Origin: Candidatus Frackibacter sp. WG13
GTDB taxonomy: Bacteria > Bacillota > Halanaerobiia > Halobacteroidales > Acetohalobiaceae
Reading direction: 5' to 3'
NCBI RefSeq assembly: GCF_900114655.1
Contig: NZ_FOTT01000027.1
Location: 1-45,906 of the forward strand
Length of the DNA: 45,906 nucleotides
Shown here: positions 1-45,906 of the stretch, one piece after another
Layout of the letters: every line of letters begins with the position of its first letter
How positions within the stretch are numbered: the first letter of the stretch is position 1
Translations under genes and position numbers: made by a program
Notes under the pieces: model-generated
Databases searched by the model: none
Told to the model about the DNA's origin: nothing
Seen by the model: only the letters and a program-made list of their open reading frames with translations

Positions 1-4
1 TCAG

Positions 5-235
5 ATGGCAAGGCTGAGGGCGTTCAAACATAACGGAGGAAATAAGGATAAATTACAAGAATTAATTTTAAATAATAAACGAAAGAATAAAAAGGAAGAA
101 GTTTTAGCAAAATTAGAAGCAAAAATTACAACAAGCAAATTAAAAAAGAAATTTGGAGAACCAAAAGAAAATGTTCCAGCTATCAAGCGTGGTAAAAGAA
201 CTGGATTATTTCATGCATTAAAAGCTCTTGCTTAA
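5..235 (+). CDS. small basic hypothetical protein (possibly 5'-partial)
   Basis: Encodes 76 residues that are very rich in Lys and Arg, with a central stretch likely to form a charged helix and a C-terminal segment with several glycines and lysines. I do not recognise a family. The frame is still open at the left edge and no ribosome-binding site can be seen, so the gene may begin outside the window and this ATG may be internal. A TAA stop follows at 233-235. The high positive charge would fit a nucleic-acid-binding tail or small protein, but that is inference from composition only. Confidence 0.4.
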   Translation: MARLRAFKHNGGNKDKLQELILNNKRKNKKEEVLAKLEAKITTSKLKKKFGEPKENVPAIKRGKRTGLFHALKALA

Positions 236-274
236 AATTTAGAGAATAAATAAGTTTTATAGATAGTTTGCGTT

Positions 275-433
275 CATAATCAATTGATGTTAGCCATTTA
301 AAATGGAGCAGACTGGAATGAAGTTGAGCATGAATAAGGCTGTTTCATGTTTGACCGAAGGGAGTTTGAAACAGCCCATGCTCAACTTTATGGAAGTCGT
401 CGCGGAATTTGTAGGCGGTATCAATTGATTATG
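275..433. other. large nested inverted repeat, possible structured RNA or MITE-like element
   Basis: Three perfect stems nest here. The outer stem pairs 275-288 with 420-433 (14 bp, CATAATCAATTGAT). The middle stem pairs 321-332 with 377-388 (12 bp, AAGTTGAGCATG). The inner stem pairs 338-347 with 367-376 (10 bp, GGCTGTTTCA), closing a 19-nt loop at 348-366. A small CCATT/AATGG hairpin sits at 294-306, and 389-419 is an unpaired GC-richer arm. No protein is supported inside. It fills most of the gap between the first small ORF and the cold-shock gene. It does not match a riboswitch I know. Confidence 0.7.
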
Positions 434-528
434 AGAGCACAGGAATAACAGTCTTATCATAGAGGGAGTCAAAAATAATTTGAGTTATTTCCTATAGTAA
501 CTTGACACAATCTAGTTTTTAGGAGAAT

Positions 529-557
529 TTGACAACAAGGTTTAAGTATGATATCAT
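529..557 (+). promoter_or_regulatory. sigma-A-type promoter of the cold-shock gene
   Basis: TTGACA at 529-534, a 17-nt spacer and TATCAT at 552-557 give a near-consensus promoter. It leaves a leader of about 45 nt before the cold-shock start codon at 607. Confidence 0.6.
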
Positions 558-606
558 GCCAAATGATGTTTGAAAAAGAAGATAATTTTGTAAGGAGGTA
601 TTAGTT

Positions 607-873
607 ATGGTTTCATTAGGTGAGATTTTAGGTGATGATGCTGAAGAATTTTCTGATTCAGCTTCTGAAGCAGAGCAGACTGGTCAAGTAAAGTGGTTTG
701 ACACTAAAAAAGGTTACGGTTTCATTGAACAAGAAGATGGCGATGACATTTTTGTTCATTATTCTTCAGTTCAAGGCGAAGGTTTTAAAGACCTTGAAGA
801 AGGAGCGAAAGTAAGCTTCGAAGTTGTAGAAGGAGACAAAGGCTTACAAGCTGAAAATGTAGTCAAACTATAA
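607..873 (+). CDS. cold-shock domain protein with acidic N-terminal extension
   Basis: A single-stranded RNA/DNA-binding CspA-family protein of 88 residues. The cold-shock domain covers about residues 26-88, with RNP1 (KGYGFI, 35-40) and RNP2 (DIFVH, 47-51) both intact. The family is usually 65-70 residues; here about 25 acidic and serine-rich residues precede the domain. TAAGGAGG stands just before the ATG and fixes the start. The gene is monocistronic, between its own promoter and a strong terminator. Such proteins act as cytoplasmic RNA chaperones; whether this one is cold-induced cannot be told. Confidence 0.93.
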
Positions 874-928
874 GATAATATCAAGTATATTATCTTAATA
901 TATTACTTAATTAGAAATGTTTAATTAG

Positions 929-970
929 AGACCTAAGTGGAAATTTTGATCCTTCCATTTAGGTCTTTTT
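929..970 (+). terminator. intrinsic terminator after the cold-shock gene
   Basis: AGACCTAA and TTAGGTCT arms plus an inner TGGAA/TTCCA pairing form a long stem followed by a T run. Confidence 0.85.
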
Positions 971-1074
971 GATTTGAAATAATTTGCAGGAGAACTACCA
1001 TGCATAGAGAATAATTTAAGTATACGCTATAGAAAAATTAAGAATGAATATGGTATGGGGAGATGAACTATCAT

Positions 1075-1875
1075 ATGTCACAAATAAATCAAGTACTAAC
1101 TATTGCTGGCTCTGATTCAAGTGGCGGTGCTGGGATTCAAGCTGATATTAAAACAGTAACTATGCTAGAGAATTATGCTGCTTCTGTAATTACTGCTGTT
1201 ACTGCCCAAAATACTCAAGGTGTAAGAGGAGTTTCTATGTTAGATGGAGAGTTCGTTAAGGAGCAGTTAGAGACGATCTTAAATGACTTAGATATTAAAG
1301 CAATTAAAACCGGAATGTTAGGAACAAGTGAAATAATTGAAATTATCGCTTCAATTGTAGAGGATAGAGAATTAGAAAATTTAGTAGTTGATCCGGTAAT
1401 GGTAGCAACTAGTGGTGACAGACTTTTAGATGTAGAAGCTGAGGATCTTTTAAAGGCGCGACTACTACCTTTAGCAACTGTAGTAACACCAAATATAGAA
1501 GAAGCTAAAGTATTAATTGATAGAGAAGTTAGTAGTCCAGAAGATATGGAATATGCAGCTAAACAGATAAGTCAACTAGGTCCAACAGCGGTTTTACTTA
1601 AAGGAGGTCATAGTACTGGTGAGGAAGCTGTAGACCTTCTTTATTATGATAAAGAGATACATTATCTATCAGCTGCAAGAATTAATACTACTAATACTCA
1701 TGGAACAGGTTGTACTTTGTCAGCAGCTATTGCTTCTAATTTAGCGAATGGTATGGAAGTTGTTACTGCTGTAAAAGAAGCGAAAGACTTTATTACTAAT
1801 GCTTTGAGAAATGCAAAGCAGATAGGTCGGGGTAATGGACCAGTTAATCACTTATGGAAGTTCGATCAAAAATAA
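1075..1875 (+). CDS. thiD: hydroxymethylpyrimidine / phosphomethylpyrimidine kinase ThiD
   Basis: Phosphorylates HMP and HMP-phosphate to HMP diphosphate for thiamine synthesis, in the cytoplasm. The N-terminus TIAGSDSSGGAGIQAD is the ThiD substrate-binding signature, and the C-terminal NTHGTGCTLSAAIA is the ribokinase-fold anion hole with the catalytic Asp position replaced by the usual ThiD Cys context. About 266 residues, normal length. An in-frame ATG lies upstream at 1063, but GGAGATGA at 1059-1066 is best placed for the ATG at 1075. No other thiamine genes and no TPP riboswitch are visible nearby, so it looks like a stand-alone salvage gene. Confidence 0.93.
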   Translation: MSQINQVLTIAGSDSSGGAGIQADIKTVTMLENYAASVITAVTAQNTQGVRGVSMLDGEFVKEQLETILNDLDIKAIKTGMLGTSEIIEIIASIVEDRELENLVVDPVMVATSGDRLLDVEAEDLLKARLLPLATVVTPNIEEAKVLIDREVSSPEDMEYAAKQISQLGPTAVLLKGGHSTGEEAVDLLYYDKEIHYLSAARINTTNTHGTGCTLSAAIASNLANGMEVVTAVKEAKDFITNALRNAKQIGRGNGPVNHLWKFDQK

Positions 1876-1969
1876 TTGTAGTTAAAATTTGGGTTTGTCA
1901 CATTTTTGTAAAGAAGATTATGTATAATTTAGTTAGTAAGATATAATAATGAAATAGAGGAGGAATAGT

Positions 1970-3142
1970 ATGAAGAGTTCATTAAATTTTGACAAAGCAT
2001 CATTAGCTAATTACTTAGTTATTGCTTTAGTAGGATTACTAGTAGGTGGCCTATTAGTTAGTGTAAATTCTGAAAGAGTAGTTGCTAAAAAGAATACTAA
2101 TGTATCGCCACAGATTTTTAAACAGAATGTCTTTGCTGATATAGCCTCTGAAGTTGATTCAGCAGTGGTGAGAGTTAATGCTAAAATTAAGATCGATTCT
2201 AAAAAGATGAAACGACAGAATCCTTTTTATAATGACCCTTTCTTTAAGAAGTTTTTTGGTAATGATTTTCCTAAAGGAAAGAATGGACATCCAAGAATTA
2301 GGCAAGGGTTTGGCACAGGATTTATCATTAGTAAAGATGGATATATTTTAACTAATGAACATGTGATTCATAATGCTGACCAGGTTACTGTTAAATTGAC
2401 TGATAGAAAAGAACCAGTTAAAGCTGAGCTAGTAGGTTCTGATTTTCGTTTAGATTTAGCTGTTTTGAAGATTAATTTAGATGAAGAGTTGCCAACAGTA
2501 GAGTTAGGCAATTCTGATAAGATTAGACCAGGAGATTGGGCAGTAGCTATTGGTAATCCTTATGGTTTAAATCATACGGTTACAGCTGGAGTGATTAGTG
2601 CATTAGAACGTCCATTACGTATTAATCAAGGCGATAAACCGCGACTATATGAGAATATGATTCAGACTGATGCTGCTATTAATCCTGGTAATAGTGGTGG
2701 GCCATTATTAAATATTAACGGTAAAGTAATTGGGATTAATACTGCAATTAATGCGCAAGCGCAAGGAATTGGATTTGCAATTCCAATTAATGAGGCTAAA
2801 AAAGTGTTAAGTGAGTTAAAGAAGAAAGGCAAAGTTATTAGACCATGGATGGGAGTCTATATGCAGCCTGTTACTAAAGAGATTGCTGACTACTTTGGGT
2901 TAAATAGTACCCGAGGTGCTTTAATAGCTGATGTAATGCCAGGTAGTCCAGCTGAAGAAGCAGGTTTAAAAGCTGGTGACGTAATCTTAGAATTTAATAA
3001 AAAAGAAGTAAAGAGTCCTGATGATGTAGTAGATTTAGTAAATAAATCTAAAGTGGGTAAAGATATAATATTAAGAATTTCAAGAGATGGAAATAAGTTA
3101 TTCTTAACAATGAGTTTAGGAGAAAGACCAAAAGAATATTAA
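1970..3142 (+). CDS. HtrA/DegP-like membrane-anchored serine protease
   Basis: Envelope quality-control protease of 390 residues. One N-terminal membrane segment (about 13-32) anchors it, with the protease domain outside. The catalytic triad is visible as His131 (TNEHV), Asp162 (FRLDLAV) and Ser242 (NPGNSGGPL). A single PDZ domain covers about residues 290-385. A charged Lys-rich, Phe-rich linker at 75-105 resembles the LA loop. The start follows GAGGAGG. It is monocistronic with a strong terminator. HtrA/DegP/DegQ are not separable from sequence alone. Confidence 0.93.
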   Translation: MKSSLNFDKASLANYLVIALVGLLVGGLLVSVNSERVVAKKNTNVSPQIFKQNVFADIASEVDSAVVRVNAKIKIDSKKMKRQNPFYNDPFFKKFFGNDFPKGKNGHPRIRQGFGTGFIISKDGYILTNEHVIHNADQVTVKLTDRKEPVKAELVGSDFRLDLAVLKINLDEELPTVELGNSDKIRPGDWAVAIGNPYGLNHTVTAGVISALERPLRINQGDKPRLYENMIQTDAAINPGNSGGPLLNINGKVIGINTAINAQAQGIGFAIPINEAKKVLSELKKKGKVIRPWMGVYMQPVTKEIADYFGLNSTRGALIADVMPGSPAEEAGLKAGDVILEFNKKEVKSPDDVVDLVNKSKVGKDIILRISRDGNKLFLTMSLGERPKEY

Positions 3143-3152
3143 GATTTTTATT

Positions 3153-3193
3153 AAAGAGCCAAGGAATCAAATTTGATTCCTTGGCTCTTTTTT
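3153..3193 (+). terminator. intrinsic terminator after the HtrA-like gene
   Basis: A perfect long stem, AAAGAGCCAAGGAATCA against its complement with a 3-4 nt loop, is followed by a T-rich tract. Confidence 0.92.
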
Positions 3194-3205
3194 ATATTAT
3201 TTAAC

Positions 3206-3235
3206 TTGACATGAAAGGTTTGGGTATTATATAAT
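3206..3235 (+). promoter_or_regulatory. sigma-A promoter of the AprA/AprB-like operon with long leader
   Basis: TTGACA (3206-3211), an 18-nt spacer and TATAAT (3230-3235). The leader to the start codon at 3436 is about 195 nt. I see no known riboswitch motif and no clear terminator in it. Confidence 0.7.
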
Positions 3236-3435
3236 TAATCAAAGAATTAAATACATATAGGATTACTCGGGATTAAAGAGATTTTATAGAGTTTGTTATA
3301 AGAGAGTATAAATTTAATGCTTCACAATTGCATATTAATGAATAGGAGTAACTAAAAGTAGGTTTATATCATATTATAAGAATAGAGGGTTTATAAAATT
3401 AAAATATTATTTATATTTGTGAGGTGGTTGTTAAG

Positions 3436-5148
3436 ATGGAAAAGGAACTTGATATAGAAATTATTAAAAAAGAGACTGATTTGTTAATCATTGGTGGGGG
3501 AGCTGCCGGGATCTTTGCAGCGGTTAAAGCTAAAGAAATGAAGCCAGAATGTGAAGTAACGATTATGGAGAAATCAAATATTAAGTGGAGTGGTTGTCTA
3601 GCAGCTGGGATTAATGCTATCAATGCTTATATCACGCCAGATGAAACGCCAGAAAGCTTTCTGGAATATGTTAAGAATGATAATAACGGAGTTGTTCGGG
3701 ATGATTTAGTTTATACGATTGCTCAGCAGTTAAATCAAGTAACCGAAGAGGTAGAAAGATGGGGTTTGCCAATTAAGAAAGATGAAAATGACAATTACCT
3801 AGCACGAAGTAGGCGAAGTATTGAGATTAATGGTGATGAATTTAAGCCGATTTTAGCAAATAGAGTTGAAGAAGAGGATGTTGAAATTTTAAATAGAGTA
3901 GTTGCTACTAATTATTTAGTAGAAAACGGTGAAGTGTACGGAGCATTTGGATTTTCGATACGAGAGAATAGATTTTATGTGATTAGAGCTAAAGCTGTAA
4001 TCTGCGCTACCGGGGGGGCTAGTGGTATCTATAAGCCTAATAATGAAGGGGGAGCTAAGCATAAGACTTGGTATCCACCGTTTAACGCAGGTGCTGGTTA
4101 TGCAATGGGAGTTAGAGCTGGAGCGGAGATGACTAGTTTTGAGATGAGATTTATTGCTTTACGTGTTAAAGATGTGATAGCACCGACAGGAACTTTAGCC
4201 TTAGGTGCTGATGCTAATCAGATTAATGCGTACGGAGAGAATTATCTAAAGGATTATGATAGAATAACAACACCGATTCGTTTGCAGGCTACTTTACGTG
4301 AAAATAAACTTGGTAGAGGACCTTGTTATCTAGATGTAAGCCATCTAGATGAAGAGGGGTGTGAAGGATTAAGGAAGAAGTTCTTAAATATGAGTCCTAG
4401 TATTGTTTTACAATGGGCTGACCGCGAAGTGGAACCAAATGAAGAGCCGATTGAAATTACTGGTTCAGAGCCCTATATAGTAGGAGGTCATGGTCAAGCT
4501 GGTTACTGGATTGGAGTAGATCGGAGCACTACTTTAAAAGGGCTTTATGCGGCCGGGGATGTAGCAGGTGGAGCGCCAAAGAAATATGTAACCGGAGCTT
4601 TTGTAGAGGGGAAGATTGCTGTAGAGAACGCTCTAAAGTTGATTAAAGAGAGAAGTGAGAAAAAAGTTGACGAACGATTCATTTGGCAAGAGTTCCAACG
4701 AGTCTATGAGCCATTACAGCAACCTGGAATACTAAAGCCACAAGAATTAGAAATTAGACTACAAAAGGTAATGGATGAGTATGCAGGAGGAATCAGTAGT
4801 GGTTATCAAGTTAATAGAAAAAAGTTATTAATTGCTAAAAAGAGATTAAAACAGATTGAAGCAGATGTGGAACGATTAAAAGTAGAAAACTTACATCAAT
4901 TGATGGCAGCCCACGAAGTGGTTGACAGAATTTTAATAGCTAAGGTAGTAGTTGCTCACTTATTACATAGAAAAGAGACGAGATGGCCGGTTTACCAAGC
5001 AAATTTAGATTTTCCTGAACAGAATAATCAAGAATGGTTTAAATTTGTTAATTCAGTCTATGACTCTAAACGTGAAAAAGTACTAATTAAGGAGAGGAAG
5101 TGTCATGACCTAGAGGAAGTAGGTGTTCAGTATGAGTGTGCGTATTAA
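3436..5148 (+). CDS. adenylylsulfate reductase alpha subunit (AprA)-like FAD flavoprotein
   Basis: A flavoprotein of 570 residues in the fumarate reductase/AprA superfamily. The N-terminal FAD motif LIIGGGAAGIFAAVKAKE is at about residues 14-32. Segments TSFEMRFIALRVKD and the C-terminal GLYAAGDVAGGAPKKYVTGAFVEGK match the AprA pattern as I know it. AprA reduces adenosine phosphosulfate to sulfite with AprB as electron partner. The protein is shorter than classical dissimilatory AprA. A GTG at 3424 is in frame, but GAGGTGG at 3421-3427 serves the ATG at 3436. It overlaps the next ferredoxin gene by 17 nt. No sat, qmo or dsr genes are present, so an assimilatory or other role is possible. Confidence 0.8.
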   Translation: MEKELDIEIIKKETDLLIIGGGAAGIFAAVKAKEMKPECEVTIMEKSNIKWSGCLAAGINAINAYITPDETPESFLEYVKNDNNGVVRDDLVYTIAQQLNQVTEEVERWGLPIKKDENDNYLARSRRSIEINGDEFKPILANRVEEEDVEILNRVVATNYLVENGEVYGAFGFSIRENRFYVIRAKAVICATGGASGIYKPNNEGGAKHKTWYPPFNAGAGYAMGVRAGAEMTSFEMRFIALRVKDVIAPTGTLALGADANQINAYGENYLKDYDRITTPIRLQATLRENKLGRGPCYLDVSHLDEEGCEGLRKKFLNMSPSIVLQWADREVEPNEEPIEITGSEPYIVGGHGQAGYWIGVDRSTTLKGLYAAGDVAGGAPKKYVTGAFVEGKIAVENALKLIKERSEKKVDERFIWQEFQRVYEPLQQPGILKPQELEIRLQKVMDEYAGGISSGYQVNRKKLLIAKKRLKQIEADVERLKVENLHQLMAAHEVVDRILIAKVVVAHLLHRKETRWPVYQANLDFPEQNNQEWFKFVNSVYDSKREKVLIKERKCHDLEEVGVQYECAY

Positions 5149-5428
5149 TAATAAATCATGTAATTTATGTGGAATATGTATTGATATTTGTCCAGGTAAT
5201 CTTTTATTAAAGAAAGAAGATAAAGTTGTAATTAGAGCACCAGAAGAGTGTTGGGATTGTGCTGCTTGTGTTAAGGAGTGTCCTACCCAAGCAATCGAAT
5301 TATATTTACCTTCGGAGATTGGGGGGCGAGGGGCTACTCTACGAGCTAAAAAGGAAGGAAATGAGAGAATTTGGGCTTGTAAGAACCCTGCTGGTGAAAT
5401 AAATGAATATCGGATTAAGATTAAATAG
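5132..5428 (+). CDS. AprB-like two-[4Fe-4S] ferredoxin subunit
   Basis: About 98 residues with two clusters, CNLCGICIDICP and CWDCAACVKECP, followed by a short tail ending in basic residues. Overlap with the end of the AprA-like gene implies translational coupling and a heterodimer in which it passes electrons to the flavin. Classical AprB is about 150 residues, so the C-terminal tail that wraps AprA is reduced. The ATG at 5132 is preferred over an in-frame GTG at 5123 because AGGTG lies 6 nt before it. Confidence 0.8.
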   Translation: MSVRINNKSCNLCGICIDICPGNLLLKKEDKVVIRAPEECWDCAACVKECPTQAIELYLPSEIGGRGATLRAKKEGNERIWACKNPAGEINEYRIKIK

Positions 5429-5483
5429 ATAATAAAGTAGTACCTATTTATTTCACAACTTATCACAAAGGAGTGGTTCTTTA

Positions 5484-5648
5484 ATGAAACGCTATAAATG
5501 TGTAGAGTGTGGTTATATATATGATCCAGCAGAAGGTGATCCAGCCTCAGGAGTCGAGCCAGGAATCTCTTTTGCAGATGTCTCTTATAGTTGGGTATGC
5601 CCACAGTGTGGAGCCGATAAAGAGATGTTTAGAGAAATAAATTCATAG
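5484..5648 (+). CDS. rubredoxin
   Basis: A 54-residue one-iron electron carrier. The two knuckles CVECGY and CPQCGA supply the four Cys ligands, and the conserved aromatic and Gly positions (YDPAEGD, W before CPQCG) are in place. AAGGAG precedes the ATG by 9 nt. It follows the AprA/AprB-like pair by 55 nt with no terminator between, so it probably belongs to that operon and may feed or drain electrons for it, or serve in oxygen or peroxide defence. Stop is TAG. Confidence 0.95.
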
Positions 5649-5677
5649 TTTAATCTCCTCTTCTCTTTAGTAATTGG

Positions 5678-5733
5678 GTAAATTAATTGTTAATTTAAAA
5701 ATTATATGTTATAATTTAAATTAACAAATTTAC
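5678..5733 (+). promoter_or_regulatory. promoter embedded in a long palindrome (TPR gene)
   Basis: TTGTTA at 5687-5692, a 17-nt spacer and TATAAT at 5710-5715 form the promoter. Flanking arms GTAAATTAATTGTTAATTTAAA (left, given here in shortened reading from 5678) and TTTAAATTAACAAATTTAC (right, ending 5733) are complementary apart from a 3-nt indel. The -35 box sits inside the left arm, so this could be a repressor operator or cruciform. Confidence 0.55.
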
Positions 5734-5754
5734 TCAAAGAGGGGAGGGGAATTA

Positions 5755-6330
5755 ATGGCTAAAAACGATAGACAAAAAACGATTGCTACTTTTATGGTGG
5801 TTATTTTTGTTGCTTCTATCTTTGTTGCGGCTGCAGGATATTTTAGTTCATCTAATAATGGACAATCATCTAACTCTCAACAGCCTAACTCTCAAGCTGG
5901 GAATGAGACAGCAACAATTGCTAAATATAAAGAGCAATTAGCTAATAATCCACAGGACGTTAATGCTATGGTGGCTTTAGGAAATGCTTACTATGACCAA
6001 CAGAATTATAGACAAGCTATTAATTATTATGAAGCAAGTTTGAAGTTTGAATCTGATCATCCACATGTATTAGTGGATTTAGGAACTGCTTATTATTATC
6101 AAGCAAATTCAAATCCTAAGAAAGCAATAGAAGTGTATAATAAAGCATTGGAGCTAGATCCTAAATTTAAGAATGCTTTATTTAATAAAGGGGTTGTTTT
6201 ACATTTTGGTTTGCAAGATTATCAAAAATCAATTAAGGCTTTCGAAGTATTTTTAGAGAAATATCCTAATGGAGAACTGGCTAATAAGGCTAAACAGTTT
6301 ATTACAGAAGCAAAAAAGACAATGAAATAA
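5755..6330 (+). CDS. membrane-anchored tetratricopeptide-repeat protein
   Basis: 191 residues. A single N-terminal membrane segment (about residues 9-31) is followed by a Ser/Asn/Gln-rich linker and then about three TPR units (residues 60-185) with typical A-x-G-x-x-Y and AL-x-x-x-P signatures. It probably displays a protein-interaction scaffold on the outer face of the membrane. The partner is unknown. The ATG follows a GAGGGGAGGGG ribosome-binding site. It is monocistronic, with the promoter inside an inverted repeat and a GC-rich terminator behind it. Confidence 0.85.
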   Translation: MAKNDRQKTIATFMVVIFVASIFVAAAGYFSSSNNGQSSNSQQPNSQAGNETATIAKYKEQLANNPQDVNAMVALGNAYYDQQNYRQAINYYEASLKFESDHPHVLVDLGTAYYYQANSNPKKAIEVYNKALELDPKFKNALFNKGVVLHFGLQDYQKSIKAFEVFLEKYPNGELANKAKQFITEAKKTMK

Positions 6331-6343
6331 TTTTTTTATTTTT

Positions 6344-6377
6344 ACCCCCGGCTATACTGTTCGGGGGTTTGACTTTT
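6344..6377 (+). terminator. intrinsic terminator after the TPR gene
   Basis: ACCCCCG/CGGGGGT stem with an 11-nt loop, followed by a T-rich tract. Confidence 0.8.
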
Positions 6378-6400
6378 GTAGTGAAAAGTGTTATTATTAA

Positions 6401-6429
6401 TTCAAAATATTTTGAAATCTGTATATAAT
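6401..6429 (+). promoter_or_regulatory. promoter with perfect 16-bp palindrome over the -35 region
   Basis: TTCAAAATATTTTGAA (6401-6416) is a perfect palindrome. Its first six bases are a weak -35, lying 17 nt before TATAAT at 6424-6429. An operator controlling the split permease genes is likely. Confidence 0.55.
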
Positions 6430-6448
6430 ATGAGAGGAGAGAGATTGA

Positions 6449-6976
6449 GTGAAAAAGACAATTGTGGGGATGTTGTTGACAATCTTAATTCTAATAGTAG
6501 TTGCTTATTTAGAATCTCCACTACTGCCATTAAAAGGTTTCAAAGTAGGGTTAATAATGACAATTAAGATTATACCATTATTAATTTTTGCTTTTATTAT
6601 TGCTGGTTATATTCAAGTATTAATTCCGCAAGAAGTAATTGCTAAGTGGCTAGGAGAGGAATCAGGGTTTAAAGGGATAATTTTAGGCAGTATTGCAGGT
6701 GGTATTATTCCAGGCGGTCCTTATGTAAGTTACCCAATTGCTGCATCTTTTTTAAAAGCTGGTTCTGACCTAGGAACTGTAGTGGCTTTTGTAGCAGCTA
6801 AGCTGTTATGGTCGATAAGTAAATTAGTAATGGAAGGGGCTATTTTAGGTTTTAGACTAATGGCAATCAGGTTAGGAGTAACATTAATCTTTCCACCTCT
6901 AGTTGGTTTATTAGCTAGTCTATTCTTTGGAAGGTTTAATGATAGATTAGTTGCTAGGGAAGCAGGTGAGAATTAG
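6449..6976 (+). CDS. half-size permease, ArsP/DUF318 (YraQ-like) family, first copy
   Basis: 175 residues with about five membrane segments and the central motif GGIIPGGPYVSYP typical of PF03773-type permeases, which are normally about 300 residues with two such halves. GTG start at 6449 behind GAGAGGAGAG. Its stop overlaps the GTG of the next gene by one base (tagtg), so the two halves are translationally coupled. The two proteins are paralogous and probably form a heterodimer. Substrate unknown; family members have been linked to arsenic compounds, but nothing here shows that. Confidence 0.8.
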   Translation: MKKTIVGMLLTILILIVVAYLESPLLPLKGFKVGLIMTIKIIPLLIFAFIIAGYIQVLIPQEVIAKWLGEESGFKGIILGSIAGGIIPGGPYVSYPIAASFLKAGSDLGTVVAFVAAKLLWSISKLVMEGAILGFRLMAIRLGVTLIFPPLVGLLASLFFGRFNDRLVAREAGEN

Positions 6977-7458
6977 TGCTGAAATCCACTATTATCATGG
7001 CTGTTATTGCTCTATTCTTATTTATTATTGCTTATGTGAAAGAGGGTAATTTACATATTGAAGGATTAAAGGCTGGTAGTCAAATGTTAATTAGAACAGC
7101 GCCGTTACTATTAATAGCTTTTGTTTTAGCTGGATTATTACAAGTATTAATTCCACAATCATTAATAATTAATTGGTTAGGTGAAGGCGCAGGAGTAAAA
7201 GGAATTTTAGTTAGTTGCATTGCTGGTTTAATTACTCCAGGTGGACCTTATGTTGCGTTTCCATTGGCAGCGGCCCTTTTTAAAAGTGGAGCTAGTTTAA
7301 TGACTATTATTACTTATATAACTGCATGGTCAGTTTGGAACGTAAGCTCACTTTCATTTGAAGTTGCATTGATTGGCCCTAAATTTACATTAATTAGACT
7401 TGTAACCATGGCTTTTATTCCTCCATTAGTAGGTTTAGTTATGTACCTTTTTGGATAG
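6976..7458 (+). CDS. half-size permease, ArsP/DUF318 family, second copy
   Basis: 160 residues, paralogous to the preceding product: both share the layout, a segment LLIxAFxxAGxxQVLIPQ, WLGE, and the GG-PGGPYV motif (here LITPGGPYVAFP). About five membrane segments. The GTG start overlaps the previous stop codon, which suggests equal expression and heterodimerisation. The loop following the motif differs (ITAWSVWN against VAAKLLWS), so the halves have diverged. No terminator of note follows before fchA. Confidence 0.8.
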   Translation: MLKSTIIMAVIALFLFIIAYVKEGNLHIEGLKAGSQMLIRTAPLLLIAFVLAGLLQVLIPQSLIINWLGEGAGVKGILVSCIAGLITPGGPYVAFPLAAALFKSGASLMTIITYITAWSVWNVSSLSFEVALIGPKFTLIRLVTMAFIPPLVGLVMYLFG

Positions 7459-7557
7459 TATGATTTTTCACAAATGATGGAGGATAATTTTAACTTATAT
7501 AGAATAAATATTATTGATGTGTAATTAATAGTATATCTTGAGAGGAGTGTTCACAGA

Positions 7558-8187
7558 GTGATTAGAGAAAAGAAGATTGGTGATTTTATGGAAGAATTTG
7601 CATCTAGCTCACCTACTCCTGGTGGAGGGAGTGCAGCGGCTTTAAGTGGAGCTTTAGGTGCTGTATCTACTTGTATGGTAGCTTCTTTGACGGTAGGTAA
7701 AGACGATTATGCAGATGTGCAAGAAGAGATGGAAGAGTTAATTGAGGCAACTACTCAGCTTAAAGAGGATTATCTTGACTTAGTAAATCAGGATATGAAA
7801 GTCTTTGGCGAGTATATGGAGGCTTTGCAGATGCCAAAAGAGACTTCAGAGGAAGAAGAAAAACGGAATAAAGCTATGAAGAAGGCATCAATAGAAGCAA
7901 CCGAAGTTCCTTTTTCCATGGCTGAAAAGAGTGTAGAAATTCTAAAACAAGCACTAATTGCTGCAAAGAATGGTAATACCCATGCGGTCAGTGATGCTGG
8001 AGTAGGTGCTATCGAAGCATGGGCTGCTTTAGAGGCTGCCGAGTTAAACGTGAATATTAATCTAGCTTTTATGAACGATGAAGAGTATGTTACAGAAAAG
8101 AGAGAAGCAATGGAAGCTTTAAAATCAGAAGCAAAAGAATTAAAAGAAGAAGTATTGAAGATTACTAATGAAAAAATAGGTGGTTAA
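7558..8187 (+). CDS. fchA: methenyltetrahydrofolate cyclohydrolase FchA (cyclodeaminase family)
   Basis: 209 residues of the formiminotransferase-cyclodeaminase-like fold. SSPTPGGGSAAALSGALGA near the N-terminus is the family signature, and the rest is mostly helical with the conserved NGNTHAVSDAGVGA region. In acetogens and other anaerobes it interconverts methenyl- and formyl-THF in the methyl branch of one-carbon metabolism. GTG start at 7558 behind GAGAGGAG. No other folate genes are adjacent, and a strong terminator follows. Confidence 0.88.
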   Translation: MIREKKIGDFMEEFASSSPTPGGGSAAALSGALGAVSTCMVASLTVGKDDYADVQEEMEELIEATTQLKEDYLDLVNQDMKVFGEYMEALQMPKETSEEEEKRNKAMKKASIEATEVPFSMAEKSVEILKQALIAAKNGNTHAVSDAGVGAIEAWAALEAAELNVNINLAFMNDEEYVTEKREAMEALKSEAKELKEEVLKITNEKIGG

Positions 8188-8206
8188 GTAATTAGAAATG
8201 TATAAG

Positions 8207-8248
8207 TGCAACCAGTGAGATAAATTTTCTCGTCTGGTTGCATTTTTT
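8207..8248 (+). terminator. intrinsic terminator after fchA
   Basis: TGCAACCAG and CTGGTTGCA arms with an inner GAG/CTC pairing, followed by six Ts. Confidence 0.9.
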
Positions 8249-8285
8249 ACATTTTGAAAGGAGTTTGAAGAGCGAAGTGTCTAGT

Positions 8286-8420
8286 TTATTCATTGTTATG
8301 GACCTTTTCGAGTTGATGATATTGCTCTATTAATGCTTTTATATATTCTTGACGAGTAATTTTTTTATCTATTAATTTATATATTAACTGCGATTCATGT
8401 TTTAATTTTTTCATTAACAT
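8286..8420 (-). CDS. small hypothetical protein on the minus strand
   Basis: 44 residues, beginning MLMKKLKHESQL and ending in a charged helix with several Gln, Glu and Lys. On the minus strand the ATG at 8420 is preceded by AAAGGAG at a good distance; a second in-frame ATG lies two codons later. The composition suggests a short two-helix protein. The length and ESQL-I-KLI pattern faintly recall Spo0E-type phosphatases, but the SQELD signature is not met, so I do not assign that. It lies alone between fchA and the DUF1657 gene. Confidence 0.55.
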   Translation of the reverse strand: MLMKKLKHESQLIYKLIDKKITRQEYIKALIEQYHQLEKVHNNE

Positions 8421-8604
8421 TCAACTCCTTTAATTTTTAGTGTCACTGTTCTACTATTATTCTGGTTATTAAAAGTTTTTTAATACTAGTATATCTTAAC
8501 AAGGATAATGATGGTGTTTAAAACATTAATTTAAAGTTATAAAAATGATAAATTGCGACAAGCTAAGAAATAATAAATTTTATAATTTAAAAGGAGGCAG
8601 ATTA

Positions 8605-8811
8605 ATGACTACAAAAGATGATCTACAACAAGCAGTAAGTGCGGCTGAAGGTTTAAAGACTCAATTGGAGACTTTTGCTCAGGATACTAATGACCAAGAA
8701 GCAGCCCAGATGTTCAAAGGTTTAGCGCAGAATCTGGATAATTGTACCCAACAGTTAAATGGTAGATTTGATTATGTTAAGCAAGAAGAACCACAATATC
8801 AAGGTCAATAG
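8605..8811 (+). CDS. DUF1657 family protein
   Basis: 68 residues, soluble and helical, ending in QEEPQYQGQ, which matches the C-terminal signature of DUF1657 proteins of spore-forming Firmicutes as I know them. The middle holds LETFAQDTNDQEAAQMF, also family-like. Function is unknown; family genes often sit beside spore-associated genes, and here spoVT follows. AAAGGAGG 8 nt before the ATG at 8605 decides the start over a longer in-frame possibility at 8545. Its own terminator follows. Confidence 0.8.
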   Translation: MTTKDDLQQAVSAAEGLKTQLETFAQDTNDQEAAQMFKGLAQNLDNCTQQLNGRFDYVKQEEPQYQGQ

Positions 8812-8840
8812 ATAATTATAAATTAAATATTTTTTATGAT

Positions 8841-8875
8841 AGGCGTTCATCTTGATTGGTGAACGCCTGTTTTTA
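8841..8875 (+). terminator. intrinsic terminator between DUF1657 gene and spoVT
   Basis: AGGCGTTCA/TGAACGCCT perfect 9-bp stem with a short T tract. Confidence 0.88.
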
Positions 8876-8942
8876 TATTCAAATTCAGCATAAAATTCAA
8901 TATATTTCATATACTATTAAAAAGCTAGGAGGTGTAATAATA

Positions 8943-9485
8943 ATGAAAGCAACAGGAATAGTAAGAAAAATAGATAATTTAGGTAGAGTTGTAATTCCTA
9001 AAGAAATACGCAAAGAAATGAAGATCAATAATGGAAACACTTTAGAGATATTTGTAGACCAAGATGATAGTGTGATATTAAAAAAGTATAGTCCAGTAGA
9101 AGAGTTAGACCGGGTAGAAGACTATATTGATACCTTAGTAGAAACTACCGATTGTGATGTTATGATCACTGATGCAGATAAAGTAGTAGCGAGTTCTGAA
9201 GATATGGAATGTTATGTTAAGAAACCAGTTGGTCATGGAGTTAAGGAAGCTATGCAGAGTAGGACAACTAAAACAATTAAGACAGCTAAAGAAGAAGATA
9301 TTTGTGAAGAGTGTGGGAAACAAGAAAAATGTCAATTAGAATCAGTCTTAATAGCTCCCATTATTAAACAAGGTGATGTATTAGGTTCAGTTATTTTATC
9401 TACAACAGGAAGAGAATTAGGTGATTATGAAGGGAAAGTAGCAGAAACAACTGCTAAAATTTTTAGTAAGCAATTAGGATTATAA
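8943..9485 (+). CDS. spoVT: SpoVT-type transcriptional regulator (AbrB N-terminus, GAF-like C-terminus)
   Basis: 180 residues. The first 50 are a swapped-hairpin AbrB DNA-binding domain with GIVRKIDNLGRVVIPKEIR, close to SpoVT/AbrB. Residues 55-180 form a GAF-like sensor domain, which in this family distinguishes SpoVT from AbrB. A CEECGKQEKC stretch in the GAF part has three Cys and may bind metal; I have not seen this as a family hallmark. SpoVT tunes late forespore genes. AGGAGGTG before the ATG at 8943 decides the start. Confidence 0.88.
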   Translation: MKATGIVRKIDNLGRVVIPKEIRKEMKINNGNTLEIFVDQDDSVILKKYSPVEELDRVEDYIDTLVETTDCDVMITDADKVVASSEDMECYVKKPVGHGVKEAMQSRTTKTIKTAKEEDICEECGKQEKCQLESVLIAPIIKQGDVLGSVILSTTGRELGDYEGKVAETTAKIFSKQLGL

Positions 9486-9514
9486 TAAATTAATAGTAGT
9501 TCAATTTTACATCA

Positions 9515-9538
9515 AGGGCCTTCAATCGAGAAGGCCCT
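9515..9538. terminator. GC-rich hairpin after spoVT without a T tract
   Basis: AGGGCCTTC and GAAGGCCCT (one unpaired position) form a strong hairpin, but no T run follows on either strand. It may be a weak terminator or a 3'-end stabiliser. Confidence 0.5.
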
Positions 9539-9546
9539 AAACGCTA

Positions 9547-9562
9547 TGTGACAAAAATCACA
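9547..9562. promoter_or_regulatory. CRP/FNR-type operator upstream of the polyferredoxin gene
   Basis: TGTGA-N6-TCACA (spacer CAAAAA) is an exact two-half-site match to the CRP-like consensus, about 90 nt before the start codon. A near copy with the same A-rich spacer lies at 16607-16622 before nrdJ. Confidence 0.6.
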
Positions 9563-9650
9563 TAAAAATATGACTTTTAAACTTTCATTCTCTAATTAGA
9601 TAAGTTAAAATATTATATATAAGCTTAATATCTAATTGGAGGGATAGTAT

Positions 9651-10658
9651 ATGGAAAAACAGAAATGGTATAACAATATAGTAAAAGTTAGGAATATAGT
9701 TCAAACTATTTTTTCTCTTTTTTTACTGTATGCAGGATGGCAATTTTATCGTTTTGTACGTTACTTTGAAACTGGAGGTAAGACAGAGTTTGTAACTAGA
9801 CCAGAAGCAGTAGATGGTTTTTTACCAATTAGTGCTTTATTGGCTTTAAAACAATTATTGGTTGCTAAGGTTTTTGACCCGCTTCATCCAGCAGCGTTAG
9901 TAATATTTTTAACGATTATATTAATTTCGTTCTTATTTAAGAAAGGTTTTTGTAGTTGGTTATGTCCGGTAGGAACAATTTCAGAATGGCTTGGTAAATT
10001 AGGAGAAAAGCTTTTTGGCAGAACATTTGAACTACCAAAGGTAGTAGATTGGTTACTAATGATTCCTAAGTATTTGATTTTAGGTTTTTTTGTGAAAGTT
10101 ATCTTAATCGATATGCCCATTATGTCGGTAATGGGCTTTTTACAATCTCCTTATAACTTAATAGCAGATGTAAAGATGTTACATTTCTTTCTTGATTTAA
10201 GTTCATTTGCAATTAAAGTTTTAATCTTTTTGGCTGTTGCTTCAATTTTAATTAAAAATTTTTGGTGTAGGTACTTATGTCCGTATGGTGCTTTATTAGG
10301 AGTAGTTAGTTTAGTCAGCCCAATTAAAGTTACTAGAAATGAAGAGACATGTATTAATTGTGGTTCATGTACAAAAGTTTGTCCTAATCAAATAGAAGTG
10401 CACAATCAAGAGCGTATCAGTTCACCTGAATGTAATGCTTGCTTAAATTGTATTAGTAATTGTTCGCAAGAGGATGAAACTCTAAAGCTTTCAATCTATA
10501 ATAAATTAAAGGTGTCTACAATGACATATCCAGTCTTATTATTAGGAGTATTTTTATTAATGATTACAATTGCTAAATTAACTGGGTATTGGGAGAGTGG
10601 AATTACTAAAGAGATGTATCAACAATTTATTCCTAAGGCGGAGTACTTTAACCATTAG
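9651..10658 (+). CDS. NapH/CcoG-like membrane polyferredoxin
   Basis: 335 residues. Membrane segments at about 15-32, 75-100, 135-155, 180-205 and 290-310. Two CxxxCP motifs (CSWLCPVG, CRYLCPYG) are typical of NapH/NosR-type proteins. A soluble ferredoxin domain carries CINCGSCTKVCP and CNACLNCISNC, for two [4Fe-4S] clusters. Such proteins pass electrons between the membrane pool and periplasmic reductases or assembly systems. No reductase is adjacent, so the partner is unknown. The upstream CRP/FNR-like site suggests redox or respiratory control. GGAGGG precedes the ATG. Confidence 0.85.
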   Translation: MEKQKWYNNIVKVRNIVQTIFSLFLLYAGWQFYRFVRYFETGGKTEFVTRPEAVDGFLPISALLALKQLLVAKVFDPLHPAALVIFLTIILISFLFKKGFCSWLCPVGTISEWLGKLGEKLFGRTFELPKVVDWLLMIPKYLILGFFVKVILIDMPIMSVMGFLQSPYNLIADVKMLHFFLDLSSFAIKVLIFLAVASILIKNFWCRYLCPYGALLGVVSLVSPIKVTRNEETCINCGSCTKVCPNQIEVHNQERISSPECNACLNCISNCSQEDETLKLSIYNKLKVSTMTYPVLLLGVFLLMITIAKLTGYWESGITKEMYQQFIPKAEYFNH

Positions 10659-10664
10659 ATATTT

Positions 10665-10699
10665 AAAAGCAATTGCTAATTAGCAATTGCTTTTGTTTA
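10665..10699 (+). terminator. intrinsic terminator after the polyferredoxin gene
   Basis: AAAAGCAATTGCTAATTAGCAATTGCTTTT is one perfect palindrome around 10679, followed by a T-rich stretch; it could work on both strands. Confidence 0.85.
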
Positions 10700-10740
10700 T
10701 GGTATAATTAAATTAAATATTAAAAAGGTTGGGATCTAAT

Positions 10741-11478
10741 ATGGAAGAAGTCTTAGTTATGAGTCTTTTAGCTGGATTAGCAATTGTTTTAGGTGGTTTA
10801 TTAACTTTTATTATGGATAAATTAAGTTCAAAGTTATTAGCTGCTATATTGGGTTTTTCTGCAGGAATAATGATATTTATATCTATTTTTAAGTTTATAC
10901 CATCTTCATGGAATAATAATACCCCCTTGGTTACAATATTAGGTTTAGGAATGGGGATTACTTTAGTCTGGTTATTAGATATCTTTATACCTCATCACTG
11001 TTTGCATCGTTCACATTCTGAAAATAATGGTAGTTCAAATAACGATGGTCAATTGATAAAGATAGGTTTAGTAATCGGTTCGGGAGTAGCTTTACATAAT
11101 TTAGTAGAAGGCTTGGCGGTAGGGGCAGGACACTTTGCAGAGGAACATTTAGGAATCTACATTGCATTGGCTTTAGCCTTACATAACTTACCGATAGGGG
11201 TTGCTATTGCTACCCCCTTGAAACTAGGAAGATTGAATAATATTAATATATTATTGATTACGACTTTAGTAGGGTTATTTACCCCTTTAGGAGCACTTAT
11301 TAGCCTTTATCTATATAAAATATCAGAAGCTTTTATTTCTTTTGGTTTGGCATTATCAGCAGGACTAATGTTAAATATTATTCTTCGAGAGTTAATTCCT
11401 GAAGCATATGAGTATAATAAAGGATTTGCTAGTTTAGGTTTAATTTTGGGTATTATACTTCTTAAACTATTACATTAG
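10741..11478 (+). CDS. ZIP-family divalent metal transporter (ZupT-like)
   Basis: About 245 residues with eight predicted membrane helices and a histidine-bearing cytoplasmic loop (PHHCLHRSHSE) after helix 3. The metal-site helices are visible: HNLVEGLAVG in helix 4 and HNLPIGVAIA in helix 5. The usual Glu of HNxPEG is Ile here, so the second metal-site ligand is missing, which may alter specificity. It imports zinc, iron or manganese in characterised relatives. A TTG at 10729 is in frame, but the ATG at 10741 behind AAAGG-TTGGG is more likely. Monocistronic. Confidence 0.88.
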   Translation: MEEVLVMSLLAGLAIVLGGLLTFIMDKLSSKLLAAILGFSAGIMIFISIFKFIPSSWNNNTPLVTILGLGMGITLVWLLDIFIPHHCLHRSHSENNGSSNNDGQLIKIGLVIGSGVALHNLVEGLAVGAGHFAEEHLGIYIALALALHNLPIGVAIATPLKLGRLNNINILLITTLVGLFTPLGALISLYLYKISEAFISFGLALSAGLMLNIILRELIPEAYEYNKGFASLGLILGIILLKLLH

Positions 11479-11520
11479 ATAGGTTTTGTGGTCAAACCAT
11501 TCGATCATTAGACATAACTA

Positions 11521-11549
11521 TTGACAGGAGGCTGATTATTATTTATAAT
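11521..11549 (+). promoter_or_regulatory. sigma-A promoter of the hydroxyacid dehydrogenase gene
   Basis: TTGACA (11521-11526), 17-nt spacer, TATAAT (11544-11549). The roughly 100-nt leader contains a 10-codon reading frame (11615-11647) with its own AGGTGAT, which might be a leader peptide. Confidence 0.75.
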
Positions 11550-11658
11550 TAATAATAGTTTAATGGTAAGTTAAAGTAATTAAGTAAAAAATATTGAAGC
11601 ACTAGGTGATTAAAATGACAATCGAAAACAAAGAAAAAGTTAACTAGGAGGAGTTATT

Positions 11659-12612
11659 ATGCGTGTAGTAATGTTAGAATCATTATCAGTAGAAGAAGAG
11701 ATTATTAATGATTTGGCAGGTGAGCTTAAGAGTAAGGGACACGAATTTGTGGCTTACGATGACCGTGTAGAGGACGAAGATGTAATTATAGAGCGAGCCG
11801 CTGATGCAGATGTTTTAATCATAACTAATCTGCCTCTTTCTAAAAGAGTCATTGAGTCATGTCCAAATCTTAAATTCATTTCTGTTGCTTTCACGGGAAT
11901 CGATCATATTGCTGTAGAAGCATGCAAAGAGCAAGGTATTACGATCTCTAATGCACCAGGTTATTCAACTCATTCAGTAGCTGAATTAGCAATCGGTCTT
12001 ATAGTATCAGTTATGCGTAATATAGTTGCTTGTGATGCTGCTACAAGAGAGGGGAAGACTAGAGAAGGATTGATTGGGAACGAATTATATGGTAAGACGC
12101 TTGGCATTATTGGAACTGGAAGTATAGGTTTACGAGTTGCTGAGATTGGAAAGGCTTTTGGTTGTGAGTTAATTGCTTATAGTCGTTCTGAAAAGCAAGA
12201 AGCTAAGGACTTAGGGGTTACATATGCTGACTTAGAGACTGTGATGTCTAAGAGTGATATAGTAAGTCTTCATGTTCCGTACACAAAGGAGACAGAAGGA
12301 CTTATAGATGAAGAATTGATTTCTTTGATGAAAGAGTCAAGCGTCTTTATTAATACGGCTCGCGGGCCTATTGTAGATAGTGAGGCGTTAGCTAATGCCT
12401 TAAATGAAGGTAGGATTGCTGGAGCAGGTATTGATGTATTTGAAATGGAGCCTCCGATTACGGAAGATCACCCATTATTAAATGCACAGAATACGGTTGT
12501 AGCTCCACATGTTGCTTTTGCTACCCCAGAAGCTTTCTATCGAAGAGCTCAAACTGTTTTTGAAAATATTATTAACTGGGATGCAGGAAATCCACAAAAT
12601 ATAATGGTGTAA
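11659..12612 (+). CDS. D-isomer 2-hydroxyacid dehydrogenase (NAD-dependent)
   Basis: 317 residues. The nucleotide-binding motif GIIGTGSIGLRVAEIGKAFG is at about 150-170. Catalytic Arg lies in NTARGPIVD (about 235), Glu follows in the DVFEMEPP stretch, and His in VVAPHVAF (about 285). This is the full family set. It reduces a 2-oxoacid with NADH; substrate could be glyoxylate, hydroxypyruvate, phosphohydroxypyruvate or pyruvate, and no ACT domain is present, so it is not a full-length SerA. Codon use is slightly richer in GC than neighbours. AGGAGGAG precedes the ATG. Confidence 0.88.
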   Translation: MRVVMLESLSVEEEIINDLAGELKSKGHEFVAYDDRVEDEDVIIERAADADVLIITNLPLSKRVIESCPNLKFISVAFTGIDHIAVEACKEQGITISNAPGYSTHSVAELAIGLIVSVMRNIVACDAATREGKTREGLIGNELYGKTLGIIGTGSIGLRVAEIGKAFGCELIAYSRSEKQEAKDLGVTYADLETVMSKSDIVSLHVPYTKETEGLIDEELISLMKESSVFINTARGPIVDSEALANALNEGRIAGAGIDVFEMEPPITEDHPLLNAQNTVVAPHVAFATPEAFYRRAQTVFENIINWDAGNPQNIMV

Positions 12613-12654
12613 GTAAAGCTTAGAAAAAATTAAAAGATATTGATTAAAAATAAT

Positions 12655-12703
12655 AACTTCTATCCTTCTATTATACTTTGGGAAGGATAGGAGTTTATTA
12701 TTT
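12655..12703 (+). terminator. intrinsic terminator after the hydroxyacid dehydrogenase gene
   Basis: CTATCCTTC and GAAGGATAG arms with flanking AACT/AGTT pairing, then a T-rich tract. Confidence 0.85.
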
Positions 12704-12787
12704 TATAGAGGAAAATCAAGTAATTTCACAGTAATATTGTTGTAGGGTAAAGGGTTGAGAAATAGTAAATTAGAAAGGAAGATATAA

Positions 12788-13645
12788 ATGTCAATTATGG
12801 ATAATGAAAAAATAGGTTATATTTTTATTATTTCAGCTATGTTAATTTGGGGGAGTGTTGGGGTATTTGCTCGTTTTATTCCTCAACCTTCAATAGTTAT
12901 CGTTTTTTATCGTGTTTTATTTGCGTCTCTTTCTTTATTATTTATGTTAGCATATAATAAGGATTTAAATTTTGATTTAAAAGGGAATAATAAGATTCTT
13001 ATATTAACGATGGGGGTTGCTTTAGCTCTAAATTGGATTTTCTTTTTTAAAGCAATCAAGATCACCACTATTGCTAGTGCTACTCTAAGTTATTATTCTG
13101 CGCCTATCATACTAACTATGTTATCAATTATATTTTTAAAAGAAAAGTTAACTAAACAAGGGACTGCAGCTTTGCTATTAGGTTTTATCGGTATTTCAGT
13201 TATGTTACTAGGTGGGAGTAGTAACGGTTTAACAACAATACAGCTAAAAGGAATAGGCTATGGATTAATAGCAGCTGCCTTTTATGCTTTATTTACTTTA
13301 AATAATAAATTAGTTTCTAATCTTTCTGCGCAGTATTTGACGTTATTACAAACAGGAATATCCTGCTTGATTTTATTGCCATTTATTATACATTATCCAT
13401 TACCAAACTTAAAGTCATTATTCTTATTGTTAATTATGGGGGTTGTACATACAGCAATTGGACTAATTTTATATATTAAAGGTTTAAGGATTAGCAAGGT
13501 GCAGGATGTAGGAGCTTTGAGTTATTTAGATCCTTTAAGTGCTATATTTTTTGGTATTATTGTATTTGGGGAGATTCCTAGTCTTGCTACTTTGATTGGA
13601 GGAGGACTAATTTTGTTTGGGAGTTATATAATTATTTCTAAGTGA
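12788..13645 (+). CDS. EamA-family drug/metabolite transporter
   Basis: 285 residues with about ten membrane helices in two EamA halves (roughly 10-135 and 150-283). The conserved first-helix pattern MLIWGSVGVFAR and the GFIGISVML/GGGLILFGSY ends of both repeats are typical. It is an inner-membrane exporter or importer of a small metabolite; the substrate cannot be read from sequence. AAAGGAAG precedes the ATG. The 120-nt gap after it has no terminator I can recognise. Confidence 0.88.
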   Translation: MSIMDNEKIGYIFIISAMLIWGSVGVFARFIPQPSIVIVFYRVLFASLSLLFMLAYNKDLNFDLKGNNKILILTMGVALALNWIFFFKAIKITTIASATLSYYSAPIILTMLSIIFLKEKLTKQGTAALLLGFIGISVMLLGGSSNGLTTIQLKGIGYGLIAAAFYALFTLNNKLVSNLSAQYLTLLQTGISCLILLPFIIHYPLPNLKSLFLLLIMGVVHTAIGLILYIKGLRISKVQDVGALSYLDPLSAIFFGIIVFGEIPSLATLIGGGLILFGSYIIISK

Positions 13646-13774
13646 TTAAGGCTAGTGAAGATATGATGTATATAAATAAGGTTAATTGAAATAATAAAAA
13701 ATGATAAGGTTATTTTTAGATGGTAGGAGAAGTTGATAGAAGACTAAGGGTGGTTGGGTTAAGGAGTGAAAAAA

Positions 13775-14296
13775 ATGGCCCACAAATACGTAAGTTGGAA
13801 AGTGTTGATTGTAGCTTTAGTTGTAGTAGGAGTTTTAGGATATGGAACTATTAAGTATACTGAACGTCCAAAATTTTGTGCCAGTTGTCATGAAATTGAA
13901 CCTGCATATAATAGTTGGAGTACTTCTACTCATGACGGTATTAATTGTATGGAATGTCATGCTGACGAAGGAAAAATTGGATTAATTAAGCGCAAATTGG
14001 CTGCCTCAAAAGAAATCTATAAACATCTGCTAGGTGAGACTGAAAATATTGAGGGAGATGTACCTAGTGAGCGTTGTATAAAATGTCACGAAGAGATTGA
14101 AACAGTAAGCGAGAGCGACCAAATTAATATTCCTCACCAAAAACATATAGGTGCTAATATTGAATGTACTGCTTGTCATGCAGAAGTCGTTCATGGAAGT
14201 ACAGGGTATAGAAGTCCTGGGATGGCGGTATGTTCTAAATGTCATGATGTTTATAATCCTGACAAGTGTATTAAATGCCATCAAAAAGTTAGTTAA
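13775..14296 (+). CDS. membrane-anchored multihaem c-type cytochrome, NapC/NrfH-like (six CXXCH)
   Basis: 173 residues with one N-terminal membrane anchor (about 10-28) and six haem-binding motifs: CASCH, CMECH, CIKCH, CTACH, CSKCH and CIKCH. NapC/NrfH proteins have four haems, so two are extra. They take electrons from the quinol pool and hand them to periplasmic reductases. No reductase lies next to it. A GTG at 13766 is in frame, but AAGGAG at 13761-13766 serves the ATG at 13775. It needs a cytochrome c maturation system that is not in this window. Confidence 0.88.
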   Translation: MAHKYVSWKVLIVALVVVGVLGYGTIKYTERPKFCASCHEIEPAYNSWSTSTHDGINCMECHADEGKIGLIKRKLAASKEIYKHLLGETENIEGDVPSERCIKCHEEIETVSESDQINIPHQKHIGANIECTACHAEVVHGSTGYRSPGMAVCSKCHDVYNPDKCIKCHQKVS

Positions 14297-14363
14297 AGAC
14301 GTTATAGAATTAATTTTACAATATTCTTAGCTAGTGTTTAATATGGATATGGAAGTAATATCG

Positions 14364-14396
14364 AAGCATCTCTTCTATATAGAAGAGATGCTTTTT
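14364..14396 (+). terminator. intrinsic terminator after the six-haem cytochrome gene
   Basis: AAGCATCTCTTCT/AGAAGAGATGCTT perfect stem with an ATAT loop and a T run. Confidence 0.92.
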
Positions 14397-14427
14397 AGTC
14401 TAAGTTAAAGTTAAAGGAGATGATCAA

Positions 14428-14874
14428 ATGTCAGAAACGGTTTTCTTTATAATTGCCTTAATTGCTGGTATATCAATGGCTATTCAAGGTTCATTAAATT
14501 CAGTATTTGGTAAGATAGTTGGTCTTTGGGAAGCAACATTTGTAGTTCATATAATTGCTACTACTTTAGTGGCGATTATTATATTTATCTTGAATTTAAA
14601 TAAAGGAGATTTTAGTAACTTAGCAGAGGCACCGTGGTATACGTATTTAGGTGGAATTTTAAATGTTATTATCTTATATGGAGTTGTAATTAGTATGCCA
14701 GAATTAGGAGTTGCTAATGCTACAACAATAATTATTGCGGGACAGGTTACTACAGCAGTAATTATTGATCATTTTGGTTTTTGGGGTTTAGATGCTGTAC
14801 CTTTTCAATGGATTAAGTTATTAGGAGCAGCCTTTTTAGCGGTCGGGGTTAGATTGATGTTAAGTACTGGATAA
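14428..14874 (+). CDS. small DMT transporter, DUF606/YdcZ family
   Basis: 148 residues with five predicted membrane helices. GISMAIQGSLNSVFGKIVG near the N-terminus and GGILNVIILYGVV in the middle are typical of the YdcZ/DUF606 family, which work as small dimeric transporters, often encoded as tandem pairs. Here only one copy is present. AAAGGAGATGA precedes the ATG. Substrate unknown. Confidence 0.85.
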   Translation: MSETVFFIIALIAGISMAIQGSLNSVFGKIVGLWEATFVVHIIATTLVAIIIFILNLNKGDFSNLAEAPWYTYLGGILNVIILYGVVISMPELGVANATTIIIAGQVTTAVIIDHFGFWGLDAVPFQWIKLLGAAFLAVGVRLMLSTG

Positions 14875-14900
14875 AAATAATTATATTAAAGACAAATCTA

Positions 14901-14961
14901 TTGACAATTCTTTTAGGAGACTATATAATATTATTAAAAGCACCCCAACTGGGAGGGGATA
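14901..14961 (+). promoter_or_regulatory. sigma-A promoter with C-tract/G-tract palindrome (site A)
   Basis: TTGACA (14901-14906), 17-nt spacer, TATAAT (14924-14929). From 14940 lies GCACCCCAACTGGGAGGGGAT, an imperfect palindrome placed at the expected transcription start and overlapping the ribosome-binding site of the ferredoxin gene. Equivalent arrangements occur at 16081-16142 and 19881-19946. The shape resembles CsoR/CstR-family operators. Confidence 0.6.
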
Positions 14962-14963
14962 GA

Positions 14964-15146
14964 GTGATTAAAAGGGCTTATATAGATTTAGAAGCTTGTA
15001 ATCAATCACGTGATTGTGAAGCGATGAAGCATTGTACTAAAGAGGCTATTAATTTTGATGATGGTAAGCTATTTATTGACCAACTTTGTAATGGGTGCGG
15101 AAAATGCAAAAAATATTGTAGTAATCAAGCAATTAAGTTAGTTTGA
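14964..15146 (+). CDS. small ferredoxin-like protein
   Basis: About 60 residues. A C-terminal CNGCGKCKKYCSNQAI is a standard [4Fe-4S] motif. The N-terminal part has Cys in a CX5CX5C spacing (CNQSRDCEAMKHC) that does not match a normal cluster motif, so this is a one-cluster ferredoxin with a second, degenerate or differently used Cys set. GTG start at 14964; an earlier in-frame start at 14901 would lie inside the promoter. It is led by palindrome site A and followed at 90 nt by thioredoxin. Confidence 0.8.
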   Translation: MIKRAYIDLEACNQSRDCEAMKHCTKEAINFDDGKLFIDQLCNGCGKCKKYCSNQAIKLV

Positions 15147-15235
15147 TAAGTAATTATGATTAATAAAGAGGAAAGAAAAGAGTTTTATAGAATAAATTAC
15201 TTAGTTAATAATAGTTAAAAGGAGGCGTTTAAGTT

Positions 15236-15559
15236 ATGGCAGGAGAAAATGTGATTGAATTAAATGAAGATAATTTTCAAGAAGAGGTTTTAGAAGTAGA
15301 GGGAAAGGTATTAGTTGATTTTTGGGCTCCTTGGTGTGGACCTTGCAAACAGATAGCACCATTTGTTGAGGAACTAGCTGATGAGTATGCTAGTGAATTA
15401 AAGGTAGGAAAGGTGAATGTTGATAATAATCAAAATTTAGCTGCTGAGTATGGTGTAATGAGTATTCCTACGTTACTTGTATTTGAAGGTGGAGAGATTA
15501 TTGAGAAGCAGGTTGGCTTTACTAATAAGGATGGTTTAAAGGAATTAATTAGTGATTAA
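15236..15559 (+). CDS. thioredoxin
   Basis: 107 residues with the canonical active site WCGPC (Cys34, Cys37) and the cis-proline loop SIPTLLVF. Cytoplasmic disulfide reductase and general reductant donor. AAAGGAGGCG precedes the ATG. Neighbours are a small ferredoxin, a rhodanese, a seleno-glutaredoxin and the class II ribonucleotide reductase, so it may supply electrons to that enzyme. A thioredoxin reductase is not present in this window. Confidence 0.96.
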   Translation: MAGENVIELNEDNFQEEVLEVEGKVLVDFWAPWCGPCKQIAPFVEELADEYASELKVGKVNVDNNQNLAAEYGVMSIPTLLVFEGGEIIEKQVGFTNKDGLKELISD

Positions 15560-15590
15560 TTATTTCTAATTAAACGTATAAACATTAAGT

Positions 15591-15623
15591 AGGAGTAGAG
15601 TTCTTTCTCTACTTCTATTTTTT
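15591..15623 (+). terminator. intrinsic terminator after thioredoxin
   Basis: AGTAGAG/CTCTACT stem with a 6-nt loop and a T-rich tail. Confidence 0.8.
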
Positions 15624-15666
15624 AGTCTGATTTTTATTTAAATTAATATTGGGAGGGTATAGTAAA

Positions 15667-16044
15667 GTGAATAATAAAGTTGTAGTAATTATATTACTTT
15701 TATTAGTAGGTTTTGTAATGTTTAGATCATTTTCGATGACAAAGAACCAAGGGTATCAAGATATTACTGCTTCAGAAGCTCAAAGAATGATTAAAAATGG
15801 AGATGTATTAGTAATTGATGTTAGACAGCCTTATGAGTTTCAAGAAGGACATATTAATGGTTCACAATTAATTCCTTTAGGCAAGATTAAGACTGCTTAT
15901 AAGGAACTTGACCCTAATCAAAAGATTATCTTAGTTTGTACAAGTGGATCACGAAGTTCAAGTGCTGCTAATTTTCTGTCGCAACAAGGCTTTACTAAAG
16001 TTTATAACTTAGATGGAGGTCTTTTAGCGTGGAGTAAACTATAA
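15667..16044 (+). CDS. membrane-anchored single-domain rhodanese
   Basis: 125 residues with an N-terminal membrane helix (about 4-20) and one rhodanese domain. The catalytic Cys is about residue 91 in CTSGSRSSSAA, and DVRQPYEFQEGHI is the usual first motif. It transfers sulfane sulfur to a thiophilic acceptor, probably on the outer face of the membrane if the helix is a simple anchor. GTG start at 15667 behind GGGAGGG; the earlier in-frame TTG at 15649 would overlap that site. A shared role with the thiol proteins around it is plausible. Confidence 0.88.
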   Translation: MNNKVVVIILLLLVGFVMFRSFSMTKNQGYQDITASEAQRMIKNGDVLVIDVRQPYEFQEGHINGSQLIPLGKIKTAYKELDPNQKIILVCTSGSRSSSAANFLSQQGFTKVYNLDGGLLAWSKL

Positions 16045-16080
16045 TAGTATTAAAATTATGGAAATGAATTGTTTATTTCC

Positions 16081-16142
16081 TTGACAATTTAGATTATATA
16101 CTATATAATTTAAATGTAAGTACCCCAGCCCCATGGGGGAAC
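16081..16142 (+). promoter_or_regulatory. sigma-A promoter with C-tract/G-tract palindrome (site B)
   Basis: TTGACA (16081-16086), 17-nt spacer, TATAAT (16104-16109), then TACCCCAGCCCCATGGGGGA from 16121. The palindrome starts 11 nt after the -10 box, as at site A. It drives the leader of the seleno-glutaredoxin gene. Confidence 0.62.
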
Positions 16143-16163
16143 AAAAAATAAATAAGCTATGAG

Positions 16164-16272
16164 TATCCCCTTATAACCCCTATCAATTTTTAAAATTATA
16201 CCTCTCAGTTATAATTTTTTATAAGGGGATATTTTTTTTATTTTAGTAGATACTAAGATAAAAGCTGAGAGG
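16164..16272 (+). promoter_or_regulatory. leader terminator with loop complementary to the Shine-Dalgarno
   Basis: A perfect 13-bp stem (TATCCCCTTATAA at 16164-16176 with its complement at 16219-16231) is followed by eight Ts, so it is a canonical intrinsic terminator placed between promoter and gene. Its 42-nt loop holds CCTCTCAG (16201-16208), which is complementary to CTGAGAGG (16265-16272) at the ribosome-binding site of the glutaredoxin. This pairing would hide the Shine-Dalgarno and resembles a pseudoknot switch. Confidence 0.65.
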
Positions 16273-16282
16273 AGGCTTAATA

Positions 16283-16516
16283 ATGAATCATGAGATTAAA
16301 CTTTATACTACTCCTACCTGACCTGCTTGCCACCAGGTGAAAGAGTTTCTTTCCCGCAAAAATGCAAATTATACTGAATTTGATGTAGCTAAGGATACAA
16401 ATGCTAGAGAAGAGATGATTAATATGACTGGGAAGTCGGCGGTGCCAGTGGTTTTAGTAGACGATGAAGTGATGGTAGGGTTTGATCCGAATAAATTGAA
16501 TGAAATTTTACACTAG
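16283..16516 (+). CDS. selenocysteine-containing glutaredoxin/NrdH-like protein
   Basis: 77 residues if the UGA at 16319-16321 is read as selenocysteine (residue 13). The active site then reads TPTUPAC, against the normal CPxC, and the downstream frame continues with glutaredoxin features (SAVPVVLVDDEVMVGFDP, containing the cis-Pro). Reading it as a stop would leave 12 residues. A hairpin fitting a bacterial SECIS follows. AGAGGAGG stands 7 nt before the ATG. It lies directly upstream of the class II ribonucleotide reductase, for which it may be a reductant. Stop is TAG. Confidence 0.9.
16319..16353 (+). promoter_or_regulatory. UGA selenocysteine codon and bacterial SECIS hairpin (glutaredoxin)
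   Basis: After UGA (16319-16321) the stem GAAAG/CTTTC (16339-16343, 16349-16353) closes the loop AGTTT, 22 nt after the UGA, with a G among the first two loop bases. This fits the known bacterial SECIS rules for distance and loop. An alternative ACCTG/CAGGT stem lies closer to the UGA. Confidence 0.7.
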
Positions 16517-16528
16517 AGGATTATTTTG

Positions 16529-16560
16529 AAGGAGCTGGTAAAAAACTAGCTCCTTTTTTT
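16529..16560 (+). terminator. intrinsic terminator after the seleno-glutaredoxin gene
   Basis: AAGGAGCTGGT and ACTAGCTCCTT arms (one mismatch) with an A-rich loop and a T run. Confidence 0.9.
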
Positions 16561-16606
16561 GTCATTTAAGCAGGTATTTTATATGTTTAAGTCTAAATAA
16601 TATATC

Positions 16607-16622
16607 AGTGAGAAAAATCACA
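16607..16622. promoter_or_regulatory. CRP/FNR-type operator upstream of nrdJ
   Basis: AGTGA-N6-TCACA with spacer GAAAAA, nearly the same as the site at 9547-9562. It is centred about 53 nt before the expected nrdJ transcription start. Confidence 0.5.
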
Positions 16623-16632
16623 TATAAAAAGT

Positions 16633-16661
16633 TTGAATTTCTAGGGTGAAAAATGTATAAT
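16633..16661 (+). promoter_or_regulatory. sigma-A promoter of nrdJ
   Basis: TTGAAT (16633-16638), 17-nt spacer, TATAAT (16656-16661). It overlaps the ATG at 16653, which rules that codon out as the translation start. Confidence 0.65.
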
Positions 16662-16712
16662 GATATATGTTATACATTTGAAATGAACTATTTTAAAGGA
16701 GGTATAATTAAC

Positions 16713-19013
16713 TTGAGTTTAGAGTTGTCGGAGAATGCCAAAAATTTATTAGAGAATAGATATTTAAGGAGAAATGAATCAAGAGAGATAATCGAAACAC
16801 CAAAAGAGCTTTTTGAAAGGGTAGCTAAAAATATAGCTGATGCTGAAGAAGATGAGGAGAAAGAGAAGTATTATGAAGAAGAATTCTATAAGTTAATGAC
16901 TGAATTTAAATTTTTACCTAATTCACCAACATTAATGAATGCGGGAACAGAATTACAACAGTTAGCTGCTTGTTTTGTTTTGCCGGTACCAGATAGTATG
17001 GAAGGAATCTTTGATGCTGTTAAGAATGCTGCTTTAATACATAAGTCTGGTGGAGGTACAGGTTTTGCTTTTAGTAGGCTTAGACCTCAAAATGATGTAG
17101 TTAAGAGTACAGGAGGAATTAGTTCTGGGCCACTTAGTTTTATGGAGGTCTTTAATACTGCAACTAATACTGTAAAACAAGGTGGAAAGCGTCGTGGCGC
17201 TAATATGGGGATGCTGCGAGTAGACCATCCGGATATTTTAGATTTTATTAATTGTAAAGGTGAATTAAATGAAGCTAATCAAGAGTTATATGACCAATTT
17301 AAAGAACGTTTAGAGTCTACTTATTTAAATCAAGATAAAGTGAAAGAAGAGTTAAAAGAATATAAAAGAAAACTTCTAGATAAACAATTTTCTAACTTTA
17401 ATCTTTCTGTAGCAGTAACGGAAGAATTTATGCAGGCTGTAAGAGAGGAAGAGAATTATGATTTAATTAATCCTCGTAATGGACAAGTAGTTGGACAATT
17501 AGATGCTAGGGAAGTATTTGATTTAATCGTTGGTTATGCTTGGAAGAATGGAGAGCCAGGAGTAATATTTCTTGATGAAATTAATGAAAAGAATCCGGTA
17601 CCTCATTTAGGTGCAATAGAAGCAACTAATCCATGTGGAGAACAGCCACTTTTGCCTAATGAGGCATGTAATTTAGGTTCAATTAATTTATCTAAGTTTA
17701 TAAAAGGGGGAGGAGTTGACTGGGAGGCTTTACAAGAAACTGTTCAAATGGCAGTTCGTTTCTTAGACAATGTGATCGATATGAACAATTATCCACTCCC
17801 TGAGATTGAAGAGCAAGTTATGAAAGCAAGAAAAGTTGGTTTAGGTGTTATGGGCTTTCATGAGATGTTAATTAGACTAGATATTGCTTATAATAGTCAG
17901 GAAGCTGTTGATATGGCTAAGAAGGTGATGGAGTTTATTAAAGATAATGCTCATCAATATAGCCAAGAGCTAGCAGAAGAAAAAGGACCATTCCCTGCTT
18001 GGGAGGATAGTATTTATGATAAGCCACAGCGAAATGCAACCTTAACTACTATTGCTCCGACGGGGTCAATTTCATTTTTAGCTGGAACGAGCGGAGGTAT
18101 AGAGCCGTTCTTTGACTTCTCTTATACTCATACTGATGGTGAAGGAAATGTATCTACTTTTGAATATGACTTTACTGAAGATGCTAATGAGGAAGTATTA
18201 GTGACAACAATGGATATAGAGTCCGAATGGCATATTAAGATCCAGGCTGCTTTTCAGGAATATGTAGATAATGCTGTTTCTAAGACTATAAATCTACCAT
18301 ATTCAGCTACTAAAGAAGATGTAGCTAATTCATATCTATTAGCTCATGAGCTAGGTTGCAAAGGTTTAACTGTTTATCGAGATGGTTCAAGAGGTAGTCA
18401 GGTTTTAAAATCTAGTTCTGCTGAAGAAGATGAAAATATAACACAGACAGATAAGATCTATCCACAAAAACGACCATTAGCTGCTTTAGGAGAGACGATA
18501 AAGTATGACACAGGCTGTGGAAAGTTATATCTTACTATTAATATTAATAAAGAAGGAGAGCCGATCGAAACTTTCTTAACTACAGGGTCAGATGGTGGCT
18601 GTAATGTTATGACTGAAGCAGTAAGTAGGTTAACTAGTATGGCTTTAAGAGCAGGGATAGCACCTGAAAAGGTAATTGATCAGTTGCGCTCTACTAGTAC
18701 TTGCCCAAGCTTTATGTATCGAAAGGGTAAGGGTAAGAACTTAACGGGACGTAGTTGTTCAGATGTAGTGGGGAGAGCTTTAAATGAAATTTTAAAGTCT
18801 AATGAATTTAGAGATATGTCTAGTGAGGTAACTGCTGTCATTGAAGAAGAAGTTGTAAGTAGTTATCAAGATGAATCTGCTGATTATGAAGTTGAAAAAC
18901 TGAAGGATAAAATTTCTATTCAAAGACCGGATTGTCCGGAATGTGGTCAAACCTTACACTTTGAACAGGGATGTAATTCTTGCAAAAACTGTGGTTATAG
19001 TAGTTGTGGTTAA
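16713..19013 (+). CDS. nrdJ: adenosylcobalamin-dependent ribonucleotide reductase (class II)
   Basis: About 767 residues. It converts ribonucleotides to deoxyribonucleotides using B12 radical chemistry. The catalytic barrel shows [20 protein letters not shown] and the [20 protein letters not shown] loop, and the C-terminus ends in a Cys-rich zinc-ribbon or redox tail ([20 protein letters not shown]). Two further in-frame starts lie upstream (16653, 16683). AAAGGAGG at 16695-16702 points to the TTG at 16713, and the promoter overlaps the first. It is oxygen-independent. The neighbouring thioredoxin and seleno-glutaredoxin are likely reductants of its C-terminal Cys pair. Confidence 0.93.
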
Positions 19014-19029
19014 TAAAATATCGAAATTT

Positions 19030-19066
19030 AAAAGCCTTGTTGGAAAACCTCTGATAAGGCTTTTAT
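19030..19066 (+). terminator. intrinsic terminator after nrdJ
   Basis: AAAAGCCTT/AAGGCTTTT stem with a loop of about 17 nt and a T-rich tail. Confidence 0.8.
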
Positions 19067-19184
19067 TATATTGAATAGATAGACGGTTGTTTCCTCCTAA
19101 GTTAGTATAAATTACTATACCAAATCTTCTGGATGTTTGTTATAATCACTATGTAAAAGCCTAAATTAGGGAGTGAATCTAGAA

Positions 19185-19835
19185 ATGAATAGAGTAATAT
19201 TGAAGAAATTAATTACTTACGTTTTACTAGTAAGTTTAATGGTACCTTTCTTAACAGGGGTTCTATTAATTGAACCTGCTATGGCTTTTGATGGTGATGG
19301 ATGGAATTATAAGAAAGTATTAAAAGGATTACTTATGATGTTTTTATTATCATTTGTCAGTAAACAAAATTCGGAAGCAGAACCACCTAATATAGAGTTG
19401 CCAGATTCTGATGCCCAGGCTAAAAAGCAAGGTGAAAATTATATTCGTTATCAGCCGCAACCTGGTGAATTAGAGACCTTGGCTAAGGCAATTTATTCTG
19501 AAGCTAGAGGAGAAAGCTATACTGGACAAGTTGCTGTAGCGGCAGTAATCTTAAATCGAGTTGATAGTTCACTTTTTCCTGATACGATTGATGGAGTTGT
19601 TTATCAGAAAGTTGATGGTTCTTATGCTTTTTCAGCAGTTTTAGATGGCCAAATTAACTTAACTCCTGATGCACAAGCCTATGATGCGGCTAGAGATGCA
19701 CTAAATGGTTGGGACCCTTCAGAAGGAGCTCTTTATTATTATAATCCACGAACAGCAACCGCAGATTGGATCTTTAATAATACAGAAAAAATTAAGAGAA
19801 TAGGTGAGCATGTATTTGCTAGAAGAAAATATTAA
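19185..19835 (+). CDS. SleB-type cell wall hydrolase
   Basis: 216 residues with a signal or anchor helix (about 8-32) and a C-terminal Hydrolase_2 domain (about 90-215) containing AKAIYSEARGESYTGQVAVAA and the GALYYYNPRTATADWIF segment. The Glu in YSEARGE is the catalytic acid in SleB/CwlJ enzymes. No LysM or peptidoglycan-binding domain is present. SleB-type proteins are lytic transglycosylases of spore cortex or vegetative wall. A GTG at 19173 is in frame, but the ATG at 19185 is better placed behind AGGGAGTGA. Confidence 0.88.
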   Translation: MNRVILKKLITYVLLVSLMVPFLTGVLLIEPAMAFDGDGWNYKKVLKGLLMMFLLSFVSKQNSEAEPPNIELPDSDAQAKKQGENYIRYQPQPGELETLAKAIYSEARGESYTGQVAVAAVILNRVDSSLFPDTIDGVVYQKVDGSYAFSAVLDGQINLTPDAQAYDAARDALNGWDPSEGALYYYNPRTATADWIFNNTEKIKRIGEHVFARRKY

Positions 19836-19853
19836 CGGTAGATAATAAAGATT

Positions 19854-19886
19854 AAGACACTATCAAATTTGGTAGTGTCTTTGATT
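19854..19886 (+). terminator. intrinsic terminator after the SleB-type gene
   Basis: AAGACACTA/TAGTGTCTT stem; its tail overlaps the -35 box of the next promoter (19881-19886). Confidence 0.88.
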
Positions 19887-19946
19887 TATGATGAAAAGTT
19901 TGGTATAATATAACTATATAATAGTACCACCCTGAAGTGTGGGGTA
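19881..19946 (+). promoter_or_regulatory. sigma-A promoter with C-tract/G-tract palindrome (site C)
   Basis: TTGATT (19881-19886), 17-nt spacer, TATAAT (19904-19909), then TACCACCCTGAAGTGTGGGG from 19925, followed by TA. The palindrome is 15 nt after the -10 box. It drives the MerT-like selenoprotein gene. Confidence 0.6.
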
Positions 19947-19966
19947 GGAGAGGAGAGATAGGAACT

Positions 19967-20275
19967 ATGAAAGCAATTAAATCAAAAATAAGTAGTATTG
20001 GAGCAGTAATTTCAGCATTTTTTACTGGGATTTGTTGAATTACGCCAGTTATTTTTGCACTACTAGGGCTTAGTGGTGTCGGCTTAGGTCAATTGGCTAT
20101 CTTAGGTAAGTATCAACCTTACTTTTTGTTTTTAACTGTAATTATGTTAAGTTATTCTCATTATTCTTATTATGTTAAGGGACAGGGAGATAAGAAGACG
20201 AGGAATATTCTATGGTTTAGTACAATCATGGCTGGTAGTTTAATTCTGTATACTTATCGCTATCTTTTTATATAA
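19967..20275 (+). CDS. selenocysteine-containing MerT-like membrane protein
   Basis: 102 residues if UGA at 20036-20038 is decoded as selenocysteine (residue 24). The first helix then reads FFTGICUITPVIFALLGLSG. In MerT mercury transporters this position is a vicinal Cys pair (CC) followed by GP; here Cys-Sec replaces Cys-Cys. Three membrane helices are predicted and the C-terminus is short. A SECIS-like hairpin lies in the reading frame. GAGAGGAGAG precedes the ATG. It likely moves a thiophilic metal or metalloid; which one is not shown. No merA, merP or merR is present. Confidence 0.85.
20036..20078 (+). promoter_or_regulatory. UGA selenocysteine codon and bacterial SECIS hairpin (MerT-like)
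   Basis: After UGA (20036-20038), the 8-bp stem CACTACTA/TAGTGGTG (20058-20065, 20071-20078, one wobble) closes the loop GGGCT. The loop starts 27 nt after UGA and begins with G, as bacterial SECIS elements require. Confidence 0.75.
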
Positions 20276-20286
20276 TATAGATACCT

Positions 20287-20320
20287 AAATTAGCACCTAT
20301 GATAGGTGCTAATTTAATAT
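20287..20320 (+). terminator. hairpin terminator after the MerT-like gene
   Basis: AAATTAGCACCTAT/ATAGGTGCTAATTT perfect 14-bp stem; the tail is only moderately T-rich. Confidence 0.75.
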
Positions 20321-20355
20321 TAAAAACATAATATTTATAAAAGGGAGAATAAATA

Positions 20356-20976
20356 ATGACTAATGACCATACAGATAGAATAAAAAAAAGATATAATCGA
20401 GTAGCAAGAGTTTATGACCTTTTAGAAGCACCGATGGAATTGATGGCGCAAGGACGCTTAAGGGAAGAAGTCTTTTCTCATGTAGAAGGAAGAGTTTTGG
20501 AGGTAGGGATTGGGACAGGAAAGAATATCGATTACTATCCAGAAGGAGTAAAGGTAGTAGGAATTGATTTTAGTGAAAAAATGTTGGAACGTGCGAGAGA
20601 GAAGTTGCATAGAATAGATGTAAAGATAGATTTAATCGAAATGGATGCCCAAGATATGACTTTTGCTGATAATACTTTTGATACATTAGTGACTACTTGT
20701 GTTTTTTGTTCTGTGCCGGATCCAATTAAAGGTTTGAAGGAGATTAACCGGGTATGTAAGCCAGAAGGTAAAGTAATCATGTTAGAACATGTTCGTAGTA
20801 AAAATTTAGTCTTAGGAAAGTTTATGGATCTAATCAATCCAATTCCAGTGAGGTTATGGGGAGCTAATATAAATCGTAAGACTGTAGAAAATGTTAGAGA
20901 GGCAGGGTTGAAGATTGTAGAAGTAAAGGATGTAGCTACTTCATTAGTTAAGTTAATCATTGCTAAGCCTAGTTAA
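20356..20976 (+). CDS. class I SAM-dependent methyltransferase (UbiE-like)
   Basis: 206 residues with the SAM-binding motif I VLEVGIGTGKNIDYY (about 47-61), motif II region GIDFSEKMLERAREK and motif III around NTFDTLVTTCVFCSVPDP. It belongs to the broad UbiE/Coq5-like group; quinone or phospholipid (PmtA-like) methylation are options. Position between a MerT-like metal protein and the complex I operon is compatible with either, and does not decide. AAGGGAGAA precedes the ATG. Confidence 0.85.
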   Translation: MTNDHTDRIKKRYNRVARVYDLLEAPMELMAQGRLREEVFSHVEGRVLEVGIGTGKNIDYYPEGVKVVGIDFSEKMLERAREKLHRIDVKIDLIEMDAQDMTFADNTFDTLVTTCVFCSVPDPIKGLKEINRVCKPEGKVIMLEHVRSKNLVLGKFMDLINPIPVRLWGANINRKTVENVREAGLKIVEVKDVATSLVKLIIAKPS

Positions 20977-21008
20977 TGGTTAAATTTATAATTAATGTAA
21001 TTAATTTC

Positions 21009-21037
21009 TTGACAAAGTCTAATGTATGTTATATAAT
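21009..21037 (+). promoter_or_regulatory. sigma-A promoter of the nuo operon
   Basis: TTGACA (21009-21014), 17-nt spacer, TATAAT (21032-21037). It gives a leader of about 500 nt that contains two tandem attenuator elements before nuoK. Confidence 0.75.
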
Positions 21038-21128
21038 ACAGTTAAGATATTAAAAAATAGAGATAATTAGTTATATTTTTCAGTTAAGGTCAATATATAT
21101 TAAATAAGTTAAAATTAAAGATTAATTA

Positions 21129-21252
21129 AGTCCAGCGACGAAAGAGTCCAGAGGCCATAGAGCCCAGAGGCCATTCAGAGTCCAGAGACCTTTAGAGTCC
21201 AGAGGCCAAGTAATTCGTTCCGTTTAAAGGAGTGAGTTACTTGGCCTTTTTT
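21129..21252 (+). promoter_or_regulatory. repeat-terminator leader element 1 (five units)
   Basis: Five units on the pattern AGTCCAGNGRCC (21129 to 21207) with short spacers. The GGCC of the last unit (21204-21207) begins the terminator stem GGCCAAGTAA..., whose 3' arm TTACTTGGCC ends at 21246 and is followed by TTTTTT. Earlier units also carry GGCC and could compete for that arm. Interpreted as an attenuator before the complex I operon; the trigger is unknown. Confidence 0.75.
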
Positions 21253-21327
21253 ATATTTTGTGAAAAAATAATCATATTTTAGAGAGAAAGGAAATATATA
21301 TTTAGTAAGTAAAGTTAAATATTGGTA

Positions 21328-21452
21328 AGTCCAGCGACGATGGAGCCCAGAGGCCTTTAGAGCCCAGAGGCCATTCAGAGTCCAGAGACCTTAGAGTCCA
21401 GAGGCCAAGTAATTTGTTCTTTTTTAAGAGAACGGATTGCTTGGCCTTTTCT
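21328..21452 (+). promoter_or_regulatory. repeat-terminator leader element 2 (five units)
   Basis: A second copy about 75 nt after the first, again with five units. The terminator stem is GGCCAAGTAATTTGTTCT (21403 onwards) paired to AGAGAAC-GATTGCTTGGCC (to 21446), followed by TTTTC. The unit part is nearly identical to element 1, while the stem and loop interior differ. It is the last element before nuoK. Confidence 0.75.
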
Positions 21453-21545
21453 ATTTAAATAAATTGAAAGGAGGTGAAGTAGTAGGAGATAAGTGAAAGG
21501 TTATAATTAATTAGGAGAGTCTTTAAGAATGGGAGGTTTGAATTA

Positions 21546-21848
21546 ATGGTTACTTTAAATCATTACTTACTATTAGCAGCAGCTTTGTTCTGTATTGGCT
21601 TATTTGGAGCATTATCTAAGCGTAATGCTATAGCTGTATTGATGTCAATTGAATTAATGTTAAATGCTGTTAATATTAACTTGGTAGCATTTTCACATTT
21701 TCTCGCTGATACAGTGGGGCAGGTATTTGCAATCTTCGTTATTGCTGTTGCAGCTGCAGAGATAACTGTTGGAATAGCAATGGTTATTGCTATCTATCGC
21801 AACCGCTTTTCAGTTAACGTCAATGAGTTTAATCTATTGAAATGGTAA
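21546..21848 (+). CDS. nuoK: complex I subunit NuoK
   Basis: 100 residues, three membrane helices, normal length. The family motifs [28 protein letters not shown] are all present, including the two membrane Glu (about 36 in IELM and 70 in AAAEI) that belong to the proton path. It is the first gene of the operon rather than the eighth, as explained under NuoL. GGGAGG precedes the ATG. Confidence 0.95.
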
Positions 21849-21879
21849 TTAATAAAGTTAGAGAGGGGTGACCCTGTTA

Positions 21880-23808
21880 ATGGTAGAATATGCTTGGTTG
21901 ATTCCGGTATTGCCACTGTTTTCTTTTTTAATCATCGTTTTATTTGGGCGATACCTTAAAAATGACAGTGATAAGATTGGGATAGGATCTTTATTTATCT
22001 CGTTCTTATTAGCCATTGGAGTATTATTAGAAGTAATCAATGGATCTACTATAACAAAAGAATTTGTCTGGGCAACACATGGAGATATTGAAATTGCTTT
22101 TGGTTATAGTGTAGATGCATTGACTGCCATGATGTTTGTGGTAGTTACATTCGTAAGTTTGATGGTACATGTATACTCTAAAGGCTATATGGAAGGAGAT
22201 AGTAGATACAAACGTTTTTACGCTTGTTTATCATTATTTACTGCGTCAATGTTAGGTTTAGTAATTGCTAATAATTTACTTTTACTCTTTATCTGTTGGG
22301 AATTAGTAGGATTATGTTCTTACCTATTAATTGGTCATTGGTTTGAGGATATTGAAAATGTTTTGGCAGCAAATAAAGCCTTTTTAACTACTCGTGTTGG
22401 AGATATTGGAATGTTAATAGGTGTAATTATGATCTTCGCCATGGGTAAGACCTTTAATTTTGCTGAGTTAACGCATCTTGTTGAACATGGAGAAATTGCA
22501 GGGGTGGGTTTAACTGTAGCAACAATATTTCTTTTTGTTGGTGCTATAGGTAAATCAGCTCAGTTTCCACTACATGTTTGGCTACCTGATGCTATGGCTG
22601 GTCCGACACCGGTGAGTGCTTTAATTCACGCTGCTACTATGGTAGTAGCTGGAGTTTATTTAGTAGCAAGAATGTTCTTAATCTTTGCTGCGGCTAAGAC
22701 TACATTAACAGTAGTAGCATTTATTGGTGGCTTTACAGCTATCTTTGCTGCAAGTATAGCTTTAGTAGAAGAGGATATAAAAGGGGTCTTGGCTTACTCA
22801 ACGATCAGTCAGTTAGGTTATATGGTTTTGGCTTTAGGAGTAGGAGCTTATACAGCTGGAGTATTTCATCTTATGACTCATGCTTTCTTCAAAGCACTAT
22901 TATTCTTAGCTTCTGGTAGTGTAATCCATGCAGTGCATACCCAGAATATGCATAAGATGGGTGGTTTATTAAAGAAAATGAAGGTTACAGGTTGGACTTG
23001 GATTATAGGTTCGGCTGCCTTAGCTGGAGTACCACCTTTTAGTGGATTCTGGAGTAAGGATGAAATTCTATTAGGCGCTTATCATTCCGATTATAAAATT
23101 CTATTTTGGATTGGAGTTATTGCAGCTTTCTTTACAGCCTTCTACATTACTAGAGCAACAATTATGACTTTCTTTGGAGAACCTAGAGATGATCATGCTT
23201 ATGAACATGCACATGAATCACCATCAGTTATGACTATTCCATTAATTCTTTTAGCTATATTAGCATTTGGATCTGGATTTGTGAATTCTCCATTGACAGA
23301 TATGGCATTTGGAAAGTTTATAGCTCTTGAACATGGTCACCATGCTTCACCAAGTAGTTTTGTCCAGATGACAGCAGTTGGAGCGACGCTATCAGGAATT
23401 ATTTTAGGTTGGCTTATCTATGGACTTAGGATCATTTCACGGAAGTCAATTATTAAGTTCCTATATCCGGTTTGGCGCTTATTAAAAGGAAAATACTTTA
23501 TCGATGAAATTTACAATGTAGTTGCTATTAGAGGTTCTTTAGCTTTATCCAAATTAATTGGTGCGTTTGATAAGTATGTAGTAGATGGAATAGTTAATTT
23601 AACTGGTAGGCTAGGCGTCTTTATAGGTGATTTAATAGGTGACTTTGATAACAAGGTGGTTGATGGTGCAGTCAATGGTGTCAGAAATACTTTCTATGTT
23701 GGAAGTAGGTTAATAAGGAATGCACATACTGGTTATTTACAGTCATATGCTTTAACATTATTTTTCTCTGTGCTAATTGGTTTAATTATTATAGTGATAG
23801 GAGGATAA
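21880..23808 (+). CDS. nuoL: complex I subunit NuoL (proton pump)
   Basis: About 642 residues, the largest antiporter-like subunit, with around 16 membrane helices and the long C-terminal lateral helix region (after about 480). Motifs LLFICWELVGLCSYLLIGHW (with the key Glu) and FPLHVWLPDAMAGPTPVSAL are canonical. A GTG at 21868 is in frame, but GAGAGGGGTGA serves the ATG at 21880. In most bacteria nuoL follows nuoK at the operon end; here K-L-M-N come first and A-B-C-D-H-I-J follow. Confidence 0.95.
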   Translation: MVEYAWLIPVLPLFSFLIIVLFGRYLKNDSDKIGIGSLFISFLLAIGVLLEVINGSTITKEFVWATHGDIEIAFGYSVDALTAMMFVVVTFVSLMVHVYSKGYMEGDSRYKRFYACLSLFTASMLGLVIANNLLLLFICWELVGLCSYLLIGHWFEDIENVLAANKAFLTTRVGDIGMLIGVIMIFAMGKTFNFAELTHLVEHGEIAGVGLTVATIFLFVGAIGKSAQFPLHVWLPDAMAGPTPVSALIHAATMVVAGVYLVARMFLIFAAAKTTLTVVAFIGGFTAIFAASIALVEEDIKGVLAYSTISQLGYMVLALGVGAYTAGVFHLMTHAFFKALLFLASGSVIHAVHTQNMHKMGGLLKKMKVTGWTWIIGSAALAGVPPFSGFWSKDEILLGAYHSDYKILFWIGVIAAFFTAFYITRATIMTFFGEPRDDHAYEHAHESPSVMTIPLILLAILAFGSGFVNSPLTDMAFGKFIALEHGHHASPSSFVQMTAVGATLSGIILGWLIYGLRIISRKSIIKFLYPVWRLLKGKYFIDEIYNVVAIRGSLALSKLIGAFDKYVVDGIVNLTGRLGVFIGDLIGDFDNKVVDGAVNGVRNTFYVGSRLIRNAHTGYLQSYALTLFFSVLIGLIIIVIGG

Positions 23809-23812
23809 GATT

Positions 23813-25273
23813 ATGTTATCTACATTAGTATTTGTTCCTTTAATTGGAGCGATTATCACTATGTTCTTGCCAAAAGAAGAAGATAGGATAATTAAGATAT
23901 TTGCTCTGTTAGTAAGTTTAATTCCTATTGTATTGGTAGGAATGATGTGGTTAGATTTTGATATGGCTGCTGCAGGAATGCAGTTTGTTGAAAAAGCAGA
24001 ATGGATTCCAAGTTTAGGGGTTACTTATCATTTAGGAGTTGATGGGATCAGTTTTCCTTTGTTAGTCATTAGTGCTTTAATTACTACTATGGCAATCATT
24101 ACATCCTGGAATATAGACCATCGAGTAAAAGACTTCTTTGCTTTTGTTCTTTTGTTAGAAACTGGTCTATTAGGATTGTTTGTTGCTCTTGATTATGTAT
24201 TATTCTATATCTTCTGGGAGATTGTTCTGGTTCCTATGTATTTCTTGATAGGAATTTGGGGTGGACCTAGAAGACGTTATGCTTCAATTAAGTTCTTCAT
24301 CTATACCTTGTTAGGTAGTGTAGTGATGCTAGTTGGTATTTTGGCTCTATACTTTGGGAGTGGGTTACAGACATTCGATATATTAACTATTGCCCAACAG
24401 GCTAATCTATCTCCAACCTTCCAATGGTGGTTGTTCTTGGCTTTCTTCTTAGGATTTGCAGTCAAGGTACCAGTCTTCCCGTTTCACACTTGGTTACCTG
24501 ATGCTCACGTGGAAGCGCCAACTGGCGGTAGTATGTTACTAGCTGGTGTATTATTAAAGATGGGGGCTTATGGGTTCTATAGAATTTCATATACTACTTT
24601 TCCGGATGCTGCACAATCTTTCGCTTTATTCATGGGAGTCTTAGGAGTTGTTAATATTATTTACGGTGCATTAGCTGCTATGGCTCAAGAGGATGTTAAG
24701 AAGATGGCTGCTTATTCAAGTATTAGTCATATGGGCTTTGTGTTGGTTGGTTTAGCAGCAATGACTCCGATGTCAATGAATGGTGGATTATATGTTCTCT
24801 TTTCACACGGATTGATTTCACCACTAATGTTCTTCTTTGTAGGTAGTGTCTTTTATGATAGAACTCATACACGAATGATGGGAGAATTAGGAGGCTTATA
24901 TACTAAGATTCCATTAGCAGCTGGTTTACTTGCTTTTACCGCTTTTGCTAATCTAGGTCTACCAGGGTTATCTGGATTTATTGGTGAGTTCTTCACCTTT
25001 GCTGGTACTTGGACTGAGTTGCCTAATTTAGTAATGATTGCGGTAGTTGGTTTAGTATTCACTGCGGCTTATCATTTGCGGATGATGCAAAAAGTATTAA
25101 TGGGTGATGCGCCTGCTAAGTACGATGGACTACCGGATATTAGTGCTCGGGAATTATGGGTAGCAATTCCATTAATGTTACTTATCATTTGGGCTGGCAT
25201 CTATCCCAATACTTTATTATCATTCTTTAATCCATCAGTAGAGTCAATCTTAGCAGTACTAGGAGTGATGTAA
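23813..25273 (+). CDS. nuoM: complex I subunit NuoM (proton pump)
   Basis: 486 residues with about 14 helices. Signature FYIFWEIVLVPMYFLIGIWGG carries the conserved Glu, and FPFHTWLPDAHVEAPTGGSMLLAGVLLKMG is complete, including the Lys of the middle channel. AGGAGG lies 8 nt before the ATG and the gap to nuoL is only 4 nt. Confidence 0.95.
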   Translation: MLSTLVFVPLIGAIITMFLPKEEDRIIKIFALLVSLIPIVLVGMMWLDFDMAAAGMQFVEKAEWIPSLGVTYHLGVDGISFPLLVISALITTMAIITSWNIDHRVKDFFAFVLLLETGLLGLFVALDYVLFYIFWEIVLVPMYFLIGIWGGPRRRYASIKFFIYTLLGSVVMLVGILALYFGSGLQTFDILTIAQQANLSPTFQWWLFLAFFLGFAVKVPVFPFHTWLPDAHVEAPTGGSMLLAGVLLKMGAYGFYRISYTTFPDAAQSFALFMGVLGVVNIIYGALAAMAQEDVKKMAAYSSISHMGFVLVGLAAMTPMSMNGGLYVLFSHGLISPLMFFFVGSVFYDRTHTRMMGELGGLYTKIPLAAGLLAFTAFANLGLPGLSGFIGEFFTFAGTWTELPNLVMIAVVGLVFTAAYHLRMMQKVLMGDAPAKYDGLPDISARELWVAIPLMLLIIWAGIYPNTLLSFFNPSVESILAVLGVM

Positions 25274-25274
25274 T

Positions 25275-26717
25275 ATGAATGTTGGAATCTTTACTCCAGA
25301 AATAGTGATGGTTATTACACTAATAGTTATTTTAGGTGTTAAGTATCTGGCTAAGAATCAATTTACAGTGGGATTAACAGCAGTAGTGGGCTTGATAACT
25401 GCTGGAGTTTCATTAGCTTATCTAACTGATGACTTAGGCATGATATGGGGACACTCATTTGTTGTAGATAGTTATTCTATCTTCTTTAAAGCTTTATTAA
25501 TAGGTGTTGCTGTGGTAGTAAGTGTCATCTCATTTAAGTATGTAGAGGAGAAGAAGATAAAGCCTGGTGAATTCTATAGTTTATTAGTTGCTTCGACATT
25601 AGGTATGTTAGTGATGGTTTCGTCTTATAGTTTAGTTTCAATCTATATAGGATTGGAGTTAATGTCAATTTCGGCTTATATTCTTATCGGTATGTTACAG
25701 GAGGATAAGCGTTCAACTGAAGCAGCATTAAAGTACTTATTAATTGGAGCATTAACTTCAGCATTATTACTCTTTGGAGTTTCTCTACTTTATGGAGTGA
25801 CTGGTACTACCAATTTAATTCAGATTGCTGAAGTAGTAAGCTCTGGCCAAGGTGCTTTAACAGCTACAGCTGCTTCTATGACTCCACTTTTGATGATGGG
25901 AGTAGTCTTCGTTTTAGCCGGTTTTGGGTTTAAAGTAGCAGCTGTACCATTCCATATGTGGGCACCTGATACTTATGAAGGAGCACCGACTTCGATTACT
26001 GCTTTTTTGATCACTGGTTCTGAAGCGGCAGCATTTGCAGCATTGTTAAGAGTGTTTAATGTAGGACTTAGTGAATTGGCAGAAACTTGGTCACTATTGA
26101 TTGCGATTTTAGCTCTGCTTTCAATGACTTTAGGTAATATTGGTGCTTTAACTCAGACCAATGTTAAGCGAATGATGGCTTATTCAGCTATTGCTCAGGC
26201 AGGTTATGTGTTAGTAGGGGTTGCTGTTGCTACTCAAAGTGGAATCTTCCCGGTACTTTACTATCTGTTAGCTTATGCATTTATGACTCTAGGTTGTTTT
26301 GCAGTCATAATCTTGCTTAGTAATAACTTCGATAGTGAAGAGTTAGATGACTTTAGAGGATTGAGTGAGAAGGCACCAATGTTTGCTGCGGCAATGACTC
26401 TATTCTTTTTATCATTAGTTGGAATTCCACCAACAGGAGGATTTTTAGGTAAATTCTTTATCTTTAAAGCAGCGATAGGGAGTAACTATCTATGGTTAGC
26501 CTTAGCAATGGCAATTAATAGTGTTATCTCTTTACCTTACTACTATGGTGTAGTAAAGAATATGTACCTTGAAAGCCCAACTAATAATATGAAACTGACT
26601 ATACCATCAGAATTAAAATTTGTAGTCGGATTTTCAGCAATAGCGATTTTAGGATTGGGCATTATTCCTGAAAAGTTTATTAACCTAATTCAATTAGCAG
26701 CTAACTTTGTCTTCTAA
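25275..26717 (+). CDS. nuoN: complex I subunit NuoN (proton pump)
   Basis: 480 residues with about 14 helices. Conserved motifs are SIYIGLELMSISAYILIG (Glu) and VAAVPFHMWAPDTYEGAPTSITAFL. It starts one nt after the nuoM stop, so it is coupled. The three antiporter subunits give the usual proton-pumping capacity. Confidence 0.95.
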   Translation: MNVGIFTPEIVMVITLIVILGVKYLAKNQFTVGLTAVVGLITAGVSLAYLTDDLGMIWGHSFVVDSYSIFFKALLIGVAVVVSVISFKYVEEKKIKPGEFYSLLVASTLGMLVMVSSYSLVSIYIGLELMSISAYILIGMLQEDKRSTEAALKYLLIGALTSALLLFGVSLLYGVTGTTNLIQIAEVVSSGQGALTATAASMTPLLMMGVVFVLAGFGFKVAAVPFHMWAPDTYEGAPTSITAFLITGSEAAAFAALLRVFNVGLSELAETWSLLIAILALLSMTLGNIGALTQTNVKRMMAYSAIAQAGYVLVGVAVATQSGIFPVLYYLLAYAFMTLGCFAVIILLSNNFDSEELDDFRGLSEKAPMFAAAMTLFFLSLVGIPPTGGFLGKFFIFKAAIGSNYLWLALAMAINSVISLPYYYGVVKNMYLESPTNNMKLTIPSELKFVVGFSAIAILGLGIIPEKFINLIQLAANFVF

Positions 26718-26753
26718 ACTAATATGAAATAAAAGTATTTAGGAGGTGCTCAA

Positions 26754-27107
26754 ATGTATGAGTTTAATGGGATTGTAATATTCTTTATTCTGGGTCTATT
26801 AATGCCTATTGGTGCTTTGATTGGAGCTTATATCTTAGCGCCTACAAAGTCATCCCCACAAAAATATTTAACGTATGAATGTGGTCTAGATACCAGAGGA
26901 GAAACTTGGGTTCAGTTTAAGATCTGTTACTTTCTATATGCATTAGTCTTTTTAGTCTTCGATGTAGAAACGATATTTTTATACCCATGGGCTGTTACTT
27001 TTCAACAGCTAGGAACATTTGCTTTTGTTGAAATGTTTATCTTTATTGCAATATTGATAATAGGCTTTGTTTATGCCTGGAAGGAAGGTGCGTTAGAATG
27101 GTTTTAG
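26754..27107 (+). CDS. nuoA: complex I subunit NuoA
   Basis: 117 residues, three helices. [32 protein letters not shown] is the family core, including the Cys loop near the quinone site. AGGAGGTG precedes the ATG. This is where a normal nuo operon would begin. The end overlaps nuoB by 10 nt. Confidence 0.95.
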
Positions 27108-27607
27108 ATGAAAAGAATAGGAGTAGAGTTTCTCTACTCCATGAAATTTTAGATAAAGATAATGTAAAGAATAATATAGTTTTAACTACTGTTGATAAGG
27201 CACTTAATTGGGCACGAGGTAATTCAATTTGGCCTTTGACTTTTGGGTTAGCTTGTTGTGCAATTGAGATGATGGCAACAGCTGCTTCACGGCATGATTT
27301 AGCCCGGTTTGGTTATGAGGTATTTCGAGCCTCACCTCGGCAAGCTGATTTAATGATTATCGCCGGTACCATTACTAAGAAGATGGAGCCGGCTGTGCTA
27401 AGAGTTTACGAGCAGATGCCAGAACCTAAATATGTATTAGCTATGGGCAGTTGTGCTATTAGTGGAGGACCATTTGCTGAATCATATAATGTGGTAAATG
27501 GTGGAGATGAATTCTTACCAGTAGATGTATATGTTCCTGGTTGTCCGCCACGACCTGAAGCGTTGATCTATGGAATTTTGGAATTGAGACGAAAAATTCA
27601 ATCATAA
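27098..27607 (+). CDS. nuoB: complex I subunit NuoB (N2 cluster)
   Basis: 169 residues. It holds the terminal N2 [4Fe-4S] cluster next to the quinone site. Ligand Cys are visible in [12 protein letters not shown] (the adjacent pair), [10 protein letters not shown] and [14 protein letters not shown]. Short N-terminal helix before the domain. Overlap with nuoA implies translational coupling. Confidence 0.96.
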
Positions 27608-27619
27608 AGGAGGGTCAAG

Positions 27620-28021
27620 ATGAAGCCAAGTGTAATCAAGAATCAAATTGAAGATGGAAGTATTAATATAGAGGCTGATAGGTTATATAAGACAATGAAA
27701 ATTTTAAAGACAGCATCAGAATTTAATTACGAGTATTTAATTAACCTTACAGCTGTAGATTATCAAGAATACCTAGAAGTAGTATATCATCTATTTTCAT
27801 TACAAACTGGTGATCGCTTAGAAGTTAAAGTTGAAGTAGACCCTCAAGAACCTGAGGTTCCATCAGTAATGGATATCTGGGGGTCAGCTGATTGGCAGGA
27901 GCGTGAAGTTTATGATATGTTTGGGATAACTTTTAGTTGTCATCCTAACTTAAAACGAATCTTACTAACGGATAATTTTGAAGGATATCCTTTGCGTAAG
28001 GATTTTAAATTAAGTACTTAA
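27620..28021 (+). CDS. nuoC: complex I subunit NuoC
   Basis: 133 residues, near the short end for the family. The C-terminal signature [25 protein letters not shown] and GYPLRKDF is intact. Peripheral arm subunit beside NuoD; not fused to it, unlike in E. coli. AAAGGAGGG precedes the ATG. Confidence 0.93.
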
Positions 28022-28057
28022 ATTTAAACTAAGATAATAAGAAATGAGGTGTAAAAG

Positions 28058-29176
28058 ATGAAAGAGGTTGTTGACCAAGGGATTAAAACGCAAGAAATAG
28101 AGGTTAACTTTGGTCCTCATCATCCTAGTACTCATGGTGTTTTTCGAATGGTTTTAACTCTTGATGGTGAGAATGTTCGTAAAGTTAATCCTCATGTTGG
28201 TTATTTACATCGAGGTATTGAAAAGTTAGCAGAGAAGCGAACTTATGCACAATGTGTACCTTTTACTGATCGTCTAGATTATATCTGTTCTATGACCAAT
28301 AATTTAGCTTATGTGCAGACAGTTGAACAGCTATTAGATTTAGAAGTGCCAACACGGGCTGAATATATTAGAGTGATAGTTTCTGAATTACAAAGAATAA
28401 TTAATCATTGTGTTTTTTGGGCGACTTTTGGTAATGACTTAGGTTCACAAACGGCTTTAATGTATGGCTTTAGAGACCGAGAGATGATTCTAGATGTATT
28501 TGAAGAGTTAACAGGCTCACGAATGACTTACAGTTATATGCGGATTGGAGGTGTAGCTAAAGATATCTCCGATGAACAGTTGAAGGAGATAGAAAGAATA
28601 GTAGATTATATGCTAGATGAAGCACTGCCAGAATATCATAATTTGATCACTGGTAATGAAATATTCCAAGCACGGACTAAAGATATTGGAATACTCAAAC
28701 CAGAAACAGCGATTGATTATGGAGTAACAGGTCCTAACCTTCGAGCTAGTGGAGTAGAATATGATGTACGTAAAGACCAGTCATATGGGATTTATGATAA
28801 GTTTGATTTTGATGTACCTACAAGAGATAAAGGAGATACATATAGCAGATATATAGTCCGCTTAGAGGAAATAGAACAGAGCTGTTTAATTATTAAGCAA
28901 GCGTTAAATATGATACCAGAAGGTAAAGTCCAAGTTAAGAGAGTACCAAAGCGGCCACCAGATGGATCTACTTACAGTAGTATTGAGTCACCAAAAGGTG
29001 AGTTAGGCTTCTACTTAGTAAGTGATGGCTCCAAGAGACCATATCGTTTTCGAGTACGTCCTCCGACCTTTATTCACTTGATGGCACTAGAAGAGATGAT
29101 GATTGGTGAAAAAGTTGCAGATGCTATTGTTATCTTAGGTAGTATTGATATTGTTTTAGGCGAGGTAGATAGGTAA
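28058..29176 (+). CDS. nuoD: complex I subunit NuoD (quinone site)
   Basis: 372 residues. FGPHHPSTHGVFRM at the N-terminus provides the His of the quinone headgroup site, and the Tyr in KRTYAQCVPFTDRLDYICSM follows. The C-terminal SPKGELGFYLVSDG and RPPTFIHL motifs are intact. The nickel-ligand Cys of related hydrogenases are absent, so this is complex I and not an Ech-type hydrogenase. Confidence 0.95.
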   Translation: MKEVVDQGIKTQEIEVNFGPHHPSTHGVFRMVLTLDGENVRKVNPHVGYLHRGIEKLAEKRTYAQCVPFTDRLDYICSMTNNLAYVQTVEQLLDLEVPTRAEYIRVIVSELQRIINHCVFWATFGNDLGSQTALMYGFRDREMILDVFEELTGSRMTYSYMRIGGVAKDISDEQLKEIERIVDYMLDEALPEYHNLITGNEIFQARTKDIGILKPETAIDYGVTGPNLRASGVEYDVRKDQSYGIYDKFDFDVPTRDKGDTYSRYIVRLEEIEQSCLIIKQALNMIPEGKVQVKRVPKRPPDGSTYSSIESPKGELGFYLVSDGSKRPYRFRVRPPTFIHLMALEEMMIGEKVADAIVILGSIDIVLGEVDR

Positions 29177-29220
29177 AGAATTATTACTAAAACTAATTTT
29201 AATTAGAGGAGACGATTCAT

Positions 29221-30252
29221 ATGGGTGCTTTACAGAATTTATTTGTTAACCTAGCTCTATTTTTTCGCGAGAGTATGGTCAATATAGGTTTTTCACAACT
29301 TGGCATTGAGGCAACTATGGATCTTGTAGCAGGGATAGGAGTTTTAGCTGTAATCGCTATTTCAGCATTGGTTTTGATCTATGTTGAACGAAAAGTTGCC
29401 GGTTTTATTCAAGTAAGATTAGGACCTAATCGAGTAGGACCAAAAGGTACGTGTCAGACTGTAGCTGACGCTTTAAAATTAGTTGGAAAAGAGGATATTA
29501 TACCAGATAGAGTTGATAAAGTACCATTTATGATAGCACCTATTCTATTTTTTGCTCCAGCAGTTTTGGCTTTTGCTATTATTCCTTTTGGAGAAAATAT
29601 GATTCCTATAGATATGAATATTGGGATTTTCTATTTCATCGCTGTCTGTTCTTTAAGTACTATTCCTATAATCATGGCTGGATGGAGTTCGAATAATAAG
29701 TATTCGTTGTTAGGAGCAATGCGAAGTTTAGCTCAGTCATTAAGCTATGAAATTCCACTAGTATTTTCGATTCTAGGGGTAGTAATGATTACAGGTTCTT
29801 TGCAGATGAGTGATATTGTTGCTGCTCAATCGGATATGTGGTTTATCGTAACACAACCGATAGCGTTTTTGATATATCTTATTGCTGGAGCAGCTGAGAC
29901 TAATCGACCACCTTTTGATTTACCTGAAGGTGAATCGGAATTAGTTGCTGGGTATATGACAGAGTATAGTGGAATGAGATGGGCTCTCTTCTTCTTAGCT
30001 GAATATGCACACCTGTTTATAGTTTCAGCTATGGCTACTACTTTATTCTTAGGTGGGTGGCATGGACCTATCTTACCATCTTACATTTGGTTCTTATTAA
30101 AGACAGGGTTTATGATCTTTATCTTAATTTGGGTAAGATGGACTTTTCCACGGATCAGAATAGACCAACTATTAAGTTTAGGTTGGAAGTTTTTACTACC
30201 ACTTTCGTTATTAAATATATTAATAACTGGAGTTGTACTTTATATTATCTAA
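29221..30252 (+). CDS. nuoH: complex I subunit NuoH
   Basis: 343 residues with eight helices. [23 protein letters not shown] and [27 protein letters not shown] are the conserved loops that link the quinone cavity to the proton path. It follows NuoD directly, with no NuoE, NuoF or NuoG gene between. GAGGAG precedes the ATG. Confidence 0.96.
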
Positions 30253-30266
30253 GTGGGGGTGATTAG

Positions 30267-30686
30267 ATGTATGGGCAAGGATTGTTAAAAGGGTTAGCTA
30301 CTACTCTAAAAGAGTACTTTGGAGGTTATACTACGCAGGAATATCCAGATGAATATCCTAATCTACCGGATACTTTCCATGGTTCATTTGAATTAGACGT
30401 AGATAAGTGTGTTGGCTGTACAGTATGTGATAGAAATTGTCCTAACTCAGTAATTGATTTAAAGATAAATCGTGGTGAAGATAAGAAGAAAGAGATTGTT
30501 AGATTTAAAGTTGATTTAACAAGGTGTCAGTTCTGTGGATTATGCACAGAAGGATGTCCAACAAATGCTTTGAAATTTAATCAAGAATTTGAATTAGCTA
30601 CTTATAATAAAGAGGATTTAATATTGAACTTATTAGCTGAGAAACCAACTCAAACAAAACCAAAGAAGAAAAAAGAAGTCAGTTAA
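30267..30686 (+). CDS. nuoI: complex I subunit NuoI (two [4Fe-4S])
   Basis: 139 residues with CVGCTVCDRNCPNS and CQFCGLCTEGCPTNA, the N6a/N6b cluster motifs. The C-terminus is a Lys-rich tail. Without NuoEFG, this subunit is the likely docking site for an external donor such as a ferredoxin, as proposed for 11-subunit complexes. GGGGGTGAT precedes the ATG. Confidence 0.94.
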   Translation: MYGQGLLKGLATTLKEYFGGYTTQEYPDEYPNLPDTFHGSFELDVDKCVGCTVCDRNCPNSVIDLKINRGEDKKKEIVRFKVDLTRCQFCGLCTEGCPTNALKFNQEFELATYNKEDLILNLLAEKPTQTKPKKKKEVS

Positions 30687-30711
30687 CTAATATAGGCTGG
30701 AGGTGAAATGA

Positions 30712-31209
30712 ATGGGATTAGAGGCTATAAGCTTCTTGGTTTTAGCGATTATTACCTTAAGTTCGGCTTTAGCATTAGTATTATCAAGAAATATAGTTCA
30801 TAGTGCCTTGTTTTTAATTCTCAGTTTTGTTGGGGTGGCTGGATTATATCTTTTAATGCAGGCTAATTTTTTAGCTGCGGTTCAAATATTAGTATATGGT
30901 GGAGCGATTGCTATAATTTTAGTCTTTGGAGTTATGTTAACTCAAAGAGAAGATATGTCTAGTACTAACCTGTTTAATAAACAGAAAGGATTAGCTCTTT
31001 TAGTTGCTTCAGTATTATTAATGGTTATTAGTAGGGTTATTTGGCTGACTAAGTGGGGAAGCATTACTACGATTAAGACTACTGTTCATAATATAGCTAC
31101 TGTAATGTTACAGCAGTATGTGCTTCCGTTTGAGATAGTAGCTATATTGTTATTAGTAGCAATGATTGGTGCTATAGTTCTAGCTAAAAAGGTAGAGAAA
31201 GCAAGCTAA
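30712..31209 (+). CDS. nuoJ: complex I subunit NuoJ
   Basis: 165 residues with five helices; the third carries AVQILVYGGAIAIILVFGVML, the pi-bulge helix of the family. It is the last nuo gene; NuoK is at the other end of the operon. Leader element 3 lies 26 nt after its stop and would end or throttle the transcript. Confidence 0.93.
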   Translation: MGLEAISFLVLAIITLSSALALVLSRNIVHSALFLILSFVGVAGLYLLMQANFLAAVQILVYGGAIAIILVFGVMLTQREDMSSTNLFNKQKGLALLVASVLLMVISRVIWLTKWGSITTIKTTVHNIATVMLQQYVLPFEIVAILLLVAMIGAIVLAKKVEKAS

Positions 31210-31235
31210 GTATAAAGAATATAATTGAATATTTA

Positions 31236-31330
31236 AGTCCAGCGACAAGCAGAGTCCAGAGACCATGAGTCCGGAGGCCAGAATTTTATCAAGAGAGTTC
31301 TTGATAAAGTTCTGGCCTTAATTTATTTTA
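31236..31330 (+). promoter_or_regulatory. repeat-terminator leader element 3 (three units)
   Basis: Units AGTCCAGCGAC, AGTCCAGAGACC and AGTCCGGAGGCC, then the stem GGCCAGAAtTTTATCAAGA (from 31276) paired with TCTTGATAAAGTTCTGGCC (to 31317). The downstream tract is T-rich but interrupted. It stands between nuoJ and the radical SAM gene. Confidence 0.7.
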
Positions 31331-31353
31331 AAAAAATATATGAGGTGATAAAA

Positions 31354-33060
31354 ATGTCAAAAGTAGATTTAGTTTTGTTGCATCCACCAAGTGTGTATGA
31401 CTTTAGAAAGAAATCGATTTTTTACGGCCCGGTTAGTGATTTAATTCCTTCTTCACCAGTATTTGAAATGTATCCATTGGGATTTTTAACAATCCAGAGT
31501 TATTTAGAAGAACAAGGTTATAAAGTAAGAATCGTTAATTTAGCTGTAAGAATGATGAAAGATGAGAATTTTGATGCACGAGAGTTTATTTCTAAATTGG
31601 ATCCTAAAGCTTTTGGAATTGATCTACATTGGTTGCCACATGCACATGGCTCCTTAGAAGTGGCAAAGATAGTTAAGGAAGAGCATCCTGATACTCCAGT
31701 TATCTTTGGTGGACTTTCATCGACTTATTTTCATGAAGAGCTAGTAGATTATCAACAGGTTGACTATGTACTACGAGGTGACTGTACCGAGGTTCCGTTC
31801 TTAAAGCTTTTGAAGAATATTGAAAATAATAATACTGATAAAGATTCTTTAGAGAAAGTACCTAACTTAACTTGGCAAGATGAAGAACAAACTATTATAA
31901 ATAAACTAGATTTTAATCCGGATAGTTTAGATTATGTTGATTTAAGACCGGAGATTATGATCAAAAATGTATTTAGATATCATGATTTAGAAAGTATACT
32001 ACCATTTGATGGTTGGTTAAACAATCCAATTACAACAGTATTTTCAGTGAAGGGTTGTAAGCAAGGGTGTATTACATGTGGGCGTTCAGTGTGCACTAAT
32101 GAGCACTATAACAAACGCCAAGGTCCGATATTTAGAAGTCCGGCTAGTATGGTAAAGAATATGAAAAAGATTGCTCAGTTCTCTCGCGGGCCAATCTTCA
32201 TTGTAGGTGATATTAGGCAGGCAGGAGGTGGCTATGTGAGTGAATTTCTCAATAGGTTAAATAAGGCAAATCTTAAGAATGAGATTGTATTTGAGTTATT
32301 TAGTCCAGCTTCCGGAAAGTTCTTAAAGAAGATAGATGAATCAGTACAAAATTGGAGCTTAGAGCTTTCTCCTGAAAGCCATAGTGAAGTTGTAAGAAAG
32401 GCACAAGATAGAACTATCTTTTATACTAATGAAGAGATGGAAAGAACATTGGATATAGCTACTGAATTAGGTTGTAATCGTATTGATGTTTTCTTCATGA
32501 TTGGGTTACCTAGACAGACTCCAAAATCAGTACAAGAGACAATTGATTATTGTGAGTATCTGTTTGAGAAGTATGATGAAAGATTATCATGTTTTATTTC
32601 ACCAATGGGGCCGTTCTTAGACCCTGGTAGCTTAGCTTTCGAGCATCCAGAAAAGATGGGTTATAAGAAGTTGGCGCATACATTAGATGACCATAGAAAG
32701 CAATTGACTAATTCTTCGTGGGAAGAAATTCTAAGTTATGAGACAGATTGGATGACACGAAAAGAGATTGTAGAGCAGACCTATTCAGCAGCAGAAAGGT
32801 TAAATAAGTTGAAACATAAATACGACAGAATTGATGACCAGACTAATGAGAATATCACTAACCGAATTAGTCAGGCTAAGAAGTTAAAAGAGCTTCTTGA
32901 AAAGAAAGATGAAGAGTTAGACTTTGTAGAACATTTAAAACTAAGAGGTGAGATTGACAAGTATAGTATCTCTACTGTTTGTGATAAGACAGAGTTAGAT
33001 TGGCCAGTTAAATTTATAAAGTTTAAGTTATCAGGAATCTTTAAGATGTTATTAGCTTGA
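31354..33060 (+). CDS. B12-binding radical SAM protein (TIGR04190-like)
   Basis: About 568 residues. The N-terminal part (about 1-150) resembles a cobalamin-binding Rossmann domain but lacks a clear DxHxxG, so base-off B12 binding is not certain. The radical SAM cluster motif is CKQGCITCG (CX3CX2C, about residue 230), with a GDIRQAGGG region after it. The C-terminal 90 residues form a charged helical tail. Overall layout recalls the Ta0216/TIGR04190 family, function unknown. GAGGTGAT serves the ATG at 31354. It follows element 3. Confidence 0.8.
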   Translation: MSKVDLVLLHPPSVYDFRKKSIFYGPVSDLIPSSPVFEMYPLGFLTIQSYLEEQGYKVRIVNLAVRMMKDENFDAREFISKLDPKAFGIDLHWLPHAHGSLEVAKIVKEEHPDTPVIFGGLSSTYFHEELVDYQQVDYVLRGDCTEVPFLKLLKNIENNNTDKDSLEKVPNLTWQDEEQTIINKLDFNPDSLDYVDLRPEIMIKNVFRYHDLESILPFDGWLNNPITTVFSVKGCKQGCITCGRSVCTNEHYNKRQGPIFRSPASMVKNMKKIAQFSRGPIFIVGDIRQAGGGYVSEFLNRLNKANLKNEIVFELFSPASGKFLKKIDESVQNWSLELSPESHSEVVRKAQDRTIFYTNEEMERTLDIATELGCNRIDVFFMIGLPRQTPKSVQETIDYCEYLFEKYDERLSCFISPMGPFLDPGSLAFEHPEKMGYKKLAHTLDDHRKQLTNSSWEEILSYETDWMTRKEIVEQTYSAAERLNKLKHKYDRIDDQTNENITNRISQAKKLKELLEKKDEELDFVEHLKLRGEIDKYSISTVCDKTELDWPVKFIKFKLSGIFKMLLA

Positions 33061-33073
33061 AACTTTAAAGCTT

Positions 33074-33100
33074 TAAAATAATAAAATTATTTTACTTTTA
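33074..33100 (+). terminator. AT-only hairpin after the radical SAM gene
   Basis: TAAAATAAT/ATTATTTTA with an AAA loop, followed by CTTTTATT. Weak because it has no GC pairs. Confidence 0.4.
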
Positions 33101-33197
33101 TTACCATATTTGCAGGAGAATACCTCAGAAATCTAGAATTAATATTATAGAAAGGATGTGATGATATAAGTTCTTGTGATAAAAATAACAATCTTGA

Positions 33198-33353
33198 TTA
33201 TAATCCAATTATATTATAATTAATGACAAAATAATTTAGTTGGATTATATTAATAAACTAATATTCAACTCAAGGTAAATGTTAAGGGGATAGTTTCAAA
33301 ACTTAAAGATATTAAAGTGTAGACTTTAAGGGGGTCATATTCACTTTAATATC
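33198..33353. other. two stem-loops in the intergenic region before the first zinc-ribbon gene
   Basis: The gap 33061-33373 has no gene I can support. TATAATCCAA (33198-33207) pairs perfectly with 33240-33249, and GATATTAAAGTG (33308-33319) pairs perfectly with 33342-33353 around a 22-nt loop. The second ends just before the ribosome-binding site of the zinc-ribbon gene. They may shape the leader or be operators. Confidence 0.5.
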
Positions 33354-33373
33354 AAAAAAAGGGAGGATCATTA

Positions 33374-33547
33374 ATGAAAGATGTAAGATGTGCCTGTGAT
33401 AAGTTGGTGTCTAAGATTGAAGAAGACAAGATCATTATTAAGTGTAGGCATTGTAAAAGGTTTGTGGTGATTCAGGATCGTCAGATTACAAGAGTTGAAT
33501 ATAAGAATTATAGACAAAGTTCAGAGACAAGAGTCCAGAGACTTTAA
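33374..33547 (+). CDS. Com-like zinc-ribbon miniprotein 1
   Basis: 57 residues with two Cys pairs, RCACDK (CxC) and KCRHCKR (CxxC), joined by a short basic beta-rich stretch. From memory the pattern resembles phage Mu Com (RCxxCxKLL...IxIRCPRCKR), an mRNA-binding zinc-finger regulator. GGGAGG precedes the ATG. Its last ten codons run into repeat element 4, so the terminator element overlaps its own 3' end. It is a paralogue of the gene at 33976. The role as an RNA-binding regulator is hypothesis. Confidence 0.75.
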   Translation: MKDVRCACDKLVSKIEEDKIIIKCRHCKRFVVIQDRQITRVEYKNYRQSSETRVQRL

Positions 33548-33592
33548 GTCCAGAGGCCAGCGTTGTGTAGTTTACAATGCTGGCTCTTTTAT
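33518..33592 (+). promoter_or_regulatory. repeat-terminator leader element 4 (three units)
   Basis: Units AGTTCAGAGAC, AGTCCAGAGAC and AGTCCAGAGGCC, then the stem GGCCAGCGTTGTG (33555 onwards) paired with TACAATGCTGGC and followed by TCTTTT. The first two units overlap the end of the zinc-ribbon gene. Confidence 0.72.
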
Positions 33593-33633
33593 ATTTAAAA
33601 TGAAATATTAAGATTATGCTCATGATTAATTTG

Positions 33634-33702
33634 AGTCCAGAGACTTTAAGTCCAGAGGCCAGCATCACAGAAGTATTGTTGTGATGTTGGCCTCTATTTT
33701 TA
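33634..33702 (+). promoter_or_regulatory. repeat-terminator leader element 5 (two units)
   Basis: AGTCCAGAGAC, AGTCCAGAGGCC, then GGCCAGCATCACA (33657 onwards) paired with TGTGATGTTGGCC, followed by TCTATTTTTATTT. It sits 40 nt after element 4 and before the small membrane-protein gene. Confidence 0.72.
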
Positions 33703-33737
33703 TTTAATCCAATTTTATTAGAAAGGGGGGATTAACA

Positions 33738-33932
33738 ATGACATTCATCCTAGCAGTTAGCGCATTATTGATAGTGTTGTTTAGTTTTGGAACAGGTTGG
33801 TTATTAGTTGATGAAACGTTTGATATTCAGCACAAAGTCTTAAAAGGAGTTACTTTTGTTCTCTTAAGCGGAGTATTACTAGCATTAACTTCAGTGCTTT
33901 ATACGATGGTTATTTGGCCAACTAATTTTTAA
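33738..33932 (+). CDS. small two-helix membrane protein
   Basis: 64 residues with two predicted membrane helices (about 2-24 and 36-59) and a short polar loop VDETFDIQHK between. I do not recognise a family. AAAGGGGGG precedes the ATG. Its position between repeat elements 5 and 6 and next to two zinc-ribbon genes, the seven-haem cytochrome and cytochrome b-like genes suggests it belongs to the same respiratory region, possibly as a small subunit; that is inference. Confidence 0.7.
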   Translation: MTFILAVSALLIVLFSFGTGWLLVDETFDIQHKVLKGVTFVLLSGVLLALTSVLYTMVIWPTNF

Positions 33933-33975
33933 AAGTAATTGATTAGTCAGAACTTATAGTAAAGGAGGTGGAGGT

Positions 33976-34128
33976 GTGGAGGCAGATGCCATAGATGATT
34001 ATTTAAGGTGTAAGTGTGGAAAGATTGTTTGTGAGATAGTAGAGGATAAGGTGATTATTAAGTGTAGACACTGCAAACGATTTGTAGTTATTGAAGCCGA
34101 ACAGGTAAAGACGATTGAGTATAATTGA
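33976..34128 (+). CDS. Com-like zinc-ribbon miniprotein 2
   Basis: 50 residues with CKCGKIVC and IIKCRHCKRFVVI; the second half is identical to that of the 33374 product over about 12 residues (IIKCRHCKRFVV). Four Cys in two CxxC/CxC knuckles should bind one zinc. GTG start behind AAAGGAGGTGGAG. The pair are clear paralogues. Resemblance to phage Mu Com is from memory. It ends 18 nt before repeat element 6, so it too lies beside an element. Confidence 0.75.
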   Translation: MEADAIDDYLRCKCGKIVCEIVEDKVIIKCRHCKRFVVIEAEQVKTIEYN

Positions 34129-34145
34129 ATATTCTAAATAGAGAT

Positions 34146-34206
34146 AGTCCAGAGACGTTAAGTCCAGAGACCAGTGCTATTAATTTAGCTGGTCTCTATT
34201 TTTATT
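34146..34206 (+). promoter_or_regulatory. repeat-terminator leader element 6 (two units)
   Basis: AGTCCAGAGAC and AGTCCAGAGACC; the terminator stem AGACCAG (34168-34174) pairs with CTGGTCT (to 34195) and is followed by CTATTTTTA. Here the unit reads GACC instead of GGCC and the 3' arm changes to GGTC, a compensatory change. It stands before the seven-haem cytochrome gene. Confidence 0.72.
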
Positions 34207-34239
34207 TTTTATTTATTGAAAGGGGTGAAAAATTTAAAA

Positions 34240-35118
34240 ATGAATATAAGAAAAGGATTATATTTAATATTGATGCTGAGTTTATTATTTGTCTTTAATG
34301 GTGTGCTTTTAGCCCAGGATAATATTCCTGCTGCTAATAAATCATGTTTGACTTGTCATCAACGAGAAGGGTTTAGCACTAAGCATGACGGCAAAGAGAT
34401 ATCATTAACTGTTGACCCAGCTGTACTAGCAGATTCGGTTCATAAGAATAATCCATGTACTACTTGCCACATGAATATTCAAGGTTTTCCGCATCAAGAT
34501 GTAGTTTATGGTCAAGAGTTAACAGTACAGGTGACTAAGAGTTGTCAGATGTGTCATGCTAATGTAGCTAAGGATTATAAAGCAAGTAAACACTGGAAGG
34601 CAACAAAAAATGGTATGGCTGATGTAAGCTGTAATGCGTGTCATGGTGAGCATAATGTGCAGAAACTAGAACTAACTAAACAAGAGGAAGTTAAAATGTG
34701 TACTCAATGCCATCAAGGAGCTATTTTAGAAGGTTATAAGCAGAGTTTTCATGGTAAAGCAGTATTATTAGGCAGTCAAGAATCAGCCAGTTGTGTAGAC
34801 TGCCATGGCGCCCATAAGGCATTAGGGGATGAAGTAGCTGCCTCACCAGTCTCAGCCAAGAACAAACCAGCTACTTGCGCTAAGTGTCATCAGGATGCGC
34901 AAGCAAATTTTGCTAAAGGAAGTGAACACTTAACTTTATCAGCAAAAGATAAGAATAAGATTCCATATTACATTAGTAAAGCGTATATATGGTTGATTAT
35001 CTTAACTATTGGGTTTATGTTAGTTCATATCTTAATTGAGTTATTTGGTAAGTTTAGAAAGGCTAAGAAAGATGATATTACGATAGATGTAGATGATTCA
35101 GATATAGATCTTAATTAA
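34240..35118 (+). CDS. seven-haem c-type cytochrome with C-terminal membrane anchor
   Basis: About 292 residues. A signal peptide (about 5-25, ending LLAQD) is followed by seven CXXCH motifs: CLTCH, CTTCH, CQMCH, CNACH, CTQCH, CVDCH and CAKCH. A single helix at about residues 250-272 anchors it, leaving an acidic tail in the cytoplasm. The next gene encodes a cytochrome b-like protein, so the two probably form a quinol-oxidising electron-transfer module. ATG at 34240 behind AAAGGGGTGA. No terminal reductase is in the window. Confidence 0.9.
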   Translation: MNIRKGLYLILMLSLLFVFNGVLLAQDNIPAANKSCLTCHQREGFSTKHDGKEISLTVDPAVLADSVHKNNPCTTCHMNIQGFPHQDVVYGQELTVQVTKSCQMCHANVAKDYKASKHWKATKNGMADVSCNACHGEHNVQKLELTKQEEVKMCTQCHQGAILEGYKQSFHGKAVLLGSQESASCVDCHGAHKALGDEVAASPVSAKNKPATCAKCHQDAQANFAKGSEHLTLSAKDKNKIPYYISKAYIWLIILTIGFMLVHILIELFGKFRKAKKDDITIDVDDSDIDLN

Positions 35119-35134
35119 ATTTAAGGAGGGATAG

Positions 35135-35986
35135 ATGCTAATGGAAGAAAGAATATCATTCTCTGAAGAACGCGGTCTGATGTTTCAACGACTCACATTG
35201 AATCAGCGGATTCAACACTTTGTTAACTTCTTAACTTTCACTACTTGTGTAATAACCGGACTACCAATTAAGTATCATGGAGCAGCTTTATCTGCTAAGA
35301 TAGTTTCATTATTTGGTGGGTTTGATACAATGTTCTATACACATGTAGTTAGCGGTATATTGATGTTATTAGCGTTTAGTTATCACTTTGTTTACTTAGC
35401 AGCATATGCATACTTAAACGAACCTTCATTTGCGATTCTACCAAAGTGGAAGGATGCAGTAGAGATAGTACAAACGATAAAGTATAATTTGGGATTGACA
35501 GATGAGCATCCAGAATACGGTAGATACTGTTATAAAGAGAAGATGGAATATTTAGCATTAATTTGGGGTACAGTGGTTATGGGTTTGTCTGGTTTAATGA
35601 TGTATTTCCCACAGATAACAGTTAAGTTTGTACCCCGTTGGGTAATCGAAGCATTTAGAGCAGCTCATAGTGGTGAGGCGGTACTAGCAGCATTAGCAAT
35701 CGTTGTTTGGCATATGTATAATGCTCATTTAAGTCCAGACTTCTTTCCAATGAATAAGACTTGGATTACAGGGAAGGTAAGTAAGACGCAGATGGAACAT
35801 GAACATCCAGAGGAATTAAGAGAGATTATGGATGAGATCGATTATAAGGAAGAATTGAAAACAGATGTTGAAGACTCTAAAAGCTTTAAATTTGCTAATA
35901 GCAGAGGGTTAATAGGAGTAGAAATAGCACTTTATGCAGTATTTTTAGTCTGGTTATTAAAGACATTTGTTCCGTTAGGATTTTAG
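35135..35986 (+). CDS. cytochrome b-like (formate dehydrogenase gamma type) membrane subunit
   Basis: 283 residues with about five helices. LNQRIQHFVNFLTF, YTHVVSGILML, SYHFVYL, AAHSGEAVLAALAIVVWHMYNAHL carry the His residues expected of di-haem b subunits. It should take or give electrons to the quinone pool and serve the preceding seven-haem cytochrome. Two ATGs (35135, 35141) follow AAGGAGGG; either could be used. The spacing of 16 nt to the previous stop supports an operon. Confidence 0.85.
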   Translation: MLMEERISFSEERGLMFQRLTLNQRIQHFVNFLTFTTCVITGLPIKYHGAALSAKIVSLFGGFDTMFYTHVVSGILMLLAFSYHFVYLAAYAYLNEPSFAILPKWKDAVEIVQTIKYNLGLTDEHPEYGRYCYKEKMEYLALIWGTVVMGLSGLMMYFPQITVKFVPRWVIEAFRAAHSGEAVLAALAIVVWHMYNAHLSPDFFPMNKTWITGKVSKTQMEHEHPEELREIMDEIDYKEELKTDVEDSKSFKFANSRGLIGVEIALYAVFLVWLLKTFVPLGF

Positions 35987-36074
35987 CTTGCAAATTTTAG
36001 AATAATTATCTTCCTTTTAAGAAAGAATATTAATAAGTAATTTTAAAAATTCATTCTAAAGAAGGAGGATGATT

Positions 36075-36236
36075 ATGAGTTCATTTAAGTGTAGTGATTG
36101 CGGCACTGAATTCTCAGCTCCATTATGTTGTGGTGAGGAGATGGCTAGTGCTGGCAGTAACTATGTTTGCGAAAACTGTGGTAAAGTAATGGATGAGGTA
36201 GAAGCTAGTGTTACCGATGTGAACTGTTGCGAATAA
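36075..36236 (+). CDS. small zinc-ribbon/rubredoxin-like protein
   Basis: 53 residues with nine-Cys-class content: CSDCG, CC, CENCG and a terminal CC. Two CxxCG knuckles would bind one zinc or iron; the extra vicinal Cys pairs (LCCGEEM and NCCE) are unusual. GAAGGAGG precedes the ATG. The gene is alone between the cytochrome b-like gene and a terminator. I do not recognise a named family. Confidence 0.75.
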   Translation: MSSFKCSDCGTEFSAPLCCGEEMASAGSNYVCENCGKVMDEVEASVTDVNCCE

Positions 36237-36246
36237 TTACCTTTTC

Positions 36247-36277
36247 AAAAGCATCCTGTATTTACAGGGTGCTTTTG
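36247..36277 (+). terminator. intrinsic terminator after the small zinc-ribbon gene
   Basis: AAAAGCA-CCTGT and ACAGG-TGCTTTT arms with an ATTT loop; the end of the second arm supplies the T run. Confidence 0.85.
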
Positions 36278-36280
36278 CTA

Positions 36281-36309
36281 TTGACAGTACAGAAGTGGGG
36301 TGATAAGAT
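36281..36309 (+). promoter_or_regulatory. promoter of the PrcB-like lipoprotein gene
   Basis: TTGACA (36281-36286), 17-nt spacer, TAAGAT (36304-36309); the -10 box is only a partial match. Confidence 0.5.
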
Positions 36310-36330
36310 GTGGCTTGAAGGAGGGATAGA

Positions 36331-36849
36331 ATGAGAATAAAAGTAGGACTTATATTAATAGGAGTTATGATACTAGTTGTTGGTTGTAATTTAGCTAATA
36401 TTATTGATTCTTCACCAGCAATTTATAAAGCAGATCAAGAGCTAAAAGGAGATTGGTTTAAAAAGGATCTCCCTCAGAATGGTAAATACAAGTTGATTAC
36501 AGCTAAGAATAAAGAAGAATTATTAAATGATTGGAGTTTGGAGAAGAATAAACCTTATTACCAAGAATTAAAAGAGACTGATTTAAGTAATAGAGTGGCT
36601 ATATTAGCATATTTAGGAGAAATGCCAAGTGGAGGTTATGGTATTCAGATTGATAAAGTGGCAAAGAAAGATGATAAAGTATTGGTCAAAGTTAAGCGAG
36701 TAAGTCCTAGTCCAGATGATATGGTAACAATGGTGATTACTTATCCTTATGATTTAATTACAATTGATAAAGATAAATTTGGAAGTGCTGAAATTAGCAA
36801 GTTGGATTTAGTAGTTGTTAATCAAGATGGTGAAGTATTAAATAAATAA
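36331..36849 (+). CDS. lipoprotein with PrcB_C-like domain
   Basis: 172 residues. A lipoprotein signal peptide ends in LVVGC (Cys19). The C-terminal region AYLGEMPSGGYGIQIDKVAKK and SPDDMVTMVITYPYDLI matches the PrcB_C domain pattern (protease complex subunit PrcB) as I recall it. Such domains are periplasmic or external and poorly understood. GAAGGAGGG precedes the ATG. Confidence 0.75.
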   Translation: MRIKVGLILIGVMILVVGCNLANIIDSSPAIYKADQELKGDWFKKDLPQNGKYKLITAKNKEELLNDWSLEKNKPYYQELKETDLSNRVAILAYLGEMPSGGYGIQIDKVAKKDDKVLVKVKRVSPSPDDMVTMVITYPYDLITIDKDKFGSAEISKLDLVVVNQDGEVLNK

Positions 36850-36860
36850 AGAAGTTTTGC

Positions 36861-36900
36861 GACCTATCTCATTAAATGGAGGTAGGTCTTAGTATTTTTT
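36861..36900 (+). terminator. terminator between convergent genes
   Basis: GACCTA-C-C/G-G-TAGGTC stem followed by TTAGTATTTTTT. It sits at the junction of the plus-strand lipoprotein and the minus-strand small gene and overlaps the latter's stop region. Confidence 0.7.
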
Positions 36901-37080
36901 ATGATGTTTTTGAAAGATATCACAGCTACCACTTTGCCAATAAACACATAGATCACACTGAGCATCTTCTAATGCTTCTAAATTAGTTAAAAATGAAATG
37001 CCATATCCCTGGGCGGCAGTGATAGCCTCATATTCAGGACATTTGTCAGCGACTTGATGAAGTATTTTTTCGTCATACAT
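36889..37080 (-). CDS. small Cys-containing hypothetical protein, minus strand
   Basis: 63 residues with CDLC and a third Cys after a short spacer (CDIF), plus one near the N-terminus. An AGGAGG 10 nt upstream of the ATG on the minus strand supports a real gene. The C-terminus is His/Lys-rich (HHKKY). Four Cys could bind a metal. No family recognised. It is convergent with the PrcB-like gene and separated from the next plus-strand genes by a gap of about 270 nt with no gene. Confidence 0.65.
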   Translation of the reverse strand: MYDEKILHQVADKCPEYEAITAAQGYGISFLTNLEALEDAQCDLCVYWQSGSCDIFQKHHKKY

Positions 37081-37354
37081 TTATTTTATACCTCCTATCA
37101 TTATCAATTTATAATTATTCTTCCTCAAGGTGATAAATTTTATTCATCTTCTTTTTCATTCTTTAGCAGGATTTAGATTGAAGAATAAAGAATTAGTTGT
37201 ATAAAGCACTTATATAGTTAATTGCTGATGCCAAAAATTTCTTGTTAATTATGTTCGAAATTTAATTATGTTATGAAATTTACTTATATAAGAGTTCTGG
37301 GTATTAAATGGGTATTAAACTTATACTGTTAAAAAGTAAAGGGTGAATTTAGTA

Positions 37355-37675
37355 GTGAAGAAAAAGTGTCTTTTAATAATTATTATTTTGAGTTTATTAA
37401 TAATTCTTGCTGGTTGTAATGGACAAGGGAATTTGAAGGTAGTCGTGTATGACCAGCAACAGAATCTAATTAGTGATATTTATGTTGGGCTATATACTTC
37501 AGATTTTCAACATAGAGTTAGATTTGCTTATACTATTAAAGGTGAAGCAGATTTTTATGGTTTAAGAAGTGGAATATATGCTGTCAGAATTGTTGGGAAC
37601 AATATTGAGAAGGAAACTAAAGTAAGAATACAGAGTCAAGAAACCAATTATATTAAAGTAACTCTTAGTAAGTAG
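37355..37675 (+). CDS. small lipoprotein of unknown function
   Basis: 106 residues. Signal peptide with lipobox LAGC (Cys20). The mature part has alternating beta-strands (KVVVYDQQQ, YVGLY, GEADFYGLRSGIYAVRIVG) like a carboxypeptidase-regulatory or Ig-type beta-sandwich domain. GTG start at 37355; the in-frame GTG at 37343 overlaps the ribosome-binding site. It lies 19 nt before the M48 protease gene, so they are likely co-transcribed. Confidence 0.7.
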   Translation: MKKKCLLIIIILSLLIILAGCNGQGNLKVVVYDQQQNLISDIYVGLYTSDFQHRVRFAYTIKGEADFYGLRSGIYAVRIVGNNIEKETKVRIQSQETNYIKVTLSK

Positions 37676-37694
37676 AAACGAGGGATTGATATTG

Positions 37695-38891
37695 ATGAGA
37701 ATTTTCAATAAAAGTAGAGTTGTTATATTAATTTTGCTATTTTTATTATTAATTAGTATGCCAGTAGATGCAGTATCAGATTTGGAAAAGGAAATTGCTA
37801 AAAGGAATTTAAAGAGGTATACTGAACGCTATGGGAAAGCCAAGTTAAAACCTAGAGTCAGAAATAAAGTAGAGAAAATTTTTAATAAGTTAGCTAGTAA
37901 AGCTGAAAAGGATGCTCCAGATATTGATTTTAAGTTGCATGTAGTTGATACGAAGGTGCTAAATGCTGTCTATTTGGGCGATGGTCATGTGATGTTATTT
38001 GAGGGAATGTTAAAAGCGACAGAGAATCGAAATCAATTGGCAGCAGTATTAGCTCATGAATTAGGACATGGAGTTAATGATGATATTCAAGATAGTATTG
38101 ATTTAATTCAAGGGATTAGATTAGGGAGTCTTTTAATTGACTATGCTAAGGATGGGCAAGTTAATCAAGAAGGTCCGGGTTTTATAACTGCCCTCAGTTG
38201 GCAATTGTTACAGAAAGGATTTAGTCGTAAGCAAGAAAGAGAGGCTGACCGTTATTCGGTTTTTTTATTAGAGGAAAGTAATTATGATCCTGCGGGGACT
38301 ATTGGGTTAATGAAGGTATTAAAAGCGGGTCAAGAAAGAGTGAATGATTCGGAATTATTAGAACTATTTTCTAGTCATCCTAATGTAAATGATCGAATTA
38401 ATTATTTAGCAGGATTAGTTAGTAAATTAAAAGCAGCTAAGGAATTATACTATTCTCCTATTGCTACGACGAGGCGGTTGACTACTGGATTATTAAGGAA
38501 TGATATTTCGGTTATCTATTCTACATATTCAGAGATGGTTCATAACAATATTAATTTAGAAAAGTTTAAGGATAACGAGCAATTAATAAAGATTCGTAAA
38601 AAGATTAAAGAGTGGCAAGGACAATATCGTTTGAGCTATTCGTTAGAGATTAGAAATCAAGTAGAAGGAACAGCACGAGTAGCGATTACATTCTTTGCAA
38701 TTAAGAATAATGTTAAACAGAAGTTTAAGCAGCATAAGTTTAAAAGTCATAAGAAAGTTAAGATTCATCAAAAGAAGAAGTTACATAAATTCAAAAAGTT
38801 TGATCAGTTAGAAAAAAATGGTGTCTTTGCTATTGACTTAATAAATGAAGAGTATGGTTGGAAGGTTTTAAGAGGGCCGATTATGTATTAA
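37695..38891 (+). CDS. M48-family zinc metallopeptidase with basic C-terminus
   Basis: 398 residues with a signal or anchor helix (about 7-26). The zinc-binding HELGH is at residues 121-125 and the third ligand Glu lies in READRYSV (about 182). The core fits BepA/HtpX-type M48 proteases but lacks extra membrane helices. The C-terminal 100 residues contain a Lys/His-rich stretch (HKFKSHKKVKIHQKKKLHKF), which may bind acidic cell wall polymers. ATG at 37695 is preferred to an in-frame TTG at 37686 by distance from CGAGGGAT. Confidence 0.85.
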   Translation: MRIFNKSRVVILILLFLLLISMPVDAVSDLEKEIAKRNLKRYTERYGKAKLKPRVRNKVEKIFNKLASKAEKDAPDIDFKLHVVDTKVLNAVYLGDGHVMLFEGMLKATENRNQLAAVLAHELGHGVNDDIQDSIDLIQGIRLGSLLIDYAKDGQVNQEGPGFITALSWQLLQKGFSRKQEREADRYSVFLLEESNYDPAGTIGLMKVLKAGQERVNDSELLELFSSHPNVNDRINYLAGLVSKLKAAKELYYSPIATTRRLTTGLLRNDISVIYSTYSEMVHNNINLEKFKDNEQLIKIRKKIKEWQGQYRLSYSLEIRNQVEGTARVAITFFAIKNNVKQKFKQHKFKSHKKVKIHQKKKLHKFKKFDQLEKNGVFAIDLINEEYGWKVLRGPIMY

Positions 38892-38908
38892 ATTAGTATA
38901 TTTTTTTC

Positions 38909-38948
38909 TTAGATTCAATACTTATAAATTAGGTAGTACTGAATCTAA
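38909..38948. other. stem-loop directly before the amidase ribosome-binding site
   Basis: TTAGATTCA (38909-38917) pairs perfectly with TGAATCTAA (38940-38948), followed at once by GGAGGAG. It may control access of ribosomes or be a repressor operator. Confidence 0.5.
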
Positions 38949-38963
38949 GGAGGAGTAGAGTAT

Positions 38964-39725
38964 ATGTTTTTGGTTATTAAGAAGAAGTACTTAATATATA
39001 TACTTTTTGTTCTATTTTTATTTCTTTTTCAGTTAGGGAAAAGATATAGCGATTTGCCGGTCTTTATTCGACTTAGAAATCCTTTGCAGAAGAAGGTAAT
39101 TGTAATTGACCCTGGTCATGGTGGAATAGATGGAGGGACTAATCGCAAGGGATTATTAGAAAAAAATATTAACTTAGCTATTAGTTTAAAACTAAGAGAG
39201 GTATTAGAAGATAATAATGCTGAGGTAATTATGACTAGAGATAAAGATACAGCATTAGATCATTTAAATAGTCGGTCTCGGAGTCGTCACGTCAGAGACT
39301 TATGGGCAAGGGTAGAGATAATCAATCAAGAGAAAGTAGATCTGTTTATTAGCATTCATGTTAATGCTGGTTCTTCATATTTAAGAGGACCATTAGTCTT
39401 TTATCAAGATGATAATAAAGATTTAGCTCATTTATTTCAAGTAAAGTTAAATGAGATGGAATTTAAAGGTTTAGAACCGGTTGATAATGCACCAATTGAA
39501 GGAGATTATTTCTTGCTTAGGAATGCTCAAAAACCTGGGCTCTTAATAGAAGTAGGATATATTACAAATCCTATGGATAATCGTTTATTACAAAAAGATG
39601 ATTATCAATGGTTAGTAGCTAGAACTCTATATTATGGTATAGAAGAATATTTTTCTAGTTTTGCTTTCTATTTAGATAGATTAGAGCAAGGTTCAACAAT
39701 AAAAACAAATGGTAGTTTTAAATAG
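38964..39725 (+). CDS. N-acetylmuramoyl-L-alanine amidase, CwlD-like
   Basis: 253 residues. An N-terminal membrane segment (about 8-24) precedes an Amidase_3 domain with zinc ligands and catalytic residues His52 (DPGHGG), Glu66, His132 (ISIHVNAG) and Glu196 (EVGYITNP). Length and single-domain layout fit CwlD, which removes peptides from spore cortex peptidoglycan; a general cell separation role is also possible. GAAGGAGGAG precedes the ATG, with a stem-loop immediately before it. Confidence 0.88.
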   Translation: MFLVIKKKYLIYILFVLFLFLFQLGKRYSDLPVFIRLRNPLQKKVIVIDPGHGGIDGGTNRKGLLEKNINLAISLKLREVLEDNNAEVIMTRDKDTALDHLNSRSRSRHVRDLWARVEIINQEKVDLFISIHVNAGSSYLRGPLVFYQDDNKDLAHLFQVKLNEMEFKGLEPVDNAPIEGDYFLLRNAQKPGLLIEVGYITNPMDNRLLQKDDYQWLVARTLYYGIEEYFSSFAFYLDRLEQGSTIKTNGSFK

Positions 39726-39726
39726 A

Positions 39727-39757
39727 GATCGTCTGCTGAATTAGCAGGCGATTTTTT
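39727..39757 (+). terminator. intrinsic terminator after the amidase gene
   Basis: ATCG-CTGCTG/CAGCAG-type stem (ATCGTCTGCTG with GCAGGCGAT) and six Ts. Confidence 0.88.
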
Positions 39758-39834
39758 GATTTTTCTATTATATATGATATATTAAGTGTTGGAGGAAGTA
39801 GTTAAAAAATAATTTAAAAAATTTGCTTTAAAAA

Positions 39835-39859
39835 TGAACTTTTTTTTATTTTTTACGTC
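39835..39859 (+). promoter_or_regulatory. putative ECF-sigma promoter upstream of its own sigma gene
   Basis: TGAAC (39835-39839), a 16-nt T-rich spacer and CGTC (39856-39859) match the typical ECF pattern (AAC at -35, CGT at -10). It lies about 40 nt before the sigma start codon and suggests positive autoregulation. Confidence 0.55.
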
Positions 39860-39898
39860 TAATATACTGAAAGGTCATTTTACACGGGGGTTATCTTA

Positions 39899-40477
39899 AT
39901 GAATAAGGGAGAGAAAGGTTTAATCCAAAAATGTAAGAATGGAGACAAAGATGCGTTTCGCATTTTAATTAATAAATATAAGACAGATGCTGTTAATGTA
40001 GCATATCAGATGATTAGTGACCGACAGTTAGCAGAGGATATAGCTCAGGAAGCATTTATCCGTGTTTATAAAAATATTAAAAATTTTAAGGAAGATTCTA
40101 GTTTCTTTACATGGTTATATAAGATTATTCTTAATCTCTGTCGTGATTATTTTAGGCAACAGCCGGATGAGGATTTGCTTTCTTTAGAGGAACCACCATT
40201 GAGAAATGTTTTAAGGAGACAGGTTCCTGATGAAGAGGATGCTCCGGAGAGATATTTAGAGAAGAAAGAGTTACAGAGAGTAATAATGGAAGGACTTGAT
40301 ACTTTATCTTTTAAACATAGACAAGTAATTATCTTACGAGATATGCAGGGTTTTACTTATCAAGAGATTGCAGATTTTTTAGAGATTCCTTTAGGTACTG
40401 TAAAGTCTCGGTTAAACACGGCTCGCAGTCGTTTGCAAAAATATCTAACTAATAGTAAAAAAAAACAGATAAATTAA
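39899..40477 (+). CDS. ECF-type RNA polymerase sigma factor (SigW-like)
   Basis: 192 residues. Sigma region 2 at about 10-80 (FRILINKYK, AEDIAQEAFIRVYKNI) and region 4 at about 130-185 with the HTH YQEIADFLEIPLGTVKSRL. The next gene is a zinc-type anti-sigma factor, so this is a classic ECF operon. The family responds to envelope stress. GGGGGTTATC lies before the ATG. A matching promoter lies upstream. Confidence 0.93.
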   Translation: MNKGEKGLIQKCKNGDKDAFRILINKYKTDAVNVAYQMISDRQLAEDIAQEAFIRVYKNIKNFKEDSSFFTWLYKIILNLCRDYFRQQPDEDLLSLEEPPLRNVLRRQVPDEEDAPERYLEKKELQRVIMEGLDTLSFKHRQVIILRDMQGFTYQEIADFLEIPLGTVKSRLNTARSRLQKYLTNSKKKQIN

Positions 40478-40498
40478 ATAAGTGAGGAGGCTTAAATC

Positions 40499-41026
40499 AT
40501 GGAGTGTCATAAGATACAAAGAGAGTTATCAGCTTATTTAGACCAGGAGGTACCATCATTTACTAAAAAGAAGATAGAGAAACACTTAGATGGATGCTAT
40601 GAATGTAGATTAAAATATGAAGAATTAAGTGCTTTAGTAGGAAATTTAAATAATTATCAATCAATAGGTCTTTCTAATGATTTTACTGATAAAGTAATAT
40701 GTAAAATTGAAGAGGAAAATGCTATTTATAATTTATCATTAGAGGATTGGTTAAGTAGTTTATTTGTTAATAATAAGTTAATTACTATTGCTATGTTAAT
40801 TATTTCTTTCTTAGGTGCAATCTCATTAGCATTTATTGCTAATGAACTACAACTCTTTACTTTAGGTACTATATTATATCATCTGTTCAGTAGCTCTTAT
40901 TTTGTTAGTGATAAGTTAATACAACTATATCCGGAGTTAATGCTTTATTTACAGAGTGCTTTAGTAGTTAGCATCTTAAGTTTTATTGTAGTGATTCAGC
41001 GTTTTAAGAAACGTGATGATTCATAA
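40499..41026 (+). CDS. zinc-type anti-sigma factor
   Basis: 175 residues. The N-terminal ZAS motif has His29-X3-Cys33-X2-Cys36 (HLDGCYEC), preceded by a Cys-His at the very N-terminus, typical of zf-HC2 anti-sigma domains that bind sigma regions. Two membrane helices (about 97-117 and 145-165) anchor it with the zinc domain inside. It probably holds the preceding ECF sigma at the membrane until a signal leads to its proteolysis. TGAGGAGGC precedes the ATG. Confidence 0.88.
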   Translation: MECHKIQRELSAYLDQEVPSFTKKKIEKHLDGCYECRLKYEELSALVGNLNNYQSIGLSNDFTDKVICKIEEENAIYNLSLEDWLSSLFVNNKLITIAMLIISFLGAISLAFIANELQLFTLGTILYHLFSSSYFVSDKLIQLYPELMLYLQSALVVSILSFIVVIQRFKKRDDS

Positions 41027-41049
41027 TTATTATTAAGGAGAGTTGAAGG

Positions 41050-41907
41050 ATGTCAATCACAAGTAATATAAGTTCCAAACAGATTATTATAATATTAATA
41101 ATAATATTGTCAATTTCATTATTAAGTATTACCCCTATTTTTGCTAAAGAAGATTCAGAAGTTAAGAATGTAATTGAACATGGCAATGTTATGATTACAA
41201 AAGATCAGGTAGTAAAGAATGTAATTGCTGTTGGTGGGGAAGTGATTATTGCTGGGACAGTAAAGGATGATGTAGTAGTTTTAGGTGGAGACTTAGTAAT
41301 TAAGCCTTCAGCTATAATTCTAGGTAATATAGGAGTAATTGGTGGCAAGGTTACACAAGCATCAGAGGCAAAAATTACGGAAAATATCTTTAATTTAGAA
41401 TTATTAACGTCAGATTTTGATATTCTATTAGTAGGTCTACTTTTATTACTCTTCTTTATGTTTATTAAGTATTTAGTTGCTATTATATTACTATTATTAA
41501 GTATTTTATTAAATTTATTGATTCCCAAACAGATTAATTCTATAGCTGATACAGTTACCAATGATTTTATAAAGGTTGCTTTGATTGGAGTTACTAGTTT
41601 GCTTTTATTTAATTTATTAATTATTATTACTGCTTTTACTATAATTGGTTCTGCTTTTAGTCTTCTGTTATTGAGTTTACTATTAGCAGGTATTTTTATT
41701 GGTTTAAATGGAATGGCATATTTGATTGGGAAGCAATTGTCGAAATTAATTACAATTAAAATAGATAGTCAAATCACTTTAAGTATATTTGGGATGAGCT
41801 TGATAGCTCTATGTTGGTTTATCCCAATAATAGGGGGATTATTCTTAATAGTTTTAGCTACATTAGGATTTGGAGCTATAATTTATAATTTATTACCGTT
41901 GAAATAG
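41050..41907 (+). CDS. membrane protein with bactofilin-like beta-repeat segment
   Basis: 285 residues. After an N-terminal signal or anchor helix, residues about 45-110 show repeats such as IAVGGEVIIAGTVKDDVVVLGGDLVIKPSA and GVIGGKV that resemble the beta-helical coil of bactofilin or polymer-forming proteins. Four or five membrane helices follow. Located right after the anti-sigma gene, it is likely part of the same operon and may be the target or the sensor of the ECF response. AAGGAG precedes the ATG. Confidence 0.8.
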   Translation: MSITSNISSKQIIIILIIILSISLLSITPIFAKEDSEVKNVIEHGNVMITKDQVVKNVIAVGGEVIIAGTVKDDVVVLGGDLVIKPSAIILGNIGVIGGKVTQASEAKITENIFNLELLTSDFDILLVGLLLLLFFMFIKYLVAIILLLLSILLNLLIPKQINSIADTVTNDFIKVALIGVTSLLLFNLLIIITAFTIIGSAFSLLLLSLLLAGIFIGLNGMAYLIGKQLSKLITIKIDSQITLSIFGMSLIALCWFIPIIGGLFLIVLATLGFGAIIYNLLPLK

Positions 41908-41931
41908 ATAGAGAGAAGTGGAGTGAATAGT

Positions 41932-42981
41932 GTGGATAATCGGATTAGAAATGGCCTGATCTTCTTTTATATTGTAAGTTTATTAGTAATTGGAGGTATT
42001 ATTTACTATACAGCAAATTTTGAAACTTGGCAACAGATTTTTAGATTAAAGTTACATTATATCTTATTAACTTTAGTTTTAACCATAGTAATGTGGTTCT
42101 TTGATTTTATGAGAATTAAGGAATTAGCAAGAGGAATCGGTGAGGATATTTCCTTTCCTTTAGGTTTTAAATTAGTTTGGACTAATCTATTTTTAGCAGC
42201 AGTGACTCCTTTTCAAACTGGTGGGGGTCCAATGCAAGTCTTTTTGCTACATCGAAAGAAGGTATCTATTTCTAGAGGAATCGTTATTACTTCTATGAAG
42301 TTTATTATTGCCCTTTTATTCTTTGCTGTTATAAGTCCACTTATTATAATTTTATATCCTGAATTATTGCCGCAAAGTAATTTTAAATATGTATTTTCTT
42401 ATATCATCTTTTTCTTTGCTTTGACCGGTATCTTGTATATAGCTATTATTTTATTTCCTAAGAGAATTAAAAGCTTCTTATATATAATAATAGATTTTTT
42501 AAATAAGTTTAAATTCATCAATAAAAAGCATACTGATAAATTACTAAAGTTCGCTTTAAAGAATATAAATGAATTTAATACTAGTTTTCGAGTATATTTA
42601 ACTAAAGGAAGGAAAAACTTATTATTAAGTATTATTTATACCATTCTGTTTTTAGTGGTACAATTTAGTATTCCGGTATTATTAATTAAAGCTTTTGGTT
42701 TTGAAGTGCCTTTTTTCACGATTATTCTAAATCAAGTTATCTTAACAACATTGATGTATTTTACACCTACTCCTGGTGGAAGTGGAATAGCAGAAGGTGG
42801 CTTTATGATTCTATTTTTACGGTATGTGCCTAAGTATTCGATTGGATTACTAATTTTATTGTGGCGATTTTTTGTGATCTATTTAGGTGTTGCATTAGGA
42901 TTATACGTATTTATTAAGGTTTTAGGTCAGGTTACTTTAGATAAAATTATGAATGTCGAAGGTGAAAAAGAAGGGAGTTGA
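41932..42981 (+). CDS. flippase-like LPG synthase-TM (UPF0104/AglD) protein
   Basis: About 349 residues with eight to nine helices. PFQTGGGPMQVFLLHRKKVS and the late TPTPGGSGIAEGGFMILF are the family motifs of lysylphosphatidylglycerol synthase TM-region/AglD-like proteins. GTG start at 41932; an in-frame GTG at 41923 overlaps the ribosome-binding site. It lies 5 nt before a glycosyltransferase gene, which suggests both work on one lipid or glycolipid. The catalytic LPG synthase domain is missing, so flippase or transfer is more likely. Confidence 0.82.
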   Translation: MDNRIRNGLIFFYIVSLLVIGGIIYYTANFETWQQIFRLKLHYILLTLVLTIVMWFFDFMRIKELARGIGEDISFPLGFKLVWTNLFLAAVTPFQTGGGPMQVFLLHRKKVSISRGIVITSMKFIIALLFFAVISPLIIILYPELLPQSNFKYVFSYIIFFFALTGILYIAIILFPKRIKSFLYIIIDFLNKFKFINKKHTDKLLKFALKNINEFNTSFRVYLTKGRKNLLLSIIYTILFLVVQFSIPVLLIKAFGFEVPFFTIILNQVILTTLMYFTPTPGGSGIAEGGFMILFLRYVPKYSIGLLILLWRFFVIYLGVALGLYVFIKVLGQVTLDKIMNVEGEKEGS

Positions 42982-42986
42982 TTTAT

Positions 42987-44174
42987 ATGCATATCGCTAT
43001 GTTTACTAATAACTATCGACCGTTTGTAGGTGGGGTCCCGATTTCAATAGATATTTTTGCTAAAAAGTTTAGAGAGATGGGGCATCAAGTTACTATTTTT
43101 GCCCCTAAATATAAGGACCTTACTGAAGATGAGGAGAATGTTGTTCGAATTCCATCGCTGAGAGTACTTAAGCATGGTAATAATTATTTGCCGATTCCTG
43201 TGTCTATATTAAGTAGTTTAAAACGAAAGTTTTTTGATTTAGATATAGATGTAATTCATTGTCATCATCCATTCTTTTTGGGAAGAGTAGGGCAGAAATT
43301 AGGTAATAAATATGGTATACCAGTAGTTTATACTTACCATACTCGTTATAAAGAATACTGTCATTATCTACCTTTAGGAGTAGATAAGGTTTGTGGAATA
43401 GCTTTAGATAAGATAGTTGGGGACTTCTGTAATCAATCTAATTTAGTCTTTACCCCGACTCGAGGGATGACTGAATACTTAAAGAATATTGGTGTTAAAT
43501 CAGATATTAAGGTAATGCCAACGGGAATGGACCTTAGCAATTATGATGAAGTAGAAGTTGGTGATTATGCTAGTAATAAAGGAATCGATGATAATGAGTT
43601 ATTACTCTTTGTTAGTAGATTGGCTACGGAGAAGAATATTGATTTTTTAATTAATTCTTTAGAATCGGTGTTAAAGGCAGACTTGAAAAGAAAGTTACTA
43701 ATAGTTGGAGATGGGCCAGAAAGAAAAAATTTAGTTCAAATGACTAAGGATTTAGGAATTAATGAGCAGGTTGAATTCTTGGGTAGAAAAGAACGTAAAG
43801 AACTAATTAAACTCTATAAGATAGCGGATGTTTTTGTTTTTTCTTCTTTATCAGAGACTCAAGGAATGGTAATTACAGAGGCTCTCGCCGGTAAGACACC
43901 AGTTGTAGCGTTAGAAGGAACCGGGGTTAAAGATATTATTACTGATGGTGAAGATGGTTATCTATTACAACCTGGTGATAGTCAGGGTTTTGCGCGAAGG
44001 GTAGAGAAGTTATTAACAGATAAAGACCTATATCAAAAAATGAGTAAAAAAGCATTAGAGAAGTCTAATCAATATAGTATTGATAAGTTAGCTAACGATG
44101 TATTAGGACATTATTATACGCTATGTAAACGTAAAGTTAGCTATCAACCGGAAGTAGTTGTAGGAAGAAGGTAG
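42987..44174 (+). CDS. glycosyltransferase family 4 (GT-B)
   Basis: 395 residues. N-terminal GVPISIDIFAKKFREMGHQVTIFAP and the C-terminal nucleotide-binding part with VSRLATEKNIDFLI and the ETQGMVITEALAGKTPVVALEGTG EX7E motif. Family members include diacylglycerol glucosyltransferases; here the neighbour flippase-like protein supports glycolipid synthesis. GGGAG serves the ATG at 42987; a TTG at 42978 is in frame. Stop is TAG. Confidence 0.88.
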   Translation: MHIAMFTNNYRPFVGGVPISIDIFAKKFREMGHQVTIFAPKYKDLTEDEENVVRIPSLRVLKHGNNYLPIPVSILSSLKRKFFDLDIDVIHCHHPFFLGRVGQKLGNKYGIPVVYTYHTRYKEYCHYLPLGVDKVCGIALDKIVGDFCNQSNLVFTPTRGMTEYLKNIGVKSDIKVMPTGMDLSNYDEVEVGDYASNKGIDDNELLLFVSRLATEKNIDFLINSLESVLKADLKRKLLIVGDGPERKNLVQMTKDLGINEQVEFLGRKERKELIKLYKIADVFVFSSLSETQGMVITEALAGKTPVVALEGTGVKDIITDGEDGYLLQPGDSQGFARRVEKLLTDKDLYQKMSKKALEKSNQYSIDKLANDVLGHYYTLCKRKVSYQPEVVVGRR

Positions 44175-44397
44175 TTAGGGTTAAGGTTAAGATTAAGGCT
44201 AATGATAATAATATTAAGAATTAAGTAATTAATAATGAGGTTCAAACTGAGTATTTACTTGGTTTGGGCTTTTTTGTTTTTATGGTTTAATAGGGGAGTA
44301 TATTTAATTGTAATATTATTTATGCAGGAAGTTAATTGTTTTGTCTAGTATAATATATTAGTAAATAGAGAGGTTAAGGTTTAGGCTAAGGTTGAGG
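44174..44397. repeat. short degenerate TTAAGG/TTAGGC repeats in the intergenic region
   Basis: Runs of a 6-nt type pattern (TTAGGG, TTAAGG, TTAAGA, TTAAGG) at 44174-44201 and again at 44371-44397 (TTAAGG, TTTAGG, CTAAGG). The gap between the glycosyltransferase and the next gene otherwise holds a terminator and no gene. Confidence 0.45.
44238..44276 (+). terminator. intrinsic terminator after the glycosyltransferase gene
   Basis: AGGTTCAAAC pairs with GTTTGGGCTT (three G-U pairs) around an inner AGT/ACT hairpin, followed by TTTTTG. Confidence 0.75.
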
Positions 44398-44425
44398 AAA
44401 AACAGAGGAGGTAAATATCACAAAT

Positions 44426-45169
44426 ATGATACAAAGAGAAGCAGAGATCTATCATCTTTATCATAGTGGGGTTGCAGTTGAGACTTCTAATTCTTTTTTA
44501 ATTTTTGATTATTTTAATGATTCTCCAGTTGGTCAAGAAAGAAGTATTGAGAACGGAGTAATAACAGCAGATAGTTTACAAGCTAAAGATAATAATTTAG
44601 TATTTGTAAGTCATAATCATGCTGATCATTTCAACTCTGTCATTTTCGATTGGGTAAAGAATAATTCAAACATCAATTATATATTAAGTGATGATATAGA
44701 CGTCTCAGATAAGAGTAACTACTATAAAGTTAAAGAATACCAAAAACTTGAATTAGATGATATATATATCGAAACATATGGAACTACAGACCAAGGGGTT
44801 TCGTTCTATGTAGAAGTAGATGGTCTTAATATCTTCCACTCTGGAGATTTAAACTGGTGGCATTGGAAGAAGTTTACCACTAAAGAGCAAAAAAGAGAGG
44901 AAGAGGATTATAAAGCAGAACTTAACAAATTAAAAGGAAAAGAGATTGATATAGCATTTGTACCGGTTGATCCTAGGTTAGAAGAATTTTATTATTTAGC
45001 TGGAAGATATTTTGCAGAGAATATTCAACCGAAATTAATAGTGCCCATTCATTTTAGAGATAACTATTATATTACTACAGATTTTGCTGCAGAGATCAAA
45101 GAATTACCTGTAGAGACTGTAGAAATTAAGAGAAGAGGTGAAAAAATTAATGAAGCAGGAAGGTGGTAG
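44426..45169 (+). CDS. metallo-beta-lactamase-fold hydrolase (UlaG/lactonase-like)
   Basis: 247 residues. The HxHxDH metal motif is SHNHADHFN (His63, His65, Asp67, His68), with further ligands in FHSGDLNWWHW and VPIHF. The size and layout match UlaG-like beta-lactamase-fold hydrolases; the natural substrate is not clear. GAGGAGG lies 14 nt before the ATG, somewhat far. The stop comes 6 nt before the Nudix start, so the two were probably co-transcribed. Confidence 0.83.
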   Translation: MIQREAEIYHLYHSGVAVETSNSFLIFDYFNDSPVGQERSIENGVITADSLQAKDNNLVFVSHNHADHFNSVIFDWVKNNSNINYILSDDIDVSDKSNYYKVKEYQKLELDDIYIETYGTTDQGVSFYVEVDGLNIFHSGDLNWWHWKKFTTKEQKREEEDYKAELNKLKGKEIDIAFVPVDPRLEEFYYLAGRYFAENIQPKLIVPIHFRDNYYITTDFAAEIKELPVETVEIKRRGEKINEAGRW

Positions 45170-45175
45170 CCAACG

Positions 45176-45346
45176 ATGAATAGGGATTTAGACAAGATAA
45201 AAGAGATGTTACAAAAACCCCCTGGAATTAGTGGCAAAGAAAGATATTTTAATTCTGCTGTTTTAATACCTTTGGTATTAATAGATGGTGAATATCAGTT
45301 TTTATCTAAAACAGCCAAGAAAACACCATCTAAATCTGTGATTTAG
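45176..45346 (+). pseudogene. Nudix (CoA pyrophosphatase-like) gene cut by an insertion element
   Basis: Encodes MNRDLDKIKEMLQ, KPPGISG and SAVLIPLVLIDGEYQFL, the N-terminal part typical of CoA-pyrophosphatase-type Nudix hydrolases, then departs from the family at about residue 45-50 and stops at a TAG after 56 residues. The Nudix box is absent. The departure falls at the left end of an IS200/IS605-like element, so the element has inserted into this gene. The 3' half, if kept, would lie beyond the right edge. GAAGGTGG precedes the ATG. Confidence 0.75.
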
Positions 45347-45395
45347 GTGGTGATAAATTGGCTATTTTAAGTTTAATTAAATATTGAATTTAAAA

Positions 45396-45509
45396 TTACT
45401 CTTTTCCTTGATTTTCAATATATTCTTTAATTGTTTCTATGGTAGCACCACCAGTAGATACAACGCAATAGCTTCTAGACCAAAAAGCAGATTCCAAATG
45501 GAGGAGGTG
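45396..45509 (-). pseudogene. tnpA remnant (C-terminal end of HUH transposase)
   Basis: On the minus strand, SAFWSRSYCVVSTGGATIET followed by IKEYIENQGKE and a TAA stop matches the last part of IS200/IS605 TnpA, including the helix with the catalytic Tyr. The N-terminal two thirds with the HUH motif are missing; the frame runs into the tnpB start region. The element can no longer supply its own TnpA. Confidence 0.75.
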
Positions 45510-45516
45510 TAAAGAA

Positions 45517-45906
45517 ATGAAATTAACTTTTAAATTCAAACCTAATTTTAGTCATAAACAACTAGAAATAGTTAAAGAACTAAGTTGGCATTGTTCAAAA
45601 TTGTATAATACAGTTAATTATCAAATAAAGAATAATGAAGAAGTCAAACCTGTATATACTCGATTAGAAAATAATTTTAAATCTAATTGGCATACAGATT
45701 ATTTACACAGCCATAATAGACAACAACTATTTAAACAATTAGCTCAAGATTGGAAAAGTTACTTTAACTCAATCAAAGATTACAATAATAATCCTAATAA
45801 ATATCAAGGTCAACCAAAACCACCTAATTTTAAATATTTAAATAGTAATCCAAGCGAAATAATATTTACTAACTTAGCTACCAGAATTAGAGAAGGAAAA
45901 CTGTTA
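45517..45906 (+). CDS. tnpB: TnpB/OrfB (RNA-guided nuclease of IS200/IS605 family), partial at window edge
   Basis: 130 codons, open to the right edge. MKLTFKFKPNFSHKQLEIVKE and CSKLYNTVNYQIKN near the N-terminus and DYLHSHNRQQLFKQLAQDWKSYFNSIKDY further on match the helical N-terminal OrfB domain. GGAGGAGGTG lies 8 nt before the ATG. TnpB proteins are RNA-guided DNA nucleases that use a right-end RNA; the RuvC part and that RNA lie outside the window. Confidence 0.85.
   Translation, partial: MKLTFKFKPNFSHKQLEIVKELSWHCSKLYNTVNYQIKNNEEVKPVYTRLENNFKSNWHTDYLHSHNRQQLFKQLAQDWKSYFNSIKDYNNNPNKYQGQPKPPNFKYLNSNPSEIIFTNLATRIREGKLL

Follow-up and report, generated by a model that had tools for sequence, protein, structure and literature searches.

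A glutaredoxin gene of Candidatus Frackibacter sp. WG13 in which an in-frame UGA is very probably read as selenocysteine

RESULTS

A YruB-type glutaredoxin frame with a single in-frame UGA

The window analyzed here is one entire contig (C15) of 45,906 nucleotides from the genome of Candidatus Frackibacter sp. WG13 (G000; 2.77 Mb in 48 contigs). As listed in Table 1, it contains a frame that starts with an ATG at position 16283, preceded by the Shine-Dalgarno (SD)-like sequence GGAGG, and ends with a TAG at 16514-16516. The sole interruption of this frame is one TGA at codon 13, with 64 open codons 3' of it. When the UGA is read as selenocysteine (Sec), the product is a protein of 77 amino acids (MNHEIKLYTTPTUPACHQVKEFLSRKNANYTEFDVAKDTNAREEMINMTGKSAVPVVLVDDEVMVGFDPNKLNEILH). 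An earlier sequence-only reading had proposed that the UGA takes the place of the first active-site Cys (TPTUPAC) and that a complete glutaredoxin follows, and the family searches agree with this. The UGA sits at the catalytic Cys (UPAC), the second Cys is retained, and the read-through product scored 71.2 bits against Pfam Glutaredoxin PF00462 (curated cut-off, 22.9). With Cys in place of Sec, it also scored above the curated cut-off of the NCBIfam YruB-type family TIGR02196 (91.7 versus 88.55), although the genome-search version of this match remained slightly below it (82.9). The same UGA occurs in many members of this family from the phylum, and the family also contains many Cys members. 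The protein further resembles the UXX-star glutaredoxin-like (seleno)proteins (NF041212) in having Sec as the first residue of the motif, but its score was below the curated cut-off of that model (64.7 versus 66) and, unlike in UXX-star proteins, the second Cys is kept here (UPAC).

Table 1. Features of the glutaredoxin locus (window coordinates)
Feature	Position	Strand	Basis
Promoter-like site TTGACA-17-TATAAT, 12/12 consensus	16081..16109	+	consensus match only
CCCCATGGGG palindrome just after the -10 box	16129..16138	+	only CCCC-N(0-4)-GGGG in the window
Leader hairpin (about UAUCCCCUUAUAA ... UUAUAAGGGGAUA), then U run	16161..16237	+	possible attenuator; fold versus shuffles
Very probable selenocysteine glutaredoxin gene, YruB type, 77 aa	16283..16516	+	frame, family scores, UGA-aligned relatives
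UGA codon, predicted Sec13, first active-site residue of UPAC	16319..16321	+	
TGC codon, predicted resolving Cys16	16328..16330	+	
Predicted SECIS hairpin core GAAAGA-GUU-UCUUUC	16339..16353	+	folding and codon conservation in relatives
Intrinsic-terminator-like hairpin between glutaredoxin and class II ribonucleotide reductase	16528..16556	+	

Of the 1571 TGA triplets on the two strands of the window, only 2 are in frame with an upstream SD and ATG and are followed by at least 64 open codons. Both belong to conserved selenoprotein candidates, and the glutaredoxin frame is not a chance occurrence. Among the 47 window ORFs counted, 4 end in TGA; 0 to 15 open codons lie beyond these TGAs, compared to 64 in the glutaredoxin gene, thus TGA is still a stop codon here. 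This locus very probably encodes a selenium-using glutaredoxin in which a stop codon is read as Sec.

Genes for selenocysteine insertion

The sequence-only reading had named the selenocysteine genes and Cys homologues aligned at the UGA as possible checks, and both came out in its favor. The genome holds SelA, SelB, SelD, and tRNA-Sec. A selC-selB-selA cluster, with the three genes side by side, is located on another contig (L034:7662-13913; G000:C29), where selB matched TIGR00475 with 397.6 bits in a profile search (cut-off, 242), the adjoining tRNA-Sec gene scored 68.4 bits with Rfam (gathering score, 47) and carries the anticodon TCA (UCA) according to ARAGORN, and selA is the ORF adjoining selB upstream, recognized from its sequence by eye. 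A little further on lies an fdhD-like ORF. The selD gene, on contig C19 (398 bits; cut-off, 125), has its own in-frame TGA at the Sec position (GGUAAKLGPETL), followed by a GUU triloop (TCGCAA-GTT-TTGCGA) in this genome and in four relatives. Formate dehydrogenase alpha genes were sought as a second SECIS for comparison, but none of the matches in the genome contained an in-frame stop, including the strongest one (C29:13957-15954), and selD was used instead. Matches to tRNA-Sec above the gathering score were found in all 13 genomes of the order.

Conservation of the UGA codon

Among the 13 genomes of the order, the glutaredoxin gene is present in two, this genome and G004, both with the TGA. 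The G004 ortholog (L018:1498-1731, G004:C9) is 72% identical, and its UGA occupies the same codon. For the 64 codons that follow, dN was 0.15 and dS 1.32, indicating that selection acts on the part downstream of the UGA as protein. Among 398 sampled genomes of the phylum, many YruB-type matches contained exactly one TGA. In the loci that were read in detail, the residue at the UGA codon was U in 49 rows, which include this gene and one near-duplicate, and Cys in 45 rows. Apart from this gene and its G004 ortholog, these loci comprise about 46 relatives with UGA at this codon, nearly all in the same phylum, and others with Cys. The homologues are full length and not only truncated forms, with UGA or Cys exactly at the position of the UGA. 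A tree of the Sec and Cys forms (78 rows, 5 label changes) was poorly resolved, with too few columns, and is compatible with a single origin. A mobile origin was considered and rejected, as plasmid records contained only distant relatives with less than 60% identity.

A hairpin downstream of the UGA resembles a bacterial SECIS element

The sequence-only reading had described a hairpin with a G near the start of its loop, 22 nt after the UGA. This hairpin is indeed present and consists of a 6-bp stem, GAAAGA (16339-16344) and UCUUUC (16348-16353), closed by the loop GUU (16345-16347). Counted from the UGA, the loop G is base 24, and 22 bases precede the loop if the closing A-U pair is open (loop AGUUU). 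Published bSECIS elements follow the pattern N1-G-[G/U]-N-N2; their loop lies 16-37 nt downstream of the UGA and carries a G as its first or second base, in many cases with G or U behind it. The bSECIS model further uses an upper stem of 4-16 bp and a minimum free energy no higher than -7.5 kcal/mol. The loop (GUU, or AGUUU without the closing pair), its distance (24 nt), and the stem length (6 bp) fit this description. The folding energy varies with the span considered, from -2.8 kcal/mol for the core to -7.0 for 33 nt and -10.9 for 50 nt. By itself the core is weak, and the published cut-off of -7.5 is reached only with flanking sequence included. In this gene alone the hairpin is only modestly unusual (P = 0.035, 2000 synonymous recodings).

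Much clearer was the codon usage across the VKE(F/Y)LS segment of 39 distinct UGA genes, for which identical amino acids at other sites of these genes served as control. All 39 use GTG-AAR-GAG-TWT-CTT. Val is GTG in 39/39 hairpins versus 29% elsewhere, Glu is GAG in 39/39 versus 27%, Leu is CTT in 39/39 versus 14%, Tyr is TAT in 18/18 versus 46%, and Phe is TTT in 21/21 versus 79%. Fisher P values for this codon freezing are inflated by shared ancestry, but the control positions have the same ancestry. Conserved residues before position +6 show almost maximal synonymous diversity, which drops abruptly at the hairpin, and the codons of conserved residues that flank the hairpin vary freely. The G+C content of these loci ranges from approximately 32% to 62%. 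The only Cys relative encoding VKEFLS, L067, has GAA for GAG and consequently lacks the loop G. In the G004 gene, UGA and stem are retained, but GAT replaces GAG and yields a UUU loop that fails the bSECIS loop-G pattern. Conservation of the loop G is thus not absolute, and Sec insertion is less certain for the G004 gene. The Rfam model SECIS_1 gave no match in the whole genome, which is uninformative since none of 14 control genomes matched either, and an Rfam scan of the window and the leader returned chance-level matches only, none above the gathering score. Taken together, there is strong evidence, mainly from conservation across relatives rather than from the fold of this single gene, that the hairpin would act as a SECIS element.

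A second selenoprotein candidate in the window

The window scan yielded a second SD, ATG, and TGA frame on the forward strand, at 19967-20275, with its UGA at 20036-20038. With Cys for Sec, the product is a MerT-like membrane protein (Pfam MerT, 41.4 versus 32.9 bits) with a vicinal Cys-Sec pair (GICUITP). Its sole relative in the order is found in G004 and has TGA at the same codon, and in both genomes the UGA is followed by a hairpin whose loop begins with GG. Judged from these features, 19967-20275 is likely a second selenoprotein gene. A recent review lists a mercuric transport selenoprotein with the motif C/SxxU (PMC13188914), and the vicinal CU found here may be a different Sec position.

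Leader and gene neighborhood

The glutaredoxin gene is preceded by a leader of about 165 nt (window 16117-16282) that folds better than shuffled sequences (z = -3.5). Within it, CCUCUCAG (about 16202-16209) could pair with the SD region CUGAGAGG (about 16266-16273). This pairing, together with the hairpin and U run (Table 1), suggests attenuation or a switch. In the G004 leader, this hairpin layout was not seen in the same form by eye. The combination of the CCCCATGGGG motif and a consensus promoter was found once in the genome. The palindrome presumably resembles CsoR/CstR-type operators, but a model with a CsoR/CstR-type regulator acting at CCCCATGGGG was rejected, given this uniqueness and the copper-type appearance, by eye, of both CsoR-family genes, and is kept only as a lead.

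The gene order that this genome shares with G004 is multihaem cytochrome c, small ferredoxin, thioredoxin, rhodanese, Sec-glutaredoxin, and class II ribonucleotide reductase; thioredoxin, rhodanese, and the reductase in the window were named by family search and all others by eye. Elsewhere in the window, a complex I-like (nuo) cluster spans 21546-31209, in which no NADH-module genes were seen by eye, and the same contig carries several multihaem cytochromes (13766-14296, 34216-35118).

DISCUSSION

By far the best explanation of the locus is a dithiol glutaredoxin whose catalytic first Cys is replaced by Sec (U13-P-A-C16), with Sec inserted by SelB at the hairpin, and we hold this with high confidence. 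It is carried by the frame, the family, the machinery, the conserved UGA, the purifying selection after the UGA, and the conserved RNA hairpin, all as read from the DNA; Sec incorporation itself, the catalytic cycle, and the partner protein and reductant considered below are inferred. The closest solved protein is PDB 7c10, listed in the PDB table as 'Glutaredoxin' only, which a matching organism-specific paper and its sequence features identify as probably cGrx1 of Clostridium (Alkaliphilus) oremlandii. cGrx1 is reported to be natively a selenoprotein in which residue 13 of a U(or C)PXC motif is catalytic and Cys16 resolving, and has been proposed as the reductant of a Sec-containing MsrA (PMC7642778). 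The protein described here shares with 7c10 the glutaredoxin fold, the U/C-P-x-C motif, the catalytic residue 13, Cys 16, and the VKEFLS helix, although the overall sequence similarity is only moderate (67.6 bits). In the locus described here, SelB carrying Sec-tRNA(Sec) would bind the hairpin 24 nt after the UGA, so that Sec is inserted instead of termination. By analogy with C. oremlandii Grx1, the selenol of U13 would then attack a disulfide (or oxidized thiol) of a partner protein, the resulting selenylsulfide would be resolved by C16, and the enzyme would be regenerated by a thiol reductant, either glutathione or a thioredoxin-reductase system.

The gene context allows several suggestions for the task of such an enzyme. 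One, which we regard as unlikely but worth keeping in mind, is that this genuine Sec-glutaredoxin works with its neighbors, the thioredoxin (15236-15559) and the rhodanese (15649-16044), and that its main task is the handling of sulfur, selenium, or metals. Both genes lie immediately upstream in the two genomes, a CCCC-GGGG palindrome is located at the promoter, and the MerT-like selenoprotein is encoded nearby. However, this support is a matter of context, and of the two CsoR-family regulators found, which look like copper-type CsoR by eye, one lies beside a CopA-like ATPase.

A role as electron donor of the adjacent class II ribonucleotide reductase, comparable to NrdH, appears rather improbable. 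The sequence-only reading had placed the glutaredoxin directly before this reductase, and with regard to position this is correct, both here and in G004, where it also adjoins nrdJ. Yet, a terminator-like hairpin separates the two genes, which makes a common operon unlikely, the score against the NrdH redoxin model TIGR02194 (55.5) is below the curated cut-off of 85.75, and nrdJ was not recognized by eye beside the more distant UGA relatives inspected. A functional link based on adjacency in two genomes is thus possible but weak.

Returning to the Sec-glutaredoxin itself, a conserved frame alone does not name the residue at the UGA, and general recoding or near-cognate read-through could in principle place a residue other than Sec there. 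We consider this very improbable, as the homologous residue is Cys, tRNA-Sec(UCA), SelA, and SelB are present, TGA terminates other genes in the window, and the hairpin that follows shows conservation at the RNA level. Even less credible is a recent pseudogene, in which a Cys codon (TGC/TGT) mutated to TGA and the gene died: the lone TGA is the only lesion and Cys relatives exist, but the conserved UGA largely rules this out, since the same UGA occurs in a sister ortholog with strong purifying selection after it, and the UGA and the codon-frozen hairpin recur across many families of the phylum.

Sec-glutaredoxins are already a known kind of protein, and this gene adds a further member; the review mentioned above counts glutaredoxin (PF00462, UxxC) among the known prokaryotic selenoproteins, with Sec forms in a limited number of bacteria (PMC13188914). 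By comparison among relatives, the codon freezing cleanly demonstrates a bacterial SECIS within a coding sequence. We tentatively suggest, as a possibility that falls short of an expectation, that an almost invariant SECIS (GTG-AAR-GAG-TWT-CTT), preserved as nucleotide sequence in many families of the phylum, determines part of helix 1 of the protein, and that the sister gene with the G-less UUU loop reflects either a SelB of this lineage that tolerates loss of the loop G, or a selenoprotein gene caught losing its SECIS. The G-less gene of G004 thereby offers a natural test of the requirements of SelB. The Sec-glutaredoxin gene could easily be overlooked by gene finders, and annotation with the standard code would shorten or miss both selenoprotein genes. 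With the glutaredoxin and the MerT-like protein, a lineage with a complete Sec system gains two likely selenoproteins.

Follow-up and report, generated by a model that had tools for sequence, protein, structure and literature searches.

A selenocysteine-containing MerT-family membrane protein in Candidatus Frackibacter sp. WG13: its in-frame UGA, Cys partner and gene neighbours

Membrane proteins of the MerT family that contain selenocysteine (Sec) are already known. Two selenoproteome reviews tabulate a Sec-containing "putative mercuric transport protein" (PF02411), for which the newer of the two gives the motif C/SxxU (example: ABB16073.1) (PMC9312934, PMC13188914); one of them credits the family to Zhang & Gladyshev 2007 (PMC13188914), and mercuric transport selenoproteins also appear in an ocean survey of 2008. 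Two NCBIfam models also lie close by: NF045683, a MerT/CopZ fusion-like heavy metal transport selenoprotein, and NF033560 (merT_RC607), the Bacillus RC607-type MerT.

The stretch of DNA analysed here (the window; 45,906 nucleotides of contig NZ_FOTT01000027.1 from Candidatus Frackibacter sp. WG13) adds a member to this family. Like the published mercuric transport selenoprotein, its product belongs to PF02411 and has one Sec, but where the published motif has Cys or Ser three residues before Sec (-3), the window protein has Gly there and Cys at -1, so that C/SxxU does not literally fit. The likewise Sec-containing NF045683 matches residues 10-73 with 30.4 bits, short of its cut-off of 375 bits; the window protein lacks the CopZ part, and in several relatives a CopZ-like protein is encoded separately nearby. 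The best NCBIfam match is NF033560, aligned to residues 5-97 over nearly its whole length of 97 positions: the window protein shares with this and with classical MerT the vicinal pair in helix 1 and the short form, but it scores 61.4 bits against a cut-off of 130, has Sec for the second Cys, and is without the second Cys pair and without a mer operon. To the known family we add a one-Cys rule, by which the partner of Sec stands at -1 or at -3, and a rhodanese neighbour of the members with Cys at -3. Neither the alternation nor gene neighbours are mentioned in the published tables (PMC9312934, PMC13188914), and no mention of the alternation or of a rhodanese operon was found in the literature examined, which excluded Haft (2023, 2025) and Zhang & Gladyshev 2007.

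The MerT-like ORF and the selenocysteine machinery

The gene occupies positions 19967-20275 of the forward strand and encodes 102 residues, with an in-frame TGA at codon 24 (20036-20038) and a TAA stop; it is easily overlooked, because the standard reading stops at codon 23. Translated with TGA as Sec (U), the product begins MKAIKSKISSIGAVISAFFTGICUITPVIFALLGLSGVG and ends LYTYRYLFI, Sec24 following immediately on Cys23 in the first membrane helix. The first-pass annotation had proposed a MerT-like protein with UGA at codon 24 from the letters alone, and both parts hold: this is the only TGA within the ORF, and the protein, with Sec read as Cys, matches PF02411 at 41.4 bits against a gathering score of 32.9 (34.7 bits in a six-frame search). 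A profile search of the PDB gave as its best match only MerF (2m67; E 0.077, not significant), and an AlphaFold2 model built from a two-row alignment (mean pLDDT 63) was set aside.

The genome carries SelB (397.6 bits), an adjoining tRNA-Sec (68.4 bits) and, beside selB, a SelA-like ORF read from the sequence; together these would translate UGA24 as selenocysteine, guided by a hairpin just downstream. SelB also scores above its cut-off in every one of the 24 further genomes handled that carry the TGA form. Since SelB is common hereabouts (33 of 35 genomes tested; G418, which has a Cys form, lacks it), its co-occurrence is a consistency check and not strong evidence.

Conservation of the UGA and of a SECIS-type hairpin

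Among 199 genomes around that of the window, 18 have a match, and all matches but one carry one internal TGA; searching 398 genomes of the phylum with a profile brought up further members, again mostly with TGA. The 30 non-redundant Sec members, which come from the window, 24 other Bacillota-type genomes and one Chloroflexi contig (locus L002), all have TGA at the same codon. In the aligned family the column holds TGA in 32 of 36 rows and TGT or TGC in the other four, one of which (L109) is the same locus as L019. Alignment with homologues had been set beforehand as a refutation test: Cys homologues do align at codon 24, and in the more distant of them (rows L108-L110) it is the second Cys of a CC pair that stands at the Sec position, which agrees with the earlier assignment of the UGA to the latter of the two adjacent Cys in the first helix. 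Every close family member sampled here uses Sec, and, judged from these rows, the conservation of the TGA is far beyond chance. Past the TGA, amino-acid-changing differences per site are rarer than silent ones in the compared pairs (pN 0.26 and pS 0.51 for the window and L003), and by this measure the downstream region is under purifying selection.

The bacterial SECIS-type hairpin (20057-20079, forward strand) has the 8-bp stem and GGGCT loop that the first-pass annotation had described at a suitable distance from the UGA. Positions 20058-20065 pair with 20071-20078 (nine pairs if 20057/20079 is counted), and the loop, at 20066-20070, begins 27 nt after the UGA. In the 30 non-redundant Sec members taken together, pairing is seen at 219 of 270 stem positions, against 161 +/- 7 (maximum 182) in 300 within-gene synonymous-codon shuffles, a null that corrects only partly for shared descent; because these shuffles preserve the protein sequence, the hairpin is not a by-product of the protein. 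All but one of the 30 hairpin regions (29/30) fold more stably than their shuffled versions do on average, the loop starts with GG in 29 of 30, with G in the apical loop as in bacterial SECIS elements, and column pairs covary (position 30/36, for example, is CG, AU, GC or UA). The RNAalifold consensus on all 30 rows is weak (-1.18 kcal/mol) and was reached by 0 of 200 shuffles; the pair counts against shuffles are the better measure. A gathering scan of the whole window with Rfam gave no matches, and that library may hold no model fit for bacterial SECIS. By the pair counts the hairpin is conserved beyond synonymous-codon expectation and is under selection.

These comparisons also bear on the reading of the TGA as a true stop, followed by a decaying pseudogene or a chance ORF. 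Nothing favours it except translation by table 11, and the comparison with relatives contradicts it: the same TGA in 30 members, purifying selection beyond it and a conserved hairpin, with Sec machinery in the genome, leave it practically no probability. We regard the gene as confirmed, at the level of sequence, as a genuine MerT-family member with UGA read as selenocysteine, and as far as sequence goes the product is a selenoprotein.

Cys partners and gene neighbours across the family

In all 30 Sec members a single Cys accompanies Sec at one of two positions, -3 in 15 (C-3 members) and -1 in 15 (C-1 members); none has both and none has neither. Many relatives read CxxU or SxCU. The window protein (GICU, hence C-1) and its nearest relative (GFCU) belong to a group with good support (97/97), the rest of which have CxTU. 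On this tree, which was built with the Cys/Sec pair columns masked, the arrangement switches at least three times, so that the one-Cys rule does not go back to one inherited accident, although independent events are still few. The earlier proposal that Cys-Cys had become Cys-Sec therefore stands as regards position, Sec occupying the second Cys of CC, while the history that it implies is uncertain: because the window protein nests among CxTU relatives, its vicinal CU may have arisen secondarily, rather than by direct replacement of one Cys in a classical CC pair.

For 14 of the 15 C-3 members, the Chloroflexi contig included, the gene that comes directly next lies on the same strand and encodes an extracytoplasmic rhodanese, most of these rhodaneses showing by eye a lipobox or lipoprotein signal; none of the C-1 members has a rhodanese directly behind it. 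The window gene is C-1, yet nested in the rhodanese clade. An independent-pairs test of C-3 against rhodanese neighbour found only 2-3 independent pairs, too few for significance. Thioredoxin, thioredoxin-reductase-like and CcmH-like genes recur near family members.

Several C-1 members lie near metal genes, of MerR(Hg), ArsR, ArsA or CopZ-like type. An Hg-type MerR lies just upstream of the Sec-MerT gene in G062/G108 (169.9 bits against a cut-off of 150.85), ArsR-type regulators and CopZ-like proteins are encoded near several, and ArsA- and ACR3-like ORFs, identified by reading the sequence only, near some; the same kind of reading gave CsoR/CopA-like neighbours for two C-3 loci, L060 and L105.

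Some loci have arrangements of their own. In L044 (G180:C369) the Sec-MerT gene stands in an arsenic-type row with ArsR-like regulators, a permease, an ArsD-like protein, an ArsA-like ATPase and an ACR3-like carrier. L054-L056 and L103 make up a separate C-1 group: here the gene is flanked by ABC-F ATPase-like and SfsA-like genes, and no adjoining metal or sulfur gene was seen. In L002 (JACPRP010000060.1), an ORF on the opposite strand, about 830-1540 bases after the Sec-MerT start and adjoining the Sec-MerT and rhodanese genes, joins a glutaredoxin-like N-terminus to a second MerT-like membrane portion that has a CC pair.

Surroundings of the window gene and its possible role

The neighbours of the window gene are cell-wall hydrolase, methyltransferase and complex I genes. 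On the forward strand, a terminator-like hairpin (19854-19881) follows the upstream cell-wall hydrolase gene and separates it from the MerT-like gene; it is followed by a promoter-like TTGATT-17-TATAAT with TG before the -10 (19881-19909), a consensus match only, the scan having found one site against four on average in shuffles. A purine-rich Shine-Dalgarno-like stretch, read from the sequence, precedes the ATG (19947-19957), and 3' of the gene lies a perfect 15-bp inverted repeat (20286-20316), terminator-like though not called by the terminator scan. Because it has the hairpin and promoter-like site upstream and the inverted repeat downstream, the gene is probably transcribed alone. Directly 3' of it lies a gene for a UbiE-like class I methyltransferase (20356-20976); in L002 and L050-L052, too, related methyltransferases are encoded no more than 6 kb from the Sec-MerT gene, a putative link.

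The reading that we prefer, at a probability of roughly 0.6, is that the protein is a MerT-family carrier whose Cys-Sec pair binds and transfers a soft metal or metalloid at the membrane. Three hydrophobic helices are expected from the family; Cys23 and Sec24 in helix 1 would form a thiol/selenol pair for a soft ion such as Hg(II), Cu(I) or As(III), which they would grip more tightly than two thiols could, and the bound ion would be handed across or along the membrane. What makes this soft-metal role the likeliest is homology to MerT, together with the invariant pairing of Cys with Sec and the metal-linked relatives. Classical MerT has a second Cys pair in the loop between helices 2 and 3; its absence from the window protein counts against a metal carrier, and the view is weakened further because the closest clade accompanies rhodanese and not metal genes.

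As for the metal, binding of Hg(II) or other soft metals by a selenol in the helix had been anticipated: soft-metal binding by the Cys-Sec pair is indeed likely, with mercury as one candidate among such metals. A classical Hg(II) importer feeding mercuric reductase would accord with the MerT homology and with the Hg-type MerR encoded ahead of the Sec-MerT gene in G062/G108. In the window, however, no mer, ars or cop gene was seen beside the gene, nor any MerP among its neighbours, and in the genome neither MerA (best 359 bits against a curated cut-off of 454) nor an Hg-type MerR was found above cut-off. A full mercury-resistance pathway in this genome is therefore unlikely, and we regard the importer as improbable.

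The rhodanese neighbours suggest another role. In the branch that includes the window gene, the protein may carry sulfane sulfur, selenium or reducing equivalents from one side of the membrane to the other: its Cys-Sec pair would exchange persulfide with an extracytoplasmic rhodanese and be reset from the inside by thioredoxin, by analogy with DsbD-type relays. The recurrence of rhodanese as next gene among C-3 members, the thioredoxin, thioredoxin-reductase-like and CcmH-like genes nearby, and the rhodanese/DsbD fusion selenoprotein TsoB in NCBIfam all favour such a role, as does a locus 4-5 kb upstream in both the window and G002. In the window this locus encodes a membrane-anchored rhodanese (15649-16044, forward strand; PF00581, 89.7 bits), a possible partner of the Sec-MerT protein, beside a thioredoxin (15236-15559, forward strand; TIGR01068, 124.5 bits over a cut-off of 96.8) that could be the cytosolic reductant. 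The rhodanese is related to that directly behind Sec-MerT in 14 relatives, and in G062, G105 and G137 its best matches are the Sec-MerT-adjacent copies. It lies, however, 3.9 kb upstream of the Sec-MerT gene and outside its operon, and G001 keeps the thioredoxin-rhodanese pair with no Sec-MerT found, which weakens the link in this family; the neighbour pattern, moreover, comes from few independent events, and the MerT homology and metal-linked relatives within the same family also speak against a sulfur or redox function. We hold it as a less likely but serious alternative to the soft-metal carrier. Slightly less likely again is the stricter version, in which the rhodanese-linked Sec-MerTs would not be metal importers at all, only membrane selenol-thiol relays that connect extracytoplasmic rhodanese with cytosolic thioredoxin and pass on sulfane sulfur, selenium or electrons; Sec would be obligatory, and Cys could stand at -1 or -3.

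The thioredoxin and rhodanese genes close a row (13766-16044) that opens with a NapC/NrfH-like multihaem cytochrome, a small permease-like protein and a ferredoxin, and whose last four genes are kept in G001 (L116). The G001 rhodanese was ruled out as a selenoprotein, the TGA preceding its ORF.

It would be unusual chemistry for metal or sulfur to be bound by a selenol that lies buried within a membrane helix. The alternation of the Cys partner between -1 and -3 and the rhodanese operon offer testable clues to a role for MerT-type selenoproteins beyond "putative mercuric transport".

Follow-up and report, generated by a model that had tools for sequence, protein, structure and literature searches.

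What controls transcription of the respiratory genes on contig NZ_FOTT01000027.1 of Candidatus Frackibacter sp. WG13, where short repeats and intrinsic terminators are interspersed among genes for complex I and cytochromes? An earlier note had proposed six repeat-terminator elements, whose units might be bound by a factor that blocks the terminators. All six were found at the coordinates it gave in the window (the whole 45,906-nucleotide stretch that was analysed). Each element carries two to five units with the consensus AGYCCNGNGRC (5, 5, 3, 3, 2 and 2 copies in elements 1 to 6), which recur with a direct-repeat period of 14-19 nt. The 5′ arm of the terminator begins with the GRCC of the last unit in 6/6 elements, and T-rich sequence follows the hairpin. 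Element 6 is the GACC...GGTC version, as can be read directly in the sequence.

All of these features lie on the forward strand. Element 1 (21129..21248) consists of five units at 21129-21207 and a terminator stem at 21202-21248, and element 2 (21328..21448) of five units at 21328-21406 and a stem at 21401-21448. Both stand before nuoK (21546..21848; over the cut-off of NF004322 NuoK), the first gene of a nuo cluster that reaches nuoJ at 31209. About 90 bases before element 1 is a sigma-70 promoter match (TTGACA-17-TATAAT, 21009..21037) with 12/12 consensus bases; this is a consensus match rather than proof, with three promoter-like sites in the stretch versus 2.0 in shuffles. Element 3 (31236..31319; three units at 31236-31279, stem at 31274-31319) lies between nuoJ and a gene for a B12-binding/radical SAM protein (31345..33060). 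A similar protein follows an element in G146, where it was scanned, and in G002, where it was seen by eye.

The other three elements are arranged, as the earlier note also had it, around two zinc ribbons, a small membrane protein and a cytochrome. Element 4 (33518..33585; three units at 33518-33558, stem at 33555-33585) overlaps the end of the gene for the first Com-like zinc ribbon (33374..33547; phrog_13819 gpCom, E 1.3e-5), which is our proposed trans factor. Element 5 (33634..33695; two units at 33634-33660, stem at 33654-33695) is followed by a gene for a small protein with two predicted transmembrane segments (33738..33932), relatives of which lie beside elements in other genomes. The second Com-like zinc ribbon (33976..34128) matches phrog_13819 gpCom at E 0.013, and its best PHROG match is without known function. 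Element 6 (34146..34197; two units at 34146-34172, stem at 34166-34197) precedes a multiheme cytochrome c with seven CXXCH motifs (34216..35118) and a cytochrome b561 family membrane protein (35135..35986; PF01292, E 4e-13).

With up to two mismatches, AGTCCAGNGRCC has 27 matches in the window versus 5.4 expected, a number reached in 0/100 shuffles, and 20 of these fall inside the six elements. Element 4 begins with a degenerate unit (AGTTCAGAGACA, two mismatches). In the entire 2.77-Mb genome, all nine exact matches to AGTCCAGAGRCC are on this contig, and six scattered single copies with one mismatch are found elsewhere. The elements other than element 4 (n = 5) have minimum free energies of -16 to -33 kcal/mol, and the element 4 stem has 13 pairs. 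A consensus terminator scan listed five of the six elements; the one absent is element 6, whose predicted stem is bulged. The impression that no described RNA family has this shape is borne out by Rfam 15, in which no family was found on the elements of the window and seven loci at gathering score, or at E<=1 over positions 33480-34260. Among the matches listed in open-licence PMC literature, neither the elements nor chromosomal Com-like antitermination is named in titles or abstract openings.

Homologous elements exist in relatives, and they are placed before respiratory genes. A covariance model for the window's element type (type I) gave strong matches (E<=1e-6) in 28 of 398 genomes of the phylum, representing 13 family groups. 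For context counts, 137 of 158 model matches were kept, several of which come from genomes of one genus and are thus not independent. The 21 dropped matches comprise nine opposite-strand echoes of palindromic stems, two array-internal matches in the window, eight weak matches (at G164, G096:C13, G370, G387 and G298) and two more weak ones (L229 1835 and L228 5565). Partial matches or those lacking clean units in G164, G298, G370, G387 and G390 (E 2e-4 to 8e-4) were not counted as strong. A unit pair found by pattern in G010, G056, G066, G071 and G087 (5 of 12 genomes with the pair) was discarded as chance-like by eye. Two 12-base units are present in 101/137 matches and up to five elsewhere, and ten matches, of divergent types, have no clean unit at one mismatch. 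A second model, built from 14 divergent elements, has matches in 29/398 genomes and also recovers the type I elements of the window (E 1.3e-7); its matches in G076, G286 and G310 occur without a zinc ribbon.

The targets common across genomes are zinc ribbons, small transmembrane proteins and operons for multiheme cytochrome c and b561. The earlier suggestion of a joint switch for complex I and cytochromes therefore holds in part: the targets are shared, but the link to complex I is confined to this family, with 3/137 matches standing before nuoK (two in the window and one in G002). Among 80 named nuo loci of other bacteria (1.39 Mb), there were only two weak partial matches, at E 0.07 and 0.19.

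Strong evidence for covariation supports the claim that structure is kept while the sequence of the stem differs. In the seed alignment (28 rows), 95.6% of stem cells pair, and 0/500 shuffles are as high. For 129 distinct model matches, pairing is 96.0%, and 147 cells have changed on both sides versus 35.3 in shuffled alignments (0/500). Restricting the set to one genome per genus leaves 107 rows with 95.8% pairing and 116 double-changed cells versus 27.0 shuffled (0/500). Alignment A3 retains 15 of the 21 dropped matches (weak or echo), and the counts were repeated without them.

A mini-hairpin within the unit (GUC-CNGA-GRC) would be attractive since Com proteins prefer hairpin loops. This substructure found no support and is kept as a possibility only: pairing is 82.1% versus 82.5% in shuffled alignments, 202/500 shuffles reach the observed value in an earlier alignment, and positions 3 and 10 of the hairpin show no dependence (p 1.0 and 0.35).

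Conserved units ahead of terminators make regulation by a unit-binding factor plausible, and the trans factor left unnamed in the earlier note is likely encoded by the two zinc-ribbon genes that adjoin these elements, at elements 4 and 6. A strong zinc ribbon (E<=1e-15) is present in 34/398 genomes, and 26 have both it and a strong type I element (Fisher p 1.5e-31). At E<=1e-3 for both, 29 genomes carry both, six the element only, 16 the zinc ribbon only and 347 neither (p 8e-27). Neither p value is corrected for kinship, and the strong cut-offs were set after the tables were seen. The two of 28 element genomes without a zinc ribbon are 61-63% complete. Within the family of our organism, the genome under study (G000) and G002 carry both element and zinc ribbon, and G001, G003 and G004 carry neither. 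In eight genomes, a strong zinc ribbon is not accompanied by a strong type I match. Two of these (G168 and G173) carry type II elements, and the other six (G104, G125, G142, G207, G216 and G434) have no match to either model, so the zinc-ribbon family can persist without these elements. A unit-like pair lies 3′ of the zinc ribbon in G125.

The two partners are also linked in position and in type. For 48 of the 137 matches, the start falls in the range -40..+50 nt around the stop codon of a zinc-ribbon gene, a linkage that by itself could stem from shared operon membership. Among 88 distinct zinc ribbons, those with CxCG pair with type I elements (38:0) and those with CxCK with type II (21:0). 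Mapped on the tree, types I and II require three changes, and all three labels require 13 versus a shuffled mean of 37.3.

These proteins resemble phage Com. All four cysteines (C-x-C...C-x-x-C) are invariant in 20/20 zinc ribbons. At E<=0.1, 16/20 match PHROG gpCom (best 1.1e-5) and 12/20 a PHROG 'translational regulator' (best 5e-5). The Pfam Com model is matched by 3/20, all below cut-off, and zf-C2HC5 as weakly by 8/20, so the sequence kinship is weak (PHROG E ~1e-5 at best). Two PDB sequence matches (E 0.017-0.023) identified no related solved structure, and a fold search with a best E of 0.63 (none below 0.6) was uninformative. A phage origin was also considered: 98 viral-contig stretches fit the peptide pattern, none of which was confirmed, nor did the element pattern match anything there.

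The comparison with Com extends to its RNA target. In one report, SELEX of a Com protein yielded tandem GAG(N)2CC motifs, and its authors proposed that Com reads CC(N)2-3GAG within a loop closed by C-G (PMC6483171). The type I unit, which reads (C)CNGA(G) and then RCC, resembles this motif, but the published Com spacing is one or two bases longer (PMC6483171). The G before the unit that completes a tandem GAG is present in 44/135 rows, and type II units are without CC/GAG. As in phage Mu Com/mom, a short RNA-binding protein with a zinc-binding Cys4 arrangement would act on CC and GAG, and the Com site partly overlies an inhibitory stem that Com is proposed to melt (PMC6483171), much as the last unit here overlaps the 5′ arm of the terminator. 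Unlike Com/mom, the present system is chromosomal, has respiratory targets, several elements per genome and a different motif spacing, and its inhibitory stem is a terminator rather than a translation-inhibiting stem.

We consider it reasonably probable that the units are bound by Com-like zinc ribbons, which thereby prevent termination; both the binding and its sign are inferred. This reading draws on the covarying stem whose 5′ arm is the last unit, the co-occurrence, the stop-codon linkage, the gpCom kinship, the likeness to the SELEX motif, the pairing of subfamily and type, and the lack of an ANTAR protein in this organism's own genome. Each element would then attenuate transcription under the control of a protein. 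In the default state, RNA polymerase would transcribe the units, reach the terminator and stop. Zinc-ribbon protein, once abundant enough, would bind the repeated units as the RNA emerges. Because the last unit holds the first bases of the 5′ arm, the bound protein would keep the terminator from forming and transcription would continue into the next gene. Terminators placed after the zinc-ribbon gene and between later cistrons would allow the regulator to be made basally, whereas the small transmembrane protein, multiheme cytochrome c and cytochrome b561 would be made only after its accumulation or activation. The same dependence would apply to complex I in this family. The signal could be zinc, redox state or the level of the protein itself.

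Protein families known to direct antitermination are few, ANTAR and BglG/SacY among them. ANTAR proteins such as EutV, NasR and AmiR direct antitermination in, for example, eut operons, using two small units before a terminator, the second overlapping it, and terminators interspersed through the operon (PMC3369931). The present elements are alike in these respects, but they lack the ANTAR hexaloop bearing A1 and G4 (PMC3369931), type I unit alignments having CNGA or CCNGAG where that loop would be, and here the unit sequence itself is conserved. ANTAR proteins are found in 23/26 element genomes, and none was detected in G000, G002 or G139. BglG/SacY proteins also block an overlapping terminator, but their RAT target is one 29-30 nt hairpin (PMC3369931), whereas the present elements have mostly two and up to five 12-base repeats. 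The one CAT_RBD protein of our organism is accompanied by elements made of 12-base repeats, not a single RAT hairpin.

The sign of the effect could be reversed, such that the zinc ribbon binds the units and stabilises termination, giving autogenous repression of respiratory operons. Linkage and co-occurrence fit this model equally, and the many elements directly after a zinc-ribbon gene are as expected for feedback on its own operon. TRAP offers a precedent in that tandem UAG repeats are tied to terminator control and the protein promotes termination (PMC3369931), but the units here have 12 bases and a 14-19 nt period. However, phage Com is proposed to melt its inhibitory stem (PMC6483171). 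A protein holding the last unit, which includes the 5′ arm, should likewise hinder the hairpin, and we regard repression as unlikely.

HutP belongs to another antitermination family in which RNA repeats are tied to terminator control. If HutP, TRAP/MtrB or some other RNA-binding factor recognised the units, the zinc ribbon could be a mere neighbour, for instance a cytochrome assembly factor. HutP and TRAP are each present in 24/26 element genomes, the only genomes searched for them, and both occur in our organism, but their genes are on other contigs there. Moreover, HutP was not found in G108 (99% complete, two contigs) or G334, and TRAP was not found in G139 and G225 (93% and 89% complete). 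Since zinc-ribbon subfamily predicts element type and the protein resembles gpCom, we judge a different factor to be unlikely as well, by a slightly lower estimate than for repression.

Still less probable is that these are ordinary operon-internal terminators whose repeats serve as a signal for RNA processing or 3′-end protection, with no regulation. The terminators at element ends are credible and many lie between genes, but a terminator should not need conserved upstream units in two to five copies. The co-occurrence with the zinc ribbon and the two tandem elements between a consensus promoter and nuoK also argue against this view. Finally, direct repeats of this period look like operator arrays, yet DNA operators or a mobile repeat family are very improbable given that 130/137 matches share their strand with the gene that follows, the units overlap covarying RNA stems, G000 and G002 have elements between the same genes although the stems have diverged, and our organism has a single cluster.

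Antitermination by Com-like zinc ribbons, if true, would mean that a small zinc protein decides whether respiratory genes are read in many anaerobic bacteria. A wider proposal, which we hold to be evenly balanced, is that chromosomal Com-like zinc ribbons form an antiterminator class, absent from the papers covered here, with its own RNA family. A cell could then contain several protein-RNA pairs, in which CxCG proteins would go with CNGA units and CxCK proteins with other loops. By relieving the terminator at every junction between cistrons, these pairs would give independent control of at least two multiheme cytochrome c/b561 operons and, in one family, of complex I. Such a finding would add a class of antiterminator proteins some 50-60 residues long; among studied proteins, their nearest relative is a translational activator of a phage. 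It would also add an RNA family by which the multiheme-cytochrome operons of anaerobes can be recognised. The model predicts, in a form that can be tested, the genes that should respond together, and it offers small protein-RNA switches in which specificity may go with a single residue next to a zinc-binding cysteine.

All six elements are present in the window as the earlier note described, each composed of two to five units followed by a hairpin. With up to two mismatches allowed, the unit AGTCCAGNGRCC has 27 matches in the window versus 5.4 expected, and 20 of these fall inside the elements. The last unit of every element holds the start of the hairpin 5' arm, and a T-rich tail follows the hairpin. 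A terminator scan picks up every element but element 6, whose hairpin comes from separate folding. All nine exact units in the genome are located on this contig, and beyond it there are only six scattered single units with one mismatch. A perfect match to the sigma-70 consensus promoter (TTGACA-17-TATAAT, 21009-21037) precedes the nuo leader, which would run for about 500 bases up to nuoK and contain elements 1 and 2.

A two-unit pattern run over 101 genomes matched 12. By eye, elements like those of the window's own genome (G000) occur in G002 from the same family and in G060, G062, G069, G096 and G099 from the same phylum; the matches in five other genomes appear chance-like. A covariance model seeded with 28 elements from the window and these genomes matched 35 of 398 genomes of the phylum at E<=1e-3. 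At E<=1e-6, homologous elements were found in 28 genomes from 13 family groups, with 2-11 matches each at E<=1e-3. Among 14 genomes reached via named loci, Clostridiales bacterium PH28_bin88 (with match coordinates identical to those of genome G167) and Candidatus Acetocimmeria pyornia also carry elements.

Covariation of the terminator stem, which the earlier note had proposed to examine, is evident in both model-fitted and MAFFT-only alignments. Among 129 distinct matches, whose alignment was fitted to the covariance model, pairing holds for 96.0% of stem cells, and 147 cells are changed on both sides, where shuffles give 35.3. Keeping a single genome for each genus leaves 107 rows; here 95.8% of stem cells pair and there are 116 both-side changes versus 27.0. 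None of 500 shuffles reaches these counts in either set. When the 28-element seed is aligned by MAFFT alone, 95.6% pair and six of nine pairs have both-side changes (0/500 shuffles). No Rfam family matches the elements in the window or at seven related loci, in agreement with the earlier note, to which no described RNA family of this shape was known.

Two genes in the window (33374-33547 and 33976-34128) each code for a small zinc ribbon with the pattern C-x-C-...-IKCRHCKR. Relatives adjoin elements in other genomes, but not at every element cluster, with none nearby at loci L136, L140 and L141. Of 137 model matches, 60 begin between -70 and +120 nt from a zinc-ribbon stop codon, including 48 within -40 to +50. 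At E<=0.1, 16 of 20 aligned zinc ribbons match PHROG gpCom (best 1.1e-5) and 12 match a PHROG 'translational regulator' (best 5e-5). The Pfam Com model matches three of the 20, below cut-off only, and other zinc families match as weakly. An AlphaFold model is small and three-stranded (pLDDT 86.7), and comparison of its fold with the PDB gave no significant match. Another small Cys-rich protein is encoded after the cytochromes (36069-36236); it matches a TiaS zinc-ribbon model over cut-off and was not recovered by a search with the Com-like pair.

Strong zinc ribbons (E<=1e-15) are found in 34 of the 398 genomes. At strong cut-offs, 26 genomes carry both features, two only elements, eight only a zinc ribbon and 362 neither (Fisher p 1.5e-31); at E<=1e-3 for both features the counts are 29, 6, 16 and 347 (p 8e-27), where the p values are uncorrected for kinship among related genomes of one phylum. 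The element-only genomes, G310 and G333, are 63% and 61% complete. Of the genomes in the window's family, two carry both features and three carry neither. Among the eight zinc-ribbon-only genomes, G168 and G173 have divergent elements, and the other six have no model match and a single zinc ribbon each. In five genomes (G104, G142, G207, G216 and G434; loci L253, L255, L256, L257 and L258), this lone zinc ribbon comes, by eye, after a D-Ala-D-Ala ligase-like gene, and a similar gene lies upstream of the zinc-ribbon cluster of G172 (L218). These five genomes may have lost the cytochrome cluster and kept the zinc ribbon.

The elements fall into two types by unit sequence, defined after data inspection. 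Among 88 zinc ribbons, Gly after the second Cys pairs with type I (38:0) and Lys with type II (21:0). Other residues at this position are D (2), E (2), S (1) and N (1) with type I, and N (3) and H (2) with type II; 18 zinc ribbons have no element within 450 nt. A poorly resolved tree of 53 columns requires three changes for types I and II, and 13 for all three labels together versus 37.3 in shuffles. The two types look related: type I is recovered by a model made solely from type II. Differing units lie beside some zinc-ribbon clusters, including AGTC-GTTA-GACT, AGTC-TATA-GACT and AGTC-AAAA-GGCT.

In 130 of the 137 matches, the gene that follows shares the strand of the element. Based on simple ORF calls and Pfam scans of ten representatives, the products encoded downstream of elements include zinc ribbons, small TM proteins, 6-7 CXXCH cytochromes c, a radical SAM protein and an MFS transporter; an AAA gene with VWA genes behind it is also among these downstream genes. 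Each of the ten divergent zinc-ribbon clusters that were inspected has a 7-8 CXXCH cytochrome within a few genes after, followed in nine by a gene named for its resemblance to cytochrome b561 proteins scanned elsewhere. The earlier proposal that complex I and cytochromes could be switched on together is partly supported as to its targets: cytochromes c are among the genes downstream, whereas elements precede complex I genes in G000 and G002 alone (3/137 matches). In the window (21546-31209), the complex I order is K-L-M-N-A-B-C-D-(H)-I-J with nuoK first, where I is assigned by Fer4 domains only and H (29221-30252) is presumed; none of the genes tested, a set that excludes H, is nuoE, F or G. 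By eye, an element and a small TM protein directly follow an ftsZ-like gene in G060 and G172, from different family groups (L136 8839-9180 and L219 7048-7260). In six genomes that share a family group (L140, L215, L226, L232, L242 and L245), element pairs at a distance from the zinc-ribbon cluster precede a predicted MFS transporter gene (one scanned).

In an unsystematic look, no RNA pairing rivalling the terminator was noticed beyond the unit's own hairpin, which suggests that a protein is needed. The unit hairpin folds at 0 to -3.8 kcal/mol (eight unit oligos) and has no support in pairing or covariation counts; terminators fold at -12 to -34 kcal/mol (30 folds, some with misjudged 3' ends). 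In PMC6483171, tandem GAG(N)2CC occurs in 868 of 999 SELEX sequences for the H. sputorum Com zinc finger. In its authors' proposal, Com recognises CC(N)2-3GAG within a hairpin loop closed by C-G and melts an inhibitory stem partly overlain by the site; melting was not seen in their own footprints, and they describe earlier binding results as contradictory. The type I unit AGUCCNGAGRCC contains CCNGAG, with C4 and G9 nearly invariant, although the search by model is biased towards units of this kind. A preceding G yields GAG-N-CC-N-GAG-R-CC in 44 of 135 rows, so that tandem GAG appears in only a third; this tells slightly against the zinc-ribbon explanation proposed below and in favour of one rival to it. 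Because the unit is spaced one or two bases more tightly, the likeness in sequence is a resemblance and not an identity.

Given the suggested need for a protein and the resemblance to Com, we propose that the zinc ribbon would bind the units in RNA and, once bound, could keep the terminator 5' arm from pairing. We infer that the sign of control is antitermination. Terminators are similarly interspersed through the operon at the ANTAR-controlled eut locus, as described in PMC3369931; unlike in ANTAR systems, an ANTAR protein was not found in the window's own genome. Among the 26 genomes picked for carrying both elements and zinc ribbon, HutP is present in 24 and TRAP in 24. The window's own genome codes for one TRAP-like protein (G000:C14:62306-62509) and two HutP-like proteins (G000:C30:56164-56541 and G000:C34:114586-114963).

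Among the matches listed from open-licence literature, none describes these elements or chromosomal Com-like antiterminators. Protein-directed antitermination is a known kind of control; what appears to be new is the RNA family, together with the protein class proposed here.

Follow-up and report, generated by a model that had tools for sequence, protein, structure and literature searches.

Regulation of transcription by a protein that decides between a terminator and an alternative RNA state is known from several bacterial systems, among them the RAT elements of BglG/SacY and TRAP, the latter of which uses short repeated RNA units. Com proteins are, to our knowledge, known so far only from phage DNA-modification operons. 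Studies of one phage Com by SELEX, gel shifts and SHAPE showed that it binds CC(N)2-3GAG when this lies in a hairpin loop whose closing pair is invariably C-G; the GA and the first loop C were protected, and the protein acts as an activator (PMC6483171). In ANTAR regulation (EutV/NasR) the RNA carries two small hairpins, the second of which shares bases with a terminator, and the protein stabilises the hairpins to give read-through (PMC3369931). The window analysed here, a stretch of 45,906 nucleotides from Candidatus Frackibacter sp. WG13, carries two genes for Com-like proteins, com1 and com2, and six arrays of a short repeated unit, E1 to E6, dispersed among respiratory genes (Table 1). It is probable that the Com-like proteins bind the units and thereby antiterminate the respiratory gene cluster and their own operon; the binding and the direction of the effect are inferred.

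Table 1. Location of the elements, the com genes and neighbouring features in the window.
Feature	Coordinates	Strand	Remarks
Promoter-like TTGACA-17-TATAAT	21009..21037	+	12 of 12; consensus match only; just upstream of E1
Element E1	21130..21248	+	five units (21130, 21146, 21162, 21180, 21197); terminator 21202-21248; before complex I operon
Element E2	21329..21448	+	five units (21329, 21345, 21362, 21380, 21396); terminator 21401-21448; in series with E1; before complex I operon
Complex I operon nuoK-L-M-N-A-B-C-D-H-I-J	21546..31209	+	read from translations; downstream of E1 and E2
Element E3	31237..31319	+	three units (31237, 31254, 31269); terminator 31274-31319; before B12 radical SAM gene
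B12-binding radical SAM protein (TIGR04190)	31345..33060	+	downstream of E3
com1	33374..33547	+	57-aa Com-like C-x-C...CRHC protein; ATG start; stop codon between units of E4
Element E4	33519..33587	+	units 33519 (weak), 33533, 33548; terminator 33552-33587, beginning inside last unit; between com1 and membrane miniprotein gene
Element E5	33635..33695	+	units 33635 and 33650; terminator 33654-33695; between com1 and membrane miniprotein gene
64-aa membrane miniprotein	33738..33932	+	between E5 and com2; kept in L020 (15728-15925, 64-65 aa)
com2	33976..34128	+	50-aa Com-like paralogue of com1; GTG start; AAAGGAGGT ribosome-binding site
Element E6	34147..34197	+	units 34147 and 34162; terminator 34166-34197; between com2 and multihaem cytochrome gene
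Multihaem c-type cytochrome	34216..35118	+	downstream of E6
b-type cytochrome, formate dehydrogenase gamma-like	35135..35986	+	

The repeated unit is 10 nt long (G-Y-Y-C-R-G-M-G-R-C) and recurs at a spacing of 14–19 nt in arrays of two to five, in the form AGUC-CAGA-GRC or AGUC-CGGA-GAC with a core of GUC-CAGA-GRC. Matches to it number 24 in the window against an expectation of 5.0 ± 2.3, a count reached in none of 100 shuffles, and all 12 matches to a strict two-unit pattern lie on the plus strand in this cluster, with none elsewhere in the 2.77 Mb genome and none for the reversed control pattern in the same genome. A covariance model built from the elements recovered the same six at 51–65 bits with nothing else above noise; no score in control genomes without Com exceeded 27 bits. 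A riboswitch or other known RNA was ruled out by the absence of Rfam matches, both at the elements of the window and in four Firmicutes loci. Similarly, simple DNA repeats or a mobile element were ruled out by the common terminator architecture, the location on one strand relative to the genes and the conservation across phyla.

Each of the six elements runs into an intrinsic terminator that takes its 5' arm from the closing bases of the last unit (AGAGRCC). Over all loci collected, 80 of the 83 arrays with two strict units run into a terminator, as compared to 8.7% with shuffled downstream sequence. The terminator helix covaries, seven of its eight pairs varying on both sides (58 both-sided cells, 0 of 500 shuffles as high). 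Because bases of the last unit are needed for the terminator as well, the two folds are mutually exclusive, and the elements are probably terminator/antiterminator attenuators, which the first-pass annotation had missed. Covariation was also tried as support for the canonical unit stems and was uninformative because these stems, 98% complementary, are nearly invariant; the hairpin predicted for the unit is supported by analogy and by a diverged class of elements.

The diverged elements accompany one of two classes of Com-like proteins. Proteins of the CGK class occur with canonical elements, and no canonical element was found in genomes with the CKK class only. Genes of the CKK class are flanked by two-hairpin terminators that keep an AGUC...GACU stem (variants AGUC/GGCU, AGCU/GGCU and AGCC/GGCU) and have loops such as GUUA, AAGA, AGGA and AAAA. 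Of 36 terminators next to CKK genes, some of them duplicate entries, 25 have a 4-bp hairpin that competes with the terminator, as compared to 15% after shuffling. It is this retention of the stems and of the competing hairpin that supports the unit hairpin. It also suggests, by inference, that each class of Com-like protein reads its loop specifically.

The first-pass annotation had placed two small Com-like zinc-ribbon proteins with a common string next to elements 4–6, and had the coding end of the first run into element 4. Each of these points was borne out. Both open reading frames were found with the lengths and positions given in Table 1, their ribosome-binding sites being good as judged by eye; IIKCRHCKRFVV is common to the two products, which are paralogous (63% identity over 40 aa, E 9e-18); E4 and E5 follow com1 and E6 follows com2; and the com1 stop codon (33545-33547) lies inside E4. 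Another genus of the family (L020, from genome G050) also has com1 followed by com2, separated by the same elements and with the com1 stop codon again between two E4 units, and this conservation indicates that they are real genes. At the equivalent place to the 64-aa membrane miniprotein, similar small membrane open reading frames were seen in Thermincola and Acetocimmeria loci.

The resemblance to Com, likewise claimed before, was found to be real but incomplete. Four cysteines (C6, C8, C24, C27) together with R25, H26, K28 and R29 are invariant among 21 aligned relatives. Their layout is C-x-C ... C-x-x-C as opposed to the two C-x-x-C knuckles of Mu Com; every one of the 21 Com-like proteins has C-x-C as its first pair, where the phage Coms have C-x-x-C. 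Comparison with Com family profiles, proposed at the outset as a check, left the proteins below the cut-off of Pfam PF10122 (best E 0.045, 13.6 bits vs 22.9, only three of 21 members matching at all). On the other hand the gpCom family (PHROG 13819) was the top PHROG for 18 of the 21 members (best E 1.1e-5), and hhalign of the 21-protein profile against six phage Coms gave a probability of 96.5 (E 7e-10). At the level of sequence, this confirms the com1 and com2 products as distant homologues of phage Com. The AlphaFold model of the com1 product has three strands at a pLDDT of 71; no fold is claimed for it as Foldseek found nothing in the PDB below E 0.3, and the nearest PDB sequences were at chance level only.

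The unit itself resembles the selected target of phage Com. It reads CC(N)1GAG in a 4-nt loop with C-G closure, which is conserved in about 80 elements, with a spacer of 1 nt as compared to 2–3 nt for the phage target; the chance of finding CC(N)1-3GAG in a random 14-nt motif was estimated at about 2%. The end of a Moraxella phage com gene, GUCCCAAGAGAC, has the same stem as the unit and a longer loop. A phage origin of the com genes of the window was considered and rejected: a tblastn search of 50,697 phage records gave no match to them, no element was found in viral contigs, and only two related viral proteins were found among the viral sequences compared. On two viral contigs (L139 around 1193, L140 around 420) a short Com-like protein (C-x-C; KCECGK...YCKRCK) is followed by GAGCCAAAGAGCC, possibly a phage version of the protein–element pair.

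The neighbours of the com genes in the window are respiratory genes, with no mom or other DNA-modification gene, whereas phage com genes stand before mom or a methyltransferase gene. The complex I operon looks like an acquired respiratory island as no close nuoK was found in six other genomes of the order, and Com-negative members of the family lack one; nuoE, nuoF and nuoG are absent from the cluster. Directly 3' of the cytochrome b gene lies a gene for a 55-aa zinc-ribbon protein (36069-36236), which is TiaS-like (above the Pfam cut-off) and not Com-like.

The element is present in many anaerobic Firmicutes, and its occurrence follows that of Com-like genes. Among 59 genomes of the class of the window, it was found only in the window's genome and in G050, and clear Com-like proteins were likewise found only in these two, with one further weak match (E 0.004). 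When about 85,000 species genomes (GTDB) were scanned with a DNA pattern of the element alone, 20 stretches were obtained, nine of which, including those from Carboxydocella, Thermincola, Acetocimmeria and HGW-Firmicutes-14, have Com-like genes beside the elements; the element usually lies 0–7 nt past the com stop. At least seven others were chance matches in GC-rich simple repeats without terminators, and a remote match in G187 (2961357), also without a terminator, is probably due to chance. Of 397 genomes from the phylum of the Thermincola genome G063, 43 have Com-like proteins, accepted at E ≤ 1e-3, and 25 have the element: the two occur together in 23, the element alone in two, Com alone in 20 and neither in 352. 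Com-like genes thus occur in 23 of 25 element-bearing and in 20 of 372 element-free genomes (Fisher p 2e-23, independence being overstated because the genomes are related). Without the genomes reached via the pattern itself, all 16 element genomes are Com-positive (p 8e-19, kinship ignored). Part of this co-occurrence reflects linkage and shared ancestry, as Com-like genes, elements and cytochrome genes are often found in one cluster.

Co-occurrence across genomes was a check that the first-pass annotation had named, and these counts agree with it. Genomes with many elements and no Com-like gene were to count against the idea, and here a limit remains: G069, G072 and G074 carry two to three elements apiece, and a search relaxed to E 10 gave no Com-like protein in any of them. 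All three are MAGs, in which a missing com gene cannot be told from true absence.

The location of the elements relative to com genes is also conserved. An array was found within 400 nt downstream of 29 of the 63 distinct com genes, and in 23 of these 29 the first unit lies no more than 20 nt from the stop codon, mostly 1–7 nt; several stop codons touch or enter a unit, as does that of com1 in the window. In six Com-positive genomes (G071, G073, G168, G201, G231 and G280) an element on another contig precedes a gene for a Mg-chelatase-like AAA+ protein, and the same arrangement is found in G074. The remaining loci examined for this gene family, 20 of them from Com-negative genomes, have no element. 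Genes for Mrp-like ATPases (identity by eye) follow an element in G063. Elements unlinked to com in Com-positive genomes imply that the regulator can act in trans, although there are no binding data. Two further contexts were seen: in G072 (L135 6649-6746) and G074 (L136 5984-6097) an MFS-like transporter gene lies behind tandem elements, and in G079 a canonical element with its terminator lies, unexpectedly, just 3' of ftsZ and 5' of a sporulation-type gene (L127 6091-6114).

A mechanism may be proposed in which each unit forms a tiny hairpin and the 3' half of the last unit doubles as the 5' arm of the terminator. By default the long terminator hairpin would prevail and transcription would stop. 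A Com-like protein binding the units as they emerge would keep the last unit in its own fold, so that the terminator is blocked and read-through follows; the additional units further upstream would favour loading of the protein ahead of terminator synthesis. The targets would be the complex I operon for E1 and E2, the radical SAM gene for E3, and for E4–E6 the com1-membrane protein-com2-cytochrome operon, including com2 itself, which would give positive feedback. Default termination with Com-dependent antitermination is the simplest reading in view of the mutual exclusion of the folds, the homology to an activator and the parallel with the dual hairpins of ANTAR systems. Its direction is not shown and rests only on that mutual exclusion, and binding and cooperativity are inferred as well. 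The same holds for any metal or redox signal through the cysteines; such sensing is plausible given the cysteines and the respiratory context. The original interpretation of the com products as RNA-binding proteins regulating their own transcript is thus supported, short of binding and transcription data.

The same arrangement could be read in the opposite direction, with the Com-like proteins binding the units as repressors that promote termination, or prevent read-through, and negatively autoregulate their own operon. An element directly behind a com gene fits autorepression too, and the tandem terminators of E1 with E2 and of E4 with E5 would shut off tightly. However, a protein holding the unit hairpin should prevent a terminator made of the same bases, the terminators are already strong unaided, and phage Com activates (PMC6483171), so that repression is considered unlikely. 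It is also conceivable that another factor, a protein or a ligand, reads the units and that the Com-like proteins are zinc or redox accessories of the cytochrome system which co-occur with the elements by operon linkage. The com genes do sit in cytochrome clusters, and the three MAGs have elements without a detectable Com-like gene. This is quite unlikely considering the homology of the Com-like proteins to phage Com, an established RNA binder with a selected target similar to the unit, the finding of unlinked elements in none of the genomes compared other than Com-positive ones and G074, and the few nucleotides that separate elements from com stop codons.

The closeness of these stop codons, which lie at or inside arrays (33545-33547 in the window), would also be expected if the com open reading frames were cysteine-rich leader peptides and a ribosome at the com stop decided the fate of the adjacent terminator. 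Such ribosome-controlled attenuation is very improbable as a general explanation, as E1–E3, E5 and the unlinked elements have no overlapping com frame and a leader peptide would not need the degree of protein conservation seen across phyla, but a ribosome effect may still modulate elements of the E4 type.

If Com-dependent antitermination is correct, members of the Com family would also work in cells, antiterminating genes of energy metabolism, and a new protein–RNA pair would join the short list of protein-dependent attenuators. It would provide a handle on the regulation of multihaem cytochrome clusters in anaerobic Firmicutes and, with proteins of about 50 aa and sites of about 12 nt, the pair could serve as a compact genetic switch. 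It is tempting to speculate further, though this is no more than a tentative possibility, that a diversified cellular Com family with several members per genome, each class reading its own loop (CRGA for CGK; GUUA, AAGA, AGGA, AAAA and others for CKK) in otherwise identical two-hairpin terminator switches, represents naturally evolved orthogonal protein–RNA antitermination pairs that wire anaerobic respiratory chains. Open-access papers, to which the search was confined, gave no description of the element or of a Com-type attenuator for respiratory operons. Protein-dependent attenuation as such is known; what appears new is the pairing of tandem mini-hairpin attenuators with Com proteins of a cellular family.

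Compared with known systems, the locus shares with phage Mu Com a small N-terminal Cys4 zinc module with the pattern RC..C.KL...IKC.RCK and a site that falls at the com 3' end, ahead of the following gene, which in Mu is mom; the unit, with its binding inferred, would also correspond to the CC-Nx-GAG target in a short C-G-closed hairpin loop. It differs in that phage Com lifts a translation block of a DNA-modification gene, whereas the sites here belong to terminator attenuators, which stand before respiratory genes and often occur in tandem and in trans, and in that the proteins are cellular, present as up to five paralogues per genome and set apart by the C-x-C first knuckle, the 1-nt spacer of the target and a score below the Pfam cut-off. 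With the ANTAR systems (EutV/NasR) it has in common two small hairpins, the second of which overlaps an intrinsic terminator, as seen in the 80 of 83 arrays given above. The regulator is however a Com-like zinc ribbon, with no match to the ANTAR domain for either protein in Pfam, NCBIfam and PHROG scans, the loops are of the 4-nt CRGA type instead of the conserved ANTAR terminal loops, and arrays extend to five units. The likeness to BglG/SacY and TRAP lies in the proposed protein-dependent choice between the terminator and an alternative RNA state and, for TRAP, in the short repeated RNA units, whereas the locus described here has no PTS domain or TRAP ring and its unit is a separate mini-hairpin about every 16 nt.
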